DNA of 64,000 bases from Deltaproteobacteria bacterium (GTDB taxonomy: Bacteria; UBA10199; JACPAL01; JAHFST01), in NCBI GenBank assembly GCA_023265625.1, contig JAHFST010000002.1, forward strand, positions 62,001-126,000, in the 5' to 3' direction. The notes under the pieces are model-generated. The model searched no databases and was not told the DNA's origin. It was given only the letters and a program-made list of their open reading frames with translations. Numbering within the stretch: position 1 is the stretch's first letter; each line of letters starts with the position of its first letter. This document shows, one piece after another, positions 1 to 64,000 of this stretch. The position numbers were made by a program, and so were the translations under genes.

Positions 1-247
1 ATGACCCAATAGCCCCTAACGGAGTCGCATAACCTCGCTCCAGCATCCCCTCGACCAATAGTTTTCCCATGAGTCCATGACCAAGTCCGCGAAAGCCCTG
101 CCCGGGAAAAAGAAATACCACTTTACCCTCTTTAGGAATGGGCCCCGGCGAGCCATCATTATTGGTACGAAACTGGATAGGGAGATCGGTCCCCTTAGGC
201 AAGGTAAAATCGGTAACAAGTCGAGCGGTTAGATTTAGGCTTCCCAT
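1..247 (-). CDS. FPGQG-motif protein, N-terminal fragment
   Basis: An open frame of 82 codons starts at ATG 247 and runs off the left window edge without a stop, so only the N-terminus is seen. Residues 43-51 read VVFLFPGQG. The FPGQG motif is the usual start of malonyl/acyl-CoA transferase domains, and the type I FAS in this window carries the same motif. The next residues (FRGLGHGLMGK) are not typical of FabD, so an alpha/beta-hydrolase or a divergent acyltransferase are both possible. A GAGGGAG purine run lies 13 nt before the ATG, somewhat far for a ribosome site. The catalytic part lies outside the window, so I do not assign a function. Confidence 0.55.
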   Translation of the reverse strand, partial: MGSLNLTARLVTDFTLPKGTDLPIQFRTNNDGSPGPIPKEGKVVFLFPGQGFRGLGHGLMGKLLVEGMLERGYATPLGAIGS

Positions 248-305
248 AGAAAAATATCAACTCCCTCAAGGTTGATTATCGGCAGGGATACCCAGAAGTT
301 GCTTA

Positions 306-743
306 CTAAAAACCCTTCGCGAGGATTTGGCTGAGGTGGTGCACTTTTGGGAAGAAGTGTTCGATGAGCAGGCCTACGATGAACCAGACGGGGATGTAGT
401 AGAGGGTGATTTGGCCCTTGATGTTGAAGCGGTCCGTGTAGTGCCAGATGTGTTTGCCGGTCAGGCGGGTGAGGAGGGTGCCGGTCAGGTATTCTACGGC
501 GAAGATGAACAGCATGTAGATGATGCCCCGAATCAGCCAGGGGTAGGCGTCAATGGTCCAATACAGGGTGGGAAAAAAGATCGAGATGAGGCCGTAGATC
601 GGGAACATCCAGAGGTAGGTAACGCCTTGGAGTTGCCAGCTTCGGCTTTGGATTAAGGTTTGAGTGGCGGTGAAGCAAATTTCCCCGAGCATCCCGAGGC
701 CGCCAAACAAGACAAAACGCCATATTGAGGGTGAAGACAGCAT
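306..743 (-). CDS. CmpB-like (putative ABC-transporter type IV) membrane protein
   Basis: A 145-aa integral membrane protein with about four hydrophobic segments. The middle region reads VEYLTGTLLTRLTGKHIWHY followed by RFNIKGQI. This matches the conserved core of the PF06541 family, called putative ABC-transporter type IV, whose substrate is unknown. The start ATG (743-741) directly abuts the TAA of the upstream rhodanese gene. The two are therefore probably translated from one leftward transcript by coupling, and no separate ribosome site is evident. No ATPase partner lies nearby. Confidence 0.75.
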   Translation of the reverse strand: MLSSPSIWRFVLFGGLGMLGEICFTATQTLIQSRSWQLQGVTYLWMFPIYGLISIFFPTLYWTIDAYPWLIRGIIYMLFIFAVEYLTGTLLTRLTGKHIWHYTDRFNIKGQITLYYIPVWFIVGLLIEHFFPKVHHLSQILAKGF

Positions 744-1172
744 TTATTTTTTAGCTTTTTCAAGGAGAGATTCGTATCCAACCCCCGGGCCAGCATCAGC
801 GCTGACCGGTAGCCCCAGCTGCGACCAACCGGGCTGATCGGGGGAACCGCCGAAGCCACCGCGGATGTTGCTTAAGTCGGTGTAGCCTATCCGTTGCATC
901 AGTTCACAGGCCCGCTGGGAACGTCCCCCCATCTGGCAGCCGACCACTAACCTCTTGTCTTTGGGCAAAATGGCCTCCACCACTTTGGGGAAATCCTGAT
1001 TGGGGCTCATCTGTCCGGAGCCGGTGTCGTAATGCATCAAGGGAATATTGATCGCCCCCGCCGCATGTCCCTTGGCAAACTCGGGGATGGAACGGACGTC
1101 GACATAAAGGGCTTGTTGATTCTCATCCAGGATCTTCTTGGCCTCGTCGGGCGTGATTTGTGGAATGGGCAT
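744..1172 (-). CDS. Rhodanese-like sulfurtransferase
   Basis: A 142-aa single-domain rhodanese. It has the usual N-terminal YVDVRSIPEF segment (CH2A-like), the HAAGAINIP segment and an active-site loop VGCQMGGRSQRA with the persulfide-forming Cys. Proteins of this family move sulfane sulfur; the acceptor here is unknown. It has no signal peptide, so it should be cytoplasmic. It sits in a leftward pair with the CmpB-like membrane protein (stop and start codons adjacent). Its upstream region carries one copy of an exact 60-bp repeat. Confidence 0.9.
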   Translation of the reverse strand: MPIPQITPDEAKKILDENQQALYVDVRSIPEFAKGHAAGAINIPLMHYDTGSGQMSPNQDFPKVVEAILPKDKRLVVGCQMGGRSQRACELMQRIGYTDLSNIRGGFGGSPDQPGWSQLGLPVSADAGPGVGYESLLEKAKK

Positions 1173-1225
1173 TGGGTCTCCTTAAATTAGGTGGATAGAA
1201 AATCCCAGGAATCTTGACTGGTATC

Positions 1226-1285
1226 CGCCGGTTTCACAAGAGTAGGCCTAACGCAGCTGGGATTTGAATTCAATGGGGGATTTTG
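1226..1285. repeat. 60-bp direct repeat, copy 1
   Basis: This 60-bp sequence is identical to 1928-1987. The copies lie 702 bp apart and bracket the orphan BrnA-like antitoxin. This copy is just upstream of the rhodanese gene; the other lies just past the stop codon of the 427-aa gene. The arrangement is what a duplication or insertion of a ~700-bp cassette would leave. Confidence 0.95.
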
Positions 1286-1304
1286 GGCTGATTTATGAAA
1301 ACAT

Positions 1305-1520
1305 TCAAGCCGCCCATTTTAAGGAGGGTTTTTTGCGGCTTCTGACGCAATCGAGCAGGTAGAGATCGATCAATTTTTGATAAGGGATGCCGGACTTTTC
1401 GGCCATCTTCTTGAAGTAGTCGATCACCTCGGGACTCAGATTAATCCCGACCGCCTTTTTTTTGCCTACGTAGGGATTTTTTACCTCTTTCATCTTTGCA
1501 AAATCGTATTCCTTCTTCAT
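1305..1520 (-). CDS. brnA: BrnA-like type II antitoxin, orphan
   Basis: A 71-aa protein resembling the BrnA antitoxin family (PF14384). It has KNPYVGKKKAVGINLSPEV followed by YFKKMAEKSGIPYQKLIDLY, the ribbon-helix-helix DNA-binding and dimer part. I chose ATG 1520 because GAGG lies 9 nt upstream and because family members begin close to this Met; the frame stays open to an ATG at 1589. BrnA normally follows a brnT toxin gene in one operon. The 400 bp upstream contain no brnT-like frame, so this is an orphan that may act as a solitary regulator. A TATAAT box overlapping a perfect inverted repeat lies upstream. Confidence 0.75.
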   Translation of the reverse strand: MKKEYDFAKMKEVKNPYVGKKKAVGINLSPEVIDYFKKMAEKSGIPYQKLIDLYLLDCVRSRKKPSLKWAA

Positions 1521-1606
1521 AAAAATTAACCTCGAACCAAACCCCATGTTTTGAGCGATTGGTCTTGTTTTTAATTTCATCCCATTCAAATTTAATCGTC
1601 ATGTAT

Positions 1607-1632
1607 ATTATATCTATATTTTATATAGATAT
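1607..1632 (-). promoter_or_regulatory. brnA promoter with operator palindrome
   Basis: Perfect 9-bp arms ATATCTATA (1610-1618) and TATAGATAT (1624-1632) are separated by 5 bp. A TATAAT -10 box (minus strand, 1612-1607) overlaps the left arm. RHH antitoxins repress their own promoters through such palindromes, so this is the probable BrnA operator. Confidence 0.6.
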
Positions 1633-1756
1633 CAATTAATGGTTTTTATACGATAGCGGAGCGGTTGAGGGAAGCCATGGTCAGGATTAAAGCAAATTTC
1701 AGGCCAAACAACACAGGACAATAAATCAAGGGTTTAGGATGATAAGAACGAAGAAA

Positions 1757-1775
1757 CCGTCCGAAAATCGGACGG
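1757..1775. other. Perfect 8-bp hairpin in the 1590-1998 gap
   Basis: CCGTCCGA (1757-1764) and TCGGACGG (1768-1775) form a hairpin with an AAA loop. A third CGTCCGA follows at 1780. There is no T-run, so it is not a simple terminator. The 409-bp stretch between the brnA region and the 427-aa gene otherwise holds the brnA promoter, a REP-like element and one copy of the 60-bp repeat. I see no convincing gene in it. Confidence 0.6.
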
Positions 1776-1880
1776 TAGCGTCCGAGAATCGAACCATCGT
1801 CTGAGTAACCCAGAATGGATCAAAACTTCTTTAACCCTGATCAAGCTAAGAAGTTATCCACAGGCAATCTTGATTTTTAT

Positions 1881-1917
1881 TTTATATTTCAGCTGGTTAC
1901 GCTGGTGCCTGGCACCA
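1881..1917. repeat. REP-like dispersed repeat, copy A
   Basis: A 37-bp unit ending in the palindromic core GTGCCTGGCAC (1905-1915). A second copy at 27158-27194 matches at 30 of 37 positions, including the first 11 and the last 13 bases. Short palindromic cores of this kind are typical of REP elements mobilised by RAYT transposases; no such gene is seen in the window. Confidence 0.65.
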
Positions 1918-1927
1918 TTGCACCATT

Positions 1928-1987
1928 CGCCGGTTTCACAAGAGTAGGCCTAACGCAGCTGGGATTTGAATTCAATGGGGGATTTTG
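1928..1987. repeat. 60-bp direct repeat, copy 2
   Basis: Exact copy of 1226-1285. It ends 11 bp from the stop codon of the 427-aa gene and directly follows the REP-like element. Confidence 0.95.
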
Positions 1988-1998
1988 CCCGAAGTAGT

Positions 1999-3282
1999 TT
2001 ACATGGTCTGTAAGATGTAGGCGTGTTGGTGACCTATTTCCACAGGGCCTCCCATGGGGCTGTCGGTTGTGGTGACGCGGTCCTCATATAAGGTGCGGTA
2101 AGGTCCATGTCCTTGTGAGAGGGCATACTCGGCCAGATGGCTCGGATGATCGACCAACAAGTTGGTGCAGCGAGGCGGGGCTAGGCCGATTTCCATCATG
2201 ACGAGGTGTGATCCGGGCCGTGAAGTGAGTCGAAGCAGCTGGTTGGCCGCCTCATCGATGGCCACTGGGGCGATGACGGCATGGGGACGAAGCTCGTCGA
2301 TCGGATCGCGGAAATCGACAAGACGGAGCCTCCCCTCCCGGAAGGCCTCCGGAAAGGTTCGGGTTAACCGATCGCTCAGGGAGAGTTGACCTCCTGACAC
2401 GAGACGATTGGTCCGGAAATTCTCGACGGCTAGGACGCACCAACCATGTTTGAGTAGAATGTCTATCAAACGGGTGTCGGTACGAAAGCAGGCCACGGCG
2501 ATCCAGGGAGGATCTGAGGTGGGGCGGGAGGCCAAAACCTGGTCGCATAATCGTTGCAGAAAGAGGGCTGCGCGGGGGGCTGGAAGTTTATCGACGCGCA
2601 AGGACTGCATGAGGTCGTCAAAAGGGGGGCGATTTTTGACCTGCGCGCGGATGCGCTCCAGCCAAACCTCCGTTGAGGTACTGGCCCAGAGGCGGTCGAG
2701 TAAGGTGGTGCGGGATTCTTCTTGCCACGATTCTCGAACTTCCAACTCTGCCACGGGGTAAAGCGGCCCGACATGGCCGGAGGAACGGCGGGGGAGCGAG
2801 GCCAGGATGTGAGTATCTCCCCGCTCCAGGGCGGCGAAGACCAACGTTGCCCCCTGTTGCACCAGGAATCCCTGATCCCGCCAAGGAAAGGCGAGCACCG
2901 GGGGAGAAGACCCTTTTTGCAACTGCTGGTGCGCCTCATCGATGGCTTGCCTCGCAAGGGTGTCGCACGGGACCAACAACGTCTCAAGCCGGAGATAGGC
3001 ACGTGGAAAAGTCTCTGTATCCGTAAAATCGATCCGATCGAATCGACCAACGGCCGCCGATAGGGCCAGGGTGACGGGATAGGGGCAATCTTGGGGGAGA
3101 AGGATCAAGCGACCACGATCGGGGAGATCGGTGGGCTGCACATACGGATCGATACGGCCTGCCGCAAGATCCGCAACGATGACCTGATGCAGGGCACATC
3201 GGATTGCCCACTGCTCGGGGGGCAGCCGGACACCGGCCTTCTGGAGTGACTGGTATTGTTGAATCTGGGTCATAAGCTTCAT
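1999..3282 (-). CDS. Unrecognised 427-aa protein divergent from the FAS gene
   Basis: A soluble protein of 427 aa with no signal peptide or membrane segment and no family that I recognise. The N-terminus (IQQYQSLQKAGVRLPPEQWA) looks helical. The C-terminal third contains a GSHLVMMEIGLAPPR stretch. The alternation of hydrophobic strands with helices is compatible with an alpha/beta fold, but I cannot name one. It starts 171 bp from the type I FAS start in divergent orientation, so the two may share a control region; ATCGGCCGAT (3290-3299) lies at its 5' end. No clear ribosome site precedes ATG 3282; a second in-frame ATG lies 9 nt downstream. Confidence 0.7.
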   Translation of the reverse strand: MKLMTQIQQYQSLQKAGVRLPPEQWAIRCALHQVIVADLAAGRIDPYVQPTDLPDRGRLILLPQDCPYPVTLALSAAVGRFDRIDFTDTETFPRAYLRLETLLVPCDTLARQAIDEAHQQLQKGSSPPVLAFPWRDQGFLVQQGATLVFAALERGDTHILASLPRRSSGHVGPLYPVAELEVRESWQEESRTTLLDRLWASTSTEVWLERIRAQVKNRPPFDDLMQSLRVDKLPAPRAALFLQRLCDQVLASRPTSDPPWIAVACFRTDTRLIDILLKHGWCVLAVENFRTNRLVSGGQLSLSDRLTRTFPEAFREGRLRLVDFRDPIDELRPHAVIAPVAIDEAANQLLRLTSRPGSHLVMMEIGLAPPRCTNLLVDHPSHLAEYALSQGHGPYRTLYEDRVTTTDSPMGGPVEIGHQHAYILQTM

Positions 3283-3453
3283 GAGCTATATCGGCCGATT
3301 ATTGATTTTGTTGCGTATTCGGGTGGGTTTTTGAAGCGCTAAAAAAAATAAAAAAATGTGAGCGAAATAAGCAACTTTTTAGGGAATAGGTCGAAATACC
3401 CCCCCAGTGCGGAGCCTTTGTTCATTTAAAGACGTCAATTAAGGAGCAAAAAT
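3283..3453. promoter_or_regulatory. Divergent control region of FAS and the 427-aa gene
   Basis: This 171-bp gap must hold the promoters of both divergent genes. I see an AT-rich tract (about 3342-3358), the palindrome ATCGGCCGAT at its left edge and an AAGGAG ribosome site just before the FAS ATG. I could not assign -35/-10 boxes with confidence. Confidence 0.4.
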
Positions 3454-6400
3454 ATGACCCCATCGACAACCGGTACACGATTATTACCACTAGGCCCCAG
3501 CTTTGGAGTGCCCGATCTTGGTTCTCCTGCTCATCAGCTGTCAAACTTTTTGAACACAGTTGCGATCCCAGCCGTTACGGCACAGGGGTGCTCTGAATCG
3601 GTTGTGAACGCTTTGAATGAGTTGCCAGGGCATCGGGAGTTATTGGAGCGATCGGGGATTACCGTTGGTCAAAATCCTTTGACGCTTCTTCAAGCGATGG
3701 GGAATTCGAGTCAGTATGCCGTTAATCTGATACAAAGTGAGGTAAAACTGGCCGATGTTTTAGGTGTTTTTGAACGCTTTGGTGTTGAGACCGCTGCTCT
3801 TAGCCATGCAGCAACACTTAGGGGTATTGCCTTAGCAGCGGCTGGCGTCGGCGGGACACATGCGGCCTTATTGACCGCCCGCGGTCCTTTGGCCCCTGAA
3901 TCTAGCGGGGCCGCGATTCGGACTCGCGAGCAAATGCTGCACACCTTTGAGCGGGGTGAGCGTTCCTTGAAGATTGTGGCCGAAAATGCCTGGAATGCCA
4001 AGGTGGCTGACTTGAAGGAGCGATTGGCTGATAAATATGTTGAGCCCAAAAACGAGGTGGAATTGGGGCTCGAGTTGGTCTGGGCCCTGGCAGTGCCAGC
4101 CAAGACCGATAGCGTTGTCTTGGGCGAACTGGATCGAATCAATGCCCTCCATCAGGCGGTGGCCGTGCTTGACCAGGTGATATTACAGGGCCTGACCCAG
4201 GCGGTCGAGGATTACACGACCAATTGGGACATGATTGCGGCCTATCATGAGGCGCGTCTGGTGCTGGGGATGGATAATCTGGAGCAGGGAATTTTTCATC
4301 GCCCGCTCTCGGCGTACGCGATTAAGGCTCAGGAAAAGAAGCTGACGGTTGCCTTTGTTTTTGCGGGTCAGTCCAATGCTTGGTACGAGGATCTGGCATT
4401 TTACTACCGAGTTTATCCTGAGACCCGTAAGACGATTGAAGCTGGGGCAGAGCGGGCCCGTCAGCTTTATCTGGAGAACCCACAACATCCGCGCAATCGT
4501 CCCATCGAGATCATGGCCTGGATTCGTGGTGAGATCCCTGTGCCTGAGGCGGAAAATTTAAATTGCGTGGAGGTCTCGGCGGAGGCGATTCGTATTTTGG
4601 AGAAGGCGGAATTAGAGGTTTTGCGGCATCGTGGATTTGATCCCGCAAAAATGGATGTCAAGGGGGCGACCGGACACAGTCAAGGGGTGATACCAGCCTT
4701 GGAATTGGCCGGGGGATTGACCGATGATGAAGCGGGAACCGATCTCTACGGGATGGGCGTGGCCTATCGCAGATCTCATCACCCTGTGTCCGGGAAACGA
4801 CCGATGCTGGCCTTGGGGCAGGTGGAAGGAGAGATCACACACTCCTATGCCAAGGTGCTCGGGACCACTTACGGGACATTGAAGCAGTGGGTGGCCGAAG
4901 TCGAAAAGGCGTTATCATGCAAGCTGTCCGTGGGGCGCAATACCGAATTTGATTTTATGGTGTCTGGAGATCCAGCGGCCTTGGATGCCTTGGAACAAGT
5001 TTTTGCCCGCGAGACGGCCGAGAAGGGCGCGAAGGATGTGGAGCGCACGAAGGACAATGCGCAAAAGATTCTTTTTACGCGACTGCCTACCGAAGAGGCG
5101 TTTCATCATCCGGCTCATATGGCAGCGGGGGAGGAAGGCCTGCGCGCTTGGGATCGGAAGCATGGGATCCGAGTTAATCCGAGGAGCTTAAGATTCCCTG
5201 TTTATGAGTCGATCAAGGGAGACGATTTACGGGAGGCAGAAGATCCTCTCGAAGTGACCATTCAAGGCCGTTCCACTAACCCGTGGGATTTTGTCAAGCA
5301 GACGGAACCGTTGCAAGGGGTCGATCTGGTCATCTGCCTGGGAGGCAGGGCCACGGCAAATATGGTTGAAAAGAATACCGTTGGGACCGGGACCCATGTG
5401 GAGGCCGCCGACCCAAAGACTTATTGGTCCTCGCTCTTCACAACCAGAGACGACCGGGTCAAGCAAGGCGTGCTTTATGCCCAGCCCACTTTAGTACAGC
5501 TCCCCGATGGGACGGTGTTGCCGCACAACTACTGGCTCTCGAGTAAGCGGGGTAGGACGGATTTCCCGATGAAGGTGGGAGCGATGACTCCCCACACCGG
5601 ACAGCCAGAACCAGTGGCGGCTATCTTGAAAAATGGTCTGATCACGGGGACCTCGAGCGGCAGTCAGGGTGCCTTTTTAGATCACAACATCCAGCGCATC
5701 GCGGAATTGACCGGTGGCGACATGTTTTTTGAGGTCAATCTGATCGGTGTGTGGGGCGGATTGGCTCAGCAAATCGGTGAAACGACGAAGGCGCGTGAGG
5801 CAGGGACGGATGCCGGGATTGAGCTAACGGCCGGGTTGCCAGGTAATATCGCCGACATCATCCGAAATTACAATAAAATGGGGGTGGCACCGACTCTGAA
5901 AGTGGGGCCGGAGTTTGAAGTACGTACCCTGGGGAAGATGTTGGAACAAAATCCTGACCTGTTAGGAAAATTTCGCGTTGCGGTGGAGATGAATCCCATT
6001 GACGTGGTGCTCGAAGGGGCGCAGGCCGGTGGGCATCACGCCCAGCGTGTCTTATCCGTCCAATGGGCCCAATCTTATGATTATTTAAAATCGTTGGGAA
6101 TCCTGGTGGGGGCGGCTGGCGGGATTGTTACGCCGGAGGATGTGGCACGTTACCTGACCCAGGGACCCGCGGAAGGTCGCAGACGGCCGGCGGATTTTGT
6201 GGTGTTGGGCAGCACGGCGCAGTTTTTTGATGTGATGAATATGACAGACTCGGTGCGGGAATATGCGGCCAAGATGACGAGCGCCGATGTCCGCACTACC
6301 CCCTCTCAGGCGGGGGCCCCACAGCATGTGGCCAACAACAAATATTACGAAGATGTGGTGGCCTTGGTGCAGGTGCAACAGGAACAACAGTATGTCGATA

Positions 6401-9400
6401 AGGCGGATAACAATAAGGTCAAATATAAACCGCTCGAGAAGGCACAGCAGGTGGTCTTGGCGGATCGATTCCGGGACAGCCTCAAGCCCTACTTCTTTGA
6501 ACGTAATAATCAATTGATTGAACCGACGCAGATGACCTACCGAGAGCTCTTGCAGCGCTATGTGGAATTGATGACCCATGGTGAAGCTGGTGCTTGGATG
6601 CCGCTCTATGAACATCACTATTCCAGAACCTTGGCCCGGATGATGGCCATGGTGGACCGCCGCCTAGCAGGGATTCATGGTCAGACCGATATATTTGTCG
6701 ATGAGAGCCTGACGGTTAGCGATCTTAAGAAGCGTCAGATGATCGACAATCCTCAGGCCTTTGTGGCGGCATTTTTGACGAGGCTAGGGGAGGCGGCTGA
6801 TCGTACTTTGATTGAAGACGATGTGGAGCTGTTGTCCGATATCTGGGATCCGGGTAGTTTGCAGAATTTGGATCACTTCCCCTTACGGTTCATGTTTACC
6901 CTGGACCCCGCCAAATTGATTGGTCACTACAAGATGGGTCAGACCCAGTTTGCCTTGGGCGAAGATGGAAAAGCACCCCGTTTGAAATTGATCCAAACAG
7001 GTCCACAAGCGGCCGATGGGATTGCCAAGCTGGGCAAGCCCACCATTTCGTTGGCCGATTATCATCGTGAATCCATTGAGGCCACGGTTGCGGCCATTCG
7101 GGCTCAAGGAGATCCAGTTGCAATTCCTGAGGTATCGGAACCAGGGGCGGTGCCTTTTCAAGCGGTGGCCCTTGATTCATTGGCGGGAGTGGAGAAGGTT
7201 TCTGAGACTCCTACGGATAGTGGCGGCACGGAGCGCATTTTCAAGGTTGATATCAAGGCGCTTGATGCGGCGCAGTTTTGGAACGGGTTGAAGAATCAAG
7301 GAACCGGGCGACTCCGCCAAATGCTCGATGTTGGCAAGGTTTGGAATGAGATGGGTGTGCGCGAAGACAATATGTTGGGCGATGTATTGAGTCCCGAGAA
7401 GGGCGAGCAGGTTCGCGTTCGTGTGGATGCGGCCGGCAAATTGGAATCGATTGCCTTCCTCTCGGCTGAGGGGAAAGAGACGGCAACAGTCTCGTTGGCG
7501 GGAGACGAAGGTGTCTTGACGGTGATCGATCGAGAGTATGGTTTTGATCAGCCTTATCGGTGGCGGCTCAAGACGGAAAATTGGCGTGGGTTGATGCCTA
7601 AGGTGACTGTCACCCCGGATGATCTTTACGGGAGTTACCATGCCATGCTGCAGAAGAGCTTTCCTGAATCCACCATGGTGCGGGATGCGGATGGTAAAGT
7701 ACGACTGACCTTCACTATTACGGATGAGGTTCAGCAACTCGTATTGGATGCCGCAGGCGAATATTCCGAAGCCGCCGTGCGTGGGGATGAGACAGGGAGA
7801 AAGCGGGTGCCACCGCAGGCCGTCGCCCGGATTTTAGCCGAACCCTGGATGTATGCCGTGTTTCGTCCAGTGCCGGGAGGTAATCCATTAAGGTTGCTGC
7901 ATACCACTCAGGCCTTAGCGATGACCGATCCTGAGGCCTGTCTCCACGTTGGGGATACCGTGACCATCGAGATGGAACCACTGGCTAGTTTTGAGACAGA
8001 TAATGGTCGTGTCGCCAAGGAACTTGGCACCGTTTATTTACTGGAACCGCAAGCCGAAGGGGAGCCCGTTCAGAAAAAAATCTTAACCACCACCAGTGCG
8101 GTGTTGACACAGGGCAATTTCAAAGCGCAGTCATCAGAGGACCGGGCCGGGTTTTCCAAGGATGAGGGGACGCTGGAACTCAAGGTAGACACTCGTTTGA
8201 AGGCGGAAACCGAGGCCGGGATCTGGAATCATGGTGTGCATGAATCACGGGTGACTTTAAACGAAGGGGTTACGCTGAAGGAAGACGAGGTTCTTCAGTT
8301 GGTGTATCAGGACGTTTCGACCCACACGATTTCTCCGGGCATTCCGTCAACACGCGTGATTGATTCGACGACCCAAGGGCAGTTGTTCCGGTTGAGCGCG
8401 GATGGAACGCGCGAAGCGATCGGTACGATGGTCCATACCTCGCAGCGTGCGGCGGATAAACCGCATCCTCTGCTGACGTCTCAGCTGATGACGAAGCGGA
8501 CGAACATTTCACAGCCGGAAGTCCCCTTTAAAAATCCCGTGCCGGTTCAGATCAGGCAGGGAAAAAAGATGGTGACCGAATTCAAATGGCGCTCGCCTCA
8601 TGCCGGTCAGGTTTATGCGAATGCCTCCGGAGATTTCAATCCCTTGCATCGTAACAGGCGCAAGGCCCGGATGGCAGCCAACCCGAAGGATCCGAACGAT
8701 CCCATGCGGAAGGGACCGATTAACCACGGGATGGAAACGATTGCCGAGGGGGCGTTAAAGGTCTTGGCGCAATCCACCCTGGCGGATGGGGATGCCAATC
8801 GTATTCGGAGTTATCGGGTGGAATTGAAGGAAAAGGTTCCCTTCGATGATAATTTGACGACCAAGATCGAGGCCATTGGGGCCCGGGATGGTCTCATCAT
8901 CGCGCGTGTCACCGTGAGCCATAAGGCGGAGATTGCCGGGGCCATGATGGATGTGCCGGTGTTGGTGATGACCGCCGAGGTGGAACAACCGGTGACCGCC
9001 TATTTGTTTCCGGGTCAAGGGGATCAAAAACCGGGGATGTTTGCCGAATTACTGAAGGACGAAGTGGGTAAGGCCTCGCTGGATAGGGCGGATAAATCGC
9101 TTCATCGTCAATTTGGTTTCCATATCCTGCAATTAGATGCGACCGCCAAGATGCCCGAGTTGCATTTTGACCCTGTGCCGGGATCAAACGTCCGGCGCTT
9201 GCCGATTAAACATCCCAATCATGTGATTGATCGTACCGAGATGTCTCAGGTGACCTTGATGGCCGCGTATATCGCGAACATTGATATCTTACGTGCCCGC
9301 GGGTTGTTGCCAAAGGATCCCGCGAAGGTTCGCGAGGCCTTGTCGCGGCATGCTATTTTTGGTGGCAACAGTCTGGGCGAGTATGCCGTTTCTTACGCCC

Positions 9401-12400
9401 TCGGACTTATTTCTGCCGAGGATTGTCTCGTCATGGTTTACAAGCGTGGTCTGACCATGCAAGCCTTTGTCGAACCGATGCGTGATGCAACGGGTGAATC
9501 GCCCTTTCAAATGGATGTGGTCCTCAAGATCAAGAATGACGAAGTTCGTAGGTTGGTAGCCAAGTTTAGGGAGGTCGAAAATCAGTTCGTGGTGGCGGCC
9601 AATATGAATTCACCGGCCCAGACTACGATTACGGGTCCACGAGTTTCGGTTGATGCCGCGGGTAAGTTTATCGTGGCAGAGAGCAAAGGCAAGGCGAGTG
9701 TGGCGCGTCTCCCCATTGATACCCCATTTCATAGCCATATCTTGGCCTTCGGGTTGCCGCGCTTCTATCGTGACCTCGATGGGATCATGAGCAGGATGAA
9801 GGTAGTTCCTGAGGCGATTGCTCGACACTACGTGGTGGATATCACAGGTGAGGTTTGGGAGATGACCCCTCAGTATGCCGAGAGTTTACTGCGATTTGTG
9901 GAAGGTTTTGAAAAAGAAATTACCAGTGATGCCTTCCAGAAGGCGGAGCAACTGCTCACGAATGCGGGCCTCGAAACTGGTCCCATGAAAGTAGAACTGA
10001 AGGAGCTTTTGGCCAGTATTAAGGGACGACTCGGAAGGATAATGGATGAACTCGTGCTTGGCACAGGGGATCGCACCGAGATGGCTCGGTTCCTCAATAT
10101 CGTGGGTTTTGCCTTTAACTTCACGAGTCCGATGGAATGGGTCAAGGTGCAACAACAGATCTTTGATCCGAAAGGAAAGATTCGTGCCACCCGATTGGTT
10201 GAATTGGGCGTTGGAGTGACTTTGAAGGAGCTGGCTGAACGAACCTTACCGGAGGTTTTTGGATTGCAGAGTGTGTTGGTGAGCGGTGGTAAGGGGTGGA
10301 AGCTCCAGAGTATGGGGGATGCCAAAGAACGGGCCGAGATCCTTTGGGAAGCGGTCCCGGAAGTAGTTGCTGAGGTAAAGCCAGTGGTTGCTAAACCTGC
10401 AGTTGCAAGCCCTGCAGCGGTGCCAGTGGCTACGGTCACGGTGCAACCAGTAGCCTCAACCGGCGCAGCGCATACCCAGCCAATCCCCGATGTCGCCTTC
10501 ACGGCCATTGATGCGATCGTGGGAATTATTGCGATCGGGACCAAGGTGCGTCCCGAGGCCGTTGATGTCAGCAAGAACTTGACCCAGATTATCACCGCCT
10601 CAGGGATTCGGACGGGGGTACGCGATCCGATCAAGGCCGAGGTGGGTCTGGAGGATGTCGAAGGGTCTCCTTTAAGTGAAGTCGCCTCGCAGGCCAAGTG
10701 GACCAAGCCGGGCAAGAGTCTCACGGGTCAGTACAGTCGTGAGGTGGCGTCTAAACTCACGGGCACCTGGGGAACGGAGAACAAGAGTTTTGCCTCGCTC
10801 GACAATATGTTGGCCTACCTGGAATATCAGTGGCCGACCTTGGGTGCGGGACGCCGGATGCGGGTGGCCTTGGAGATGATGTTGGTTTCCCTGGATGCCA
10901 CTTTAGGGCAGGCCGATCTGGTCTTGAGTTCTTCCCGCAATGGCCAAGAGTGGGCCGATGCGGTGGTCCGTTGGCATGCCGGCAAGGAAAAATTCGGCAT
11001 CTCCAATCGGGAAGAGATCGAGGCCGCCAAGGCTGCTGGAGGAGGTGGTGGAGGTGTTGATCCTAAGGTTATCGATGAAAAAGTGGACGCAAATAATGAC
11101 AGAATTGTGGGGGCCTTGGCCGCAGAATTATTGGGCCCTGATTATACCCCAGACAGTGTCAGGGCGTTGAAGCGACAGGTTGCGGAGCAAGAGGCAGCGC
11201 TTGCGGCCTTGCAGCAGAAGCTCTCCGATCCTGAGTCAGATCCGGTCGTGGATTTATTAGGAAAAAACTTCCGGGCCAGTCTGGTCCCAGTTTTTGACGC
11301 GAAGAAGATCCGGGAGATCGACAGCCTGTTCACCGATGTGCAGATGATTGAGTGGTTGGAAGAACGGCGCCGTGAATATGTGGCCGGGATTCGGACCAAT
11401 AGTCGCCTGGAAGGTGAGGCCTTGGAAGAACTGGATCGGATCTTGAACCGGCCTACGGCCCGTCTCAAGCCTTTGTTGGCGCACTTGATGGCCGACACCC
11501 GTGCGCATCCAACTCGTTATGCGGATGATGTGGAGATCGGAGAGGTCAGGCATATTGCCGGGTTATATCGACGTTTGCTCAGTGACGTGCAGAAACGGTT
11601 GGCCGCAGAGGTGGGTGACGATATCAAGTCCTTCAGGCCATTGTCACGGCCCGATCGCGTGTATCGCTTTACCCGGCCGACTTTAAGGATTGCCCCCAAT
11701 GGGGATAAGGTGGTGACCGAGGTGCCTGATCCACGGAGTGCCAAACAGATCATGGCCGAGTTGAAAAAGGGCGGGAAAGATCCAAAGACCGGAGAAAGAT
11801 TCCCTTACCTGACCGGAAAGCATATCAATCTAGTGACCGACGCGATCGCTGATACGATCGATAATGGCATCTCCTACACCCATCCCGTCGAAGGGGGCGG
11901 TACCGTGCCTCAAGTGGCCCTGATGGTGGGGCCTTCCTCGAAGACGATCAATTCGCGCAACCTCAAGGCCTTCCTGGCCGGCGGCGGGCATGCGATTGTG
12001 ACCGTCTCCAGCGCGGATTACAACGAGGTGCGTGATACGGAGCTGGGTCGCATGTCAATCATGGAATATTACAATAAATTGATCGATCTATATCCGGGCA
12101 CAGGGGCGCGAGTGACGGTGCTCAATATGAACAAGGGGTCGGAGCAGGATATTAGAAAGGCCATCAAGGCCCTCTATGATCGTAATGTTCGTATTGACCA
12201 CATCTTTGATTTCGGCGCCTGGCCCTTAGCCAAGGATGCCCACACGATGACCACGGCCGCCACCGCTTCCGGGGATGGGCTGGCCCATTACAATGTCAAC
12301 ATGATCGGGATGAAGACGATCGCTGGCGCCATCTTTGGTGAGTTGGAGGCGCGTGGGATTGAGATGAAGGTCAACTTGGTCATCCCTGGTTCCCCTAACA

Positions 12401-14823
12401 AGGGACTGATGGAGGGCGATGACGAATATGGGGCCATTCAGGCCGCCAAGGTGGCGTTTGTGAATCGTTGGTACAGCGATACCTTGATGCATAAGCACTC
12501 CCGGGTCATTTACGGCATGATCGGCTGGGGACGTGGCACGAATCTCATGGGCCAGAACGATGCCGCGGCCGTGAAGGTTGAAGAAGATACCGGGATTCGA
12601 ACCTTTAACCAGGATGAGTCGAGCATGCTCTTGATGGCTGGGATCCATCCGACGGTGTTGGCCGCTGCAGAAACAGAGACAATTGACTTTGCCTTTGGAG
12701 GTGGGTTTGAACATCAAGGTAGGGGCATTGATGCGACCTTCAAGAAGGCCGGGGCGGCGGTTGAAGGGGTGTCGGTATTGAATAAACTGACCCATACTGA
12801 AATCGAGTTGGACTTGAAGGCCCAGGGGGGCGAGTCAGCAGCGCCTAAAGTGTTGGAGAGTTCCGGATATTTCGAGGCTCCACAGCGCGGACCGGCGATT
12901 CGGACCGTCTCTTACGACAAGTCGCGTATCCACATTGATCCCAGCAAGGTGCTTGTGGTTGTGGCGGCGGATACCTTCGGGGCCGGAGGGGATCGTGAGA
13001 CCCAATTTGCCCTGCGGTTTGATCTGACCGATGAATCCATGATGGGTGTCTTGGATCTGATGGGGCGCGTTCGTTATAAAGGTGGGCGCTATTTTGAGGT
13101 CAATCATGAGACCGGGGAAAATGGCAATGAGATCAGCCCCGCCCAGGCCAAGAAGAAGTACGAGGGTTGGGTGCGAGAAAACACCTTCGTCCGGGAGATC
13201 AAGCCCGGGGCCAAGAAGGATTACTTTGGCGACTTTGATCCCAAGGCCACCGTTCGCCTGATGCACATGAATGTGCCATATGTGATCGTGGAAGATTCGC
13301 AGTTGTCCACGGTTCGCAGGCCAGGGGACCGGGTGTTCAGCATGTCTGGAGGCCGGTCTCGTTTGGAGCGTGACGGTGGTTTCAACAGCTATGTGGAGAC
13401 CACAGGAGAGTTGGGCAGAATTCATGCCGGCTTGATCCCGACGGGTTGGAACCCCATCAATGATGGTTTCCCAAAAGATTGGATTGATTCCAAGGACCCG
13501 GCGACCCTCTACATCATGAGATCGGTCATGGGGGCCGTGAATGCCATGGGCTTGGAGCCTGAGGAACTGATGCGTAAGTTTGGCCCACGGCTCGGACTCT
13601 CGATTGGGGCTGGGATGGGGCCGATGAACTTCATGCAACAGCTCTTCCTCAACGCGCTCTTTGGCAAACCGTCCCGCAACAATCAAGGGCCCGATATTGT
13701 CGAAGGATTGCTCAACATGCCAACCGCCTGGGTGGCGATGGCCTTGTTCCCACACTTCTTTGGGCCAAAATATGTCAATGTGGCGGCCTGTGGGACCAAC
13801 GCGGAGGCGATGTTGGTAGGGATGCAATCGATCCTTTCGGGTGAAACGGATGTTATGATTACCGGGGCAACGGATGCCCCCGTGGGTCCGGCTGGGATTG
13901 ATCGTTTTGAGGAGATCAAGGCGACCGCAGGTTCTGCGGACCTTCAGGCTATTGGAGTGCCTTTAGAGGACTCAGCGGCCCTGGTCTTGGATGCCAAGAG
14001 AGCGGGTTTCAACCTGGGTGAAGGGGCGAATGCCCAGGTGTTGACCCGTCTCGATATTGCCCTGCGCGAAGGTTGGGACATTCTTGCCGAGGTGGTTCAG
14101 ATCGGCAATGCTTCTGGCGGTGGGACTCGAAACGCCCCAGCCCCCGATCGCGGGGCCTTAGTGGGCATGCCGCGTATCTGGCACGAGGCCGAGCAACGCG
14201 GTTTGACCGCTCGCGATGTTAAGCTCAAGGCCTTGCATGGGACCGCGACGTACCAAGGTGATAAGAATGAGACAGGTATGATGGATGAGGCCACTCAGGG
14301 ACGTGATGCGGGTATTCTGGATCATTACATCACGAGTAAGGCGGATCAGGGTCATAAGACTGGGCCAGCCTTTGGTGATCTCCTGCTGGATGTCATTGAG
14401 GCCTTCCGAACGGGTTGGATCAATGGGCGCAGGGGCCTGCAGAGTATTGATCCGATTATTGCTGGTCTGATGCATACGGCCATTAACCGCAATCCGATGC
14501 AGTTGAATCCGCAAGAGCTGACTGCCGCCTTGATTGGCAGCTTTGGGTTTGGTAAGGAGAATTTTACCGCCATGGTGGCCAATCCGAGTGAGCGTCTCCC
14601 GCGAATGGTACCTCGCGATGAGCTCCTAGCCTGGCAGCGGAAGCGCGATGCCAATCGAGATAAGCAGGAGCGTACCTATCAGGCGATTCGAACCGGGGCC
14701 CGGCCGCGTGTCCTGATGAATGACGGCCAGGATTCACCACGGAAGGCCATGGAAGATGCGTTGAGAAAGAATCAGGATCACTACGCAAGAGTCGTGGCTG
14801 GCATGAGTGGAAAACTTCCGTAG
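3454..14823 (+). CDS. fas: Type I fatty acid synthase, fungal/mycobacterial architecture
   Basis: A single 3,789-aa chain carrying all domains of a FAS-I in the fused beta-alpha order. The acyltransferase has Ser409 in GHSQG. The FMN enoyl reductase lies around residues 700-1000, with GGHH at 860-862. The MaoC-type dehydratase has GDFNPLHR with Asp1727 and His1732. The malonyl/palmitoyl transferase has FPGQG near 1853, Ser1973 in GNSLG and His2093. The ACP region starts near 2348 with Ser2383 as candidate phosphopantetheine site. A six-Gly linker at 2529-2534 is followed by the ketoreductase (VGPSSK at 2825, GWGRGT at 3024). The ketosynthase has Cys3446, His3595 and His3634. It makes acyl-CoAs from acetyl- and malonyl-CoA in the cytosol. 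It is longer than mycobacterial FAS-I (about 3,100 aa) and lacks the fungal C-terminal PPT domain, which AcpS next door can replace. An AAGGAG site precedes the ATG. Confidence 0.95.
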   Translation: MTPSTTGTRLLPLGPSFGVPDLGSPAHQLSNFLNTVAIPAVTAQGCSESVVNALNELPGHRELLERSGITVGQNPLTLLQAMGNSSQYAVNLIQSEVKLADVLGVFERFGVETAALSHAATLRGIALAAAGVGGTHAALLTARGPLAPESSGAAIRTREQMLHTFERGERSLKIVAENAWNAKVADLKERLADKYVEPKNEVELGLELVWALAVPAKTDSVVLGELDRINALHQAVAVLDQVILQGLTQAVEDYTTNWDMIAAYHEARLVLGMDNLEQGIFHRPLSAYAIKAQEKKLTVAFVFAGQSNAWYEDLAFYYRVYPETRKTIEAGAERARQLYLENPQHPRNRPIEIMAWIRGEIPVPEAENLNCVEVSAEAIRILEKAELEVLRHRGFDPAKMDVKGATGHSQGVIPALELAGGLTDDEAGTDLYGMGVAYRRSHHPVSGKRPMLALGQVEGEITHSYAKVLGTTYGTLKQWVAEVEKALSCKLSVGRNTEFDFMVSGDPAALDALEQVFARETAEKGAKDVERTKDNAQKILFTRLPTEEAFHHPAHMAAGEEGLRAWDRKHGIRVNPRSLRFPVYESIKGDDLREAEDPLEVTIQGRSTNPWDFVKQTEPLQGVDLVICLGGRATANMVEKNTVGTGTHVEAADPKTYWSSLFTTRDDRVKQGVLYAQPTLVQLPDGTVLPHNYWLSSKRGRTDFPMKVGAMTPHTGQPEPVAAILKNGLITGTSSGSQGAFLDHNIQRIAELTGGDMFFEVNLIGVWGGLAQQIGETTKAREAGTDAGIELTAGLPGNIADIIRNYNKMGVAPTLKVGPEFEVRTLGKMLEQNPDLLGKFRVAVEMNPIDVVLEGAQAGGHHAQRVLSVQWAQSYDYLKSLGILVGAAGGIVTPEDVARYLTQGPAEGRRRPADFVVLGSTAQFFDVMNMTDSVREYAAKMTSADVRTTPSQAGAPQHVANNKYYEDVVALVQVQQEQQYVDKADNNKVKYKPLEKAQQVVLADRFRDSLKPYFFERNNQLIEPTQMTYRELLQRYVELMTHGEAGAWMPLYEHHYSRTLARMMAMVDRRLAGIHGQTDIFVDESLTVSDLKKRQMIDNPQAFVAAFLTRLGEAADRTLIEDDVELLSDIWDPGSLQNLDHFPLRFMFTLDPAKLIGHYKMGQTQFALGEDGKAPRLKLIQTGPQAADGIAKLGKPTISLADYHRESIEATVAAIRAQGDPVAIPEVSEPGAVPFQAVALDSLAGVEKVSETPTDSGGTERIFKVDIKALDAAQFWNGLKNQGTGRLRQMLDVGKVWNEMGVREDNMLGDVLSPEKGEQVRVRVDAAGKLESIAFLSAEGKETATVSLAGDEGVLTVIDREYGFDQPYRWRLKTENWRGLMPKVTVTPDDLYGSYHAMLQKSFPESTMVRDADGKVRLTFTITDEVQQLVLDAAGEYSEAAVRGDETGRKRVPPQAVARILAEPWMYAVFRPVPGGNPLRLLHTTQALAMTDPEACLHVGDTVTIEMEPLASFETDNGRVAKELGTVYLLEPQAEGEPVQKKILTTTSAVLTQGNFKAQSSEDRAGFSKDEGTLELKVDTRLKAETEAGIWNHGVHESRVTLNEGVTLKEDEVLQLVYQDVSTHTISPGIPSTRVIDSTTQGQLFRLSADGTREAIGTMVHTSQRAADKPHPLLTSQLMTKRTNISQPEVPFKNPVPVQIRQGKKMVTEFKWRSPHAGQVYANASGDFNPLHRNRRKARMAANPKDPNDPMRKGPINHGMETIAEGALKVLAQSTLADGDANRIRSYRVELKEKVPFDDNLTTKIEAIGARDGLIIARVTVSHKAEIAGAMMDVPVLVMTAEVEQPVTAYLFPGQGDQKPGMFAELLKDEVGKASLDRADKSLHRQFGFHILQLDATAKMPELHFDPVPGSNVRRLPIKHPNHVIDRTEMSQVTLMAAYIANIDILRARGLLPKDPAKVREALSRHAIFGGNSLGEYAVSYALGLISAEDCLVMVYKRGLTMQAFVEPMRDATGESPFQMDVVLKIKNDEVRRLVAKFREVENQFVVAANMNSPAQTTITGPRVSVDAAGKFIVAESKGKASVARLPIDTPFHSHILAFGLPRFYRDLDGIMSRMKVVPEAIARHYVVDITGEVWEMTPQYAESLLRFVEGFEKEITSDAFQKAEQLLTNAGLETGPMKVELKELLASIKGRLGRIMDELVLGTGDRTEMARFLNIVGFAFNFTSPMEWVKVQQQIFDPKGKIRATRLVELGVGVTLKELAERTLPEVFGLQSVLVSGGKGWKLQSMGDAKERAEILWEAVPEVVAEVKPVVAKPAVASPAAVPVATVTVQPVASTGAAHTQPIPDVAFTAIDAIVGIIAIGTKVRPEAVDVSKNLTQIITASGIRTGVRDPIKAEVGLEDVEGSPLSEVASQAKWTKPGKSLTGQYSREVASKLTGTWGTENKSFASLDNMLAYLEYQWPTLGAGRRMRVALEMMLVSLDATLGQADLVLSSSRNGQEWADAVVRWHAGKEKFGISNREEIEAAKAAGGGGGGVDPKVIDEKVDANNDRIVGALAAELLGPDYTPDSVRALKRQVAEQEAALAALQQKLSDPESDPVVDLLGKNFRASLVPVFDAKKIREIDSLFTDVQMIEWLEERRREYVAGIRTNSRLEGEALEELDRILNRPTARLKPLLAHLMADTRAHPTRYADDVEIGEVRHIAGLYRRLLSDVQKRLAAEVGDDIKSFRPLSRPDRVYRFTRPTLRIAPNGDKVVTEVPDPRSAKQIMAELKKGGKDPKTGERFPYLTGKHINLVTDAIADTIDNGISYTHPVEGGGTVPQVALMVGPSSKTINSRNLKAFLAGGGHAIVTVSSADYNEVRDTELGRMSIMEYYNKLIDLYPGTGARVTVLNMNKGSEQDIRKAIKALYDRNVRIDHIFDFGAWPLAKDAHTMTTAATASGDGLAHYNVNMIGMKTIAGAIFGELEARGIEMKVNLVIPGSPNKGLMEGDDEYGAIQAAKVAFVNRWYSDTLMHKHSRVIYGMIGWGRGTNLMGQNDAAAVKVEEDTGIRTFNQDESSMLLMAGIHPTVLAAAETETIDFAFGGGFEHQGRGIDATFKKAGAAVEGVSVLNKLTHTEIELDLKAQGGESAAPKVLESSGYFEAPQRGPAIRTVSYDKSRIHIDPSKVLVVVAADTFGAGGDRETQFALRFDLTDESMMGVLDLMGRVRYKGGRYFEVNHETGENGNEISPAQAKKKYEGWVRENTFVREIKPGAKKDYFGDFDPKATVRLMHMNVPYVIVEDSQLSTVRRPGDRVFSMSGGRSRLERDGGFNSYVETTGELGRIHAGLIPTGWNPINDGFPKDWIDSKDPATLYIMRSVMGAVNAMGLEPEELMRKFGPRLGLSIGAGMGPMNFMQQLFLNALFGKPSRNNQGPDIVEGLLNMPTAWVAMALFPHFFGPKYVNVAACGTNAEAMLVGMQSILSGETDVMITGATDAPVGPAGIDRFEEIKATAGSADLQAIGVPLEDSAALVLDAKRAGFNLGEGANAQVLTRLDIALREGWDILAEVVQIGNASGGGTRNAPAPDRGALVGMPRIWHEAEQRGLTARDVKLKALHGTATYQGDKNETGMMDEATQGRDAGILDHYITSKADQGHKTGPAFGDLLLDVIEAFRTGWINGRRGLQSIDPIIAGLMHTAINRNPMQLNPQELTAALIGSFGFGKENFTAMVANPSERLPRMVPRDELLAWQRKRDANRDKQERTYQAIRTGARPRVLMNDGQDSPRKAMEDALRKNQDHYARVVAGMSGKLP

Positions 14824-14833
14824 AGGTTAGCGT

Positions 14834-15238
14834 ATGATTCTTGGGCTCGGTCTTGATATTGTGGATCTGACGATGATGGCCGAGAAATGTTTCGGAAACC
14901 CCCTCGGTGGATTTAGGGAAAATAATTTCACCGAGGGGGAGATCCGCTACGCTGAGGAACATTACCCCAAAAATCCCATTGAGTCGTTATCGGTCCGCTG
15001 GGCCGCCAAGGAGGCCTTCCTCAAGGCGCTTGATATGGTCAATCTGGGCCATGAGAGACTCATCAAACAAGTCAACAATCGAGAGATAGAAATTGTTAGC
15101 GATGATCAAAGCCGTCCGACGATTCTCCTGCATGGTCAGGTGAAGTCCGTGGCAGCGCAATTAAAGGTCAGTCGAATTTCCCTGTCCCTCTCCCATGACG
15201 GCAACTATGCTGCTGCCGTGGTGATTCTCGAAAACTGA
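14834..15238 (+). CDS. acpS: Holo-ACP synthase (phosphopantetheinyl transferase)
   Basis: A 134-aa AcpS-type phosphopantetheinyl transferase. It has the N-terminal GLDIVD motif with the Mg-binding Asp, the signature WAAKEAFLKAL, and LSLSHDGNYAAA near the C-terminus. It transfers the 4'-phosphopantetheine arm of CoA to an ACP serine. Its ATG lies 10 nt after the FAS stop, so the two are almost certainly co-transcribed. The obvious substrate is the ACP domain of that FAS, which has no built-in transferase. This pairing parallels the adjacent fas-acpS genes of mycobacteria. The central insert FGNPLGGFRENNF is longer than in E. coli AcpS. Confidence 0.95.
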   Translation: MILGLGLDIVDLTMMAEKCFGNPLGGFRENNFTEGEIRYAEEHYPKNPIESLSVRWAAKEAFLKALDMVNLGHERLIKQVNNREIEIVSDDQSRPTILLHGQVKSVAAQLKVSRISLSLSHDGNYAAAVVILEN

Positions 15239-15280
15239 CCCTTTGATCCAGAAACTCTTTCCAATAATCCTTGAATTATT

Positions 15281-15293
15281 TTGTAATATACAA
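15281..15293. promoter_or_regulatory. TA-module operator-like palindrome
   Basis: TTGTA-ATA-TACAA is a perfect inverted repeat 29 bp before the antitoxin ATG and inside the AT-rich promoter zone. It is a probable autorepression site for the ribbon-helix-helix antitoxin. AGGAGG precedes the ATG. Confidence 0.5.
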
Positions 15294-15321
15294 TATTATC
15301 AAATAATACAGGAGGCCGTTT

Positions 15322-15558
15322 ATGAGACAAGATACGGTTAGTTTTCGTGCCGATGTCAAAAAGATAAAGAGTCTTGATGCCTTGGCGGACGCCTTGGATC
15401 GTGACCGGAGTTACGTTCTGAACGAGGCCATTTCTGCTTACCTGGAGCTTTACCGCTGGCAGATCGGGCACATCAAGAAGGGGCTGAAACAGGCGGACGC
15501 GGGGGAGTTTGCCACGGAAAAAGAGGTGGCCGAGGCGTTGCGGAGACGGTTGCCTTGA
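15322..15558 (+). CDS. ParD/RelB-like ribbon-helix-helix antitoxin
   Basis: A 78-aa protein with the N-terminal strand TVSFRADVKKIKSLDALADA and helix RDRSYVLNEAISAYLELY, typical of CopG/RHH antitoxins. The acidic, helical C-terminus probably wraps the toxin. It overlaps the toxin gene by 4 nt (TTGA). It should bind and neutralise the ParE/RelE-like toxin and repress the operon from the palindrome upstream. An AGGAGG ribosome site sits before the ATG. Confidence 0.88.
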   Translation: MRQDTVSFRADVKKIKSLDALADALDRDRSYVLNEAISAYLELYRWQIGHIKKGLKQADAGEFATEKEVAEALRRRLP

Positions 15559-15839
15559 CGATCGCTTGGACCAAGCTTGCCTTACGGGATCTCCATCGGG
15601 TTAGAAATTATATCGCGGCCGATCGTCCCCGGGCCGCCGATGATATAGTGGAAAGGTTGGGCAGGGCGGTGGAGAGTCTTCTTTCCTATGCAAATCTGGG
15701 ACGCCGAGGCCGAGTTAGAGGGACTCGGGAACTTGTGATCGTTGGGACACCCTATCTTGTGCCCTATCGTGTCAAAAAGAAACGTATTGAAGTTTTGGCC
15801 GTCCTGCACGGTGCCCGGCGCTGGCCGGATGAATTTTAA
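15555..15839 (+). CDS. ParE/RelE-family toxin
   Basis: A 94-aa toxin of the ParE/RelE superfamily. It starts TIAWTKLALRDLHRVRNYI, continues with an RPRAADDIVERL helix and ends in the typical strand region LVPYRVKKKRIEVLAVLHGA followed by RRW. Start is TTG overlapping the antitoxin stop. ParE members inhibit gyrase and RelE members cut ribosomal mRNA; sequence alone does not decide between them. It forms a module with the preceding RHH antitoxin. Confidence 0.88.
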   Translation: MTIAWTKLALRDLHRVRNYIAADRPRAADDIVERLGRAVESLLSYANLGRRGRVRGTRELVIVGTPYLVPYRVKKKRIEVLAVLHGARRWPDEF

Positions 15840-15894
15840 TCTCTGGCCTAAACTTTGAAAAATATAGTTGATTTTATCATTAAATTCTTTTATT

Positions 15895-15904
15895 CTTATA
15901 TAAG
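15895..15904. promoter_or_regulatory. Palindrome at the start of an orphan RHH gene
   Basis: CTTATATAAG is a perfect 10-bp palindrome ending 5 nt before the ATG of the RHH gene, and overlaps the likely -10 box. It is a probable self-repression site. No ribosome-binding sequence lies between it and the start codon, so the transcript may be nearly leaderless. Confidence 0.4.
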
Positions 15905-15909
15905 ATTAT

Positions 15910-16128
15910 ATGAAATCAATTTACGTAGAAGATCAGCTGCATCGCTCACTGAAGCTCCTGGCCTCCCTCGAGAGGAAGGCCTTGGCCGAATTGGTGCAGG
16001 AATGCCTGCGCATTGCGGTGCGCAAAAAGTTGTCGGATCTTCCTACAGAGATGTTGACCGCTCTATCGGCATTGGGGGGCAGCTTTGATTTTTTAACGGA
16101 TGGAAAAGAAGATATTTACACAAGATAG
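15910..16128 (+). CDS. Orphan RHH antitoxin-like protein
   Basis: A 72-aa protein beginning MKSIYVEDQLHRSLKLLASL, a ribbon-helix-helix type DNA-binding start, followed by a helix KALAELVQECLRIAVRK. It resembles VapB/CopG antitoxins. No PIN-domain or ParE toxin follows; the next gene is an MFS transporter. It is therefore an orphan, either a solitary regulator or the remains of a TA pair. It lies just downstream of a complete ParDE-like module. Confidence 0.65.
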   Translation: MKSIYVEDQLHRSLKLLASLERKALAELVQECLRIAVRKKLSDLPTEMLTALSALGGSFDFLTDGKEDIYTR

Positions 16129-16163
16129 TTACAAGCTTGCAACCTAATGTTTCCCCATATCAC

Positions 16164-17432
16164 ATGACCACCCCATCCACTAAAAAACCTCTCTGGACCT
16201 CACTATGGGTGGCTTCCACCTACTTTGTGGAAGGCCTGCCCTACATGATTGTGAGGTTTATGTCTGCGGTGTATTTCACCGATATGGGGGTGCGGGAGGC
16301 CTTGCTGGGGTTTGTGAATTTTCTGGGAATTCCTTGGAATCTTAAATTTCTCTGGGCGCCCTTGCTGGACATCTTTGGCACCAAGCGGACTTGGTTTTTG
16401 CGGCTGCAACTGGGGATCACCGTGTTGGTCTTGGTGATTGCCCTGGTGGCGGGGTGGCATGACCGGACCGGTGCGGCGTCGTTGTTGAAAACGATGGCGT
16501 TTCTGTTTGTGGGCTTGGCGTTTTTGGCAGCGACGAATGATGTGGCCATCGACGCCTATTATTTGGAAGGCCTGACCCGTCGTTCCGACCAGGCGGCGTA
16601 TTCGGGATTACGCGCGATGGCTTATCGCGGGGCGGTGATTTACAGTCGTAGTGTCCTGGTGGGGATTGCGGGGATTGCCAATTGGTTCTACGGTTTTGGG
16701 GCCGGGGCGGCGACCTTGCTGTTTTTTTTGTTGTTCCACGCGGTCTTTTTACCGCGCTTTGAGTTGGAAAAAACCGGCCCTCGGGTGACGGCTTCCGAGG
16801 TGGGCCGTAATTTTATCAAATCATTTTTGTCCTACCTGCGGCAGGACCGGGTGGCGTTGGTCCTGCTCTTTGTGGCCACTTACAAGCTGGGGGATGAAAT
16901 ACTGTTCTCCATGAATACCCCGTTCTTGATGCGGGAGCTGGCCGTCACCAAATCGCAGATGGCGTGGCTTGCCGGGTTTGTCGGATCTTTTGCGACGATT
17001 GGTGGAACGATGTTGGGCGCCTGGTGGATCAAGCGAGTGGGGCTCAAGCGGGCGATTTGGCCCCTGACCCTGATCATGAATGTGAATATTTTGGCCTATC
17101 TCTTTCTTTCCATGCACCGACCCCTGGCCACGACGGAACAAGGCCTGGCCTGGATAGTCCTGATTCACGGGTATGAGAATATCGCCGCCGGGATCGGCTC
17201 AGCGGCCCTGACGATTTATCTGATGCGACTGTGTCATCAAGAATTCAAGGCGGCGCATTTTGCCATTGGAACGGCGATTATGAGTTTGGGGTCGACCTTG
17301 ATTGGGGGTTTCGGTGGGTTGATTGTGGAGCGGGTAGGGTACACCAACCTGTTTTTGCTGGGCTTTGCCGCGACTTTGCCATCGATGGTGTTGCTGTTGT
17401 TTATTCCACTGGATGAATCTTCTCTATCATAA
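16164..17432 (+). CDS. MFS transporter, AmpG-like
   Basis: A transporter of about 422 aa with roughly 12 hydrophobic segments. The N-terminus reads TSLWVASTYFVEGLPYMIVR and is followed by WNLKFLWAPLLDIFGTKRTW. This resembles AmpG/acetyl-CoA-transporter-like major facilitator proteins, which import muropeptides or move acyl-CoA. The true substrate is unknown. I prefer ATG 16164 (MTTPSTKK) over an ATG 27 nt upstream, because family members begin close to the first membrane segment. Neither start has a clear ribosome site. The gene converges on the RND exporter, and an inverted-repeat element lies between them. Confidence 0.85.
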   Translation: MTTPSTKKPLWTSLWVASTYFVEGLPYMIVRFMSAVYFTDMGVREALLGFVNFLGIPWNLKFLWAPLLDIFGTKRTWFLRLQLGITVLVLVIALVAGWHDRTGAASLLKTMAFLFVGLAFLAATNDVAIDAYYLEGLTRRSDQAAYSGLRAMAYRGAVIYSRSVLVGIAGIANWFYGFGAGAATLLFFLLFHAVFLPRFELEKTGPRVTASEVGRNFIKSFLSYLRQDRVALVLLFVATYKLGDEILFSMNTPFLMRELAVTKSQMAWLAGFVGSFATIGGTMLGAWWIKRVGLKRAIWPLTLIMNVNILAYLFLSMHRPLATTEQGLAWIVLIHGYENIAAGIGSAALTIYLMRLCHQEFKAAHFAIGTAIMSLGSTLIGGFGGLIVERVGYTNLFLLGFAATLPSMVLLLFIPLDESSLS

Positions 17433-17439
17433 ACGAGGG

Positions 17440-17613
17440 AGGTCAAGGTAACCGCTAGTCCCTTCCGGCCCCTGCGGAACTCCTCGCCAACTGTCTCCGT
17501 GACCCTTCGGTCGCAGGGCCCCTACCCCCGCTCCCTACGGAAGAAAATATTTTCCAAATGGCTGCGTCAAACAGGTCCTCGGTCCCTCCAGGAACTATCG
17601 GTTACCTTGACCT
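17440..17613. repeat. MITE-like inverted-repeat element
   Basis: A perfect 15-bp terminal inverted repeat: AGGTCAAGGTAACCG at 17440-17454 and its complement at 17599-17613. Imperfect pairing continues inward, and there are internal hairpins (for example TTCCG/CGGAA near 17464). It sits between two convergent genes. The right arm forms the last codons of the RND gene. No transposase frame is inside, so it could be a non-autonomous element or a large bidirectional terminator. Confidence 0.7.
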
Positions 17614-20051
17614 TTTTGTTCTATTAGAATGGTTAACGCCGGCGCAAAAACCAGGGCGGTGGCCAGGCAGGTGATCTCGCCGATGATGGCAATCCAGCCA
17701 AACGAGACCAGGGCCTGATTTTTGGCGATCACCAGGGTGAAGTAGCCGATAATGGTGGTGAGGGAACACAACGCCACGGCGCCGCCCGTGGTGCGGATCA
17801 CCTTGAGCATGGAGCCTTTGCCCTCTAACTTGTAGCGTTGATAAATGTTGCAGCCATAATCGACCCCGATGCCAAAGGTGGTGGGGATGGCGATGAAGTT
17901 GAAGAAGTTGATCTTGACGTTTAACAGCGCAATCGCCCCCCCCATGATGAGGACGCCGACTGTCAAAGTGCCCAGGATGAAAATAATGCCGGGCCGATCC
18001 CGAAATAACAGCACCACGACGAGGCAGACCGCCAGGAAGGCCATGATGGTGGCTCGTGGGCCGTCGTGTATCACGGCGCGCAGCAGGTCGGCAAAGATGA
18101 CGGAATCTCCCGAGGCGGAGATGACCTCGCCCGTGGGGAGCTTGTTGGATCGAATAATGTCGGCAAAATGGATCAGGTTTTTTCCATTCCAGAGCGGGGC
18201 GATGTCCGTGGGGTAGACATAGGTAAGATTGCCCAGGGTGCCATCTTTTTCGCGGAAATTTTGTAAAATATTGGCGGGTAGATCCTTGAGCGTAACGTGC
18301 TGGGCCGAGAATTGAGCTTTAAAATCGGCCAATTCTTTCCTTTGTTTCTCGTTGAGAAAGTTTAGGGTCTTATCTTCCAATAAACGTTGGGTCTTATGGA
18401 GCCACGCGATTTTTTCATCTTGCTCGGGAGGGACGTAGGAATAGAGTGATTTGCAACTATCCACGACACGCTGCTCCGGCGGGTCCAGCTCATTCTTTCG
18501 TTTGATCTCGTTACACAAGGGAACCACTTGATCATTTCGGTCGGTGACGAGGATGGCGGGTGTCGTGGAACCTCCAAAAATTTTCTTGATCCGATCATTC
18601 AAGGCGGCCTCAGCGGCGACTTCCTTCCCCTTACTCTTCACTCGGAGTTTGCTAAAGTCGTATTCCAGGGAGTGGGGGATAAAGTAGATGAGGAGCGGGA
18701 TTGAAACGACGACCAAGGCCATCCCAGTCATGGTTATTTTCTTTGACCAATGAGAGAGAAAGGGCACAAACCAATTCATGAATGAGAAATGAGGCTTTTG
18801 GTTAATGTGTTCATCCAACATGACGGGACGGATATCCTCCGTGATACTCAAAAAGACGGGGAGCACTGTGTAGGTGGCCACCCAGCACAGGAACATCCCC
18901 AAGCCGCCGATAAAACCAAAATGGGAAAAGCCGCGGATCTGCGTGGCGATCAAGGTGGCAAAGGAGACACTCGTAGTAATGCTGGAGGCCAGCGTCCCGG
19001 TCAGGGTGGCCGGGATCGAGATTTGTAACGAGGCCAAGGGGGAGTGACCCATCCGTCTTTCTTCCAGGTAGCGGGCCATCAGGATAAGACCGTAGTTGAT
19101 GCCATTACCGACAATGATCGAACCCAAAAAAGCGGTTTGGGTCGTGAGATAGCCAATCTTCCAAGTGGTGATGGCAAAGGCCCAGGCGGCGCCATTGAAG
19201 GTGGCCCACGCCATCAATAAGACCATGCGCAAACGACGATAGTAAACCAGCACGGCTAATCCTACGAGCACCACGCAGAGACCCGTGGTGGAAACGATAT
19301 CATCAATCAGGGTTTGATATTCAAAGAGGACCCTCCGGAATTTTCCCGTGAGCCCCACCTTCATTGAGGGGTGAAATTGTTCCGGATGGAGTGAGCTGAT
19401 TGTTTCATTTAACTTCGCGACTAACTTACGCGAGAAATCGATCCCGGTGGAAGATCCCGGTGGTTTGATGACAATTGCCATGGTCTGTTGCGCGGCGTCA
19501 AAATAATAACCGTCGATGTAGTGTTCATAATTGCTGGTCTTGGATTTGTACTTGTCCTCAATATCCTGCGTGGAAAATCCCTTGCCCTTTTCATCGTCGG
19601 TTTCAAAGTCGAGATAGAGCCCGGTTTTTTTTAGTTTCTCCTGCTGGATGCGATGCTCCAAGCGGTTATGAATCTCCCGAATATCGACCAAGTCCATGTA
19701 GAGATATTTATTCTTCTGAAAAAAATCCTTGGTGGCCGCCGCGTTGTATTCAATCTGGTTGATAAATTCGAGAGGGTACTCCTTGAGCTTGGCCACGAGG
19801 GCCTCGCCAAAGCGGATCGAGGCCTTGGGGTCATCGGATTCGATGGCGACGATCAGTGTGCCACTGCTGCCCACACGACCCACAATACGATTCAGGTCCT
19901 GCACGCTTTGAAAACTTTCCGGCAAGAGTTCCTTAAAATCGCTCTTCAGTTTTAAATGCTTGGCTTGGGAGATGCTGTAGGCAAACAGCAGGGTGAATAA
20001 CACGGCCAATGGCCAGCGACCCCGATAGAGACAACGGACAAAGAATTCCAT
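17595..20051 (-). CDS. RND/MMPL-family lipid exporter, HpnN-like
   Basis: An RND-superfamily transporter of about 818 aa with two repeats, each one membrane helix plus a large periplasmic loop plus five to six helices. Family marks include FKELLPESFQSVQDLNRIVG after helix 1, and GNGINYGLILMARYLEERR and GIGVDYGCNIYQRYKLEGKG in helices 4 and 10. HpnN-like and MMPL members move hopanoids or other lipids across the inner membrane. A hopanoid role is inference, as no hopanoid genes are nearby. I chose ATG 20051; a TTG lies 18 nt upstream. The final codons (QGNR-stop) come from an inverted-repeat arm. Confidence 0.88.
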   Translation of the reverse strand: MEFFVRCLYRGRWPLAVLFTLLFAYSISQAKHLKLKSDFKELLPESFQSVQDLNRIVGRVGSSGTLIVAIESDDPKASIRFGEALVAKLKEYPLEFINQIEYNAAATKDFFQKNKYLYMDLVDIREIHNRLEHRIQQEKLKKTGLYLDFETDDEKGKGFSTQDIEDKYKSKTSNYEHYIDGYYFDAAQQTMAIVIKPPGSSTGIDFSRKLVAKLNETISSLHPEQFHPSMKVGLTGKFRRVLFEYQTLIDDIVSTTGLCVVLVGLAVLVYYRRLRMVLLMAWATFNGAAWAFAITTWKIGYLTTQTAFLGSIIVGNGINYGLILMARYLEERRMGHSPLASLQISIPATLTGTLASSITTSVSFATLIATQIRGFSHFGFIGGLGMFLCWVATYTVLPVFLSITEDIRPVMLDEHINQKPHFSFMNWFVPFLSHWSKKITMTGMALVVVSIPLLIYFIPHSLEYDFSKLRVKSKGKEVAAEAALNDRIKKIFGGSTTPAILVTDRNDQVVPLCNEIKRKNELDPPEQRVVDSCKSLYSYVPPEQDEKIAWLHKTQRLLEDKTLNFLNEKQRKELADFKAQFSAQHVTLKDLPANILQNFREKDGTLGNLTYVYPTDIAPLWNGKNLIHFADIIRSNKLPTGEVISASGDSVIFADLLRAVIHDGPRATIMAFLAVCLVVVLLFRDRPGIIFILGTLTVGVLIMGGAIALLNVKINFFNFIAIPTTFGIGVDYGCNIYQRYKLEGKGSMLKVIRTTGGAVALCSLTTIIGYFTLVIAKNQALVSFGWIAIIGEITCLATALVFAPALTILIEQKGQGNR

Positions 20052-20118
20052 GGCATGAGTTGCTGCCAAATTTGGAAGCCCTTGTCAAACGATGCTTCTC
20101 TGGCTATGGGTGTGCCCT

Positions 20119-21132
20119 ATGGATGATATTCTAGAGCTCGGCTTGATAGACCTTGAGACATGGTGTTTGGCGCGGGGTTTGAAGAAATTTACGGCCACCC
20201 AAGTCTTTCAATGGCTCTATCAGAAAAAAGTGACCTCTTTTGCGGAAATGACCAATGTGGCGAAGCAGGCGCGGGCCGTCTTGTCGGAACATTTTATCGT
20301 GGGGCATTTGGAGATTACGGAACGTTACCATTCCACACAAGATGGATCGACCAAGTTTTTGATGAAGTTGGTCGATGGCAGGACGGTTGAATCCGTCCTG
20401 ATGCCGCAAAAAGGTCGTCTGACCCTGTGTGTCTCCAGCCAAGTCGGTTGTGCGATGGGCTGCACCTTTTGCAAGACGGCCGAGATGAAGCTGGTGCGAA
20501 ATTTGACGACGGCGGAAATCTTGGGTCAACTGATCGGGGCGCAGCGAGAATCGGAACAGCGTATCTCGAATGTGGTCATGATGGGGATGGGCGAGCCGTT
20601 GCATAACTACGAGGCCGTGATCCAAGCGGTGAACCGAATGACCGACCCGAAGGCCCTGCAGATGTCGAACCGCAAGGTCACGGTGTCCACGGTGGGGCTG
20701 GCCCCGGAGATCGAGCGTTTTGGGCTGGATACGCGGGTGAAACTGGCCCTGTCGCTCAATGCCACCCATGAGGCCGGGCGACTGGAGGTGATGCCGGTGA
20801 CCCGCAAATACCCGCTGGATGAGGTCCTGGCGGCGTGTAAAAAATACACCACCTTGACGAAGCATCGGGTCACCCTGGAATACGTGATGATGGCGGGGGT
20901 GAATGACACCCCGGAGGATCATAAACGCCTTGCCCGTATCGCCTCCGTTTTCCCCTGCAAAATTAATTTGATCCCCTATAACCCGTTTCCCGGTTCGCCT
21001 TATCAGCGTCCCGCAGAGTCGAGCATTATGGATTTTCACAAGTATTTGGCGGATCGGCATTTTCAGGTGAACATCCGCTATTCCAAGGGACTCGATATCA
21101 TGGGGGCCTGCGGCCAGTTGGCGACTCGATGA
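20119..21132 (+). CDS. rlmN: 23S rRNA/tRNA adenine-C2 methyltransferase RlmN
   Basis: A radical-SAM methyltransferase of 337 aa. It has the CAMGCTFCKT iron-sulfur motif (CxxxCxxC), MMGMGEPLHNY, and GACGQLATR at the C-terminus with the catalytic Cys. RlmN methylates C2 of A2503 in 23S rRNA and A37 of some tRNAs, using SAM and a 4Fe-4S cluster. I chose ATG 20119 (MDDILELG); an ATG 27 nt upstream would add a short odd tail. It is transcribed away from the RND gene and followed after 51 bp by an nfuA-like iron-sulfur carrier gene. Confidence 0.95.
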   Translation: MDDILELGLIDLETWCLARGLKKFTATQVFQWLYQKKVTSFAEMTNVAKQARAVLSEHFIVGHLEITERYHSTQDGSTKFLMKLVDGRTVESVLMPQKGRLTLCVSSQVGCAMGCTFCKTAEMKLVRNLTTAEILGQLIGAQRESEQRISNVVMMGMGEPLHNYEAVIQAVNRMTDPKALQMSNRKVTVSTVGLAPEIERFGLDTRVKLALSLNATHEAGRLEVMPVTRKYPLDEVLAACKKYTTLTKHRVTLEYVMMAGVNDTPEDHKRLARIASVFPCKINLIPYNPFPGSPYQRPAESSIMDFHKYLADRHFQVNIRYSKGLDIMGACGQLATR

Positions 21133-21183
21133 TTCATTGACACGGGACGGGAATATTCTTAGGTTATTACAGAGGAGACAAAA

Positions 21184-21765
21184 ATGATAACATTTACCGA
21201 TAACGCCAAAGACAAGGTTCATTTTTATATGAAGGATCGCGCAGGCGGCGCCTGGGCCATTCGCATTCGTACCAGTGGACCGACCAAATTTGATTTCTCG
21301 TTGGAGGAGGTCATTAAGAAAAATCCCACCGATAATTTGCTTCAGGTGGATGATTTTCAAGTGATTGTCGATGCCAAGACGGCTCAAAGTTTGGCGGGGG
21401 CGACGGTGGATTTTGTCGAGACACCGTTCAGTCAGGGATTTAAAGTGGAAACCAAGGCCGTGGCCGTTGACCCCAAGGGTCCTGATTTAAGCGACCCCGT
21501 GGTGCAGCAGATTAATGATCTATTGACGAAGGAGATTAACCCATCCTTGGCGAGTCATGGGGGTGTGGCGCGGTTATTGGAGGTGAAGAATCAGATTGTC
21601 TATCTCCAACTAGGTGGGGGATGTCAGGGCTGCGGCTCCGCGACGGCCACGCTCAAACAGGGGATTGAAACACGCATCAAAGAAGCGATTCCTTCCATCA
21701 TTAGTGTGGTGGATCAAACCGACCATGCGAGTGGCACGAACCCATATTTTCAACCCCATCATTGA
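21184..21765 (+). CDS. NfuA-like iron-sulfur carrier
   Basis: A 193-aa two-domain protein. The N-terminal half (about 1-95) has the A-type carrier fold pattern but lacks its cysteines. The C-terminal half (about 105-180) is a NifU/Nfu domain with GGGCQGCGSATATLKQGIE, where the CxxC pair binds a shared 4Fe-4S cluster between two subunits. NfuA delivers clusters to target enzymes. RlmN, encoded just upstream, is a cluster enzyme, although RlmN is not a proven client. GAGGAG lies 8 nt before the ATG. Confidence 0.92.
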   Translation: MITFTDNAKDKVHFYMKDRAGGAWAIRIRTSGPTKFDFSLEEVIKKNPTDNLLQVDDFQVIVDAKTAQSLAGATVDFVETPFSQGFKVETKAVAVDPKGPDLSDPVVQQINDLLTKEINPSLASHGGVARLLEVKNQIVYLQLGGGCQGCGSATATLKQGIETRIKEAIPSIISVVDQTDHASGTNPYFQPHH

Positions 21766-21844
21766 AAAACGGAATATTTTGACGGTGAGGAGTCGTTGTG
21801 ATAGAGGATCTGCCTTTCATTAACCTTATTCAGGAGGAATCGCG

Positions 21845-22141
21845 ATGAAGAAAGCCATACTCGTAGCGGGATTTATATCGGTGGCGGCCGTAGCCCAGGC
21901 CGGTGTTTTGGGGGATATCGGCAGAGATGTTTTACGTGACACCGAAAATAAGGCCGTGGATCATGCGGTCAAAAAAGTAGTCAATCCTACCGGAGTTCAA
22001 GTGTTATGGAAAGGCACTTGGTATCCAGCGAGCGTTCTCAAGACTAGGGAGACTAAGAAGGGGACTCAATCTTTCATCCACTATGATGGCTATAGCGCTT
22101 CTTGGGATGAATGGGTCGGACCAGAGCGTATTAGGAATTAA
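21845..22141 (+). CDS. Exported Tudor-knot (chromo-like) protein
   Basis: A 98-aa protein with a cleavable signal peptide (MKKAILVAGFISVAAVAQAG) and a C-terminal domain starting VLWKGTWYPASVL and ending IHYDGYSASWDEWV. That pattern matches the Tudor-knot/MBT-like barrel known from eukaryotic chromatin proteins. The signal peptide places it in the periplasm or outside the cell, so it cannot read chromatin. A role in binding a polymer or peptide ligand is only a guess. A GGAGG ribosome site precedes the ATG. The next gene (mtnP) starts 3 nt after its stop. Confidence 0.8.
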   Translation: MKKAILVAGFISVAAVAQAGVLGDIGRDVLRDTENKAVDHAVKKVVNPTGVQVLWKGTWYPASVLKTRETKKGTQSFIHYDGYSASWDEWVGPERIRN

Positions 22142-22144
22142 TCC

Positions 22145-23008
22145 TTGTCTAAATCAATCATTGGCATCATTGGCGGCAGCGGTCTTTATCAAATGGCCGG
22201 CCTAAAAATCTCCGAAGAAATAAATCTCGAAACCCCATTTGGGGCGCCCTCGGATGCGTTTTTACGGGGGCAACTGTCAGGTCAAGAGGTGGTCTTTTTG
22301 CCACGCCATGGGCGGGGCCATCGGATCAGTCCCTCGGAGCTGAATTTTCGCGCGAATATTTGGGGGATGAAGCAGCTGGGCGTTTCTTCGATCATCGCTG
22401 TGTCCGCAGTCGGCAGCTTGAAAAAAGAAATTGTCCCGGGGCATATGGTGATTATCGATCAGTTCTTGGATCGCACCCGGGGCCGTGTCTCGACATTTTT
22501 CACCGATGGTATTGTGGCCCATGTCACGTTTGCGGATCCCATTTGTCCCAGTTTGAGAAAATTATTCATTCAGGCCGGACAAGCCGTGGGTGCGGTGACC
22601 CATGAGCGGGGGACCTATCTCTGCATGGAGGGGCCGCAGTTTTCCACGCGGGCGGAATCCAACCTGTACCGGAGCTGGGGGGCGGACGTGATTGGCATGA
22701 CGAATCTGCAAGAGGCCAAGTTGGCCCGCGAAGCGGAGCTTTGTTATGCCACGATTGCCCTCTCGACGGACTACGATTGTTGGTACGAAGGGCATGACGA
22801 TGTGACGATTGAGGCGGTGATCGAGTGTCTGCAGAAAAACGTGGCGACCGCGCAAAACATGATTCGCTGGGTCTTGGAGCATGTTTCCGAGAAGGGTGAT
22901 TGCGGTTGCGGCAAGGCGTTGCAGCATGCGATCTTGACGGATCGGAAGTTGATCCCCCAGGAGACGCGCAAAAGGTTGGAAGTCATCGCAGGAAAATATT
23001 TGTCGTAG
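22145..23008 (+). CDS. mtnP: S-methyl-5'-thioadenosine phosphorylase
   Basis: A 287-aa enzyme of the MTAP/PNP family. It has GIIGGSGLYQMAGL at the N-terminus with the phosphate-binding GGSG, FLPRHGRGHRISPSE, TYLCMEGPQFSTRAES and VIGMTNLQEAKLAREAE. It splits methylthioadenosine into adenine and 5-methylthioribose-1-phosphate, the first step of methionine salvage in the cytosol. The likely start is TTG 22145, three bases after the preceding stop, with AGGA before it. A PfkB-type kinase follows. No other salvage genes (mtnA, mtnB and so on) are in view. Confidence 0.93.
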   Translation: MSKSIIGIIGGSGLYQMAGLKISEEINLETPFGAPSDAFLRGQLSGQEVVFLPRHGRGHRISPSELNFRANIWGMKQLGVSSIIAVSAVGSLKKEIVPGHMVIIDQFLDRTRGRVSTFFTDGIVAHVTFADPICPSLRKLFIQAGQAVGAVTHERGTYLCMEGPQFSTRAESNLYRSWGADVIGMTNLQEAKLAREAELCYATIALSTDYDCWYEGHDDVTIEAVIECLQKNVATAQNMIRWVLEHVSEKGDCGCGKALQHAILTDRKLIPQETRKRLEVIAGKYLS

Positions 23009-23030
23009 GGGCGGCCCTACGTGGCCGCCC
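23009..23030. repeat. GC-rich palindrome after mtnP
   Basis: GGGCGGCC (23009-23016) and GGCCGCCC (23023-23030) form an 8-bp hairpin with a 6-nt loop directly after the mtnP stop. A T-rich but interrupted tail follows. It may act as a terminator. It also resembles the GTAGGGGCG-type palindromes scattered in many environmental genomes, so it may be a REP copy. Confidence 0.5.
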
Positions 23031-23055
23031 TCTTTGTGTTATTTAGGAGAACCCC

Positions 23056-23970
23056 ATGGGCATCTTAGTGGTAGGCACCGTCGCATTAGATTCCGTCGAG
23101 ACCCCGTTCGGCCATGTAGACCGGGCCCTAGGCGGTTCAGCCACCCATTTCACGGCCGCCGCTAGTTTTTTGACTCCGGTGGCAATCGTCGGGGTGGTCG
23201 GCGAGGATTTTCCGCATGCCGAGCTTGATTTTTTAAGGCAACGCAAGGTCGATCTCTCGGGACTGGAAACCCTGCCTGGAAAAACCTTTCACTGGAAGGG
23301 GCGCTACGGTTTTGATCTGAATTCGGCGGAAACTTTGGCAACAGACCTCAACGTCCTGACGCAATTTTCCCCAAAAATTCCTAAAAATTTGCGCGAGTCC
23401 GAGTTTGTTTTTTTGGCCAATATTCATCCGGCGCTGCAGATCCAAGTGTTGGAGCAGATTGTCCGTCCCAAGTTGGTGGCCTTGGACACCATGAATTTTT
23501 GGATCCAGGGCGAGCCTGATTTGTTGCGCAAGGTCATGGCGCGGGTCAATCTGGTGGTCATCAATGAAGGCGAGGCGCGGCAGTTTACCGGCGAGGCCTC
23601 GTTGCTCAAGGCGGCCCGGCAGATCCAGAAGTTAGGACCGCGGATTGTCATCATCAAGCAAGGTGAATACGGGGCCCTGTTGTTTTACGAGCAAGAAATA
23701 TTTTCCGCACCTGGGTTGCCGCTGGAAAGCGTCAAGGACCCGACCGGGGCAGGGGATAGCTTCGCCGGTGGGATGATGGGCTACCTCTCCAGGGTGGGGC
23801 AAGTGGATCTCAAGACCTTGTGTCAGGCCATCATTGTCGGGAGTTCGATGGCCTCTTACAATGTGGAGGATTTTAGTTGTCACCGTCTCAAGACGCTCAC
23901 GCTGCCGGAAATTGTCTCTCGAATTAATCAATTTAAAAAACTGTCTCATTTCGAAGAAATTACATTATAA
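23056..23970 (+). CDS. PfkB-family sugar/nucleoside kinase
   Basis: A 304-aa ribokinase-type (PfkB) kinase. It has an N-terminal GGSATHFTAAAS substrate segment and the C-terminal DPTGAGDSFAGGMMGYL signature carrying the catalytic Asp and anion hole. The family phosphorylates sugars or nucleosides with ATP. The position directly after mtnP suggests a role in recycling products of methylthioadenosine or adenosine breakdown; that is context inference only. An AGGAGA ribosome site precedes the ATG. recO starts 8 nt after its stop, so the operon continues. Confidence 0.88.
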   Translation: MGILVVGTVALDSVETPFGHVDRALGGSATHFTAAASFLTPVAIVGVVGEDFPHAELDFLRQRKVDLSGLETLPGKTFHWKGRYGFDLNSAETLATDLNVLTQFSPKIPKNLRESEFVFLANIHPALQIQVLEQIVRPKLVALDTMNFWIQGEPDLLRKVMARVNLVVINEGEARQFTGEASLLKAARQIQKLGPRIVIIKQGEYGALLFYEQEIFSAPGLPLESVKDPTGAGDSFAGGMMGYLSRVGQVDLKTLCQAIIVGSSMASYNVEDFSCHRLKTLTLPEIVSRINQFKKLSHFEEITL

Positions 23971-23978
23971 CTCCGGTT

Positions 23979-24707
23979 ATGGAGAAGGCTCGTTGTGAGG
24001 GGATTGTCCTCAAGGTCATGGCCTACCGAGAGCATGATTTGCTCGTCGATTTCATGACCGAGACACACGGTCGTTTGACCGGCCTGGCCCGTCATGCGAC
24101 CAAGAGTAAGAAACGCTTCGGTCCGTTATTGGCACCGGCCAATATCCTCAACGTGCAATTCAAGCCCGGGGAGTTGGCCTTTTTGGAAGAAGTCTCACTG
24201 GCCCAACCCTTGTCGCATCTTTATGACCAACTGGATCGCCTGGCCGCGGCCTTTTATCTGCTCGATTGTATTCGCACGGCGGTCCATGAGGGGAGCCCGG
24301 ACAAGCCTTGCTACCTGCTCCTGCGAAAATCCTTGGTGGCCTTGCATGAGCGGCATAGCCCGGGCCGCGTGATCCCGCTCTTTCAATATCATTTTTTACG
24401 ACACCTGGGGTTTCAACCCAAACTAGATGTGTGTGGCCGCTGCGGTGGTCACGGAGATGATCGCTACTATTTCGTATTTCGCGAGGGCCAGATGTTGTGT
24501 CTGCGCTGCCTGCCGCAGCAGGAACCCTTTGCCATGTTACCAAGTCCGGCCATTCTCCAACTACGCTCCTGGGAACAGGACGAACCTCGCTGGGAGGAAG
24601 AGGTCTGCCCCGAGGTCAAACAGTTTTTGCCAAAGTTCTTGGAATACCAGCTGGGGAAGCGATTACGCTCTTCCTTGATTCTCCCCAAGATCTTGGCTAA
24701 GGGTTAA
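23979..24707 (+). CDS. recO: DNA repair protein RecO
   Basis: A 242-aa RecO. The N-terminal OB-fold starts with CEGIVLKVMAYREHDLLVDF. A helical core contains LFQYHFLRHLGFQPKLDVC, and a four-Cys zinc site is made by CGRCGG and CLRC. RecO loads RecA onto SSB-coated single-stranded DNA in the RecFOR pathway. The gene sits in a tight run between the PfkB kinase and the UbiB-like kinase. The ribosome site before ATG 23979 is weak. Confidence 0.93.
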   Translation: MEKARCEGIVLKVMAYREHDLLVDFMTETHGRLTGLARHATKSKKRFGPLLAPANILNVQFKPGELAFLEEVSLAQPLSHLYDQLDRLAAAFYLLDCIRTAVHEGSPDKPCYLLLRKSLVALHERHSPGRVIPLFQYHFLRHLGFQPKLDVCGRCGGHGDDRYYFVFREGQMLCLRCLPQQEPFAMLPSPAILQLRSWEQDEPRWEEEVCPEVKQFLPKFLEYQLGKRLRSSLILPKILAKG

Positions 24708-24712
24708 ATTCC

Positions 24713-26359
24713 ATGCTGAACTCCCGATTCCGATTTTTAAAGGCTTATAGGCTGGTTCTGCTCGTCCTCAGTTCTTACATTTTTGTCTGGGTGCAAAAGC
24801 GCTTGTTGGGGCTGTCTTGGGGGGAAGAGCGGATGCGTCGGGCACATGGGCGCAACGCCCGACGGATCGAACGGGGGATTTTGGAGCTCAAGGGCCTCTT
24901 CATCAAGGTCGGGCAGATGCTCTCGATCATGACCAATTTTCTACCCGAGGCCCTGACCCGTGAATTAGAAGGCCTGCAGGATGCCGTTCCTCCCCATGAT
25001 TATGCGGCCATCGAGGCGCGTTTTGTCCAGGAGTTTGGTAAACGGCCGGATGAGTTGGTGGAGCGATTTAGCCCGGAGCCCATTGCCTCGGCCTCGTTAG
25101 GTCAGGTTCATGTGGCCTATCTGCAAGATGGCACGAAGGTGGCCATCAAGGTGCAATACCCGGAGATCGACGAGATTGTTCGGAGCGACCTCAAGACGAT
25201 GCGGCGCATTTTTGGCCTGCTGAACCTGTTCTTTCCATCCTATGGCCTCAAGTATGTTTACGAGGAAATCAGGGAAGTTGTCCTGCGCGAATTGAATTAC
25301 TTGGAGGAAGGCAAGCAGCTGGAAAAGATCCAGGCTAATTTTGCGGCGGAGCCGGGCTTCGATTTTCCAAAAGTCTTTTGGGAATTATCCACGCCTAAGA
25401 TCCTCACCCTTCAGTTCATGGAAGGGGTTAAAATCTCGGCCCTGCCTCAGTTGCACAAGTTGGGCGTGAATCCCACGGAGCTCGCCACCAAGATCATCCA
25501 CGCCTATTGCAAGCAAATCTTCATCGATGGGCTGTATCATGCCGATCCCCATCCCGGCAATTTGTTGGTCCTGCAAGAGGCGAGCGGCCCGAAGATCATC
25601 TTCATTGATTTCGGGGCCACCGCCGTCATCTCCGAATCCATGAGGAATGGCATTACCCTGTTTGCGGAAGGCTTGATTAAGCGCGACACCAAGGTGTTGG
25701 CCCAAGCGATGCGCAACATGGGCTTCGTGGCCCGGACGGATGATTTTGCGGCCTTTGACGACTTGGTCGCGTATTTCTACGAGCGGTTATCGAACCTCAA
25801 GGTGGAAAATTTCCGCAATCTAAACCTCTCCCAATTACAGAATTTAGAGACCATCCTGGACCTCAAAAAGACCAAGATTAGTTTTAAGGACTTGATGAGC
25901 TCGTTTCATGTGCCCCGCGATTGGATCTTGCTCGAGCGCACCTTGATTTTGGTGATGGGTGTCTGTGCGTACCTGGATCCGGCGCTCAATCCGATTGATA
26001 TTGTGCTCCCCTACGTGGAACAGTTTGTCTTGCAGGATAAGCCTCTCTCCGAAGTGGCGCTGGCCCTGACCAAGGAGATTGGCCTGTCGTATTTACAACT
26101 GCCCCATGAGATTCAAAAAACCTTGAAACGTTTGAATGAGGGCAAGATCTCGGTCCAGTCCCACGATTTGCGGCACCATACCGATAAGATGTATGTGTTG
26201 GGGCATCAGTTGCTCTATGCCTTCTTAGGCGTGGCGGGGCTCACTCTGATGGGCTATTTTCGATCGTTGCGTTTGTTGGAGTGGAGTGAGTATGCGTGTT
26301 ACGGGGCCGATTTTTTTGGGGTGATCCTGCTCGTTTCTTTGCTCAAAAATCGGAAGTAA
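24713..26359 (+). CDS. UbiB/ABC1-family atypical kinase
   Basis: A 548-aa protein of the ABC1/UbiB/AarF family. It has the KxGQ-like motif FIKVGQMLS near residue 65, the Ala-rich loop ASASLGQVHVA, VAIKVQYPE, the catalytic YHADPHPGNLLVL and the metal-binding FIDFGATA. The C-terminus has two hydrophobic helices that should anchor it in the inner membrane. UbiB proteins support quinone or lipid metabolism through ATPase activity. It starts 5 nt after the recO stop and is followed 1 nt later by the TonB-like gene. Confidence 0.92.
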   Translation: MLNSRFRFLKAYRLVLLVLSSYIFVWVQKRLLGLSWGEERMRRAHGRNARRIERGILELKGLFIKVGQMLSIMTNFLPEALTRELEGLQDAVPPHDYAAIEARFVQEFGKRPDELVERFSPEPIASASLGQVHVAYLQDGTKVAIKVQYPEIDEIVRSDLKTMRRIFGLLNLFFPSYGLKYVYEEIREVVLRELNYLEEGKQLEKIQANFAAEPGFDFPKVFWELSTPKILTLQFMEGVKISALPQLHKLGVNPTELATKIIHAYCKQIFIDGLYHADPHPGNLLVLQEASGPKIIFIDFGATAVISESMRNGITLFAEGLIKRDTKVLAQAMRNMGFVARTDDFAAFDDLVAYFYERLSNLKVENFRNLNLSQLQNLETILDLKKTKISFKDLMSSFHVPRDWILLERTLILVMGVCAYLDPALNPIDIVLPYVEQFVLQDKPLSEVALALTKEIGLSYLQLPHEIQKTLKRLNEGKISVQSHDLRHHTDKMYVLGHQLLYAFLGVAGLTLMGYFRSLRLLEWSEYACYGADFFGVILLVSLLKNRK

Positions 26360-26360
26360 A

Positions 26361-27146
26361 ATGAATCGTAGAATTCTTATCTTTCTTCTTGCCTCTGTCC
26401 TCTTGCATCTTTTCCTCATCCTCTTAGCCACCCAGTGGCCTTATCATCCCCAATCCAAAATTCCCCCGCGAGAGAAGGTCATCGAGGTAGATTTGGCGAA
26501 GCCGGATTTTCCTCACCGGATTGCCGACATCCCAGAACCTCGCGTCCAGCAGGTACCCAAGCATCCTAAGTTTTTGGGAGTCTATGATTCACAGGTGGAG
26601 GAAGAGACCGTGGCCCCAAGCCCGGCCCACCCTCAGGCGGAGCGCCAAAAAGAAGCGCCTGAGAAGAAGCCGGCGCCAAAACCGGAACCCAGTGAGTCCG
26701 CACCCAAGCTGGCCAAAAAACCGCCGGAACCTGCTGCCAGCGAGAAGATCAATCCTCTGGAGGATTCCGGTGCCTATCCAGCCGATTTTTATCCTGATTA
26801 CAAGGTGGGTGATCATACCTACCTCAACGTGTTGCGTTTTCCCAAAGTGGGTTACTTTGTCCGCCTCAAAAAGATCTTCAAGACCACCTTTAACCCGGTG
26901 CCCGTCCTGCGCCAGCAAATCAATCAAATCACCCGTGGCCAAGTGGAGGTGGTATTGGGCGTGACCCTTGGGGGCAATGGGCGGCTGGAAGATGTGAAGG
27001 TGATCCATGCCTCCGGCCTACAAGCCTACGACGCCGAGGCCCTCCGCACCATCCGTGATTCCTCCCCCTTCGCCGCGCCGCCAAAGGAATTGTTGGATGC
27101 GAATGGTAAATTGCGGATGAGTTGGACGTTCACCGTCTATTTATAA
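26361..27146 (+). CDS. TonB-family energy-transducer protein
   Basis: A 261-aa TonB-like protein. It has one N-terminal membrane helix (residues about 4-24), a long periplasmic stretch rich in Pro, Lys and Glu (about 85-130), and a C-terminal TonB domain with GQVEVVLGVTLGGNGRLEDV and YDAEALRTIRDSSPFAAPP. TonB transmits energy from the inner-membrane motor to outer-membrane transporters. No exbB/exbD or receptor gene is adjacent. It begins 1 nt after the UbiB-like stop and so ends that operon. Confidence 0.88.
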   Translation: MNRRILIFLLASVLLHLFLILLATQWPYHPQSKIPPREKVIEVDLAKPDFPHRIADIPEPRVQQVPKHPKFLGVYDSQVEEETVAPSPAHPQAERQKEAPEKKPAPKPEPSESAPKLAKKPPEPAASEKINPLEDSGAYPADFYPDYKVGDHTYLNVLRFPKVGYFVRLKKIFKTTFNPVPVLRQQINQITRGQVEVVLGVTLGGNGRLEDVKVIHASGLQAYDAEALRTIRDSSPFAAPPKELLDANGKLRMSWTFTVYL

Positions 27147-27157
27147 AAAACAATTCC

Positions 27158-27194
27158 TTTATATTTCAATTAGTTGCAATCGTGCCTGGCACCA
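27158..27194. repeat. REP-like dispersed repeat, copy B
   Basis: Second copy of the 37-bp unit at 1881-1917, with the same palindromic core GTGCCTGGCAC (27182-27192). It lies between the tonB-like stop and an HTH gene promoter. Confidence 0.65.
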
Positions 27195-27207
27195 AAAGAC
27201 AATATTT

Positions 27208-27236
27208 TTGACAACATCTACTATTTTTAGTAGATA
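27208..27236 (+). promoter_or_regulatory. Promoter with operator for the HTH gene
   Basis: A perfect -35 TTGACA (27208-27213) and a -10 TAGATA (27231-27236) stand 17 bp apart. A perfect inverted repeat ATCTACTA/TAGTAGAT (27216-27223 and 27228-27235) fills the spacer and the -10. The expected transcript start falls at or next to ATG 27243, so the mRNA would be leaderless. The palindrome is the likely operator of the encoded HTH protein. Confidence 0.75.
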
Positions 27237-27242
27237 ATACAA

Positions 27243-27719
27243 ATGGGCCGGGTGAAACGGGGTGGTAAGAAATTTAGCAAGGTGGTGTTTAACAATCGAA
27301 AGAAGCAATTTAGTTTCACATACGCTGCTGGAAAAAAAGCGATGGTGCACTACAGTCAGTTAGGGATTGGGTCGAATGTTAAGGAAAGTTGGATTGATCG
27401 AGAAACAAATGGACAAAGCGTAGGGGTAAGGTTTGAAGATGGGACGGTCGATTTTATCCCCTACGACCAACCTCTCGCTTTGGTGAAAGACCCTGATTTT
27501 CTTCTCCAGAACCAGATCGAGATTCTGACCGCACGGATCAAGGAGGCCATTCGGGAGAGAAAGATCTCCAAACGATACTTGGCGGAACAGTTGGCCACTT
27601 CGGATAATCAGATCCAGAGATTATTAAATCCAAAGATTCTCAATAAAAACCTGTCACAGCTTTACCAAATCGCGGCCCTTTTGGGGTTGGAGTTGCAGAT
27701 TAGTTTGAAGGCGGCCTAG
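27243..27719 (+). CDS. HTH regulator/antitoxin with DUF2442-like N-terminus
   Basis: A 158-aa protein. The first part, around VGVRFEDGTVDFIPYD, resembles DUF2442-type domains. The C-terminal part (about 100-158) is an XRE-like helix-turn-helix with KISKRYLAEQLATSDNQIQR. Proteins of this build are often antitoxins. No toxin partner is adjacent on the same strand; the RelE-type toxin next door is convergent and has its own antitoxin. The promoter palindrome suggests autoregulation. The start codon coincides with the predicted transcript start. Confidence 0.72.
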   Translation: MGRVKRGGKKFSKVVFNNRKKQFSFTYAAGKKAMVHYSQLGIGSNVKESWIDRETNGQSVGVRFEDGTVDFIPYDQPLALVKDPDFLLQNQIEILTARIKEAIRERKISKRYLAEQLATSDNQIQRLLNPKILNKNLSQLYQIAALLGLELQISLKAA

Positions 27720-27732
27720 GGTGGAAATTGGC

Positions 27733-28020
27733 CTATCCACCGAACAGGAATTGATATCGCCTCTTGCCATGCAAGACGCGATGAATGACCACCCGGGTTC
27801 GTTTGAAACGATAGAAAACGAGATAGTCGCCGATCACCAACATCCGATATCCCTTTTCCGCCAGTCGTTTGTCCCGGGGGATTGCTCCGGAAAGGGGGAA
27901 TTTTTCCAGTCTGGTAATCGTCCGATCGATCTTGTTCAAAAAACGATTCGCTCGTGAAAATAATTCTTGCAGGTCATGTTCGGCCGTGGCGAGGTAGTGG
28001 ATGGAATGGCGGCTTTTCAT
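27733..28020 (-). CDS. RelE/ParE-family toxin
   Basis: A 95-aa toxin with SIHYLATAEHDLQELFSRAN, FLNKIDRTITRLEKFPLSG and the end RVVIHRVLHGKRRYQFLF, all typical of the RelE/ParE fold. It overlaps the upstream Phd-type antitoxin by 4 nt. Phd/YefM antitoxins often pair with RelE-like toxins that cut mRNA on the ribosome; gyrase poisoning (ParE type) is the alternative. Its stop lies 13 bp from that of the convergent HTH gene. Confidence 0.88.
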   Translation of the reverse strand: MKSRHSIHYLATAEHDLQELFSRANRFLNKIDRTITRLEKFPLSGAIPRDKRLAEKGYRMLVIGDYLVFYRFKRTRVVIHRVLHGKRRYQFLFGG

Positions 28021-28277
28021 GCCAGTCGGGCACGGAGTGACTTCATCACCTCCGCATGGGGTTTTCCCTTGTGACCCGTTTCCTCGAGAAATTCGGCCTC
28101 ATCCAGCTTTTGATACAACTCGAGCCGCGCGGTCATTTCCTCGTACAACTCTTGGCTCATGACGACCAGCTCCCCCTCGCCATTTCGGGTGACAAAGACA
28201 GGTTCTCCACGATGACAGAGTTCAACCACCTGATGGGATTTGTTCCTTAAATCTGAAATGGGAATAATTTTAGGCAT
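28017..28277 (-). CDS. Phd/YefM-family antitoxin
   Basis: An 86-aa antitoxin with the Phd/YefM N-terminal DNA-binding fold (IIPISDLRNKSHQVVELC, then EPVFVTRNGEGELVVMSQEL) and a flexible C-terminal toxin-binding tail. It should neutralise the RelE/ParE-type toxin encoded next and repress the operon. The start codon touches the operator palindrome, and no ribosome-binding sequence precedes it. Confidence 0.9.
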   Translation of the reverse strand: MPKIIPISDLRNKSHQVVELCHRGEPVFVTRNGEGELVVMSQELYEEMTARLELYQKLDEAEFLEETGHKGKPHAEVMKSLRARLA

Positions 28278-28302
28278 ATAATGATATTATTTTATCATTA
28301 TA
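28277..28302 (-). promoter_or_regulatory. TA operon operator and -10 box
   Basis: Perfect 10-bp arms TATAATGATA (28277-28286) and TATCATTATA (28293-28302) are separated by 6 bp. A TATAAT box on the minus strand (28302-28297) lies in the right arm. Binding of the Phd-type antitoxin here would block the operon. The leader would be only about 13 nt. Confidence 0.7.
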
Positions 28303-28356
28303 TTGGGATAAAATGTCAACGAAATTTTTAGCTTAAAAAGGGTCCAAATGGGTAAG

Positions 28357-29448
28357 TCAAAGGAGTTTACTCAACCCTATCAACGCCGCTCCCACGACGA
28401 TTAAAGGTTCTGGGAGCTTTTTTACCTTCCAAAGTAGGCCGATCGTTGTCACGGCCAGCAGGATGGTCGGGAGGTCGACAATTGATCGTCGACCCAACAC
28501 GATTACGGCGCCTGAAATCGCACCCACGGCCGCCGCGGTGACTCCATCCACGAATGCGGCGATCCCGGGACGTTTGCCGTACTTCTTAAAATACGGGGCG
28601 GGGATGATGGTGAAGAGATAGCAGGGGAGAAACGTGCCCAGCGCGGCCACGCAGGCCCCGGGGAGGCCGGCGACCAGGTAGCCGATGAAGCCGACGGTGA
28701 TGACCACCGGTCCCGGCGTGATCATCGCCACGGCGACCGCGTCCACGAATTGTCTCTCGGTCAACCAATGAAACTCTTTGACGACCCCACCGTAGAGAAA
28801 GGGGACAATCGCCAGCCCGCTCCCAAAGACAAAGGCCCCGGCTTTTGCGAAGAAAATAAAAATGAGGGGCAGCGGCACGAAGGTGTGCAATCTATTCCAG
28901 CGCGATTTTGGGGGTGCTTTTACCAGCCAGACCAGAATTCCCGCCCCAATAAAAAGGGCGATTTGCTCGGTTTCGGTGATGACGGTGATGGCGCCCACCG
29001 CAAGAAAAATCAGCCACAGCAGCCAATCCTTGCCAATCGTCTTATGGGCCAGCTTTTGGGCGCTGAAGGCGATAATGCCGATGACACTGGCCCCGACCCC
29101 GTAGAAGACCGCCTGCATCCAGGGAAGACCTCCGTAGCGTTGGTACGCAAACCCGATGGCCACCACCATCAGAAAGGAAGGCAGCACAAAGGCGATGCCA
29201 ACCAACGTTGCCCCGAGAATCCGATAATCGACATACCCCAAATAAATGGCCAACTGGGCGGCCAAAGGACCGGGGGCCAATTGCGCCAGGGCCAATCCCT
29301 CCTTATAATCAGTCTCCGAGATCCACTTGCGATCTTCCACCAGGTCCCGGTACATATAACCCACCAAGGCGACCGGCCCGCCAAAGCCGGAATATCCGAG
29401 TTTTAAGGCATAACGGACGAGTTGCCATAAGGTGTATTTGCGGTTCAT
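28357..29448 (-). CDS. chrA: Chromate transporter ChrA-like (two CHR domains)
   Basis: A 363-aa inner-membrane protein made of two homologous CHR halves. The first has GYSGFGGPVALVGYMYRDLV and LAQLAPGPLAAQLAIYLGY. The second has GSGLAIVPFLYGGVVKEFHW and AVAMITPGPVVITVGFIGYL. Such long-chain ChrA proteins export chromate by a proton-driven route and give resistance. Chromate is the known substrate of the family; I see nothing local that confirms it. The ribosome site before ATG 29448 is weak. Confidence 0.92.
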   Translation of the reverse strand: MNRKYTLWQLVRYALKLGYSGFGGPVALVGYMYRDLVEDRKWISETDYKEGLALAQLAPGPLAAQLAIYLGYVDYRILGATLVGIAFVLPSFLMVVAIGFAYQRYGGLPWMQAVFYGVGASVIGIIAFSAQKLAHKTIGKDWLLWLIFLAVGAITVITETEQIALFIGAGILVWLVKAPPKSRWNRLHTFVPLPLIFIFFAKAGAFVFGSGLAIVPFLYGGVVKEFHWLTERQFVDAVAVAMITPGPVVITVGFIGYLVAGLPGACVAALGTFLPCYLFTIIPAPYFKKYGKRPGIAAFVDGVTAAAVGAISGAVIVLGRRSIVDLPTILLAVTTIGLLWKVKKLPEPLIVVGAALIGLSKLL

Positions 29449-29488
29449 TTTTTTCTTTTAGTAATGCTCTGTGGATAAGTCAAAGTAG

Positions 29489-29713
29489 TTGATGATAAAG
29501 ACCTCTCCCATGACTGACGACAAAAAACTAGCAAACCTAAAACCGGGCATTGATTTCTATCTCGACGAGCAGGGCAGGGTGGTGTTGACGGCCGATTACC
29601 TCTTCAAACGTGGCTATTGTTGCGAGAGTGGGTGTCGGCATTGTCCTTATGGGTATGGGAAGGGAAATCTCTCCAAATATTCTCCCACCGTGCGTAACAA
29701 AAGTACGAGATAG
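29489..29713 (+). CDS. DUF5522-like small Cys-rich protein
   Basis: A protein of about 74 aa whose core reads FKRGYCCESGCRHCPYGYG, matching DUF5522-type proteins in which five cysteines may bind a metal. The function is not known to me. A second start, ATG 29510 (MTDDKKLANL), is equally plausible. The last 67 bp overlap the 3' end of the convergent gene, and the residues after CPYGYG look unconserved. Confidence 0.7.
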   Translation: MMIKTSPMTDDKKLANLKPGIDFYLDEQGRVVLTADYLFKRGYCCESGCRHCPYGYGKGNLSKYSPTVRNKSTR

Positions 29714-30561
29714 TCGGGAGGGGTTCCTTTGAAATGTTTTTGCATGAGACCTTGGGCAGTGGCGTAGTACGCTCTAGACTGGATAAGTGTTGCGGGGTCT
29801 TCATTGATACAGTTGAGGCACTGTGTGATTTGCGTTGAAATCTTGGCGATGGCAAGGCGATCGCTTTCTGGTGCACTTTCCATGTGAGTCATGACTTGGG
29901 TGTCGTCGTCATGTCCCCAGTTGAACTGAAAAACTTTCTTCATGATCATGAGGGCTTCACGAATCCAGGCACTCTCTGGAATGATCATTTTTGGATCAGG
30001 ATTGTAGGTGACTGGGGACCAAAACATCTCTTCATGTGCCGCTCGGTGCAATGGTTTCATTTCTTCTCTTAGAGGGCGGGTACTTCTTCCTCCCGCCAGC
30101 AAAGCGGCATCGAGGTGATAATTGTGCATGATCTGGTGGGCCAAACAGGGCAGCTTATCCTGATAGGTTGCGCGAGCCACTTCCGCCAGTATTGTTGCGG
30201 CATCGAAAAAACTATTTTTAGAATAAAGCTGAACACCTTCATCAAGCCTCTCAGACCATCTCTTCCATTGAGTATGTTTCTGCTTCCATTCGAGTAACAA
30301 CTCGTCTCGTCTTGCAAGCTTCTGAGGGAGGACTGAACGGGCACGGTCTAGACAATCCATGGCTGTCTCAATGAGGGCTCTTTCAATGGAAAACTCCGCC
30401 ATGGACGCAAAGAGACCTGCTTTTTGAAATCGGTCCTGAGGCAGATTTCCCATCGAGGATGGCATCAAACGGACCGTCTCTCCAAACAGTGCTACTTCCA
30501 ATGCCGAAGGCTCGCGCCCCATGATTCTTGGAATTAAACTGGGGGTAGCAGTAATGGCCAT
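29647..30561 (-). CDS. Unrecognised protein, helical, ~304 aa
   Basis: A soluble, largely helical protein that I do not recognise. Motifs include AEFSIERALIETAMDCLDRA and SFFDAATILAEVARATYQD. Repeated helix pairs suggest a TPR-like or other alpha-solenoid fold. There is no signal peptide or membrane segment. I chose ATG 30561 (MAITATPSL); an ATG 63 nt upstream would add a tail. It follows the Rho-like gene on the same strand. Its 3' end overlaps the convergent DUF5522-like gene by 67 bp. Confidence 0.6.
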   Translation of the reverse strand: MAITATPSLIPRIMGREPSALEVALFGETVRLMPSSMGNLPQDRFQKAGLFASMAEFSIERALIETAMDCLDRARSVLPQKLARRDELLLEWKQKHTQWKRWSERLDEGVQLYSKNSFFDAATILAEVARATYQDKLPCLAHQIMHNYHLDAALLAGGRSTRPLREEMKPLHRAAHEEMFWSPVTYNPDPKMIIPESAWIREALMIMKKVFQFNWGHDDDTQVMTHMESAPESDRLAIAKISTQITQCLNCINEDPATLIQSRAYYATAQGLMQKHFKGTPPDYLVLLLRTVGEYLERFPFPYP

Positions 30562-30624
30562 AGGGGATATTCGTCTATAAGACAAAAAGGTTGTGTACTT
30601 GTTGATGACCCGACAGTGGGGCAA

Positions 30625-31569
30625 TCAGGGGTTTGACAAGATGGAACGGATCAAATCGGCGTTGGTGGGGTATTTGGCCAGGGTTTCTAAAAGTTTCTTG
30701 CCTGCCTCCAGGGTGTTGAAGCGGCTCAAATGGGCGCGGATTTTTTGCAAGGCGGACAGGGCCTCTGGGTCGAGCAGTTTTTCCTCTTTTCGGGTCCCTG
30801 AGGCCGCAATGTCAATTGCCGGAAAGACCCTCGCTTCGGCCAAGCGCAGCGACAAGACCAGTTCCATATTTCCCGTCCCTTTAAATTCCTGAAAAATGTA
30901 CTCATCCATCTGGCTCCCCGTTCCGATCAGGGCCGTGGAGATCAATGTCAGGGAGCCTCCTTCCTCCAATTTGCGGGCCGCGCCAAAAAAGCGTCGCGGG
31001 ACCTCCAAGGCGTTTGCGTCGACCCCGCCGCTCAAGGTCTTCCCGCTCCGAGCCCCCCGGTTATGGACCCGGGCCAGGCGGGTCAGTGAATCGAGCACAA
31101 TCAGGACATCCTTGCCCTCGTTGACTTGCCCAATGGCCCGTTCCAACAGCTGATTGGCCGTCTGGATGTGATGCTCCGTCTCGTGATCCGATGAGGAGGC
31201 CACCACCTCCGCTGGGACCGAGCGCTGGAAGTCAGTCACCTCCTCGGGACGCTCCTCGATCAACAGGGCATAGAGCACCACCTGGGGGTGATTGGTGGCC
31301 ACTGCCGTGCAAATTTCCTTCAGCAGGGTCGTCTTCCCCGTTTTGGGCGGGGCGACGATGAGACCGCGTTGCCCCATGCCGATGGGACAAAGCAGATCGA
31401 TGATCCTCAGACTGAGGGGGCCCCCCGGCACTTCCAGCCGCAAACACTCATGGGGATCGATGGCGGTCTTTTCCACAAAGGCTGCATAGGCATCGGATTT
31501 CCGATGTTTGGCCGGATGATGTCTGGACTCACGATGTTTTGGATAGCGGGGATGCACGATACGTATCAT
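30625..31569 (-). CDS. Short Rho-like ATPase lacking the RNA-binding N-terminus
   Basis: A 314-aa protein aligning with the C-terminal motor part of Rho (about residue 130 onward in the 419-aa E. coli protein). It keeps Walker A APPKTGKT (73-80), the VLIVLDSLTRLAR Walker B strand, the GTGSQMDEYIFQEFKGTGN Q-loop region and the SGTRKEE R-loop. It lacks the Rho_N and cold-shock RNA-binding domains. A TAG stop lies two codons upstream of the ATG and only 51 bp separate it from the next gene, so a lost N-terminus is not hiding in another frame. The family translocates on RNA and ends transcription. Without the primary RNA site, its loading must differ. Confidence 0.88.
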   Translation of the reverse strand: MIRIVHPRYPKHRESRHHPAKHRKSDAYAAFVEKTAIDPHECLRLEVPGGPLSLRIIDLLCPIGMGQRGLIVAPPKTGKTTLLKEICTAVATNHPQVVLYALLIEERPEEVTDFQRSVPAEVVASSSDHETEHHIQTANQLLERAIGQVNEGKDVLIVLDSLTRLARVHNRGARSGKTLSGGVDANALEVPRRFFGAARKLEEGGSLTLISTALIGTGSQMDEYIFQEFKGTGNMELVLSLRLAEARVFPAIDIAASGTRKEEKLLDPEALSALQKIRAHLSRFNTLEAGKKLLETLAKYPTNADLIRSILSNP

Positions 31570-31620
31570 GTCCTAGCTTTGGGGGGTTAGAATTGCAATC
31601 AGCAAATCATAGCGGGCCGA

Positions 31621-32499
31621 CTAAATGCCACAACCCAATCGGAACGAATCATCCAGACCCACAGGCAAAATAAGCGTGCTCAAATGCTGGCTAGTTGCGG
31701 CTTGGCAAAGGGCATTTCTTGCACCTACGTCATTTGCGTAGACGCCATCGTATTCGGCGTTGAACACCGCTTTGCCGGCGTCCAGGAAGGGTTGCAGGGC
31801 GTCGCATTCATTGTACTCGTGGCATTGTTCATTCACGGCGAAGTCAAAATACGTGACCAACGCGGCGACTTGGTCGAGGTCGTTTTTCAAGGCGACCGCG
31901 AGGTTTCGCTCATGTGCGGCATTGGCGATGTTTTCATTGTAGCGGAGCTGGTCCACCGCGGTGAGGTCAAAGCCGCTGTTATTGACGTACCCGGCGACAT
32001 TGTCGGGCTCGATACCATCGCAGCCCTTCACAACCGCCTGATCCATGCGGGCGAGCATCAGGGAGAGAACGGCGGGGGAGCGGATATCCAACCAACGTTC
32101 ATCGGGATAACCGTCCAATGTTTTTCCCAAAACACTTTTTGGAAACTGGGACGCGTCGTCCCGAAAATCTTCGTAGGAACCCGCGGAAAAGTAGCAGATG
32201 ACCTTTTTGCCCTGGGTATGAAGCGCCGCGATCGCCGACGGCGCATTATCCAGGTCGATATCGTACATGCTGGCATCGTATTGGGTGTTGATCTCCCCCG
32301 TTAATTGCCATTGCCATGTCGTGCCCACCGCCGGCATAAACCAGTCCCGGTTGGTGACTGGGTCTGGCGTTCCGGTCACGGGACTGTTCGACGGCAAGGC
32401 GTTGCCTGAATTGTCGGACGTGGAGCAGGCCATCAAGGGAATCATCAGAAAGTACAGCCACCGCAGTATGAAACGAATAGGGCCATTTGTTAGCTCCAT
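31621..32499 (-). CDS. GH114-family endo-alpha-1,4-polygalactosaminidase-like lipoprotein
   Basis: A lipoprotein of 292 aa. A hydrophobic stretch ends in the lipobox LMAC. The catalytic domain contains TTWQWQLTGEI, MYDIDLD, KKVICYFSAGSYEDFRDDA, ERWLDIRSPAV, GCDGIEPDNVAGY and VALKNDLDQV. These are hallmarks of GH114, a TIM-barrel hydrolase of galactosamine polymers with conserved Asp/Glu residues. I expect it at the cell envelope. I chose ATG 32499; an ATG 27 nt upstream overlaps the previous gene more deeply. The polymer it acts on is unknown here. Confidence 0.88.
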   Translation of the reverse strand: MELTNGPIRFILRWLYFLMIPLMACSTSDNSGNALPSNSPVTGTPDPVTNRDWFMPAVGTTWQWQLTGEINTQYDASMYDIDLDNAPSAIAALHTQGKKVICYFSAGSYEDFRDDASQFPKSVLGKTLDGYPDERWLDIRSPAVLSLMLARMDQAVVKGCDGIEPDNVAGYVNNSGFDLTAVDQLRYNENIANAAHERNLAVALKNDLDQVAALVTYFDFAVNEQCHEYNECDALQPFLDAGKAVFNAEYDGVYANDVGARNALCQAATSQHLSTLILPVGLDDSFRLGCGI

Positions 32500-33401
32500 G
32501 GATTGAATCTCGATCTTTTCCACCATTCATGCAAGCGGCGAAAGGGGTGTTGGGGCAGCTTGCTGGCCAGGCGTTCTAAGAAAATGCTGGTTGCGACAAT
32601 GATCGCGGACATTTTCCACGAAACGTTCGATCTCGCATGGGTCGCCGTGGCGTTGATGATGGCCGCTTCGGTCTGGAGGACGATGAGGGCGCCATAGCGC
32701 ATGGCCATGGCTGTGCGGCGTTGTTTTTGGCCCGGGTCTCCCCACCGTTCGCTGATCGTGCTGGAGGGATACCCCTTCACTAGTCCCATCACGCCGCCAC
32801 TCTTGAGGGTCTGCAAGGGGTCCCAACCATAAAAGAGCCCCATGACCTCATGCACGGTCACGCTTACAGTCGCCTCAATGACGATGGACAGCCCTTTTCT
32901 CAAAAAATAAACCGGCCTCTCCTTGACGCTTTGCAGGCGGTTGGTCAGGGGGATAATGACGAAATGGGCGATGGCGGTGGCCGTGCCCAGCACGCCGCTC
33001 ATGGCCGCCATCTCTCCCCAGGTGCGCCATTGCGACGTCCCAAGGATCGTCGTGGCGATGGCGGGTGTGAACACACAAAAGCTCAGGATGTTGGAAGCGC
33101 ATCCCATGGACAGGCTATCCCTGATTTCCAGTGATCGCTCTTTTTCGGCCAATTGGATGAGTAGCTCGGCCAGCGACTCTTCCGGGAGGTCGTCGCCTCG
33201 AACAAAGAAGGAGAGAACCGCCTGACTAGAAGCGGGGAGTTGGGCGATCAATCGCCGATTGTCCATCCCCACCAATTCCCTCCGCAGCACGCTTGTGTCG
33301 CGCAATGCCTCCGTAGAAATCCCCAGATTGCGCGCTGTTGTCTCCAGGGAGGCCAATGGGATCGATCTGGGGGCGGGAATGTTGGGGGGTGGTGTGACCA
33401 T
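32490..33401 (-). CDS. Unrecognised multi-pass membrane protein
   Basis: A 303-aa protein with a soluble N-terminal ~90 residues (PSSQAVLSFFVRGDDLPEES) and about five hydrophobic segments after it, for example CASNILSFCVFTPAIATTIL and IIVATSIFLERLA. I do not recognise a family. It overlaps the GH114 gene start by 10 bp and lies first in that leftward pair. It begins 140 bp from the broken tRNA-Lys copy. Confidence 0.65.
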   Translation of the reverse strand: MVTPPPNIPAPRSIPLASLETTARNLGISTEALRDTSVLRRELVGMDNRRLIAQLPASSQAVLSFFVRGDDLPEESLAELLIQLAEKERSLEIRDSLSMGCASNILSFCVFTPAIATTILGTSQWRTWGEMAAMSGVLGTATAIAHFVIIPLTNRLQSVKERPVYFLRKGLSIVIEATVSVTVHEVMGLFYGWDPLQTLKSGGVMGLVKGYPSSTISERWGDPGQKQRRTAMAMRYGALIVLQTEAAIINATATHARSNVSWKMSAIIVATSIFLERLASKLPQHPFRRLHEWWKRSRFNPWS

Positions 33402-33541
33402 GTTATTTCAATATCGTTTTTTGGGGTGATAAGTTGCGTGTGAAATACCTCTTGGTCCGTAAAACACTAATTTGACAGCTGGTTTTCCTTCTGCTACCTA
33501 CCTCCAGCTCCGTGACGCACCAGTTTTGGAGTTGTAATGAT

Positions 33542-33598
33542 GAGGCGCTAGCTCAGTAGGTAGAGCACATCCCTTTTAAGGATGGGGTCCCGGGTTCG
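33542..33598 (+). pseudogene. Truncated tRNA-Lys(UUU) copy
   Basis: The first 57 nt match the intact tRNA-Lys at 33708-33764 with one mismatch in the acceptor stem (GAGGCGC versus GAGTCGC); 33546-33598 is identical for 53 bp. The match stops exactly after TTCG of the T-loop, and the 3' T-stem and acceptor strand are missing. Two hairpins follow in their place. Confidence 0.88.
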
Positions 33599-33638
33599 CC
33601 CCGTCATGCGACGGGGCGCCCAGTCGGATGACTGGGCG
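33599..33638 (+). repeat. Tandem hairpins replacing the tRNA-Lys 3' end
   Basis: CCCCGTC-ATGC-GACGGGG (33599-33616) is followed directly by CGCCCAGTC-GGAT-GACTGGGCG. Both are perfect stems of 7 and 9 bp. They start exactly where the tRNA copy breaks off. They look like a small palindromic repeat element. Confidence 0.8.
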
Positions 33639-33707
33639 AGCCTAATGTAGTTACGAAATTTCGGTGAGTTTTATTGATATTATAAAGATAAATGGCTACC
33701 ACACAGT

Positions 33708-33780
33708 GAGTCGCTAGCTCAGTAGGTAGAGCACATCCCTTTTAAGGATGGGGTCCCGGGTTCGAGCCCCGGGCGACTCA
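33708..33780 (+). tRNA. tRNA-Lys (UUU)
   Basis: A complete 73-nt cloverleaf: acceptor GAGTCGC pairs with GCGACTC, the discriminator is A, the D-arm is AGCTCAGTAGGTAGAGC, the anticodon stem is CATCC/GGATG with loop CTTTTAA (anticodon TTT), and the T-arm is CCGGGTTCGAGCCCCGG. CCA is not encoded. Confidence 0.97.
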
Positions 33781-33811
33781 TTGTGTGGTAGATATAAATT
33801 TTATCGTCTCT

Positions 33812-33884
33812 GTCCCCATTGTCTAGAGGCCTAGGACGTCACCCTTTCACGGTGAAGACACGGGTTCGAATCCCGTTGGGGACG
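33812..33884 (+). tRNA. tRNA-Glu (UUC)
   Basis: A complete cloverleaf: acceptor GTCCCCA pairs with TGGGGAC, the discriminator is G, the anticodon loop is CTTTCAC (anticodon TTC), and the T-arm is ACGGGTTCGAATCCCGT. CCA is not encoded. Its 3' half is also read, in antisense, as the last codons of the serine recombinase, which marks it as the element's attachment site. Confidence 0.97.
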
Positions 33885-35655
33885 CATTCGTACACTGGCG
33901 CGAACCCTGATTGCCATCGAGGCTTTCAGGGTTCGCCAGGTGTACATTTGATCCAGCCGCCATCCGGTATTGCCGGACTCCCTGAAAAGACAAAGCAGCC
34001 CCGACGTTGACTCGCCCCTCCAGGATAAAAGCCCCATCGGCCTTGGAAAGCTGAAGCGGCTCGTCGAAAAGAGCTGAAAGACTTCCATTGAACCTGTCCG
34101 ATTTCTCGCAGATTTTTTCGACCATGTACGCCAATTTTTCTTTGACTGCGAATGGCGTGATCAGCGGAACCTTGTCGTTGTCATCGGAGCCGAGGCTATC
34201 GAGTTCGTATTCAAGGTCGCATTTTCTGGTCTCCTTTTCCCTCAAGGCACCGGCTACAGAATCCAGATCGGTGGCAACTCCCGAACTGATGAAATTGACC
34301 AGGTTGTCGATCTCCTTGACGAGGCGTTTCAATTCGCTCTCGATCTCCTTCCTGCGGTTGGGGAATTTTTTCACATATTCCCTGGCTCGGTCGTTGTATT
34401 CTCTTGTGGCGAAATTCAGCAGTTCGGTATTCGAGCTCAGGTTCTCTTTGAGATAACTCACTACCGATATCTCGGCCCGGCTTTTGCGCAGCAGGAATTT
34501 CTGGTCACAGGTGCCGTGTCGATGGGCATCAATGCACCCGTAATAGCCGCCGCGGCGTCCCGTCACGAGGGCGCAGGCTCCGCCACATTTGGAACACACC
34601 ACAATCCCCGTCAGCAATCCGCGATTGTCAACACGGTTATGATTGCCGAAAACTTTTTGCTCTTTTGTCGCTGAGACCCTGCGTTGTTCTTCCTTGTTTT
34701 CACCAAGCCGCTTCTGCACCGCATCCCACAAATCCTGTGGAACGATTCTTAAGTCTTCGCGCTTGCTGACGATCCAGTCCTTGCGGGATCTCGGCTTCCT
34801 GACTTTCTTTCCGGTGTCGGGATCGCAAGAATAAACACTTTTGTTGAAGGTCCAATGGCCGATATATTTCTCGTTTCTAAGTATCCGCGTAATCGGTCCG
34901 TTCTGCCAACCACGACTGCATCCCTTGGGAGCCTTTATTTTTTTGTCATTGAGCCATTTGGCGATGTAGCATTTGCCGAATCCCTGCGAGTAGAGCTCGA
35001 AGATCTGACGAACGATTCCCACTAATTCCTCGTTGAGTATGACCTTGAAATGCGAATGAACGATCTTGCCCTTTCGCTTTCCTGACTGTGTGGGAGTTGA
35101 GTCGTAACCAAAAGGTTTTTGTCCGGTGGAAAACTGGCTCAGGGCTCTGGCCTCAAGGCCGCGTTTCGTTCTTTCGGCATGGGCCTCGTTACCGAAATCG
35201 GCGATCATTCCTTTGACGGTGAAATAGGTCCTGGCATTGGAATCATCGGAAGACAGCTGATCCACAACCGAAATGAGTTCGACGTCGTAGTGACGCAACA
35301 GCTGGTACAGCTCGAGAAGATTGCCCAGCGAGCGCGTCAACCTCGACAGATCATCCACGATGATGATGTCGAAATTCTTTTGGCGTACTCCATCGAGAAT
35401 GGTCTGGTAACCGCGCCGACCGGCGACACGTCCCGAAAAGGCTTCATCCTTGTGTATCCAATCTTGGAGAATTTGAACGCGGCACCCGGGGTAGCGTCGG
35501 CTCAGGATCTGATTCTTCTCGGTCAGGTGAAAAATACGGTCGACCTGATCCTGCGCGGATGTGGGCGATTGCATCTCACTGCTGTAGCGAGCATAAATTG
35601 CGCCCCTGATAACGCGCTTCAATTCCTGTTCTGGTTCTTCGAGTCTTTGCTGCAT
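33847..35655 (-). CDS. Large serine recombinase (integrase)
   Basis: A 602-aa site-specific recombinase. The N-terminal resolvase domain has AIYARYSSEMQSPTSAQDQ with catalytic Ser25 and DDLSRLTRSLGNL. A recombinase domain follows, then a zinc ribbon (CSKCGGAC and the Cys pair in GCIDAHRHGTC), a coiled-coil stretch and a C-terminal tail. The enzyme joins phage and chromosomal attachment sites through a Ser-DNA link. The last residues (ASPTGFEPVSSP) are an antisense reading of tRNA-Glu, so the natural C-terminus was replaced on integration. It should act on the attL/attR pair; excision would need a directionality factor. Confidence 0.93.
   Translation of the reverse strand: MQQRLEEPEQELKRVIRGAIYARYSSEMQSPTSAQDQVDRIFHLTEKNQILSRRYPGCRVQILQDWIHKDEAFSGRVAGRRGYQTILDGVRQKNFDIIIVDDLSRLTRSLGNLLELYQLLRHYDVELISVVDQLSSDDSNARTYFTVKGMIADFGNEAHAERTKRGLEARALSQFSTGQKPFGYDSTPTQSGKRKGKIVHSHFKVILNEELVGIVRQIFELYSQGFGKCYIAKWLNDKKIKAPKGCSRGWQNGPITRILRNEKYIGHWTFNKSVYSCDPDTGKKVRKPRSRKDWIVSKREDLRIVPQDLWDAVQKRLGENKEEQRRVSATKEQKVFGNHNRVDNRGLLTGIVVCSKCGGACALVTGRRGGYYGCIDAHRHGTCDQKFLLRKSRAEISVVSYLKENLSSNTELLNFATREYNDRAREYVKKFPNRRKEIESELKRLVKEIDNLVNFISSGVATDLDSVAGALREKETRKCDLEYELDSLGSDDNDKVPLITPFAVKEKLAYMVEKICEKSDRFNGSLSALFDEPLQLSKADGAFILEGRVNVGAALSFQGVRQYRMAAGSNVHLANPESLDGNQGSRQCTNASPTGFEPVSSP
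33890..33946. repeat. Inverted repeat next to the attachment site
   Basis: Arms at about 33890-33910 and 33926-33946 pair over roughly 20 bp with one small bulge (core AACCCTGA/TCAGGGTT, outer TACAC/GTGTA). The left arm starts 6 nt after the tRNA-Glu 3' end, inside the recombinase 3' region. It may be part of the attachment site or a terminator. Confidence 0.55.
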
Positions 35656-35822
35656 TCCTTGCCCTCTTGAAAGAAGATTTTCATATCTTCCTCGATCATT
35701 TCATCCACGAGATCCCTGATGAACCGCTGCATCGGGGCCGAAATCTCCATCATGTTCGGTTCTGACGTGGTCGAAATCGTGATCACGATGCATGGGTTCA
35801 ATTTGCCATTGTCCATAAACAT
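35619..35822 (-). CDS. Small hypothetical protein upstream of the recombinase
   Basis: A protein of about 67 aa that I do not recognise, with a helical middle (MQRFIRDLVDEMIEEDMKIF) and an acidic/basic tail. It overlaps the recombinase start by 37 bp in another frame, which suggests coupling. Small genes next to serine integrases are sometimes excision factors; nothing in the sequence proves that here. TTG 35828, ATG 35822 and ATG 35816 are possible starts. Confidence 0.45.
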   Translation of the reverse strand: MFMDNGKLNPCIVITISTTSEPNMMEISAPMQRFIRDLVDEMIEEDMKIFFQEGKECSKDSKNQNRN

Positions 35823-35850
35823 ACTCAACTCGATAGTGCGCCCCTAAGTT

Positions 35851-35874
35851 GCTGAATTCTTGTCAGAATTCAGC
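35851..35874. other. Perfect 9-bp hairpin past the DnaC-like gene
   Basis: GCTGAATTC and GAATTCAGC are separated by 6 nt. The hairpin lies 14 bp past the DnaC-like stop and before the small hypothetical gene. It has no T-run on either strand; it may attenuate transcription into the integrase region or serve as a protein-binding site. Confidence 0.5.
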
Positions 35875-35887
35875 CTGGGAACGCATG

Positions 35888-36676
35888 TTAGCCCGACGTT
35901 CCCATTTTTTGCGTGCGAGTCTTGATCCGCCAGTCCTCGCCCTCCATACGGATGCACCGGCACATCTCGATCAAACGCGATGTGATGCGCTTGCCAATCC
36001 GGCCATCAAGCTCGTCGAGGGAAAAATTTGTGGTGAGGATTGTCGGCAGCATCTGTTCGTAGCGATGATTGATCAGCACGAACAACGTCTCCTGAACCCA
36101 GTCGGAAGACTTTTCAGCCCCGATGTCGTCGAAGACGAGCAGGCGAACGTTTCGTGCCAGAGCCAACAGATGCTGGTGGCGAGAATCTTTTTTCGCGCCC
36201 CCAATTCCCTCGCGAAGCTCCAGCAGAAATTCCGGACAGGAAACAAACAGCGTCGGGATTTTTCCAAGCTGTTCGTTGGCGATGCTCGCCGCCAGATGAG
36301 TTTTGCCGACGCCGCACGGGCCAAAGAATAAAAGTCCGCCGTCGGACAATTGATATTTTAGTGCGGCTTCGAAGGCGCGGCGCGTTCCCGGTGTCGGAAC
36401 GAAATTAATTAACCGGCGCTGTTTGAAACGTGGCGAAACACGTGAGCTGCGGAATGCCTCGTTGAGAATTTTCTGCTCTTCCAGGGCCTTTTGTGTGGAT
36501 GCCTGTTTTTCCGCACAGGGAGCGCAGATATTCTGCGGCCCTATCCAACGGGCCGGTAGATCCAAAAGCTCCGGACGCAGGAACGGCTCTACTGCAGATC
36601 TGCACTGAGCGCAGATTCCGTCTGGCGGTCGTTCATTCGCAAACGCTGTCGTATTTTCCGCTATCTCGCCGTACAT
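35888..36676 (-). CDS. DnaC/IstB-like helicase-loader ATPase
   Basis: A 262-aa AAA+ protein of the DnaC/IstB type. An N-terminal Cys cluster (CAQC and CAPC) probably binds zinc. The ATPase part has Walker A FGPCGVGKTHLAAS, Walker B LLVFDDIG, sensor I TILTTNFSLDEL and an arginine finger in RITSRLIEM. Phage relatives load the replicative helicase at the phage origin. I chose ATG 36676 (MYGEIAENT) because GGGAG lies 6 nt upstream. It overlaps the upstream replication gene by about 44 bp, so the two act as one unit. Confidence 0.88.
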   Translation of the reverse strand: MYGEIAENTTAFANERPPDGICAQCRSAVEPFLRPELLDLPARWIGPQNICAPCAEKQASTQKALEEQKILNEAFRSSRVSPRFKQRRLINFVPTPGTRRAFEAALKYQLSDGGLLFFGPCGVGKTHLAASIANEQLGKIPTLFVSCPEFLLELREGIGGAKKDSRHQHLLALARNVRLLVFDDIGAEKSSDWVQETLFVLINHRYEQMLPTILTTNFSLDELDGRIGKRITSRLIEMCRCIRMEGEDWRIKTRTQKMGTSG

Positions 36677-37553
36677 GAGCATCTCCCTGGGCTTTGGTAA
36701 CCCATCGATTCAGCTCACGGATAAACCACATGAACGGGAAGCCGTTCTCCGCAAGCCGTTTGTCGGTGCATGCGAGATACGCTCGGACGGCCTGACGATA
36801 GAGGCTCTCGTCAGGGATTTTGGTTTCGGTGCGCTTGGCAGCGCCGCCTTCTTCCTTGAAGTTGCCCACGAGGTATTCCTGTCCCTTGGCCATGAGGTAC
36901 TCATCTGCGAAAATTTCCAGTCGCGGATGGGTGCGAGACTTGGTGGGGTCCGTCTCGGTTCGGGACGACTCGGATTGTTTAACTTCCGCCGAGGCGGAAG
37001 GCTCCTTCGGGTTCGGGCTGTTTGTCCTGCCCTCCGAAGGAGGAATGAATTCTTGCTCCTGTTCCTGTTCTTGTTCCTGCTCCTGATTTGGCAAAGTCTT
37101 GCCGGGAGGCTTCAGGCAGGATTGCTCGAAGGCTTTCAGGAACCCTTCGCCCAACCCTTCAATGAAGGATTGAAGTTCGCGCCACGCTTCAAGTTTGAGC
37201 GCACATTCGGGCATTTCATCCCAGGTATCCTTCCATCCTTTGATCACGTTTGGGTTTTCGGGACGGTTGTAGTGGATGGCCTTCGGTACCCAAACGAGTC
37301 GAGCCTTCCAGTCGACCCTGACCATGCCTTGGGTCAATACTTCTCGAAAGACTTTGCGGAACCCTTCGATGGGCCATCCGATTGTTTCGGCGAAACCAGC
37401 TTCACCGGAAGAAAACAGTCCCGGGATTCGCGTTGTCTGAGGACCGGTGAGCAGAAAGAACCACAGGGTTTGCCCGTTGGGGCCGGACAGCGTGAGGTTG
37501 CGGAATTTTCCGTCGCCCCACATCTTGATGAAAATTTTTCGGTATCTCGACAT
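36633..37553 (-). CDS. Phage replication protein (DnaD/O-like)
   Basis: A 306-aa protein. The N-terminal region (KMWGDGKFRNLTLSGPNGQT, then AGFAETIGWPIEGFRKVFRE) resembles winged-helix replication initiators of phages. A low-complexity Glu-Gln run near residues 156-167 separates it from a C-terminal domain that would meet the helicase loader. Its 3' end overlaps the DnaC-like gene, the usual initiator-loader pairing. I do not see an origin inside with certainty; the repeats coding for the EQ run could be one. Confidence 0.75.
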   Translation of the reverse strand: MSRYRKIFIKMWGDGKFRNLTLSGPNGQTLWFFLLTGPQTTRIPGLFSSGEAGFAETIGWPIEGFRKVFREVLTQGMVRVDWKARLVWVPKAIHYNRPENPNVIKGWKDTWDEMPECALKLEAWRELQSFIEGLGEGFLKAFEQSCLKPPGKTLPNQEQEQEQEQEQEFIPPSEGRTNSPNPKEPSASAEVKQSESSRTETDPTKSRTHPRLEIFADEYLMAKGQEYLVGNFKEEGGAAKRTETKIPDESLYRQAVRAYLACTDKRLAENGFPFMWFIRELNRWVTKAQGDAHVRRDSGKYDSVCE

Positions 37554-37657
37554 AACCCTGTGAACCTTTCAATTCTCCGGTTCTCTTGCGAGGAACCAGA
37601 AGAGACAGGCGGGCCGTTTTACGGTGCCGCCTGGTACTGCTTTCTCTCCGACTTACG

Positions 37658-38347
37658 TCAGCTGGCCGTCATTCCGACGGATCCATCTCCTTTAGCCGCG
37701 ATTTCGATGCTCTCGCGTACTGCAATTCCCGGAATGATCTGCTCGGCGTGCTTGCCTGAAGCCTGCACGATCTTGCGGATCTGCTTTTCATCGGGGATCA
37801 TGAATTCGAGCGGAATCTTCGTCTTATCGGCGATCGAAAATTCCCACTGGCGTTTGACCGAGATCCCGTCCACTTGTGGAATGACTCGATCTTCGCAAAC
37901 GATCGGGACCATCGCTTCGCCGTTCAGGATTTTCTCAGCCGTTTGAGTACAGCCTTGCTCCTCGGCGTGAATCGCGGCTTGAAGCTTCGCCTGATCCTGA
38001 AGCCGGGCTTGCTTTTCCGCCTGCAGCATCTCGCTCTCTCGGATGTAATTGGCCATGCCATCCTTGATGCGACCTTCTTCCGCCTCCAGCGGATCCATCA
38101 GTTCGTGTTCCTTGTCACACACCGACTTCCATGCGCGGTGGGTGTTATCTTTCATGGGTTTGATCCATTCCTTGATCCTCTTCATCGCTCCCTTGAGCGA
38201 CTTGAGGGCTTCGGCGGCCGTTGCATAACTGCGGCCGTCGATGATTTTCAAAGCCTGGGAATACTGCACTACCTCTTGGGTAGATTGCTCGATCTCCTGG
38301 GCTTCTCTTTTGTAGGCGTCTTCCGCCAATGCGAGTTGTGGGCTCAT
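37658..38347 (-). CDS. Coiled-coil phage protein in the recombination operon
   Basis: A 229-aa protein with a long charged helical part (residues about 10-120, for example LKGAMKRIKEWIKPMKDN) and a compact C-terminal domain (VKRQWEFSIADKTKIPLEFM). Its position next to RecE/RecT-like genes and its build resemble DUF1351-type phage proteins, but I cannot be certain. ATG 38347 follows an AAGGAGG site at 6 nt and overlaps the stop of the exonuclease gene (TAATG). Confidence 0.7.
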   Translation of the reverse strand: MSPQLALAEDAYKREAQEIEQSTQEVVQYSQALKIIDGRSYATAAEALKSLKGAMKRIKEWIKPMKDNTHRAWKSVCDKEHELMDPLEAEEGRIKDGMANYIRESEMLQAEKQARLQDQAKLQAAIHAEEQGCTQTAEKILNGEAMVPIVCEDRVIPQVDGISVKRQWEFSIADKTKIPLEFMIPDEKQIRKIVQASGKHAEQIIPGIAVRESIEIAAKGDGSVGMTAS

Positions 38348-38967
38348 TACCATCCTCCTTGTTGTTGGGTTTTGACATTCGCCGTCGTGAGAGCGGCGAG
38401 AAAAACTGAAAAATCATTTTTGTCCTCGAAGGGAATCAACTTGTAGCGCCCTTCGGGAAAGAGTCGCAGGCCGTAGCGTGCGAGCGGATACGGGTAGCAA
38501 GCGGCGTAGGCGGCCAGTTGATATGCAGTCCAGAACTGGATATCGCCCGTTTTGATATCCACCAATGCGGGGCGGCCGAAGAGGTAGCCGATTTTGTCGT
38601 TGGTTCCGGCGTAGCGGAAGTCCCGGTGGCAGACCCTGTTTTCGCTGAAGACGACTTGGAATCCGGTCTCTTTTAGGAATCGTTCGTAAGCGCTGAAATA
38701 TTCTTTGATCAGCGGATGCAGCGATGTCCGGTCCAACACCCCAATGTCGTGATAGTGGGCCGCGAGATGGACAGCCTGTCCGCGAATGCGCCCCTCTTCG
38801 GTATAGAAACGATCGTCAATAAATCCCGCCGTCTTAAGCACGGTGGTTACGCCGGGCAACGGTTTTCCGTTTAGAAAATACCGATGTGTGTCCTCGTCGA
38901 AGCTCAAGCCCTCGAAGGCCGGAGCCTCCAGCGGAATTTGGGAGAGTTGTTGAACCGCTACATTCAT
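38347..38967 (-). CDS. PD-(D/E)XK exonuclease, RecE/Cas4-like
   Basis: A 206-aa nuclease. The core has EDTHRYFLNGKPLPGVTTVL at the N-terminus, GTNDKIGYL with the first acidic residue, LVDIKTGDIQFWTAYQLAAY with the D-x-K pair and the QxxxY motif. This is the RecB/Cas4/RecE nuclease pattern. It would resect double-strand ends to make single strands for the RecT-like annealing protein encoded just upstream, with which it overlaps by 4 nt. No iron-sulfur Cys cluster is seen. Confidence 0.82.
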   Translation of the reverse strand: MNVAVQQLSQIPLEAPAFEGLSFDEDTHRYFLNGKPLPGVTTVLKTAGFIDDRFYTEEGRIRGQAVHLAAHYHDIGVLDRTSLHPLIKEYFSAYERFLKETGFQVVFSENRVCHRDFRYAGTNDKIGYLFGRPALVDIKTGDIQFWTAYQLAAYAACYPYPLARYGLRLFPEGRYKLIPFEDKNDFSVFLAALTTANVKTQQQGGW

Positions 38968-39857
38968 ATTGTTTCGCCCCCGTTGCGGATCCAGGATCGG
39001 ATCGCTTCGAAGGCGGACCGTTTGATTTCCGCCGTCGTGTGAATTTGGTAGGTATCGCTCAGGTAAGCGAGAAAGCGGTCTTTGCTGACACCGAAAGATT
39101 CGCAGAGGTTGACGAGATCCATTCGTTCGTCGCGGGTGATGAATTCCTCGACCTTGATTTCGCCGTTTTGAACGGGCTCTGCAGCAGGCTTGGCGTCCAC
39201 TCGCTTCGGCATCAGATCATCGGCCAGCGTCGTCACCGACGTTTTCACCACTTCGCCTTCAGCGAGGCCTCCGGTCTGATAATTCACCTCAAGATCCGGG
39301 TTGATCTCTTCCGCAGTGTAAAATCCGGCGATGGCATCTGGAGCCGTGACCCGCAAGCCCGAGGCAGCGCATCGCCACCGGAGCATCGTCTTGCGCTGCT
39401 TTTTCCAGTTGTCCTTATCGAGCAATTTCAAAGCATCGGCATCCTGGGAAGTAAACTCATGCTGGTAAGGTTTCTGACCCGGCCGGATGAATTCCATCAC
39501 GCATCGCGTGTCGGTGCTTTCGATCACGTTCATCCGGAACCCGGGAATCCTCGTGTAGGCCAGCGTCAGCATCAGTTGCGCCGAAAGGGTGGGCTTTCCC
39601 TGAATGACGTTGACCTCACGCAGGGAAAGCATGGGGGGAAGGTCGAGCTCCTGTCCGGTCAGGATGATGGCGGCCGCCTGTTCCTTGGTGCGGATCGCCG
39701 CCGGCAGGAATCCGGATTTGAGAAGCCCCTCCGCAAAAGTCAGCAGATTACCCATTCGCGAGGGCGTGAATCTTTCGATTTCATTTCGGGGGGGATCTTC
39801 ACTTTGGATGGGAATCGTATCTACAGACTTAAGGCTGGTGCTCGTTTGGTTCGTCAT
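38964..39857 (-). CDS. RecT-family single-strand annealing protein
   Basis: A 297-aa RecT-like recombinase with ILTGQELDLPPMLSLREVNV, QGKPTLSAQLMLTLAY and KTMLRWRCAASGLRVTAPDA, typical of the family. It binds resected single strands and pairs them with homologous DNA. It forms a RecET-like module with the nuclease encoded next. Such modules help phages circularise and recombine with related phages, which may explain the mosaic cargo region. A GGAG site precedes the ATG. Confidence 0.88.
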   Translation of the reverse strand: MTNQTSTSLKSVDTIPIQSEDPPRNEIERFTPSRMGNLLTFAEGLLKSGFLPAAIRTKEQAAAIILTGQELDLPPMLSLREVNVIQGKPTLSAQLMLTLAYTRIPGFRMNVIESTDTRCVMEFIRPGQKPYQHEFTSQDADALKLLDKDNWKKQRKTMLRWRCAASGLRVTAPDAIAGFYTAEEINPDLEVNYQTGGLAEGEVVKTSVTTLADDLMPKRVDAKPAAEPVQNGEIKVEEFITRDERMDLVNLCESFGVSKDRFLAYLSDTYQIHTTAEIKRSAFEAIRSWIRNGGETI

Positions 39858-39892
39858 TCGACATCTCCGTTTCTAGAGGGATTGTTTTTTTA

Positions 39893-39958
39893 AGCCGTGT
39901 CATTCCCTCACGTTTGACATGGCTCAATCCCCGACGCGCCAACGTCGGGGATTTTTTT
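39893..39958 (+). terminator. Rho-independent terminator and stem-loop, plus strand
   Basis: A perfect 10-bp stem (ATCCCCGACG/CGTCGGGGAT, 39927-39952) with a 6-nt loop is followed by TTTTTTT on the plus strand. Just before it lies a second stem GCCGTGTCA/TGACATGGC (39893-39923). All neighbouring genes are on the minus strand, so this would end an antisense or small RNA, or shield the operon from opposite transcription. Confidence 0.7.
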
Positions 39959-39964
39959 AAAACA

Positions 39965-40183
39965 CTACAAACCGTAAACTCTGAAACCTCGCATCCCCCA
40001 CAGAATGAAATGCCCTCCGAAATAGAGCGCCGCGAAAATCATCACCGCGATGCTGATGATATCGATCGCCCGTTCAATGGCCCCTTTGTGTTTGAGCAGA
40101 AGCAGGACGAATCTCTTGTGGGGAAGTTGGATCATAAAAGGCATGCTCATCGGATTACAGGTCGCGCTCATCATTTTTCCCAT
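39965..40183 (-). CDS. Small single-pass membrane protein
   Basis: A protein of at most 72 aa with one clear membrane helix (IISIAVMIFAALYFGGHFIL) after a basic N-terminus. I do not recognise it. It overlaps the end of the upstream coiled-coil gene by 29 bp; several ATG codons lie close together and none has a good ribosome site. Early phage membrane proteins of this size can be superinfection or host-takeover factors, but nothing here proves that. Confidence 0.5.
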   Translation of the reverse strand: MGKMMSATCNPMSMPFMIQLPHKRFVLLLLKHKGAIERAIDIISIAVMIFAALYFGGHFILWGMRGFRVYGL

Positions 40184-40343
40184 TGAGTATTCGTACTTGT
40201 TCGAGAAGCCGCTCCAACGATTCGATGTTGGAGGAATCGACGCCGTGCTCCTCTTGATAAAACTCGAAATTCTGCTCGAGATTTGAAACTTCGTTTTTGA
40301 TTTTTTCGATCAGCAATTTTGCTTTCAGTGTCAGTTCATCCAT
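40155..40343 (-). CDS. Small coiled-coil protein
   Basis: A 62-aa acidic helical protein (AKLLIEKIKNEVSNLEQNFE, then SLERLLEQVRIL). ATG 40343 follows GGGAGGAACCA, an excellent ribosome site that lies inside the end of the Cro-like gene; the two overlap by 8 bp. I do not recognise a family. Confidence 0.65.
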   Translation of the reverse strand: MDELTLKAKLLIEKIKNEVSNLEQNFEFYQEEHGVDSSNIESLERLLEQVRILNGKNDERDL

Positions 40344-40599
40344 TGGTTCCTCCCGCCAGTTTTCCGATCGACTCATGGCAACTACTCACCGCCAACAATT
40401 CCGAAACCGGCGTGCCGGTGGCCTGGGCGATTTTCATGAAGTGTTTGAGCGACATGTCTCCGGTCGTAAGATCGCGTTCCCACCGTGAAATGCTTGAAAG
40501 ATGAACCCCGACGATCTGGGCCAGCTTGGTCTGCGAAAGCCCAGCTCTACGTCTCAGGGTTCTAATATGCTCTCCCAAAGTTAAATTTTTAGTGTCCAT
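40336..40599 (-). CDS. XRE-family regulator, Cro-like
   Basis: An 87-aa protein with a helix-turn-helix (LRRRAGLSQTKLAQIVGVHL, then SSISRWERD). It is the first gene of the leftward early operon (replication and recombination) and is divergent from a CI-like regulator, so it takes the Cro position. Its promoter places the transcript start at the ATG itself, hence a leaderless message. Strong ribosome sites appear only for downstream genes. Confidence 0.85.
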   Translation of the reverse strand: MDTKNLTLGEHIRTLRRRAGLSQTKLAQIVGVHLSSISRWERDLTTGDMSLKHFMKIAQATGTPVSELLAVSSCHESIGKLAGGTNG

Positions 40600-40605
40600 G
40601 GCTAT

Positions 40606-40633
40606 ATTTTAGCTATTTTAATTCGTGTGTCAA
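40606..40633 (-). promoter_or_regulatory. Early leftward promoter, leaderless start
   Basis: On the minus strand, a perfect -35 TTGACA (40633-40628) and -10 TAAAAT (40611-40606) stand 16 bp apart. The -10 is followed by six bases and then ATG 40599, so transcription should begin at or next to the start codon. A TAGAAG/CTTCTA inverted repeat (40647-40652 and 40664-40669) nearby is a candidate operator half-site pair. Confidence 0.65.
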
Positions 40634-40731
40634 CATTAATTTTGATTAGAAGCTCAATTTTTACTTCTAGGGGTTGTAATTTTGGGGAAATGTTATTGCA
40701 TCCATGACGCAATTTCGCTATGGGTGACTCT

Positions 40732-41175
40732 ATGGCTAAAATTGCAACGAGTCCTTTTCTCGAAAGACTACGGGCCTTTAGGAAAAAAGCGGGGCTGAAT
40801 CAGCAGGAAGTGGCCAAACATCTGGGGCTAAATCAGGCGACCTATTCGGCCATGGAGCGCGGAAGTCAGAAGATTTTCACCGAGTACCTGCCGAAAATCG
40901 CTAAGGCCATCGGCATCCAGGTCTGGCAGCTTTTCGCCGATCCGGAGGAAACCGGAGCGCTCGACGATCAAACGAGGAAGCTTTTGGAAATGTGGGGGCA
41001 TTTCGACGCGTCGGAAAAGGGAGTCATCATGGCGATGGCGGAGCAGATCTGCAAAAAGAAGGACCTCGAATTGCACGATCCCAACACCGAATGCGATGCC
41101 GATCGTGATGCCACCCCTGATAATAAAAAATCTCAAGCGGACAAAGGCGGGAAAAAAGTTGCGCAGACTGGATAA
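40732..41175 (+). CDS. XRE-family regulator, CI-like repressor
   Basis: A 147-aa protein with an N-terminal helix-turn-helix (FRKKAGLNQQEVAKHLGLNQ, then ATYSAMERGS) and a helical C-terminal part ending in a charged tail. It lacks the LexA/CI peptidase domain, so release from lysogeny would not use RecA-aided self-cleavage. It is divergent from the Cro-like gene. ATG 40732 has GGTGA upstream; an ATG at 40720 is possible. It is the only plus-strand gene of the phage core. Confidence 0.8.
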   Translation: MAKIATSPFLERLRAFRKKAGLNQQEVAKHLGLNQATYSAMERGSQKIFTEYLPKIAKAIGIQVWQLFADPEETGALDDQTRKLLEMWGHFDASEKGVIMAMAEQICKKKDLELHDPNTECDADRDATPDNKKSQADKGGKKVAQTG

Positions 41176-41307
41176 GTTTTCGCCACAACGAAGGCGTCAG
41201 GGTGTGGTTTATGTCCAAGCACGGACGCCGCGTGAAGATTTTGAAGTGGGGAAATGTTTATAAGGTGATTTGGTTGTGAAATTTAACTTTCTAAGGTTTG
41301 AATAAAT

Positions 41308-42582
41308 ATGGCTGACGATATCGTTGCAATCCGCGGAGAAAGAGGTCTGGCTGAGAAAGATTTGCGAGCTCACATAGCGGCTCTTGTACGACTTGAAAAT
41401 ATCGGCGTACTTCTTGGTGCCGGAAGTTCTTCCGGTGACCTGGGCGGAAAAACTTTAACAAAAATATGGGACGACTACGCAAAAAAACATCCTGAAAATA
41501 TTCAATGGCTCAAGAAATACCGATTTATCAATGAAGATGATACCAAAATCCCGAATCCAGAAATTATTGCTGACGCCCTAGAAATTGCTCGCATGGAACA
41601 AGAACGTTCCTCTGGTAGGAAAAAAAGAAGATTGCGCCAGGTGCAATCCGATCTATTGAGATTCATTGTTCAAGGCGCTCTATTGCAGGAGAAGTGGTGG
41701 GCAACCCCGGAACTGCTAACTGCGTTACCTCCCGAACTCAAAAGCCATCGAAGTCTTCTGCAAAAACTTACGACTTCACGCCAGCCTGGGCAGGCTTCAC
41801 CGTGGGTATTCACGACAAATTACGACCTTGCTGTGGAATGGGCTGCAGAATCGCTGGGGTTACATGTATCAAACGGGTTTTTAGGGCTTCATGCTCGTAT
41901 ATTTTCTCCTCATAATTTTGACCTCGGGTTTAGAAACAATCTTGCGAAAGGCGAAGCCAGGTTCGGGGCATACAATATTTACTTGGTAAAGTTGCACGGT
42001 TCATTGTCGTGGGTTGCCGAACAATCAAATGGATCCGATCAGTCATCAATTACGGAATTACCCGCTCCTGCCATCTGGTCGCGCATTCAGTCGTATGTGA
42101 AAGGATCTGGAAAAGAAGCGCCATGTCAGCTTGTGGTACCGGGAGTGTCCAAATATCAGCAGACTACGGGTTTTGTTTTTGGTGAACTGTTTCGACGGTT
42201 CACGGATTTTTTAGGAAGATCCCAGAGCGCACTATTTGTTTCCGGCTACTCCTTCGGAGACGAACATCTCAATAGGGTATTACGAACCGCCCTTCAAAAT
42301 CCCACACTACAAATTGTGATTTTAATCCCCGAATTGAAGATTGAAGACAGCAAGGCCGTATATGAAGGAAACTCCGAGTGGTTCAAGCGCCTGCTGGCCG
42401 CCAAAATTCCACAAATAACCTTCGTCGGAAACGGAGAAAAAGCCTATTTTTCTCAGTTTGCAGAATTGCTGCCTGACCCAGCTCTCTACGACCGACATTC
42501 GGCGGAGATCCGAAAGCAGCTCAAGGATTTAGACGATTCATTGCAAACCCTTAATCCTGTGGATGGAGGGATCAGTGGATAG
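41308..42582 (+). CDS. SIR2-domain defence protein
   Basis: A 424-aa SIR2-like protein. It has the Rossmann start NIGVLLGAGSSSGDLG (residues 31-46), VFTTNYDLAVEWA, LVKLHGSLSW and, near the end, FVSGYSFGDEHLNRVL. In antiphage systems such SIR2 proteins degrade NAD+ when triggered. It overlaps the HerA-like gene by 8 bp, and SIR2-HerA pairs are a known defence system. Placed between the CI-like repressor and the cargo, it probably protects the lysogen from competing phages. Confidence 0.88.
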   Translation: MADDIVAIRGERGLAEKDLRAHIAALVRLENIGVLLGAGSSSGDLGGKTLTKIWDDYAKKHPENIQWLKKYRFINEDDTKIPNPEIIADALEIARMEQERSSGRKKRRLRQVQSDLLRFIVQGALLQEKWWATPELLTALPPELKSHRSLLQKLTTSRQPGQASPWVFTTNYDLAVEWAAESLGLHVSNGFLGLHARIFSPHNFDLGFRNNLAKGEARFGAYNIYLVKLHGSLSWVAEQSNGSDQSSITELPAPAIWSRIQSYVKGSGKEAPCQLVVPGVSKYQQTTGFVFGELFRRFTDFLGRSQSALFVSGYSFGDEHLNRVLRTALQNPTLQIVILIPELKIEDSKAVYEGNSEWFKRLLAAKIPQITFVGNGEKAYFSQFAELLPDPALYDRHSAEIRKQLKDLDDSLQTLNPVDGGISG

Positions 42583-44332
42583 AGATAGGATGCCATTTGG
42601 GTATGTGGTCGCTATCGATGGCAGCCGCGTCACCTTGAATTTACGGGATGAGCATAAGGGACACTACGTCTCCCACAGATATGGTGTTGTGCCAGTAACG
42701 GATATCGGCAATCTCTTTGCCGTTGAATCCGGCCACCGTCTTTTGATTCTTAAGGTACAATCCTTATCATTTGCAGAACCACGAGAGGTCCATACTTCAA
42801 GAGATTTTACCGGAGCATTCAAGGACCCATTGAGAAATCTGGACGCTGTTGTGGTTGGCATCCTCCAACGACGCGGTGATCAACTCGAATTCATTGCTGA
42901 CTCTCTCGTTTCACCGTCCTTGGGCGGAGAGGCTTTTCCGCTTTTCGATCATGAAATGTCGGCCATCCTCAAAACAGTAACCTCAAGCAGCGAGAACATA
43001 AACATCGGCGAGGCGGTTCGCGGTGGTGGAAATGTTAATGTGGCTATCACAGATTTTCTCGCACGACATGTTGCCGTTCTTGGTAGCACCGGACAAGGTA
43101 AAAGCTGCTTTACAGCTGCGATTTTACAGCAATTGGTGAAATTTCCTCGTTCAAGAATTGTCGTCCTGGATGTGAATGGTGAATATCTTCAAGCTCTCGA
43201 ACCACACATAGGAAAAGACAAAATGAAAATAACGAGGCTTGGAGAATTATCCGGAGATAAAATCCCTTATTATGCTCTCGGCCGCCATGGTCTCGCTCGT
43301 CTTCTGATGCCAAGCGAAAAGACGCAAAGGCCCGCTCTTAATTTTGCGATCGAGAATTTACAATACCTTGAATGGATACCGGCCAAAAAGGGAGCTAAGT
43401 TGGCAGGTACGAGCTCAGACGCAATTTTATTTGATGATTGTCGTGGCGTCGGCGCTCAAGAGGCCGAACGAGCTATTAAGGCATTAAGGGAAAAATCTGG
43501 AATTCAAAACGCTACCAAATGGCCTTCTATGGCCGCATTGGCTGCCTTGGTTGCAGAAAGCTACTGCATCACGACTGGCAATAGAGGAACTGTTGAGCGA
43601 AATGGCTTTCAATATGGGAATGTTTCTCCATTGATCACAAGAATTCGGCGATTTATTGAGGATCCCCAATTCACTTCCGTTATTGGAGTTGATGGAGGCG
43701 ATCCTAAAGGCGGTAGACTTGATTGGCAAGCAGAGGGAGAGGCATTGATCGATAATTATTTTGGAAGCAAAAACAGTACATGGCAAATCCATATAGTTGA
43801 TTTGAGAAGTCTGGCCCATGACCTCATGCCATTTGTGCTTGGATCTCTTCTTGAATTATTAGCGTTTGAACTATTCCGTCGTGGGCAGGATGGCACTTAT
43901 CCCACCTTGCTTGTCCTAGAAGAAGCTCACCACTACCTACGCACCATCTCTGAGGCCGAGGAAGCCGGAAAAGACTCCTTGGCATATGAACGTCTTGCCA
44001 AAGAAGGTAGAAAATTTGGAATTTCACTATGGTTGAGCACGCAAAGACCTTCTGAACTTTCGACGACTGTCTTGGCCCAATGCGGTACATGGGTTGTTTT
44101 TCGCTTATCCTCTGATCAGGATCTGAAATATGTCGCAGCTGCAGCTGATTGGGTTGATAGACAGGAACTGAATCGGATTGCTGGTTTGCCTCGCAGACAA
44201 GCGATCGTTTTTGGAGCTGGAGTTTCCCTTCCCACAAGAATAATTGCACCGGAGGCAATCCCATGTCCGAAATCGGATGATGGTAAGTTTAATCAGTGGA
44301 TTCAAGTAGGTACAAATGTCACTCCCCAATGA
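42575..44332 (+). CDS. HerA-like ATPase, partner of SIR2
   Basis: A 585-aa HerA/FtsK-type ATPase. An N-terminal HAS-barrel (FGYVVAIDGSRVTLNLRDE) is followed by Walker A VLGSTGQGKSCFTAAILQQL, a Walker B VLEEAHHYL, KEGRKFGISLWLSTQRPSEL and a C-terminal arginine region. HerA hexamers form complexes with their nuclease or NADase partner. GTG 42575 is preceded by GGAGGG at 4 nt and overlaps the SIR2 stop; ATG 42563 and ATG 42590 are alternatives. Confidence 0.88.
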   Translation: MDRDRMPFGYVVAIDGSRVTLNLRDEHKGHYVSHRYGVVPVTDIGNLFAVESGHRLLILKVQSLSFAEPREVHTSRDFTGAFKDPLRNLDAVVVGILQRRGDQLEFIADSLVSPSLGGEAFPLFDHEMSAILKTVTSSSENINIGEAVRGGGNVNVAITDFLARHVAVLGSTGQGKSCFTAAILQQLVKFPRSRIVVLDVNGEYLQALEPHIGKDKMKITRLGELSGDKIPYYALGRHGLARLLMPSEKTQRPALNFAIENLQYLEWIPAKKGAKLAGTSSDAILFDDCRGVGAQEAERAIKALREKSGIQNATKWPSMAALAALVAESYCITTGNRGTVERNGFQYGNVSPLITRIRRFIEDPQFTSVIGVDGGDPKGGRLDWQAEGEALIDNYFGSKNSTWQIHIVDLRSLAHDLMPFVLGSLLELLAFELFRRGQDGTYPTLLVLEEAHHYLRTISEAEEAGKDSLAYERLAKEGRKFGISLWLSTQRPSELSTTVLAQCGTWVVFRLSSDQDLKYVAAAADWVDRQELNRIAGLPRRQAIVFGAGVSLPTRIIAPEAIPCPKSDDGKFNQWIQVGTNVTPQ

Positions 44333-44521
44333 AATGAAAAACTTCAGACATGGCATGGATCGCTTTTCCAAAGATAAAATACTGGGCGACATAATTTGAA
44401 CAGTAGGGAATTCACTTTTTTCGTTTCATCTTCGGCAATCTTCAATTTTTATATTTTTTTTACACTCCCAGCCTGCCTTTTTGCACCGTTTTTATTCCCA
44501 TCTTTGTAATCTCGGACCAGA

Positions 44522-44695
44522 ATGCTGCCTATTCTCACAGATCTCCTGATCGTCGTTCCTCCCTCTTTGTCGGAGAATATTTCCTCCCAGGAGAAAAAAA
44601 TCTCCGTCAGCGAGTGGGACTTTATTTTGATGATCGTGGTGGCATTTGGTTTGGGTTGGCTTCTGGCAACACTGAAAGAATGGTCGAGGAGATAA
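44522..44695 (+). CDS. 57-aa single-pass membrane protein leading the kdp operon
   Basis: A short gene (ATG 44522 to TAA 44695) encoding 57 aa. A polar first half is followed by one membrane helix (FILMIVVAFGLGWLLATL) and a basic end. The GAGGAG ribosome site of the next gene lies in its last codons. I do not recognise it. Its position as first gene before kdp suggests a role with the K+ pump, perhaps as a small regulatory subunit; that is inference. The 189 bp before it are AT-rich and probably carry the kdp promoter. Confidence 0.6.
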   Translation: MLPILTDLLIVVPPSLSENISSQEKKISVSEWDFILMIVVAFGLGWLLATLKEWSRR

Positions 44696-44699
44696 TGAT

Positions 44700-45158
44700 A
44701 TGGAAGAATCGTCTCTTTTGCGTGAAAGAGAAATCGGTGAAAAACCGATCGATTTCATCTCTTTCCTCAGCAAACTGGACCGAAAGAGCGTTGAGATTTA
44801 CTTTCAATATTCTTCCCATACGTTATCGAAAGAAAGTAAGGTCCCAATGATTTTGATCAACCTCTGTTCTTGCCGAAAGAAATTGCCTGACCGCATTGGC
44901 CCCAATCATTTCAGAATCGTTATTGAGAAAGGCACTTTGTATCAGGGCCTCATTTCGATTTTGGATCTTATCATTCAGCAAGCGTCAAACTTGCGAATTG
45001 TTGTTTATACTGAATGGCCGCCTTTCTCATGGATCAAACGGATTTTAACCCAGATTACAATGACTCGACTGATCAAGTTGCCCAAGCTATATCCGGACCT
45101 TAGTTTCATTATTGATATGCCTAGAATGGTTGGAATGAGCCAGCCGATTAATTTTTAA
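44700..45158 (+). CDS. Unrecognised 152-aa protein in the kdp operon
   Basis: A soluble protein of 152 aa. The first 45 residues are charged; the rest alternates hydrophobic strands and helices (VPMILINLCSC, FRIVIEKG, LRIVVYTEW, LSFIIDMP). The pattern could be a STAS-like or other small alpha/beta fold, but I cannot match it. GAGGAG lies 8 nt before the ATG, and kdpF starts 10 nt after its stop. Confidence 0.65.
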   Translation: MEESSLLREREIGEKPIDFISFLSKLDRKSVEIYFQYSSHTLSKESKVPMILINLCSCRKKLPDRIGPNHFRIVIEKGTLYQGLISILDLIIQQASNLRIVVYTEWPPFSWIKRILTQITMTRLIKLPKLYPDLSFIIDMPRMVGMSQPINF

Positions 45159-45168
45159 GGAGAATTTT

Positions 45169-45255
45169 ATGAGTGATTTCATTCTTGCCGGTATCGTTGC
45201 TGTGGGCGTGGTGATTTATCTCGCCTACACGTTGTTTAATCCGGAAAGATTTTAG
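45169..45255 (+). CDS. kdpF: KdpF, small subunit of the K+ ATPase
   Basis: A 28-aa protein with one membrane helix (LAGIVAVGVVIYLAYTLFNP), the classic KdpF form. It stabilises the KdpFABC complex in the inner membrane. AAGGAG lies 6 nt before the ATG, and kdpA begins 11 nt after the stop. Confidence 0.88.
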   Translation: MSDFILAGIVAVGVVIYLAYTLFNPERF

Positions 45256-45266
45256 GGGAAAAGATC

Positions 45267-46958
45267 ATGATATCCAACGACTGGGTTCAGATTGCCATCT
45301 ATATCATCGCCTTGGTGGCTATAACACCGCTTCTGGGCAGCTTTATGGCCAGGGTTTTTGAAGGCGAACATCATTTACTTTCTACGCCCTTGGGTTGGCT
45401 GGAGCGCGGCGTTTATCGTGCCTCGGGAATCGACGCCAAGGAAGAGATGGGTTGGAAGACTTATGCGTGGACGTTGTTAGCGTTCAATGTCTTGGGTTTT
45501 CTTACGGTCTTTCTCCTGCAAATCTTTCAGGCTTACTTGCCACTCAACCCGCAACAGATGCCGAATGTCTCATGGCATCTGGCCTTCAATACAGCCACGA
45601 GTTTCATGACCAACACAAATTGGCAGTCCTACGGCGGTGAATCCACCATGAGCTATCTCACCCAGATGCTGGGACTTGCTGTCCAGAATTTCGTAAGCGC
45701 AGCCACGGGAATTGCCGTCATGCTGGCAATTACGAGAGGCATCATGCGTCGATCTACAAATTCCATTGGAAATTTCTGGGTCGATCTTACTCGGTCAACC
45801 ATTTACGTCCTGTTGCCGCTTTCAATTATCCTGGCCCTTGCTTTAGTCAGCCAAGGAGTTGTTCAAACATTTTCTTCCTATGTTGAGGCGCATACTTTGG
45901 AAGGAGCCAAGCAAGTCATCGCCCTTGGACCTGCCGCTTCACAGATAGCCATCAAGCAGCTTGGCACCAATGGTGGCGGATTCTTCAACGTCAACAGCGC
46001 TCACCCTTTTGAAAACCCGACACCTATTTCAAACTGGTTGGAGATGTTTTCTATCCTGATGATTCCGGCGGCACTTACATACACCTATGGCCTCATGGTG
46101 AAATCGAGACGCCAGGGTTGGGTGCTCTTCATTGCTATGCTCCTTCTTTGGCTTGGAGGCCTCGCATTCTCCCTTTACGGTGAATATGCGACCAATCCCG
46201 TCTTTGGTACCAGTGCCATGATGGAGGGAAAAGAAACGCGCTTCGGAGTTGTTAACAGCATCCTATGGTCAGTCTCAACAACGGCCGCCTCGAACGGCTC
46301 GGTCAATGCCATGCATTCCAGTCTTTCTCCCATCGCGGGAGGCGTTGCGATGTTTAACATCATGCTGGGAGAAATTATTTTTGGAGGCGTCGGAGCTGGC
46401 CTTTACGGCATGCTGACCTTTGTCTTGATGACCGTTTTTCTAGCTGGCCTCATGGTAGGAAGGACCCCGGAATACCTGGGCAAAAAAATAGAAAAGTATG
46501 AAATTGCGATGATAATTGTAGCTATTCTATTACCCAGCATTTGTATTCTTGTTGGATCGGGAATCGCTTGTATCTTGCCCGCAGGGCTCTCTAGCCTTGC
46601 AAGTAAAGGTCCCCACGGCCTTTCGGAAATTCTTTATGCCTTTTCTTCTGCGGCTCAAAATAACGGAAGCGCCTTTGCCGGATTAAATGCCAATACGGTC
46701 TTTTATAACGTGCTCCTTGGCTTGTGTATGTGGGTCGGCCGCTTTGCGGTGATTTTTCCTATACTCGCAGTTGCCGGAAGCCTGGCGGCCAAAAAGTATG
46801 CTCCACCTTCCGAGGGGACATTCGAGACCGACAATTGGATCTTTCTCGTGCTGCTTTTAGCGGTGATCCTGATTGTGGGAGCGTTGACACATCTGCCCGC
46901 CTTGTCATTGGGACCGGTTATCGAGCATTTTCTTATGCTTCGCGGTGTTACTTTTTAA
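45267..46958 (+). CDS. kdpA: KdpA, potassium-binding channel subunit
   Basis: A 563-aa membrane protein of normal length. All four selectivity-filter loops are visible: MTNTNWQSYGGE, LGTNGGGFFNVNSAHPFENP, TTAASNGSVNAMH and AAQNNGSAFAGLNANT. KdpA selects K+ with high affinity and passes it to KdpB. It stands in the order kdpFABCDE as in free-living bacteria. Nothing indicates damage, so the pump should be functional. Confidence 0.97.
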   Translation: MISNDWVQIAIYIIALVAITPLLGSFMARVFEGEHHLLSTPLGWLERGVYRASGIDAKEEMGWKTYAWTLLAFNVLGFLTVFLLQIFQAYLPLNPQQMPNVSWHLAFNTATSFMTNTNWQSYGGESTMSYLTQMLGLAVQNFVSAATGIAVMLAITRGIMRRSTNSIGNFWVDLTRSTIYVLLPLSIILALALVSQGVVQTFSSYVEAHTLEGAKQVIALGPAASQIAIKQLGTNGGGFFNVNSAHPFENPTPISNWLEMFSILMIPAALTYTYGLMVKSRRQGWVLFIAMLLLWLGGLAFSLYGEYATNPVFGTSAMMEGKETRFGVVNSILWSVSTTAASNGSVNAMHSSLSPIAGGVAMFNIMLGEIIFGGVGAGLYGMLTFVLMTVFLAGLMVGRTPEYLGKKIEKYEIAMIIVAILLPSICILVGSGIACILPAGLSSLASKGPHGLSEILYAFSSAAQNNGSAFAGLNANTVFYNVLLGLCMWVGRFAVIFPILAVAGSLAAKKYAPPSEGTFETDNWIFLVLLLAVILIVGALTHLPALSLGPVIEHFLMLRGVTF

Positions 46959-46967
46959 GGAGATTTC

Positions 46968-49070
46968 ATGAATATCCAAAAGAAAAGCAAACAAGGATTG
47001 ATATCAAAAGAGATTTTTTTAACCGCTCTCAAGGATGCTTTTCGTAAATTTCATCCGAAACGGCAGATCAGGAATCCTGTTATTTTTGTGACGCTGATCG
47101 GAGCGCTCCTCACAACCTATAGCGCGGTTAAGACTCTATTTGAAGGCGGTGCGGTCTCGTTCGAGATTCAAATTGCGCTCTGGCTGTGGTTCACCGTTTA
47201 TTTTGCCAATTTCTCTGAAGCGGTGGCGGAAGGTCGTGGTAAGGCTCAAGCCGAAAGCCTTAAAAAATCACGAAGCTCCGTTATTGCAAGAAAATTGGTG
47301 GGAGGGCGTGAAGAGAAGATACCTTCTTCTCAACTCAAGGCGGGTGATACGGTTATTTGCGAGGCGGGCGATATCATTCCTGGTGATGGTGACGTCATTG
47401 AGGGAATTGCCAGCGTGGATGAATCGGCAATCACCGGTGAATCAGCGCCAGTAATCCGAGAATCCGGTGGCGACCGCTCTGCTGTGACCGGAGGGACGCG
47501 CGTTATTAGTGATCGAATAGTTATTAAGATCACCGCGCAACCCGGAGAGACTTTTTTGGATCGTATTATCCACCTGGTAGAGAACGCCTCCCGCCAGAAA
47601 ACTCCTAATGAGATTGCCTTAAGTGAGCTTCTCTCGGGTCTGACACTTTTGTTTGTCTTTTCCGTGGGGGTGATTAAATTCTATGCGGACTATTCAGCTT
47701 CTGCTTCGGGACAAAACATCTCCTATCTTGTCACTGTACCGATCTTAGTTTCTCTTTTCGTGTGTCTCATTCCTACAACCATCGGGGGCTTGCTCTCCGC
47801 CATCGGTATCAGCGGTATGGATCGATTGATCCGAAAGAACGTCATTGCCACAAGTGGACGTGCGGTGGAGGCAGCGGGCGATATCGATGTGCTTCTTCTG
47901 GATAAGACGGGAACCATCACACTGGGCAACCGTATGGCTACCGAATTCATTCCAGCCCCAGGGGTCACTGAAGAAAGACTGACCCGCATAGCTCAGATGG
48001 CCTCGCTTGCGGACGAAACACCGGAGGGCCGCTCGATCGTCATCTTAGCCAAACAAAAATTTAATTTTCGGAGTGAAACGCTGACTCCTCATCAGTCCCA
48101 TTTTGTTCCCTTCTCCGCTCAGACCCGTATGAGCGGGGTTGATGTGACCGAACCGGATGGTCGTGTACGTGTCCTGCGGAAAGGCGCTGATGATACGGTT
48201 CAAAGACATATAGCAACACTTGGGGGAGTCTATCCCCTGGAAGTCCGCAAGGCGGTCGAAGACATTGCGCGTAAGGGCGGAACACCGGTTGTCGTAGTTG
48301 AAGACAAAGAAGTTTTAGGGGCAATCTACCTGAAAGACGTCATCAAAGGGGGTATCCGCGAGCGGTTTGCTGAACTTCGAAAAATGGGGATCAAGACGGT
48401 GATGATCACGGGAGATAATCCGATGACGGCGGCCGCGATTGCTGCCGAAGCGGGAGTGGATGACTTCATCGCGCAAGCAACCCCTGAATCTAAGCTCGCC
48501 CGTATCCGAGAGGAACAGGCTCAAGGGCATCTTGTGGCAATGACGGGTGACGGGACAAATGACGCCCCGGCTCTCGCCCAAGCGGATGTAGGTGTCGCCA
48601 TGAACACTGGCACGCAGGCGGCGCGCGAGGCTGGAAATATGGTAGACTTGGATAGCAACCCGACCAAGCTGATTGAAATTGTCGAAACGGGAAAGCAACT
48701 CCTCATCACGCGGGGTGCACTCACTACTTTCAGTGTCTCCAACGACGTGGCCAAGTACTTCGCCATTTTGCCAGCGATGTTCGGTGGTCTCTATGCCGCC
48801 CAGGCTGGAGGACATGGCCCCTTGGCGGTTTTAAACGTGATGGGGCTTTATTCTCCCCAAAGCGCGATCTTGAGTGCCGTAATCTTCAATGCCTTGATCA
48901 TCATCGCCTTAGTCCCCCTTGCCTTAAAAGGGGTGGCTTACCGGGCCGTGGGAGCTTCAACCCTCCTCAAGAGAAATCTTTTGATCTATGGCTTGGGCGG
49001 CCTTGTTCTGCCTTTTATTGGAATCAAGCTGATTGATTTCCTAGTCGTCAGTTTGAAACTTGTCGTCTAA
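46968..49070 (+). CDS. kdpB: KdpB, P-type ATPase subunit
   Basis: A 700-aa P-type ATPase. The phosphorylation site is [14 protein letters not shown]. Other marks are [20 protein letters not shown] (actuator, TGES), [11 protein letters not shown] (nucleotide site) and [20 protein letters not shown] (hinge). KdpB hydrolyses ATP to drive K+ uptake through KdpA. AAGGAG precedes the ATG, and kdpC begins 14 nt after the stop. Confidence 0.97.
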
Positions 49071-49084
49071 AATGAGGGACGTTT

Positions 49085-49639
49085 ATGAAAACATGGATTA
49101 CGGGATTGCGAGTGCTACTTGTCTTGACTGTCTTAACAGGAGGAGTTTATCCCATCCTCGTGACAGGACTTGCCAAGTTAGCCTGGCCCTTTAAAGCAAG
49201 CGGAAGCTTTGTAGAAAAAAATGGTGAAATCAAAGGCTCTCTCCTGATTGCGCAGAAGTTTGAGAAGGAAAGCTATTTCTGGCCCAGACCCTCCTCTGTG
49301 GATTACAATGCGGCCGCATCCGGAGGCAGCAATTTAGGCCCGACAAGCGCGGACCTCCAAAAGAATTATCAGGAAAGAGCAAAAGCGGGCTTATCCAACG
49401 ATTTCCTTTTTTCTTCAGGCAGCGGTCTGGATCCGCACATCTCACCACAAGCTGCACGGATTCAGATGGACCGAGTCGTTTCGGCCAGAGGATTTACGGT
49501 CGCCCAGAGAAATGATCTAACAAAGATCGTGGATGAATCGATTGAGGACCGTGATTTCGGATTTTTGGGCGAGCCACGTGTGAATGTTTTAAAACTCAAT
49601 CTTGAGATGGATCATCATTTTTTGAATAAGGAACCTTAA
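49085..49639 (+). CDS. kdpC: KdpC, accessory subunit of the K+ ATPase
   Basis: A 184-aa protein with one N-terminal membrane helix (LRVLLVLTVLTGGVYPILVT) and the KdpC marks YFWPRPSSVDYNAAASGGSN, SGSGLDPHISPQAA and RVNVLKLNL. It helps K+ or nucleotide binding in the KdpFABC complex. kdpD starts 6 nt after its stop. Confidence 0.96.
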   Translation: MKTWITGLRVLLVLTVLTGGVYPILVTGLAKLAWPFKASGSFVEKNGEIKGSLLIAQKFEKESYFWPRPSSVDYNAAASGGSNLGPTSADLQKNYQERAKAGLSNDFLFSSGSGLDPHISPQAARIQMDRVVSARGFTVAQRNDLTKIVDESIEDRDFGFLGEPRVNVLKLNLEMDHHFLNKEP

Positions 49640-49645
49640 AAACGC

Positions 49646-52318
49646 ATGGAAGAAACCCGTCTTAATCCAGATGCCATATTAGCACGCATCGTCAGCGCGG
49701 AAAGTAAAAGCAAGCGAGGACGTTTTCGTCTTTTTTTCGGCATGGCGGCTGGAGTTGGCAAAACCTACGAGATGCTCAAAGCGGCCCATGAACGCCTTAA
49801 AGAGGGAGTGGATGTCTGGATCGGTGTAATTGAGACCCATAGTCGGCCTGAAACAGAAAAACTGATTGAAGGCATCCCCATTATCCCTAAGAAAAAAATT
49901 GAGTATAGAGGCACCATCCAAGAAGAAATGGATCTGGACGCCATTTTGGAAAAGAAGCCCCAGCTTGTCCTAGTGGATGAACTTGCCCACACCAACATCC
50001 CTGGAACCCGCCATGAGAAACGCTACCAAGACGTCATCGAGATTCTTGAAGCAGGCATTGACGTATATTCCACCATGAATGTGCAACATTTGGAAAGCCG
50101 ATCGGATATCGTCGCTCTGATCACAGCGGTGAACGTTAGAGAAACCGTACCCGATTCCATTCTCGACCTCGCTGACCAGATCGAGGTCATCGATATCACC
50201 CCCAACGAGCTTCTGAACCGACTCAAAGAAGGAAAGGTCTATCCCGGAAGAAAGACCGAACAGGCGCTTCAATACTTCTTTCAAGAGGGCAATTTAAGCG
50301 CTCTCCGGGAAATCGCCTTAAGAGTGACCGCGGACAAGGTGGAAAGGGATATGAGAGATTCCCGCTCCACCGATATATCTATCAGCGGTGGTTCTGAGAA
50401 GCTGCTTGTCGCCATTAGCCACAGTCCGTTTTCTGAAAAGCTGATCCGAACAGCTAGAAGAATCGTTGAAGATTTGGAAATGCCCTGGGTGGCCGTGCAT
50501 GTGGACACAGAAAAGGTATTAAGCTCCGAGGACCATAACCAACTTGTTAAAAACCTCGACCTCGCAAAAGAAATGGGGGCGGAAACCGTCACCCTTCATG
50601 GAACCGATATCGCGGAAGCGATCAGCCGTTACGTCAAAGAGCATAAAGTGGTTCAAGTGATCTTGGGGCGACCGCATCATCGCGGAGGATGGTGGTCAAA
50701 GCCAGCGCGCTATATCGAAGAACTGATCAAAAAAAATCCGGATGTCGATATCACTATTTTAAAACAACCAAAAGACGAATTACGAAAAGACCGGAAAAAA
50801 GTGAAATTTAAATTCGAGTTTCGTATCACGGGTTTTGCAAAAGCGACCTTTTGGGTTTTGGCAACAGCCGTGGTCAATCATTTTCTGGATGCTTATATCG
50901 GATACAGGGCCGTCGGTTTTTTATTCCTGCTGCTTGTGGTTGTGTTGAGCCTTTTTCTTCCCTTCACATCCGTACTGATCGCGGCCACATTCTCGGCCCT
51001 TATCTGGAATTATTTTTTCATTCCTCCCCAGGGAACATTCTCCATCAACGCCCCGGAAGACGCGATGATGTTTTTAGCCTATTTTGTCATTGCCTGCACA
51101 AGCGGATTCCTCACTTTTCAAGTCAAAAGGAACCAGAAGATTCTTAAGGACCGGGAGGAAAAGACCCAGGCTCTTTATGACATTTTAAAGTCAATGACCC
51201 TGGTGCAAGGCACGAAACCTTTGGTGGATCTTGCTCTGGTGAAAATAGAAAATATCTTCAATGCCGAGTGTTGTATCCTGCTGACGCGGGAGGAGAAGCT
51301 GTCACCTCAGCCCGATTTTGGTAAATTGGTTCTGACTGAAAATGACCATGCCGTTGCCGCATGGAGTTACGCTCACGGCCGCAAGGCGGGCTGGTCCACC
51401 GACACTCTTCCTCTTTCTCAGGTCCTGTGCCTGGCACTCAAATCGGGTGAGGTCAAATTCGGTGTTCTTATCTTAAAGCCGAAGATTGATAAAAAGCTAA
51501 ATCCGGAACAGGAAAATCTCCTCATCAGCATCGCCAATCAGATCGGCATTGTTCTGGCAAAACAGAAATATGACGAAGAAAACAGGGAAGCTAAATTATT
51601 TAAGGAGTCGGAGAAGCTTCACCAGACTCTCCTCAACTGCGTTTCTCATGAACTCCGCACTCCTTTAACATCTATCATGGGAGCGGCAACGGCACTGCAG
51701 TCGCAAGTGAAAAACGATAAAACATCTTCGCCTCTTCGGGTTCTTTCCGAGGAGATTGTCTCCGCCTCGGAAAGACTCAACCACGTATTTGAAAATCTCC
51801 TGGATGTAACCCGGCTTGAGGCGGGCGCGGTAAAGCTCAAACAGGAGTGGTTTGATCTTTCGGAGCTTGTGCGCTTCGTCATGGATCGACAAAAGAGGCT
51901 CCTTGCCAATCATGAAATCAAACTGCATATCCCCGCCGAGTCTCTTTATTTTTTCGGTGATTTTGATCTCCTGGCCCATGCGGTATCAAACCTTCTTTTG
52001 AACGCCGCAAATTACTCTCCACAAAAGAGCACCATTGTCGTAAACGTCAGGAAAATGAACAAGGAATTGATGATCGAAATATCAGACCAAGGCCCCGGAA
52101 TTCCCGAAGCGCATATCTCTCATATTTTTGAGAAATTCTACCGTTTACCTGGCACCCCTACTGGCGGATTGGGCTTGGGTCTTTCAATTACCAAAAACCT
52201 GATCGAGCTCCAGGGTGGTAAGATTGAAGTCAGGAACAACGCGGGAGGCGGAACAACTTTTACGGTGATCCTCCCGCATGTGGATCCGCCCCCACAGATT
52301 CAGGAGCCTATTTCGTGA
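49646..52318 (+). CDS. kdpD: KdpD, K+-sensing histidine kinase
   Basis: An 890-aa sensor kinase. The N-terminal KdpD domain has Walker A GMAAGVGKTYEMLKAAHERL and VDELAHTNIPGTRHEKRYQD. A Usp domain follows (about 248-375), then four membrane helices, a GAF-like region, and the kinase with phospho-acceptor His668 (VSHELRTPLTSIMG) and GGLGLGLSITKNLIELQGGK. It phosphorylates KdpE when K+ is scarce. It overlaps kdpE by 4 nt (GTGA). The EIIA-Ntr gene at the operon end is a likely partner. Confidence 0.97.
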   Translation: MEETRLNPDAILARIVSAESKSKRGRFRLFFGMAAGVGKTYEMLKAAHERLKEGVDVWIGVIETHSRPETEKLIEGIPIIPKKKIEYRGTIQEEMDLDAILEKKPQLVLVDELAHTNIPGTRHEKRYQDVIEILEAGIDVYSTMNVQHLESRSDIVALITAVNVRETVPDSILDLADQIEVIDITPNELLNRLKEGKVYPGRKTEQALQYFFQEGNLSALREIALRVTADKVERDMRDSRSTDISISGGSEKLLVAISHSPFSEKLIRTARRIVEDLEMPWVAVHVDTEKVLSSEDHNQLVKNLDLAKEMGAETVTLHGTDIAEAISRYVKEHKVVQVILGRPHHRGGWWSKPARYIEELIKKNPDVDITILKQPKDELRKDRKKVKFKFEFRITGFAKATFWVLATAVVNHFLDAYIGYRAVGFLFLLLVVVLSLFLPFTSVLIAATFSALIWNYFFIPPQGTFSINAPEDAMMFLAYFVIACTSGFLTFQVKRNQKILKDREEKTQALYDILKSMTLVQGTKPLVDLALVKIENIFNAECCILLTREEKLSPQPDFGKLVLTENDHAVAAWSYAHGRKAGWSTDTLPLSQVLCLALKSGEVKFGVLILKPKIDKKLNPEQENLLISIANQIGIVLAKQKYDEENREAKLFKESEKLHQTLLNCVSHELRTPLTSIMGAATALQSQVKNDKTSSPLRVLSEEIVSASERLNHVFENLLDVTRLEAGAVKLKQEWFDLSELVRFVMDRQKRLLANHEIKLHIPAESLYFFGDFDLLAHAVSNLLLNAANYSPQKSTIVVNVRKMNKELMIEISDQGPGIPEAHISHIFEKFYRLPGTPTGGLGLGLSITKNLIELQGGKIEVRNNAGGGTTFTVILPHVDPPPQIQEPIS

Positions 52319-53007
52319 AACAGAATCGAAAAATTCTTGTGATTGATGATGAAGCCGCTATCCGTAAATTCTTAAGGGTTAGCCTGGAGAACGATGGCTA
52401 TTCGGTTTTCGAAGCAGCCACCGGAAAAGACGGCATCCGCGAATGCACCGCTTCAAGACCTGATCTTGTTATTCTAGACCTTGGGCTTCCGGATATGGAT
52501 GGACACGAGGTGATCCGTAAAGTTCGTGAATGGTCCAAGGTACCGATTATCGTGCTTACCGTTAAAGAAGACGAGGAGAGTAAGGTAAAGGTACTGGATG
52601 CCGGAGCGGACGACTATCTCACGAAGCCCTTCAGTGTTCCTGAATTGACAGCCCGGATCCGTGTCGCCGAGCGGCATTCACTTCCGACTAATCTCAATGA
52701 AACCTCCTTCAAATCCGGTCGTCTTGAAGTGGATCTTGCCGGCCGAATCGTGAAGGTATCCGGAAAAGAAACTCATTTGACGGCAACCGAGTACGACATC
52801 TTAAAGCTTTTGATCAAGCATGCTGGCAAAGTGGTCACGCAAAGGCAGATTCTGCAGGAGATCTGGGGGCCTAACTCGGTGGAGCACACTCAATATCTCA
52901 GGGTCTATCTCGGCCATTTAAGGAAAAAAATCGAGTCCGATTCGAACTCCGAAAAACTTATCATCACCGAACCCGGTGTTGGATACCGATTATTAATTCT
53001 GGAATAA
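52315..53007 (+). CDS. kdpE: KdpE, response regulator of kdp
   Basis: A 230-aa OmpR-type regulator. The receiver has the acidic pair at 11-12, Asp55 in LVILDLGLPDMDG and LTKPFSV. The winged-helix domain has HLTATEYDILKLLIKHAGKV and YLRVYLGHLRKKIE. Phosphorylated KdpE activates the kdp promoter, which should lie before the 57-aa leader gene. The start is GTG, overlapping kdpD. Confidence 0.96.
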   Translation: MKQNRKILVIDDEAAIRKFLRVSLENDGYSVFEAATGKDGIRECTASRPDLVILDLGLPDMDGHEVIRKVREWSKVPIIVLTVKEDEESKVKVLDAGADDYLTKPFSVPELTARIRVAERHSLPTNLNETSFKSGRLEVDLAGRIVKVSGKETHLTATEYDILKLLIKHAGKVVTQRQILQEIWGPNSVEHTQYLRVYLGHLRKKIESDSNSEKLIITEPGVGYRLLILE

Positions 53008-53020
53008 GGAGTTCGATTGG

Positions 53021-53485
53021 ATGAAGATCAAAAAAATTCTTTCTGAAGAGTGTATTTTAGACAACCTTAAGGCTACCTCGAAGTATGAAGTGATTGCCGA
53101 ACTTGCCGCCCCTCTTATTCAAAAATATAAGGATCTGGATCCCGAAGAAGTGGTCAAGGTTCTCCTTGATCGGGAAGAGCTCGGGAGCACTGGCATTGGC
53201 GAGGGTGTCGCTATTCCTCATGGGAAGTTGAAATCCTCTCAACAGGTCATTGCCGTATTCGGTCGCAGTATCACGGGGGTTCCTTTTAATTGCCATGATG
53301 ATAAACTTGCACATTTCTTTTTAGTTCTTCTCGCTCCCGAAAGCATGACGGGTCATCATCTACAAATTCTTGCCCGCCTCTCGAAAATTTTTAAGGGGTC
53401 TCATTTTCGGAGCAAACTTTTGAAGGCTAAGACAGCATTAGAGATTTACGATAACATTATCACCGAAGATGAAAAGCTGTTGTGA
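53021..53485 (+). CDS. PTS EIIA-Ntr (PtsN-like) protein
   Basis: A 154-aa EIIA of the nitrogen-type phosphotransferase system. It has the active His67 in GEGVAIPHGKLKSS, FGRSITGVPFNCHDDKLAHF and FLVLLAPESMTGHHLQILA. In E. coli, dephosphorylated EIIA-Ntr binds KdpD and raises kdp expression. Its place as last gene of this kdp operon suggests that it is a dedicated modulator. No EI-Ntr or NPr gene is present, so the host would have to supply phosphate. Its stop lies 4 bp from the remnant terminase stop. Confidence 0.92.
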   Translation: MKIKKILSEECILDNLKATSKYEVIAELAAPLIQKYKDLDPEEVVKVLLDREELGSTGIGEGVAIPHGKLKSSQQVIAVFGRSITGVPFNCHDDKLAHFFLVLLAPESMTGHHLQILARLSKIFKGSHFRSKLLKAKTALEIYDNIITEDEKLL

Positions 53486-53489
53486 GATC

Positions 53490-53640
53490 TCATCCCAGCC
53501 AAACCGGGTAGTCTCTCTCTTGCACTATTTGATGCACGTATCTTCCGATCCCCAGAGCGATCACCAGGTCATTATGTTTGCCGCTCCGGATCTCGACGTA
53601 GTTTGGAAAGTGGATTTCCGTATCGGGGAATGGTAGGACC
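53490..53640 (-). pseudogene. 3' remnant of a second terminase large-subunit gene
   Basis: The minus strand encodes a C-terminus SGKHNDLVIALGIGRYV followed by YPVWLG and a TGA stop. The intact terminase gene ends SGKHDDLVIALGIGRYV followed by WPVWLG and TGA. DNA around the stop is also alike (GGATGAGAT in both). Upstream of the match the remnant continues for about 20 residues (LPFPDTEIHFPNYVEIR) that differ from the intact copy. The rest of the gene is gone; the frame then runs antisense into the RegB-like start. Confidence 0.85.
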
Positions 53641-53649
53641 CGGACCAGG

Positions 53650-54903
53650 ATGTCCGTCACCGACGAAAAACTCAAAAACCTGATTTGGCTTCGCTGGATA
53701 GCTTTCGTGGCGATTCTTCTCGTGTTGTCCGGTGCGAGATGGATTGCAGGCGTGTTCCCGATTAATCCCATCAGCTTCTGGATGACCGCCGCCTACGGTT
53801 TTTCCAATCTGCTCCTTGTTGTCGTTAGCAAGAAAATCACGCACCGCTTCATGGACCTCATTCTCCTTGTGGTTCTTTTATTGGACACTGCTTTTCTCAC
53901 AGCGCTTCTCGAGTTAAACGGTGGATCCAATAATCCGTTTTCCATCCTGTTCCTTGCCATCGCCAGTGTTGGGGCACTGCTATTGTCCTCGCGGTCCATG
54001 ATGCTGTTGATTCTAACGAGTCTAATCGGTCTCTGGATTGTCTATTCCGAGGTGCCCAGATCAACGGAGCACATGCACCACATGGCCAGTTACCCATTCC
54101 ATCTGAAAGGTATGTGGCTTGCAAATTCACTCGGTGTCCTCCTGGTGTGTGGGTGGATACACTATCTTCGGCGTATGAACGAACGAATGGCTACGCGCCA
54201 CGAGAAGACGCAGAAGATTCTTGCGGATATAGAACGTGTCGAATCGATGGGACGTGTTGTGGCCCAAGCCGCCCACCAGATGAACACTCCTCTGGGCACC
54301 TTACAGCTTGGGCTTTCAGAGATTGGGGATAAGCAGAACCCCGTTCCCCCAGTGGAACACGATCGTTGGATTACTGACATGCAGCATGCTGTGGATCAGA
54401 TTACCAACATCATTTCACGAATCAGACCCGAATTAAAACCTACAGATGAGTCCGACACTGAGTCAGTTGATTTTGACGGCTTGATTAAAGAATGGGTGTC
54501 CCACTGGGCCAAGCCCCGAAAAATCGACATAACTGTTGAATGCCATCATCAGCCGTTTCAAGTCTCCGCCATGTTTGTAACAGAGGACGTCGGAGGTGTT
54601 TTGACATCTCTTTTGGATAATGCTTTTGACGCCATCAACGGGGGCCAAGCAAGAATCGGCATCCAAATCTCAGAAACCAACGAATTTTTGGAAGTCTCCG
54701 TTGATGACTCCGGAATGGGCATGGATGATGAGACCAGGAAGCACGCGTTGGATCCCCTGTTTACCACAAAATCAAAAGGCACTGGGCTTGGCTTGTATGT
54801 TTGCCATCAGGTTGCGAGAAAATATGATGGTGAGGTCCGGATTGAATCCGAGCTTGGCAAAGGAACACGAGTTTCAATCACTTTCAGGAAAGATAAATTG
54901 TGA
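53650..54903 (+). CDS. RegB/PrrB/ActS-like redox sensor kinase
   Basis: A 417-aa membrane kinase with about six N-terminal helices. The loop GGSNNPF (residues 91-97) matches the quinone-binding heptad of RegB. The kinase part has His209 in AAHQMNTPLGTL, DNAFDAINGG, DDSGMGMDDE and KSKGTGLGLYVCHQVARKYD. RegB-type kinases read the quinone pool and control respiration and electron-transport genes. It overlaps the RegA-like gene by 4 nt. Its upstream DNA is the terminase remnant, so it may lack its own native promoter. Confidence 0.9.
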   Translation: MSVTDEKLKNLIWLRWIAFVAILLVLSGARWIAGVFPINPISFWMTAAYGFSNLLLVVVSKKITHRFMDLILLVVLLLDTAFLTALLELNGGSNNPFSILFLAIASVGALLLSSRSMMLLILTSLIGLWIVYSEVPRSTEHMHHMASYPFHLKGMWLANSLGVLLVCGWIHYLRRMNERMATRHEKTQKILADIERVESMGRVVAQAAHQMNTPLGTLQLGLSEIGDKQNPVPPVEHDRWITDMQHAVDQITNIISRIRPELKPTDESDTESVDFDGLIKEWVSHWAKPRKIDITVECHHQPFQVSAMFVTEDVGGVLTSLLDNAFDAINGGQARIGIQISETNEFLEVSVDDSGMGMDDETRKHALDPLFTTKSKGTGLGLYVCHQVARKYDGEVRIESELGKGTRVSITFRKDKL

Positions 54904-55397
54904 AAAAACTTCTCGTCATTGAAGATGATGCAACATTCGCCACAGGCCTCGTCCGTTCGCTATCGAGGCGCGGTTATTCCTGTGCTATCGCCGGCACGAT
55001 TGCAGAGGCGCGTGAACTTGCCGAATCATTCCATCCTGAGCATATCTTGCTGGATCTGAACCTCGGAAAGGAAAACACTCAGAGCTTCATCCCCACATTG
55101 CGCACCTTGTGTCCGACGGCCTCGATCGTTGTCTTGACCGGTTACGGAACTATCCCGTCCGCAGTAGCAGCTATCAAGGATGGTGCGGACTCCTATCTCA
55201 CCAAACCGGCTACCCCCGAATCTATCGAACGGGCCGTGTCCGAGAGAAAACCAGCCTCCAACCATACCCCTTTGTGGGATATGGAAAATGAACACATCAT
55301 CAAGGTCTTGAGCGAATGCGGGGGCAATATTTCCCAGGCAGCCAAAAAGTTGGGATTGCATCGTCGCACATTACAACGACGGCTCAAAAAAACCTAA
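54900..55397 (+). CDS. RegA/PrrA/ActR-like response regulator
   Basis: A 165-aa regulator with receiver Asp52 (ILLDLNLG), LTGYGTIPSAVAAIKDGADS and YLTKP, plus a C-terminal Fis-type helix-turn-helix (GGNISQAAKKLGLHRRTLQR). This short two-domain build without an AAA+ part is typical of RegA. It starts at GTG within the kinase stop. It probably controls the three envelope genes downstream; a GC-rich palindrome lies just past its stop. Confidence 0.92.
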   Translation: MKKLLVIEDDATFATGLVRSLSRRGYSCAIAGTIAEARELAESFHPEHILLDLNLGKENTQSFIPTLRTLCPTASIVVLTGYGTIPSAVAAIKDGADSYLTKPATPESIERAVSERKPASNHTPLWDMENEHIIKVLSECGGNISQAAKKLGLHRRTLQRRLKKT

Positions 55398-55403
55398 ACT
55401 GAC

Positions 55404-55420
55404 TGCGGCAAGTCGCCGCA
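55404..55420. promoter_or_regulatory. GC-rich palindrome, possible RegA-type site
   Basis: TGCGGC-AAGTC-GCCGCA is a perfect inverted repeat between the RegA-like gene and the outer-membrane protein gene, 55 bp before its ATG. RegA-family regulators bind GC-rich half-sites of the GCGRC/GNCGC kind, so autoregulated control of the downstream genes is possible. Confidence 0.4.
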
Positions 55421-55475
55421 CCGCGCGACCTTTCACCTAATTGTCATTATTCGCACAGCGAAATAGAGCACGCAT

Positions 55476-56327
55476 ATGCGATTTCTATATGTATCGGTGT
55501 GTGTCACGATCTTGAGTTTTAATTTTTGGATCCAGCCTATTTTTGCCCATCATGTTGTTGGGCACGGTGGCGTGACAACGAGTTCCTTCAATCCTTATTC
55601 ATCACAGTCACGGCCACCGGAGACATTTCTTGATTTCAACTTCAACGTTGATCATCTGGACGGAGGATTGGGCTATGTTCTTACCTATCAGTTCGCTGGT
55701 GAATATTCCGTAACCCGAAGGATCAGCGTGGGAGGTCGTATTCCCGTCCTGTCAGTCAGGGAACAATTTCTCCCGCACACCGATGGCATTGGCGATGTCG
55801 CCATTTTCTTCAAAGGGCTCGTAGGAGAATGGCCTTTGTATCGGACATTTTTGAATATGGGTACGGAGATTTCATTCCCTACCGGAAGCGAAACCAGGGG
55901 AACAGGCACGGGAGATGTCATATTTTCTCCTTATCTTACAGTGTCCAAGGGTTTTCGGCCCTTTTCCATTCTATTCTCCGTCGGTTCTACATTAGCCGCA
56001 GCGGATCAGATTCGGCCATCTATTGACTATGGGGCGTCTCTCATTGTGCCTGTGGCGAAAGGTTCATTACCTGTGGATGCCTTTTTGTCGTTTCAAGGTT
56101 CAACGGCAACCTCGAGCAAGACATTTGTCAATGGTTCCACCAAAGCTTATTTAAAACCAGCCGTCACATTCCATCTCAAACCAAAATTGCTGGCAACGCT
56201 GGGAGCTAAAATCTCAATAATTGACACGTTAAGAGTTAAACCCGGAATCGCATTATCCCGCCAATCGACGGCTCCCTTGAGTGACGTCGATGTGGGGTGC
56301 GTATTCGATATCAACTATTCATTTTAG
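55476..56327 (+). CDS. Outer-membrane beta-barrel protein
   Basis: A 283-aa exported protein with a signal peptide ending near PIFAHH. Many amphipathic strands follow (YVLTYQFAGEYSVTRRISVG, TFLNMGTEISFPTGS) and it ends with a terminal aromatic residue (NINYSF-like end, actual DINYSF), as barrels do. It resembles transporter-like outer-membrane proteins (PF13557-type). The His-rich start (HHVVGHGG) could bind metal. The substrate is unknown. It is the first of three envelope genes after the RegBA pair. Confidence 0.75.
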   Translation: MRFLYVSVCVTILSFNFWIQPIFAHHVVGHGGVTTSSFNPYSSQSRPPETFLDFNFNVDHLDGGLGYVLTYQFAGEYSVTRRISVGGRIPVLSVREQFLPHTDGIGDVAIFFKGLVGEWPLYRTFLNMGTEISFPTGSETRGTGTGDVIFSPYLTVSKGFRPFSILFSVGSTLAAADQIRPSIDYGASLIVPVAKGSLPVDAFLSFQGSTATSSKTFVNGSTKAYLKPAVTFHLKPKLLATLGAKISIIDTLRVKPGIALSRQSTAPLSDVDVGCVFDINYSF

Positions 56328-56336
56328 GAGGAAAAT

Positions 56337-57182
56337 ATGGGCAAAAAACTACAATCCATCATGGTCTCGCTATCGCTGGCATTTCTCGCTGCCTGCAATA
56401 ACGGATCCCTCTTCGAGGGAAATCCCGCTGGCAGCATCAATCCACCAGAGGGAAAACTCTTTGCGCAGGTACGAGTCGAAAGTACCCAGGATCTCTCCCA
56501 GAGCTTCATGGGAGGAAAAGACAGAACCAACAATGTGGAAGACGTTTATGAAATTCATGTGGATGAAGCAGCCCTTATTCTGGGACACCTTTCTTTTGAG
56601 ACTTCAATCCCCGAAGAAGCCGCGGCCTTGGGCGTGATCAAATTTCATGCCGGAGAAGATCATTCAGGCGGGGTCGAATCTGTCAGCGGCGAAGAATCGC
56701 ATGATGAGCCGACATCCTGCAATTTTGAAAACACTTTTTCATCTTTCCAACATGTAGATCTCAAGGAAGGTGCCGATTTACCGTGTGTGACTTTAAATGA
56801 AGGCACTTATGCGGGACTAAAACTTTTAATGCAGCATGCATCTGGCGAAGAAGAGGTTCTGGATCTTCCTGAAGGTTCGACAGCATCAATCATCCTTACG
56901 GGAACGGCCAGCAAGGATGGCGTAAACTACCCTTTTCAGGTCCAAGCCGAGGCCGATCAAGAGATGACGGTTGCTGCGGAAACGGAGTTTTCACTTAATG
57001 ACGAAACCCATCACATCACGCTCGGCTTTGACGTAAAGAGTTGGTTTCATGGCGTGGATTTCTCTCAGTTGGAGATGGTGGATGGTGTGGTTGTCTTCAG
57101 CGAAGATCACAATAGCCAGCGCTTTGAACACATGGTTTTTGATCATGTGCCCGGCGCCATGAGTCTTGCCGTGGGTGATTAA
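56337..57182 (+). CDS. Unrecognised lipoprotein
   Basis: A 281-aa lipoprotein: a signal peptide with lipobox LAAC, then an acidic, His-rich body (HAGEDHSGGV, GEESHDEP) and beta-rich segments (ALILGHLSFET, GTYAGLKLLM). The build recalls DUF4382-like lipoproteins, but I am not sure of the family. A GGAGG site precedes the ATG, and it begins 9 nt after the barrel gene. The cluster suggests a shared periplasmic role under RegBA control. Confidence 0.7.
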   Translation: MGKKLQSIMVSLSLAFLAACNNGSLFEGNPAGSINPPEGKLFAQVRVESTQDLSQSFMGGKDRTNNVEDVYEIHVDEAALILGHLSFETSIPEEAAALGVIKFHAGEDHSGGVESVSGEESHDEPTSCNFENTFSSFQHVDLKEGADLPCVTLNEGTYAGLKLLMQHASGEEEVLDLPEGSTASIILTGTASKDGVNYPFQVQAEADQEMTVAAETEFSLNDETHHITLGFDVKSWFHGVDFSQLEMVDGVVVFSEDHNSQRFEHMVFDHVPGAMSLAVGD

Positions 57183-57236
57183 CCGACAAGATCGTATCTC
57201 TCACAGAACGTAGGGCCTTTATTGAGGAACTTCTCT

Positions 57237-58037
57237 ATGAAATACAGATGGGTATTTTTAACGATCTTTCTCATGCTTCCATTAAATATTCTAGCCTATC
57301 CCAACGGCACGCCTCATTACGTGACTGACGTTGCACCTTTCTGCGCTGCCTGTCATTCTTCACTTCAGAGGGAAACGATGCGGGGAATGGGCTCAGGTAT
57401 GGCCGAGGGAGAACTGGCTGTTTACAAACATTTGTTAGCGATTAAAGAACGTCGGGAAGCTTATAAAGGAATGAGCCCGGAGGATTCTAAAAAGCTTCTT
57501 GAGTATGTTCAGATGATTGATCAGCACACGCACGTAAGCTTGGACGCTCCCAGTCAGGCCATGGTTAACGGCGAGGTGGAAGTTATCGCACAGTTTGAAG
57601 GCGGTTCCGGTCCGGTTATCGGTTTGATGCTTCTCGACAACAATCTTCGATGGGAGTCCCGTTCTCTCGCAGCAGATGGTTGGCTAATCCTTGATGCGCC
57701 GAAAGTAATCGGACCGGACGGCAAGACACAGATGAAATTCTTGGATCACCGCACCAAGGGTCTGGCGAAGAACTTGAGTTACGTCATAGTAGATGGAATC
57801 GCAGCGGATCTAGAAAAGAAGACCTTCAGCAGCGGAAGTGTAACCTGGAGATTGAAAGCGCCACGTGATCCGGGGACCTATACCTTAGCAATCGCCATAC
57901 TGTACGGAACTGAAAAAGCGACGGTGCTAGGTCGAGGGCAAACAATGGAAGGAATCGGACAACTTCCTCGCGGAGGATTCGAGGGACATTCCGGAAGAAT
58001 TCTATTTAGCGGGGTACAGACGATTCGAGTGCACTAA
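57237..58037 (+). CDS. Exported protein with one CxxCH haem motif
   Basis: A 266-aa protein with a signal peptide (YRWVFLTIFLMLPLNILAYP), then DVAPFCAACHSSLQRE, a single c-type haem motif soon after the signal. The rest (about 110-266) is beta-rich and Ig-like, with SGSVTWRLKAPRDPGTYTLA. It could be a mono-haem cytochrome tied to a carbohydrate- or copper-type binding domain. I chose ATG 57237 because GAGG lies 9 nt upstream. It ends the redox cargo and converges on the terminase gene. Confidence 0.72.
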   Translation: MKYRWVFLTIFLMLPLNILAYPNGTPHYVTDVAPFCAACHSSLQRETMRGMGSGMAEGELAVYKHLLAIKERREAYKGMSPEDSKKLLEYVQMIDQHTHVSLDAPSQAMVNGEVEVIAQFEGGSGPVIGLMLLDNNLRWESRSLAADGWLILDAPKVIGPDGKTQMKFLDHRTKGLAKNLSYVIVDGIAADLEKKTFSSGSVTWRLKAPRDPGTYTLAIAILYGTEKATVLGRGQTMEGIGQLPRGGFEGHSGRILFSGVQTIRVH

Positions 58038-58061
58038 CTCCGCCTTTGCGAGATGAAAATC

Positions 58062-59498
58062 TCATCCTAACCACACTGGCCAACTGATATCCTGATTCTT
58101 TGAATGATTCCTGACGTATCTCCCGATTCCCAGGGCGATCACCAGGTCGTCGTGCTTGCCGCTCTGGGCCTCGGCCTTGCCCGATCGGGACCAGCAGAAA
58201 TTCAGAAGCTCGTTGACGGTGCGGATTCCTTGGACGCCGCCAACCCCCTCCCGCAGGCTCTTGTCCAGCTCGTCGATCAAAAGCGGCCGTGTCAAGGAAT
58301 TGGTCGGAAAGCCGGGCTCGGTTCTTCCCGGTTTGAGCGGATTCACGTACTCATAGATGCGCGGATAATCGTGGTGCTGAAAAAACAGAGTCGTGGCGAT
58401 GCCCATGTTGTTGTTTTCGATGGCGGCGAGAGCATTGTTGTATTCGGCTCCCAGTTCGAGGATTTTATGGTTGAAGACATCCAACGAAATACGTGTGCGA
58501 TATTCCGCCACCTGTTTGCCAGTGTGACGTTCCAAAATATGCGCCGCATGATAATCGCCAGCGCCTCCCTTGGCGGGGTCCACGGAGAGGATGTAATCGG
58601 TCTTGGCCTTCGGTTTCTCGAAAATATACTGCCCGCAGGGAAAGTCCTGGTCCTGTTCGTCGGTAAAGCGCGTTTCGATCGGTACGATCATCGAACATTC
58701 TTCCTGCAATGCTCGCAGGGCCGCGACGTCGAACACGAGGTTGCCTGTGGTTACGAAGTCGCCGTACACTTCCTGCGCCAGCTGCGAGGCGCTCATGTTG
58801 GCCTTCTGAATGGCAAGCCAGCCCTGCGTCCGTTCGGGGTGGTACCACCAATGGACCCGGACCGGATTGAAAAGGCTCTTGCCCTCCAGCGAACGGCTCC
58901 AAAGCTCGTAGTAAAAATTATCCATGCCATTCGGGGTACTCAGGATGATCGCCGAGCCGCCCGTGCTGAGTGTGGGAAAAGAAGCCTGCCAGATGTCTTC
59001 GATCCAACGGACGAATGCTGCTTCGTCGATGATGAGCAGCGAGAGCGATTCGGAACGACCGGCTTCTTCCGATGTCGGAACCGATTCGATTTCGCTTCCG
59101 GTCACGAACGACATCTTCGACATGTTGTCATCGACGAGTTCCGCCTGCAGGAATGGTGGAAGATGGCTGTAGAGGTAACGTACCTTCTTGAGAAGCGCCT
59201 TGGCCGTGGCGTCCTTGATGGAGATCATCAAAATTTTCTTTTCCTCGAAGAAAAGGCACATCCACAGAGCATAGCCCGCCACGAGCCAGCTCAGGCCCAT
59301 CTGGCGACTTTTGAGGATGATGTTGAAGCTATTCTTGAGAAACTGGGCGCATGTGATTTCCTGAAAGCGGTATAGACGGAATGGAACCTTACCTCGAATG
59401 GGGTCGCGCAAAAAACCGTAGGTGTTGATGAAGTACGCCGGAGACTGTCGGCATCTGAGAATCTCCTGAAATTCGGCCTGTGTCAGACATCGATTCAT
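58062..59498 (-). CDS. Terminase large subunit
   Basis: A 478-aa phage packaging motor. The ATPase has the Walker A-like ILKSRQMGLSWLVAGYALW and Walker B LLIIDEAAFV. The nuclease domain has ILSVDPAKGGAGDYHA, AAIENNNMGIA and the final acidic site SGKHDDLVIALG. It cuts concatemeric DNA and pumps it into proheads. It appears complete. It is the last gene of the leftward late operon, with no portal gene after it; redox cargo on the opposite strand begins 24 bp past its stop. Confidence 0.92.
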   Translation of the reverse strand: MNRCLTQAEFQEILRCRQSPAYFINTYGFLRDPIRGKVPFRLYRFQEITCAQFLKNSFNIILKSRQMGLSWLVAGYALWMCLFFEEKKILMISIKDATAKALLKKVRYLYSHLPPFLQAELVDDNMSKMSFVTGSEIESVPTSEEAGRSESLSLLIIDEAAFVRWIEDIWQASFPTLSTGGSAIILSTPNGMDNFYYELWSRSLEGKSLFNPVRVHWWYHPERTQGWLAIQKANMSASQLAQEVYGDFVTTGNLVFDVAALRALQEECSMIVPIETRFTDEQDQDFPCGQYIFEKPKAKTDYILSVDPAKGGAGDYHAAHILERHTGKQVAEYRTRISLDVFNHKILELGAEYNNALAAIENNNMGIATTLFFQHHDYPRIYEYVNPLKPGRTEPGFPTNSLTRPLLIDELDKSLREGVGGVQGIRTVNELLNFCWSRSGKAEAQSGKHDDLVIALGIGRYVRNHSKNQDISWPVWLG

Positions 59499-59504
59499 AC
59501 ATAA

Positions 59505-60242
59505 TCATTTCCTCAAGGGTTCCAGTTCCTCGAAGCCCGAGTTCGGATTGTGTCCAACAGGGGTCGAAAAGTTCGAGTCCTGTCGGGGTAGGATCGGTTC
59601 GGCCTTGGTTTCGATCACCCGAATGGCGGCTGTATAATCGAGATACCGAACCCCTGTTTCGGTATCGGGGAGGTCCTCAATCGGGAGATGCCCTTTGCCG
59701 CCGGAGAAAAGGCTCAAGAATTGATTCATGGCGCTGGAGGTCTGGGACATGACCCGGATGCTATCGGTCCTCAGCCCGTTCAAGGCTCTGACATGGGCCA
59801 TCAGGCTCTCGAGAATGTGCCGCTTGCGATTGTATTCGGTATAGGTGCCCTCGGACATCTCCCAGGCGGTGTCGTACATTTTCGATGTTTTCTCGATCTG
59901 CTTGTCCAATTGGTCGGTGTGAAGGACCGCCCGTGCGCGATCTTCCCGTAACTGGTGCATCAAGGTCGCGGCCATGACGAACACTCGGTCACGGATGATG
60001 CTTTGGTTCTCGAACATTTTTATAAATTTTTTCTCGATTCCCTCGAGAAGCTTCAGGATCATGTATTCTGAGACGCCAATACGACGACCGAGGTCCTCGC
60101 GGCTCAAACGTTCGCCATTCAACACGCCACCGCTGCAATGCCATGAGATGATCATGTCTTCCTTGTACTTCACACCCAATTGCCTCACGAGAACCTCATC
60201 GGCTCCCTTGGCTTTAGTTCTTTTGCGTTTCCTTGCTGCCAT
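59505..60242 (-). CDS. Terminase small-subunit-like DNA-binding protein
   Basis: A 245-aa protein with a helix-turn-helix in its first third (LSREDLGRRIGVSEYMILKL), a long helical middle (RARAVLHTDQLDKQIEKTSK) and a polar tail. Position directly before the large subunit and this build point to the small terminase, which recognises the packaging site. ATG 60242 (MAARKRKRTK) gives a basic start; the frame stays open 45 nt further. It overlaps the Mor-like gene by 29 bp. Confidence 0.75.
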   Translation of the reverse strand: MAARKRKRTKAKGADEVLVRQLGVKYKEDMIISWHCSGGVLNGERLSREDLGRRIGVSEYMILKLLEGIEKKFIKMFENQSIIRDRVFVMAATLMHQLREDRARAVLHTDQLDKQIEKTSKMYDTAWEMSEGTYTEYNRKRHILESLMAHVRALNGLRTDSIRVMSQTSSAMNQFLSLFSGGKGHLPIEDLPDTETGVRYLDYTAAIRVIETKAEPILPRQDSNFSTPVGHNPNSGFEELEPLRK

Positions 60243-60624
60243 GAACAGGGTTCCTTCTGGTTGTGATGTGAACGGGATCCATCGCACGCAGTTCCTGCAG
60301 GTGCTGCAGGATTTTTGGATATTCGCGGTGCATTTTCTTGTAGACGGCGCGGATCCAGACGTCGGTCACGTCGTATTTGTCGGCCAGGAATTGCAATGTC
60401 TCATGGCCCTGCGAATACGAGAGCGACAGGAAGACATCGATATTGCGCTTGAGATCGTTGATCTCCTTCATGGATGGAATGGAAATTTTCATGCCGCCGA
60501 AAACCAGCACCAGTTTGAGTGTTTCTTCTTCGCCCAGGAGATCGTACATTTCCGGCAGCAAGGTATCGCGATACAGATAGAAAATGAGTTCCTTCAGGCC
60601 CAACTCAGGAAATTTTGACTCCAT
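60214..60624 (-). CDS. Mor-like transcription activator
   Basis: A 136-aa protein. The first half, MYDLLGEEETLKLVLVFGG followed by KISIP, matches the Mor-family dimer domain (E-x-x-L-K-L and FGG-x-x-x-x-IP). The second half, LQFLADKYDVTDVWIRAVYK, is a helix-turn-helix. Mor of phage Mu activates the middle operon. ATG 60624 has GGAGG at 5 nt; the frame stays open far upstream over the sigma gene, which I take as chance. Confidence 0.8.
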   Translation of the reverse strand: MESKFPELGLKELIFYLYRDTLLPEMYDLLGEEETLKLVLVFGGMKISIPSMKEINDLKRNIDVFLSLSYSQGHETLQFLADKYDVTDVWIRAVYKKMHREYPKILQHLQELRAMDPVHITTRRNPVHGSKETQKN

Positions 60625-61247
60625 CCTTCCTCCGTAATCTTCTGTTCCAACCCGTGGCGACGCAACGTCACTACGGCATAGTTGATGAGAAACTCCGCCC
60701 GCTTGGGCGGAATGACAGCGATCCGCGCTACATCCTTGATGAAACCGTTCCGGCATCGCTCGAACACGCGCAAATAAACCGCGATGGCCACCCGATGGAT
60801 CACGTATCGCGATACCGGCGTATTGAAACGGATTCGCAGGCAGATATCGAGGTCCGCAGCCTGAAGAGATTCTTCCGGCATCGTGGTAAGTTGCTCGTGC
60901 GCATCTTCCGAAGGAATAAAATGCGAGAAATACTTGCAGCGCCTGAAATAACTGGCGACACAATTCGAAACGCATCGGTACATAAAACTGCGCAGGCTTC
61001 CCCGTAGTGGATCCCAAAGTGATAGTTTCTGAATAACCTCGATCCAGCATTCCTGGCGGATGTCCTCGACCTGATCGAGAAAAATCCGATGACGGCTGGC
61101 ATTGACCACCGAGTGAACAATGGGCTCCAGATGAAGCCGTATGGCTTCGAAAGCGGATCGGTCTCCGGAAAGAAAACGCTGCACGGATTCATGCAGGTGA
61201 TCGCTCTCCCAGGAGATGTTTTCTCGTTTCACTGCGGATGAATTCAT
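60594..61247 (-). CDS. Sigma-70-like factor
   Basis: A 217-aa protein with sigma region 2 features: FLSGDRSAFEAIRLHLEPIV and DQVEDIRQECWIEVIQKLSL, then GSLRSFMYRCVSN. The C-terminal part (FIKDVARIAVIPPKRAEFLI) is a helix-turn-helix of region-4 type. It may direct host polymerase to late phage promoters. It sits beside the Mor-like gene, so two transcription switches lie together. ATG 61247 follows GAAGGCGAGCTT. Confidence 0.75.
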   Translation of the reverse strand: MNSSAVKRENISWESDHLHESVQRFLSGDRSAFEAIRLHLEPIVHSVVNASRHRIFLDQVEDIRQECWIEVIQKLSLWDPLRGSLRSFMYRCVSNCVASYFRRCKYFSHFIPSEDAHEQLTTMPEESLQAADLDICLRIRFNTPVSRYVIHRVAIAVYLRVFERCRNGFIKDVARIAVIPPKRAEFLINYAVVTLRRHGLEQKITEEGWSQNFLSWA

Positions 61248-61518
61248 AAGCTCGCCTTCCCCAGGTAAATTTAGGAACAAATCCCTCCGGATAATCGGCC
61301 GGTATCCGACGATACGGATTGAAACCTTTTCGCGCCGGTACATGTTTCAACCAGAATTTTCCAAGCGACAGGAAATGCACCGTTTTTCCCAGCGCCAGAT
61401 CGTTCATCATGCATTGGATCATCGACACCAGAACCAGCCGGACCTCATACTGATGAAGCCCCGTCAGTTCGGCGATACGGATAATCATGTCGGTCGAGAC
61501 AACCTGCGGCTTTGCCAT
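61189..61518 (-). CDS. HU/IHF-family DNA-binding protein
   Basis: A 109-aa HU-like protein: VSTDMIIRIAELTGLHQYEV (helices), FLSLGKFWLKHVPARKGFNP with the glycine turn, and the arm RRIPADYPEGFVPKFTWGRR. HU/IHF bend DNA and help packaging, integration and late transcription. I chose ATG 61518 (MAKPQVVS). It overlaps the sigma-like gene by 59 bp. Confidence 0.82.
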   Translation of the reverse strand: MAKPQVVSTDMIIRIAELTGLHQYEVRLVLVSMIQCMMNDLALGKTVHFLSLGKFWLKHVPARKGFNPYRRIPADYPEGFVPKFTWGRRAYEFIRSETRKHLLGERSPA

Positions 61519-61519
61519 G

Positions 61520-61738
61520 TCAGACCTCCGTGCCCGAAGCGGCCGCTGCCGCCTCTTTAGCCTCCGTGGGGGCATCCTTGACCACGAGCGATTTTACCAA
61601 TGTCGGATAGAGTGTATCCAACGAGCGCGACACTTCAGCCCTGAAAGTGTCGATGAGGCTTTGTTGATCCCGTATGAATTTTCCCACGATGCGGCTTCCG
61701 GTGTGGTCGAGCAGCGTTTTCAGTTCCTTTGCGTCCAT
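61520..61738 (-). CDS. Small helical protein
   Basis: A 72-aa protein, helical in its first 50 residues (HTGSRIVGKFIRDQQSLIDT), with an Ala/Glu-rich tail. I do not recognise it. GGAGGAG lies 7 nt before the ATG, a strong site, although the start lies inside the preceding membrane-protein gene. Confidence 0.65.
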   Translation of the reverse strand: MDAKELKTLLDHTGSRIVGKFIRDQQSLIDTFRAEVSRSLDTLYPTLVKSLVVKDAPTEAKEAAAAASGTEV

Positions 61739-61868
61739 AGAGTTTCTCCTCCAGTGTTTTGATTTTCAGTTCCTTCCGCCGAAAGACTTCTTTCAGCAAA
61801 AAAAGCGACAAGCCCCAGCCTGTCAAAAATGACAGGATGCCAACGAACCAGACTCGGATCGGTTCCAT
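61635..61868 (-). CDS. Small membrane-anchored protein
   Basis: A 77-aa protein with one membrane helix (FVGILSFLTGWGLSLFLL), a charged helix and a His/Arg-rich tail. ATG 61868 overlaps the upstream stop (TGATG) and has GGGAGG at 6 nt. Its last 104 bp overlap the next gene in another frame, an embedded layout seen in phage spanin pairs; the sequence does not otherwise prove a spanin. Confidence 0.6.
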   Translation of the reverse strand: MEPIRVWFVGILSFLTGWGLSLFLLKEVFRRKELKIKTLEEKLYGRKGTENAARPHRKPHRGKIHTGSTKPHRHFQG

Positions 61869-62389
61869 CACGTACCTCCCTCAAGGTAGACCTTTACGAC
61901 CCCACTCAGATCGCTCAAAGACTCACCTGTGAAATAACGTTGTCCGCAAATGGTTTCGTGACTGACGACGTGACGGAAGGATTCGGGAAACAGCGAAGGC
62001 GTGACGGGCCTCACGAAACGTACCAATTTGTGCAGGGTCTCCGAATGGAAGCGCGAAACATGCAATTGGCTCCGCCCTTCGGCATCTTTGAATGCGATGT
62101 AGTAGCGTTTGAAAACGGCTTTGAGTTGAAGTGTGCCGAGAATTTCCACGACACGGCTGACAGTTTCTGAAATTTCTGGAGTCAGGCTTTGAGGATTTGT
62201 GATCGTCTTGGCGAGACGGGCACTTTGGGAAAGGAGCCGACGTTTGCGGCTCTCGAATATTTCGACTCCGGACTGGCGCAGGTTTTTAGAGAGGGCCTCG
62301 CGGCATTCGCGGCGCGCTTGGCAGTGTTCGCGACAGGGAGCGAGGTTTTCGTCAAAGAGGTAGCCGAAACAGTCGATTTCATGATTCAT
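61868..62389 (-). CDS. Unrecognised Cys-cluster phage protein
   Basis: A 173-aa protein. The N-terminus has four Cys (DCFGYLF, CREHCQARREC) that could bind zinc. The rest is a helix-rich domain with LQLKAVFKRYYIAFKDAEGR. I do not recognise the family. It precedes the small membrane gene with overlapping stop and start. Confidence 0.65.
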   Translation of the reverse strand: MNHEIDCFGYLFDENLAPCREHCQARRECREALSKNLRQSGVEIFESRKRRLLSQSARLAKTITNPQSLTPEISETVSRVVEILGTLQLKAVFKRYYIAFKDAEGRSQLHVSRFHSETLHKLVRFVRPVTPSLFPESFRHVVSHETICGQRYFTGESLSDLSGVVKVYLEGGT

Positions 62390-62498
62390 CCGAAAAACAT
62401 CTTACCTGAAATGAATCATTTGAAAAGACTAAAAACTTAATAAATTCAAATGTTTAGCACCTATGACGTGTTTGCGTCACCCATGAGCAAAAACGGAC

Positions 62499-62693
62499 CT
62501 ACTTGAGGCGCATTTTGTCACCCGAACGCAGCTCCATGATGTGTCTGGCGATCGCCTTAATCATTCCAGGCACGCTTAATTTGGTGAACGTGGTGAGAAG
62601 CAGTGTGCCGATGGTGATGCCACCACCGACCCATTCAATCGGTCCGCCATGCGCGAAGTAATGCACGCATTTTTCGAGAATATCTTGATCCAT
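62499..62693 (-). CDS. Small membrane protein, possible holin
   Basis: A 64-aa protein with one membrane stretch (WVGGGITIGTLLLTTF) and a basic C-terminus. AAGGAGG lies 8 nt before the ATG. It follows the peptidase gene, the usual neighbourhood of holins, which open the inner membrane for endolysin. The 109 bp after it hold a TGACG/CGTCA hairpin and a CATTTGAA/TTCAAATG inverted repeat but no gene. Confidence 0.55.
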   Translation of the reverse strand: MDQDILEKCVHYFAHGGPIEWVGGGITIGTLLLTTFTKLSVPGMIKAIARHIMELRSGDKMRLK

Positions 62694-62706
62694 ATATGGT
62701 CCTCCT

Positions 62707-63108
62707 TCAGGTTTTTGATTTCACAAACCAGTAAGCCAATCTCTCCGCAGGGCGGATGTCCACATGCGTGAATGATGCGTAGGATCCGATTCCCTTCACT
62801 CCAAGATTCTTGGCGGAAACGGCTTCGAGAATTTTCTGTGCAACAGTGCGAGCGGGCATTCCTTCAATCTTGATATCCGCGGCGCGGCCTTCAATGTGTT
62901 GAGAGTTTTTTACGCCTCCAACTTTGCGGTTGTATTCGGGCGTCCGGTAACCCGATGTGATCATGACGTTACGGTTACCGCAGATGATGCGGATCAGTTC
63001 CAGTTGCTCGCACAAGGGTCTGAGCCGCGACGTGACCCAGGCGGCGGGATACGGCGTACCGTCACCGCAGCGGAACTCCTCAAGGTTGAAATGCGACGTC
63101 ACTTGCAT
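62707..63108 (-). CDS. M15-family D,D-carboxypeptidase endolysin
   Basis: A 133-aa peptidase of the M15A type: MITSGYRTPEYNRKVGGV, SQHIEGRAADI with the zinc His and Asp, and FTHVDIRP with the second zinc His. It cuts peptidoglycan cross-links for host lysis. Length fits single-domain phage endolysins. It overlaps the upstream membrane-protein gene by 29 bp. Confidence 0.88.
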   Translation of the reverse strand: MQVTSHFNLEEFRCGDGTPYPAAWVTSRLRPLCEQLELIRIICGNRNVMITSGYRTPEYNRKVGGVKNSQHIEGRAADIKIEGMPARTVAQKILEAVSAKNLGVKGIGSYASFTHVDIRPAERLAYWFVKSKT

Positions 63109-63271
63109 AGTGGCTTTCGATCCTTTGTTTAATGAAGGCTACATCCAGCTTGACGTGCTCCAATTCGATTTGCGTTTTGGCCACATCGACTTTCAGACTC
63201 CAAAACATGCCCGAGGCACTGAGCAGCGCACCAATGATGGCGAACCAAAATTTCCAATCTCCGTTTTTCAT
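63080..63271 (-). CDS. Small membrane protein in the lysis cluster
   Basis: A 63-aa protein with one N-terminal membrane helix (FWFAIIGALLSASGMFWSL) and a coiled-coil tail (VAKTQIELEHVKLDVAFIKQ). This is the build of many phage holin-like or accessory lysis proteins. It overlaps the endolysin gene and the gene before it, so it belongs to the lysis operon. Confidence 0.65.
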   Translation of the reverse strand: MKNGDWKFWFAIIGALLSASGMFWSLKVDVAKTQIELEHVKLDVAFIKQRIESHYASDVAFQP

Positions 63272-63969
63272 ACGCAGTCGATGTTGATCGTGTTGGAACA
63301 GAGATAAGGCGCGCTCACATGATCCTTGTGCATGTGGCCCACGTAAATCTGGGCGTCACAGATGCTTTCATCCGGCAACAGCCAGAGGATCGCGCATTCC
63401 CCGTTCTCGAGTTTGTAATTGCCATCTTTCCGGTCGAGACGTCCGCGGGTCACATAGACCCGCACCTCATGGTCGAATTCCGAGCATTTCTGATCGGCGT
63501 CCGTTCGTTTACATTGGTAATCTTCGGACTCGAATGCTTCGAGCTTGAGTTCAAGTTGAGTTACGCCGTCACTCGGGAAAGTGTAGAAGTCCTTGCTGGA
63601 GGAAGGTCCCCAGGATCGGGATTTGATGAAAGTGGCCTCCGGAGAAACCATCGAAAGTTTAAGATACGGTTTCGCGATCAGTTTCGCTTCCGGTCCCGAT
63701 TCATCGATGCGCAAATAAGACATCGGCGTTTCGAGAAGAGGAACATGGATAGAACCCAGATTGTCGATATCCTTATCCGTTAACCTGTCGCGCATGTATG
63801 ACCACGGTTCGTCGTCCTGCATACGGCTTTTATGGGTTTCCACCATTTCGGGGGTGCAATCTTCCTGGATGATCTCGTTCGTTTTGCCGACTCTCTGCGA
63901 ATGTCGCCAGACGTTGACGACCATTTTCGTTTTCTTGTCGTAAAAATAAGCTACGCATTTTTCTTCCAT
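63268..63969 (-). CDS. Unrecognised phage protein before the lysis genes
   Basis: A 233-aa soluble protein rich in beta strands and acidic residues, with several Cys (CKRTDADQKC and CAILWLLPDESIC). I do not recognise it. GGAAGG lies 4 nt before the ATG. It may be the last gene of the structural block that would lie to the right of the window. Confidence 0.6.
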   Translation of the reverse strand: MEEKCVAYFYDKKTKMVVNVWRHSQRVGKTNEIIQEDCTPEMVETHKSRMQDDEPWSYMRDRLTDKDIDNLGSIHVPLLETPMSYLRIDESGPEAKLIAKPYLKLSMVSPEATFIKSRSWGPSSSKDFYTFPSDGVTQLELKLEAFESEDYQCKRTDADQKCSEFDHEVRVYVTRGRLDRKDGNYKLENGECAILWLLPDESICDAQIYVGHMHKDHVSAPYLCSNTINIDCV

Positions 63970-64000
63970 AAAGCCTTCCCCCGATCAGACCGGCGATCCG

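Follow-up and report, generated by a model that had tools for sequence, protein, structure and literature searches.

A terminase 3'-end remnant between two cargo blocks of a temperate prophage, probably a recombination scar of stepwise cargo accretion

How did the 3' end of a phage terminase gene (terL) come to lie alone between two blocks of non-phage genes, with an intact terL on the far side of the second block? We addressed this question in a window of 64,000 nucleotides, positions 62001-126000 of a 289-kb contig from a 2.93-Mb genome (G000). Unprefixed coordinates refer to the window, L004 coordinates to the G000 DNA to its right, and G010, G020 and G039 to other genomes; our sample of the class comprises 46 genomes, and the lineage is sparsely sampled. 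The initial annotation had read the terL 3' end as a reusable dock for cargo.

Both cargo blocks lie inside one temperate myovirus prophage of ~58 kb, integrated in tRNA-Glu. Its left part, in which the integrase and early genes span 33.8-41 kb, is arranged as follows.

33812 to 33885, plus strand: tRNA-Glu(TTC), whose 3' end is attL (attR candidate at L004:8089)
33847 to 35655, minus strand: large serine integrase whose open reading frame runs into tRNA-Glu (Pfam Resolvase/Recombinase; phrog_95)
35888 to 40599, minus strand: early region with DnaC-like and DnaD-like helicase loaders, exonucleases, a RecT-like protein and an HTH regulator (PHROGs)
38964 to 39857, minus strand: the RecT-like annealing protein of this region (PHROGs)
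40720 to 41175, plus strand: phage-type repressor, the start of the rightward lysogeny and cargo side (PHROGs)
41308 to 44332, plus strand: SIR2-HerA defence pair next to the repressor (strong PADLOC matches; Pfam)

The late operon occupies 32 kb and runs leftward, from L004:~7745 back to 58062, with terL as its last gene. Beyond the window it encodes tail, capsid, portal and TerS proteins, an AbiE pair and methyltransferases; the part within the window comprises two features.

58062 to 59498, minus strand: intact terL (T4 gp17-like), last gene of the late operon (profile matches in Pfam and PHROGs; comparison with distant phage TerLs)
59505 to 64000, minus strand: distal late operon, with an unknown gene (59505-60287), a Mor-like regulator, and sigma-like, HU-like and endolysin genes (PHROGs/Pfam)

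The attR candidate in G000 is a weak 9-bp copy of the tRNA-Glu 3' end (TGGGGACGC). In G010, a genome of the same class and another family, the late operon is collinear with ours, with 91-96% identity along most of it and 83% at the methyltransferase end, and the right end of the phage carries an 18-bp copy of the genome's own tRNA-Glu 3' end (GACTCCCGTTGGGGACGC, C16:~31540-31557), less than 300 bp from the point where phage homology ends. Because the integrase sits at tRNA-Glu and the late half ends at a tRNA-Glu copy in G010, the early and late halves belong to one prophage. An integrase beside the tRNA, a tRNA 3' copy at the far end and a full phage gene set (terL, TerS, portal, capsid, sheath, tape measure, baseplate and endolysin) place the element among temperate Caudoviricetes. 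The initial annotation was thus right to call it temperate, and also to propose a RecE/RecT-like pair, since a RecT-like protein and an exonuclease are paired in the early region.

A second serine integrase (L004:8010-9536) lies just past attR, its last codons overlapping att. The 3' end of this gene recurs as an inverted copy (FRLAAKTLHFDYSLPWRLLAATAPVINWR) at ~L004:9700-9800; together they suggest repeated use of the tRNA-Glu site. We considered this recombinase as the integrase of the phage itself, in which case the prophage would end at terL, and rejected it: the G010 homology stops before it, and the entire element lies between the two 3' copies of tRNA-Glu.

The position of terL within the late operon is unusual. 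It lies ~26 kb from the portal gene, which is preceded by TerS and the AbiE pair. The AbiEi/AbiEii genes (L004:3151-5842) hold the usual place of terL between TerS and portal; since the pair is a different one in G010 and a broken one occupies the same spot in G020, the late operon has a variable defence spot here. In the distant phages MT121964 and MT835790, whose TerL and portal proteins are 36-37% and 32-33% identical to those described here, the portal gene follows terL by 15-116 bp, whereas here terL closes the late operon. The arrangement that the initial annotation had named as contrary to a dock, portal directly after terL, therefore does occur, but in relatives only 36-38% alike. Scans of viral and genome collections with the TerL protein returned no close relative, and a degenerate DNA pattern for DDLVIALGIG matched only distant TerLs, or unrelated sequence in genomes. 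Given its place at the far end of the operon, terL naturally faces an accessory region with its 3' side, and it is this convergent gap that the two cargo blocks fill.

45169 to 53485, plus strand: block 1, kdpF-kdpA-kdpB-kdpC-kdpD-kdpE and a PtsN-like EIIA gene (NCBIfam; kdpF by eye)
45169 to 45255, plus strand: kdpF (read by eye)
53021 to 53485, plus strand: PtsN-like EIIA, last gene of block 1 (NCBIfam)
53490 to ~53606, minus strand: 3' remnant of an older terL allele, comprising the last ~36 residues and the stop codon (sequence match to intact TerL)
53650 to 58037, plus strand: block 2, the redox block, five genes in 4.4 kb (Pfam/NCBIfam)

Block 1 thus places a complete kdp operon, including sensor, regulator and EIIA genes, inside a prophage. 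Kdp operons are present in several other genomes of the class, and in G039 kdpA-E is likewise followed by EIIA (identity 73% for kdpA, 63% for kdpD, 77% for kdpE and 49% for EIIA). Matches to kdpA in phage records fall mostly on short entries without annotation, and we gave them no weight. PMC9239096 describes a link between PtsN and KdpD, and on that account the operon is functionally coherent. Block 2 encodes a RegB/PrrB-like kinase followed by a RegA/PrrA-like regulator, labels that denote similarity only because the scores are below the curated NCBIfam cut-offs. Its other products are a 283-aa predicted exported protein, a 281-aa lipoprotein-like protein (also predicted to be exported) and, last, a cytochrome-like protein of 271 aa with one CxxCH motif, which has no relative among the 46 genomes of the class. 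We found no recombinase, integrase or transposase among these five genes (53.65-58.04 kb), and neither Tn7-type transposition genes in the block nor a target duplication at its ends. Promoter and terminator consensus sites over 52.9-58.2 kb were not more frequent than in shuffled sequence.

Both blocks are foreign in composition, with GC and GC3 below those of phage and chromosome alike. Their GC content is 46-49% and their GC3 39-57%, compared with 53-54% and 67-69% for the phage and a GC of 53% for the chromosome, which bears out their earlier reading as foreign cargo. With its complete Kdp operon and regulators and its RegBA-like block, the prophage carries probable lysogenic-conversion cargo, which may act through potassium scavenging and redox-responsive regulation.

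We next consider the remnant between the blocks. Its stop codon (53490-53492, minus strand) is separated by 4 bp from the EIIA stop at 53485, and 24 bp lie between the end of the cytochrome-like gene at 58037 and the stop codon of the intact terL, which starts at 58062; both distances agree with those reported initially. A search of the whole G000 genome with the TerL protein matched exactly two places, the intact gene and the remnant, the latter 67-69% identical to TerL residues 442-478 (genome-wide E=1.4e-6). Within the window the remnant scored 48.5 bits, against 18.5 bits for the next best, unrelated match. The remnant is a real end of terL, not the unrelated coding end that the initial annotation had set against its own reading.

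The stretch shared with the intact gene extends from about ...SGKHNDLVIALGIGRYV... to PVWLG-stop and a few bases beyond. When aligned with the intact gene and with distant TerLs, the homology begins near residue 440 and includes SGKH(N/D)DLVIALGIGRYV. Upstream of residue ~440 no common sequence was detected between remnant and terL in any frame, and the frame there reads ILVRVLPFPDTEIHFPNYVEI, which is unrelated to TerL. The alignment thus agrees with the initial description of common C-terminal residues and common DNA around the stop with different sequence upstream. Since the homology is limited to the part from residue ~440 through the stop and a few bases, the detectable remnant measures ~103-117 bp; the terL end is real, but its earlier extent of 53490-53640 was too long.

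The two copies are not recent duplicates of each other. The alignment of 22 codons contains 14 differences, of which 8 fall at third positions, and 16 of 17 core residues are identical. At the DNA level the match is ~82% over 60 bp, with codon-like differences, and the longest exact match (14 bp) lies inside the diverged coding match. Third positions hold most of the differences, and therefore the copies are two terL alleles that diverged while functional. Judged from these alignments, the remnant is a genuine C-terminal tail of an old terL allele and not a fresh copy.

These properties bear directly on the proposed dock, in which cargo would insert site-specifically at the terL 3' end and bring a replacement end that displaces the old one. 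Such insertion would account for a redox block flanked by two terL 3' ends in the same orientation, and a separate piece of the same terL region does occur alone in G020. However, the block carries no integrase or transposase, and when the junctions were aligned to the base, as the initial annotation had envisaged, they showed old alleles with third-position differences in place of a short exact core. We found no exact repeat at the cargo/terL joints, and no direct repeat of at least 7 bp connects the two ends of the redox block, apart from the terL coding end itself. In 770 genome look-ups that included all 46 genomes of the class, the G020 piece was the one other near-identical terL sequence found, and it is internal, without tail and stop. 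Without recombinase, exact core or junction repeat, a reusable dock is highly improbable.

Instead, ordinary recombination in the accessory gap of a mosaic temperate phage probably left the remnant as a scar while morons accreted successively and the terL allele was swapped. The bases before the redox block share no homology with the terL side, so, with nothing common upstream of residue ~440 either, the joint shows no homology. The scar reading is supported by this joint, by the uniqueness of the remnant in the genome, by the divergence of the alleles, by the foreign composition of the blocks, by the lack of a recombinase, by the prophage limits at tRNA-Glu and by G010, which has the collinear late operon but no DNA match to 41.2-58.1 kb. 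The scar would have arisen as follows. The phage genome would tolerate foreign rightward genes (morons) between the repressor and the terL end, and in an ancestor the kdp block may already have lain directly against the older terL stop. The RegB/RegA block would have arrived afterwards on a segment with a terL and late genes of its own after the block, and a crossover would have fused the leader of this segment to the 3' end of the older terL. The body of the old terL would have been lost while its last ~115 bp stayed, presumably because such a tail is harmless in a convergent intergenic spot. The RecT-like protein and exonuclease could have promoted this crossover, for which neither junction homology nor site specificity would be needed. 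Accretion in at least two steps, one of which swapped the terL allele, is the best-supported history; from this one genome, the kdp block would have come first and the redox block second.

Two points count against the scar reading. The block ends, 4 and 24 bp from terL stops, would be a neat coincidence, and a dock would give the same picture. In addition, no empty or alternative junction was found: the G010 contig C16 starts 34 bp inside terL (window 59465), and the stretch from tRNA-Glu to terL is unassembled in that genome. Searches of G010 and G020 for the early phage genes gave no match. The G010 contig with tRNA-Glu (C12) breaks off after 175 bp of prophage sequence; a candidate for the left half of the G010 prophage, contig C11, was rejected as a different element. 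A viral contig (L043), if collinear, would end just short of terL. Assembly breaks cluster around terL, possibly owing to strain variation or shared sequence.

The other readings concern the history of the region. The remnant could be the left end of an older prophage of the same family, separate or in tandem and since mostly deleted, with the redox block arriving with the present phage. Reuse of the tRNA-Glu site, to which the second integrase and the inverted copy of its end point, fits this history, as does the orientation of the remnant, which is that of the present terL. Yet no other gene remnant lies beside the terL remnant, and the kdp block is bounded on its left by the early genes of the same prophage, which makes an older prophage unlikely; it would differ from the scar reading mainly in history and not in mechanism. 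We regard as very unlikely that two prophages enclose kdp and redox genes native to the chromosome, or that the arrangement is a chimera of binning or assembly. The kdp operons of other genomes in the class would be in keeping with a chromosomal origin, whereas the composition of the blocks is unlike that of the chromosome, the contig is unbroken over 289 kb, and the early and late genes complete each other as halves of a single phage and, given the tRNA-Glu 3' copy at the end of the G010 late half, share one site.

The terL piece of G020 (G020:C10, L018:10326-10598) is the one other near-identical piece found. It is 257 bp long, 96% identical to the window terL in a 263-bp match (residues ~381-467), and lies between chromosomal genes, upstream of gapA. 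An exact 8-bp direct repeat (GTTGTCGG) bounds it, and a repeat so close to both ends occurred in 7 of 17,850 background placements on the same contig. No transposase or terminal inverted repeat was seen at the piece, which looks like an inserted terL fragment, as if with target duplication. Its repeat, and its lack of the terL tail and stop, led us to discard the idea of a second orphan 3' end with a swapped tail. It is very doubtful that in this phage family the terL region acts recurrently as a recombination joint, with packaging or processing ends at terL preferentially joined to foreign DNA. Such a joint would lead to both the stacked cargo by terL in G000 and the free terL piece with its 8-bp repeat in G020 and, if true, would tie packaging to cargo capture.

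Among known systems, the locus most resembles phage morons and mosaic junctions, a general concept treated in PMC3029335. As in morons, extra genes of different composition lie between modules of one phage, with no detectable homology at the boundaries. What differs here is the large size of the cargo, with its complete kdpFABCDE-ptsN-like operon and RegBA-like block, and a scar in which the 3' end of a packaging gene can still be recognised. Integrative elements that displace the 3' ends of tRNA or protein genes similarly leave two gene 3' ends in the same orientation around a block, but the block here has neither an integrase nor an exact core repeat, and its copies are old alleles. The prophage Rac encodes RecET. 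It also carries potassium uptake, as does the prophage described here: trkG, a low-GC potassium-uptake gene, lies inside this cryptic prophage in E. coli K-12 (PMC9898762). That gene is for a Trk-type transporter, whereas here a full Kdp operon with sensor, regulator and EIIA is present. The locus offers an example, at base resolution, of how cargo accretes stepwise in a prophage, here from a lineage that is sparsely sampled.

Elsewhere in the window, a single open reading frame of 3789 aa (3454-14823) resembles a fatty acid synthase of type I, and a phosphopantetheinyl transferase-like open reading frame (14834-15238) adjoins it.
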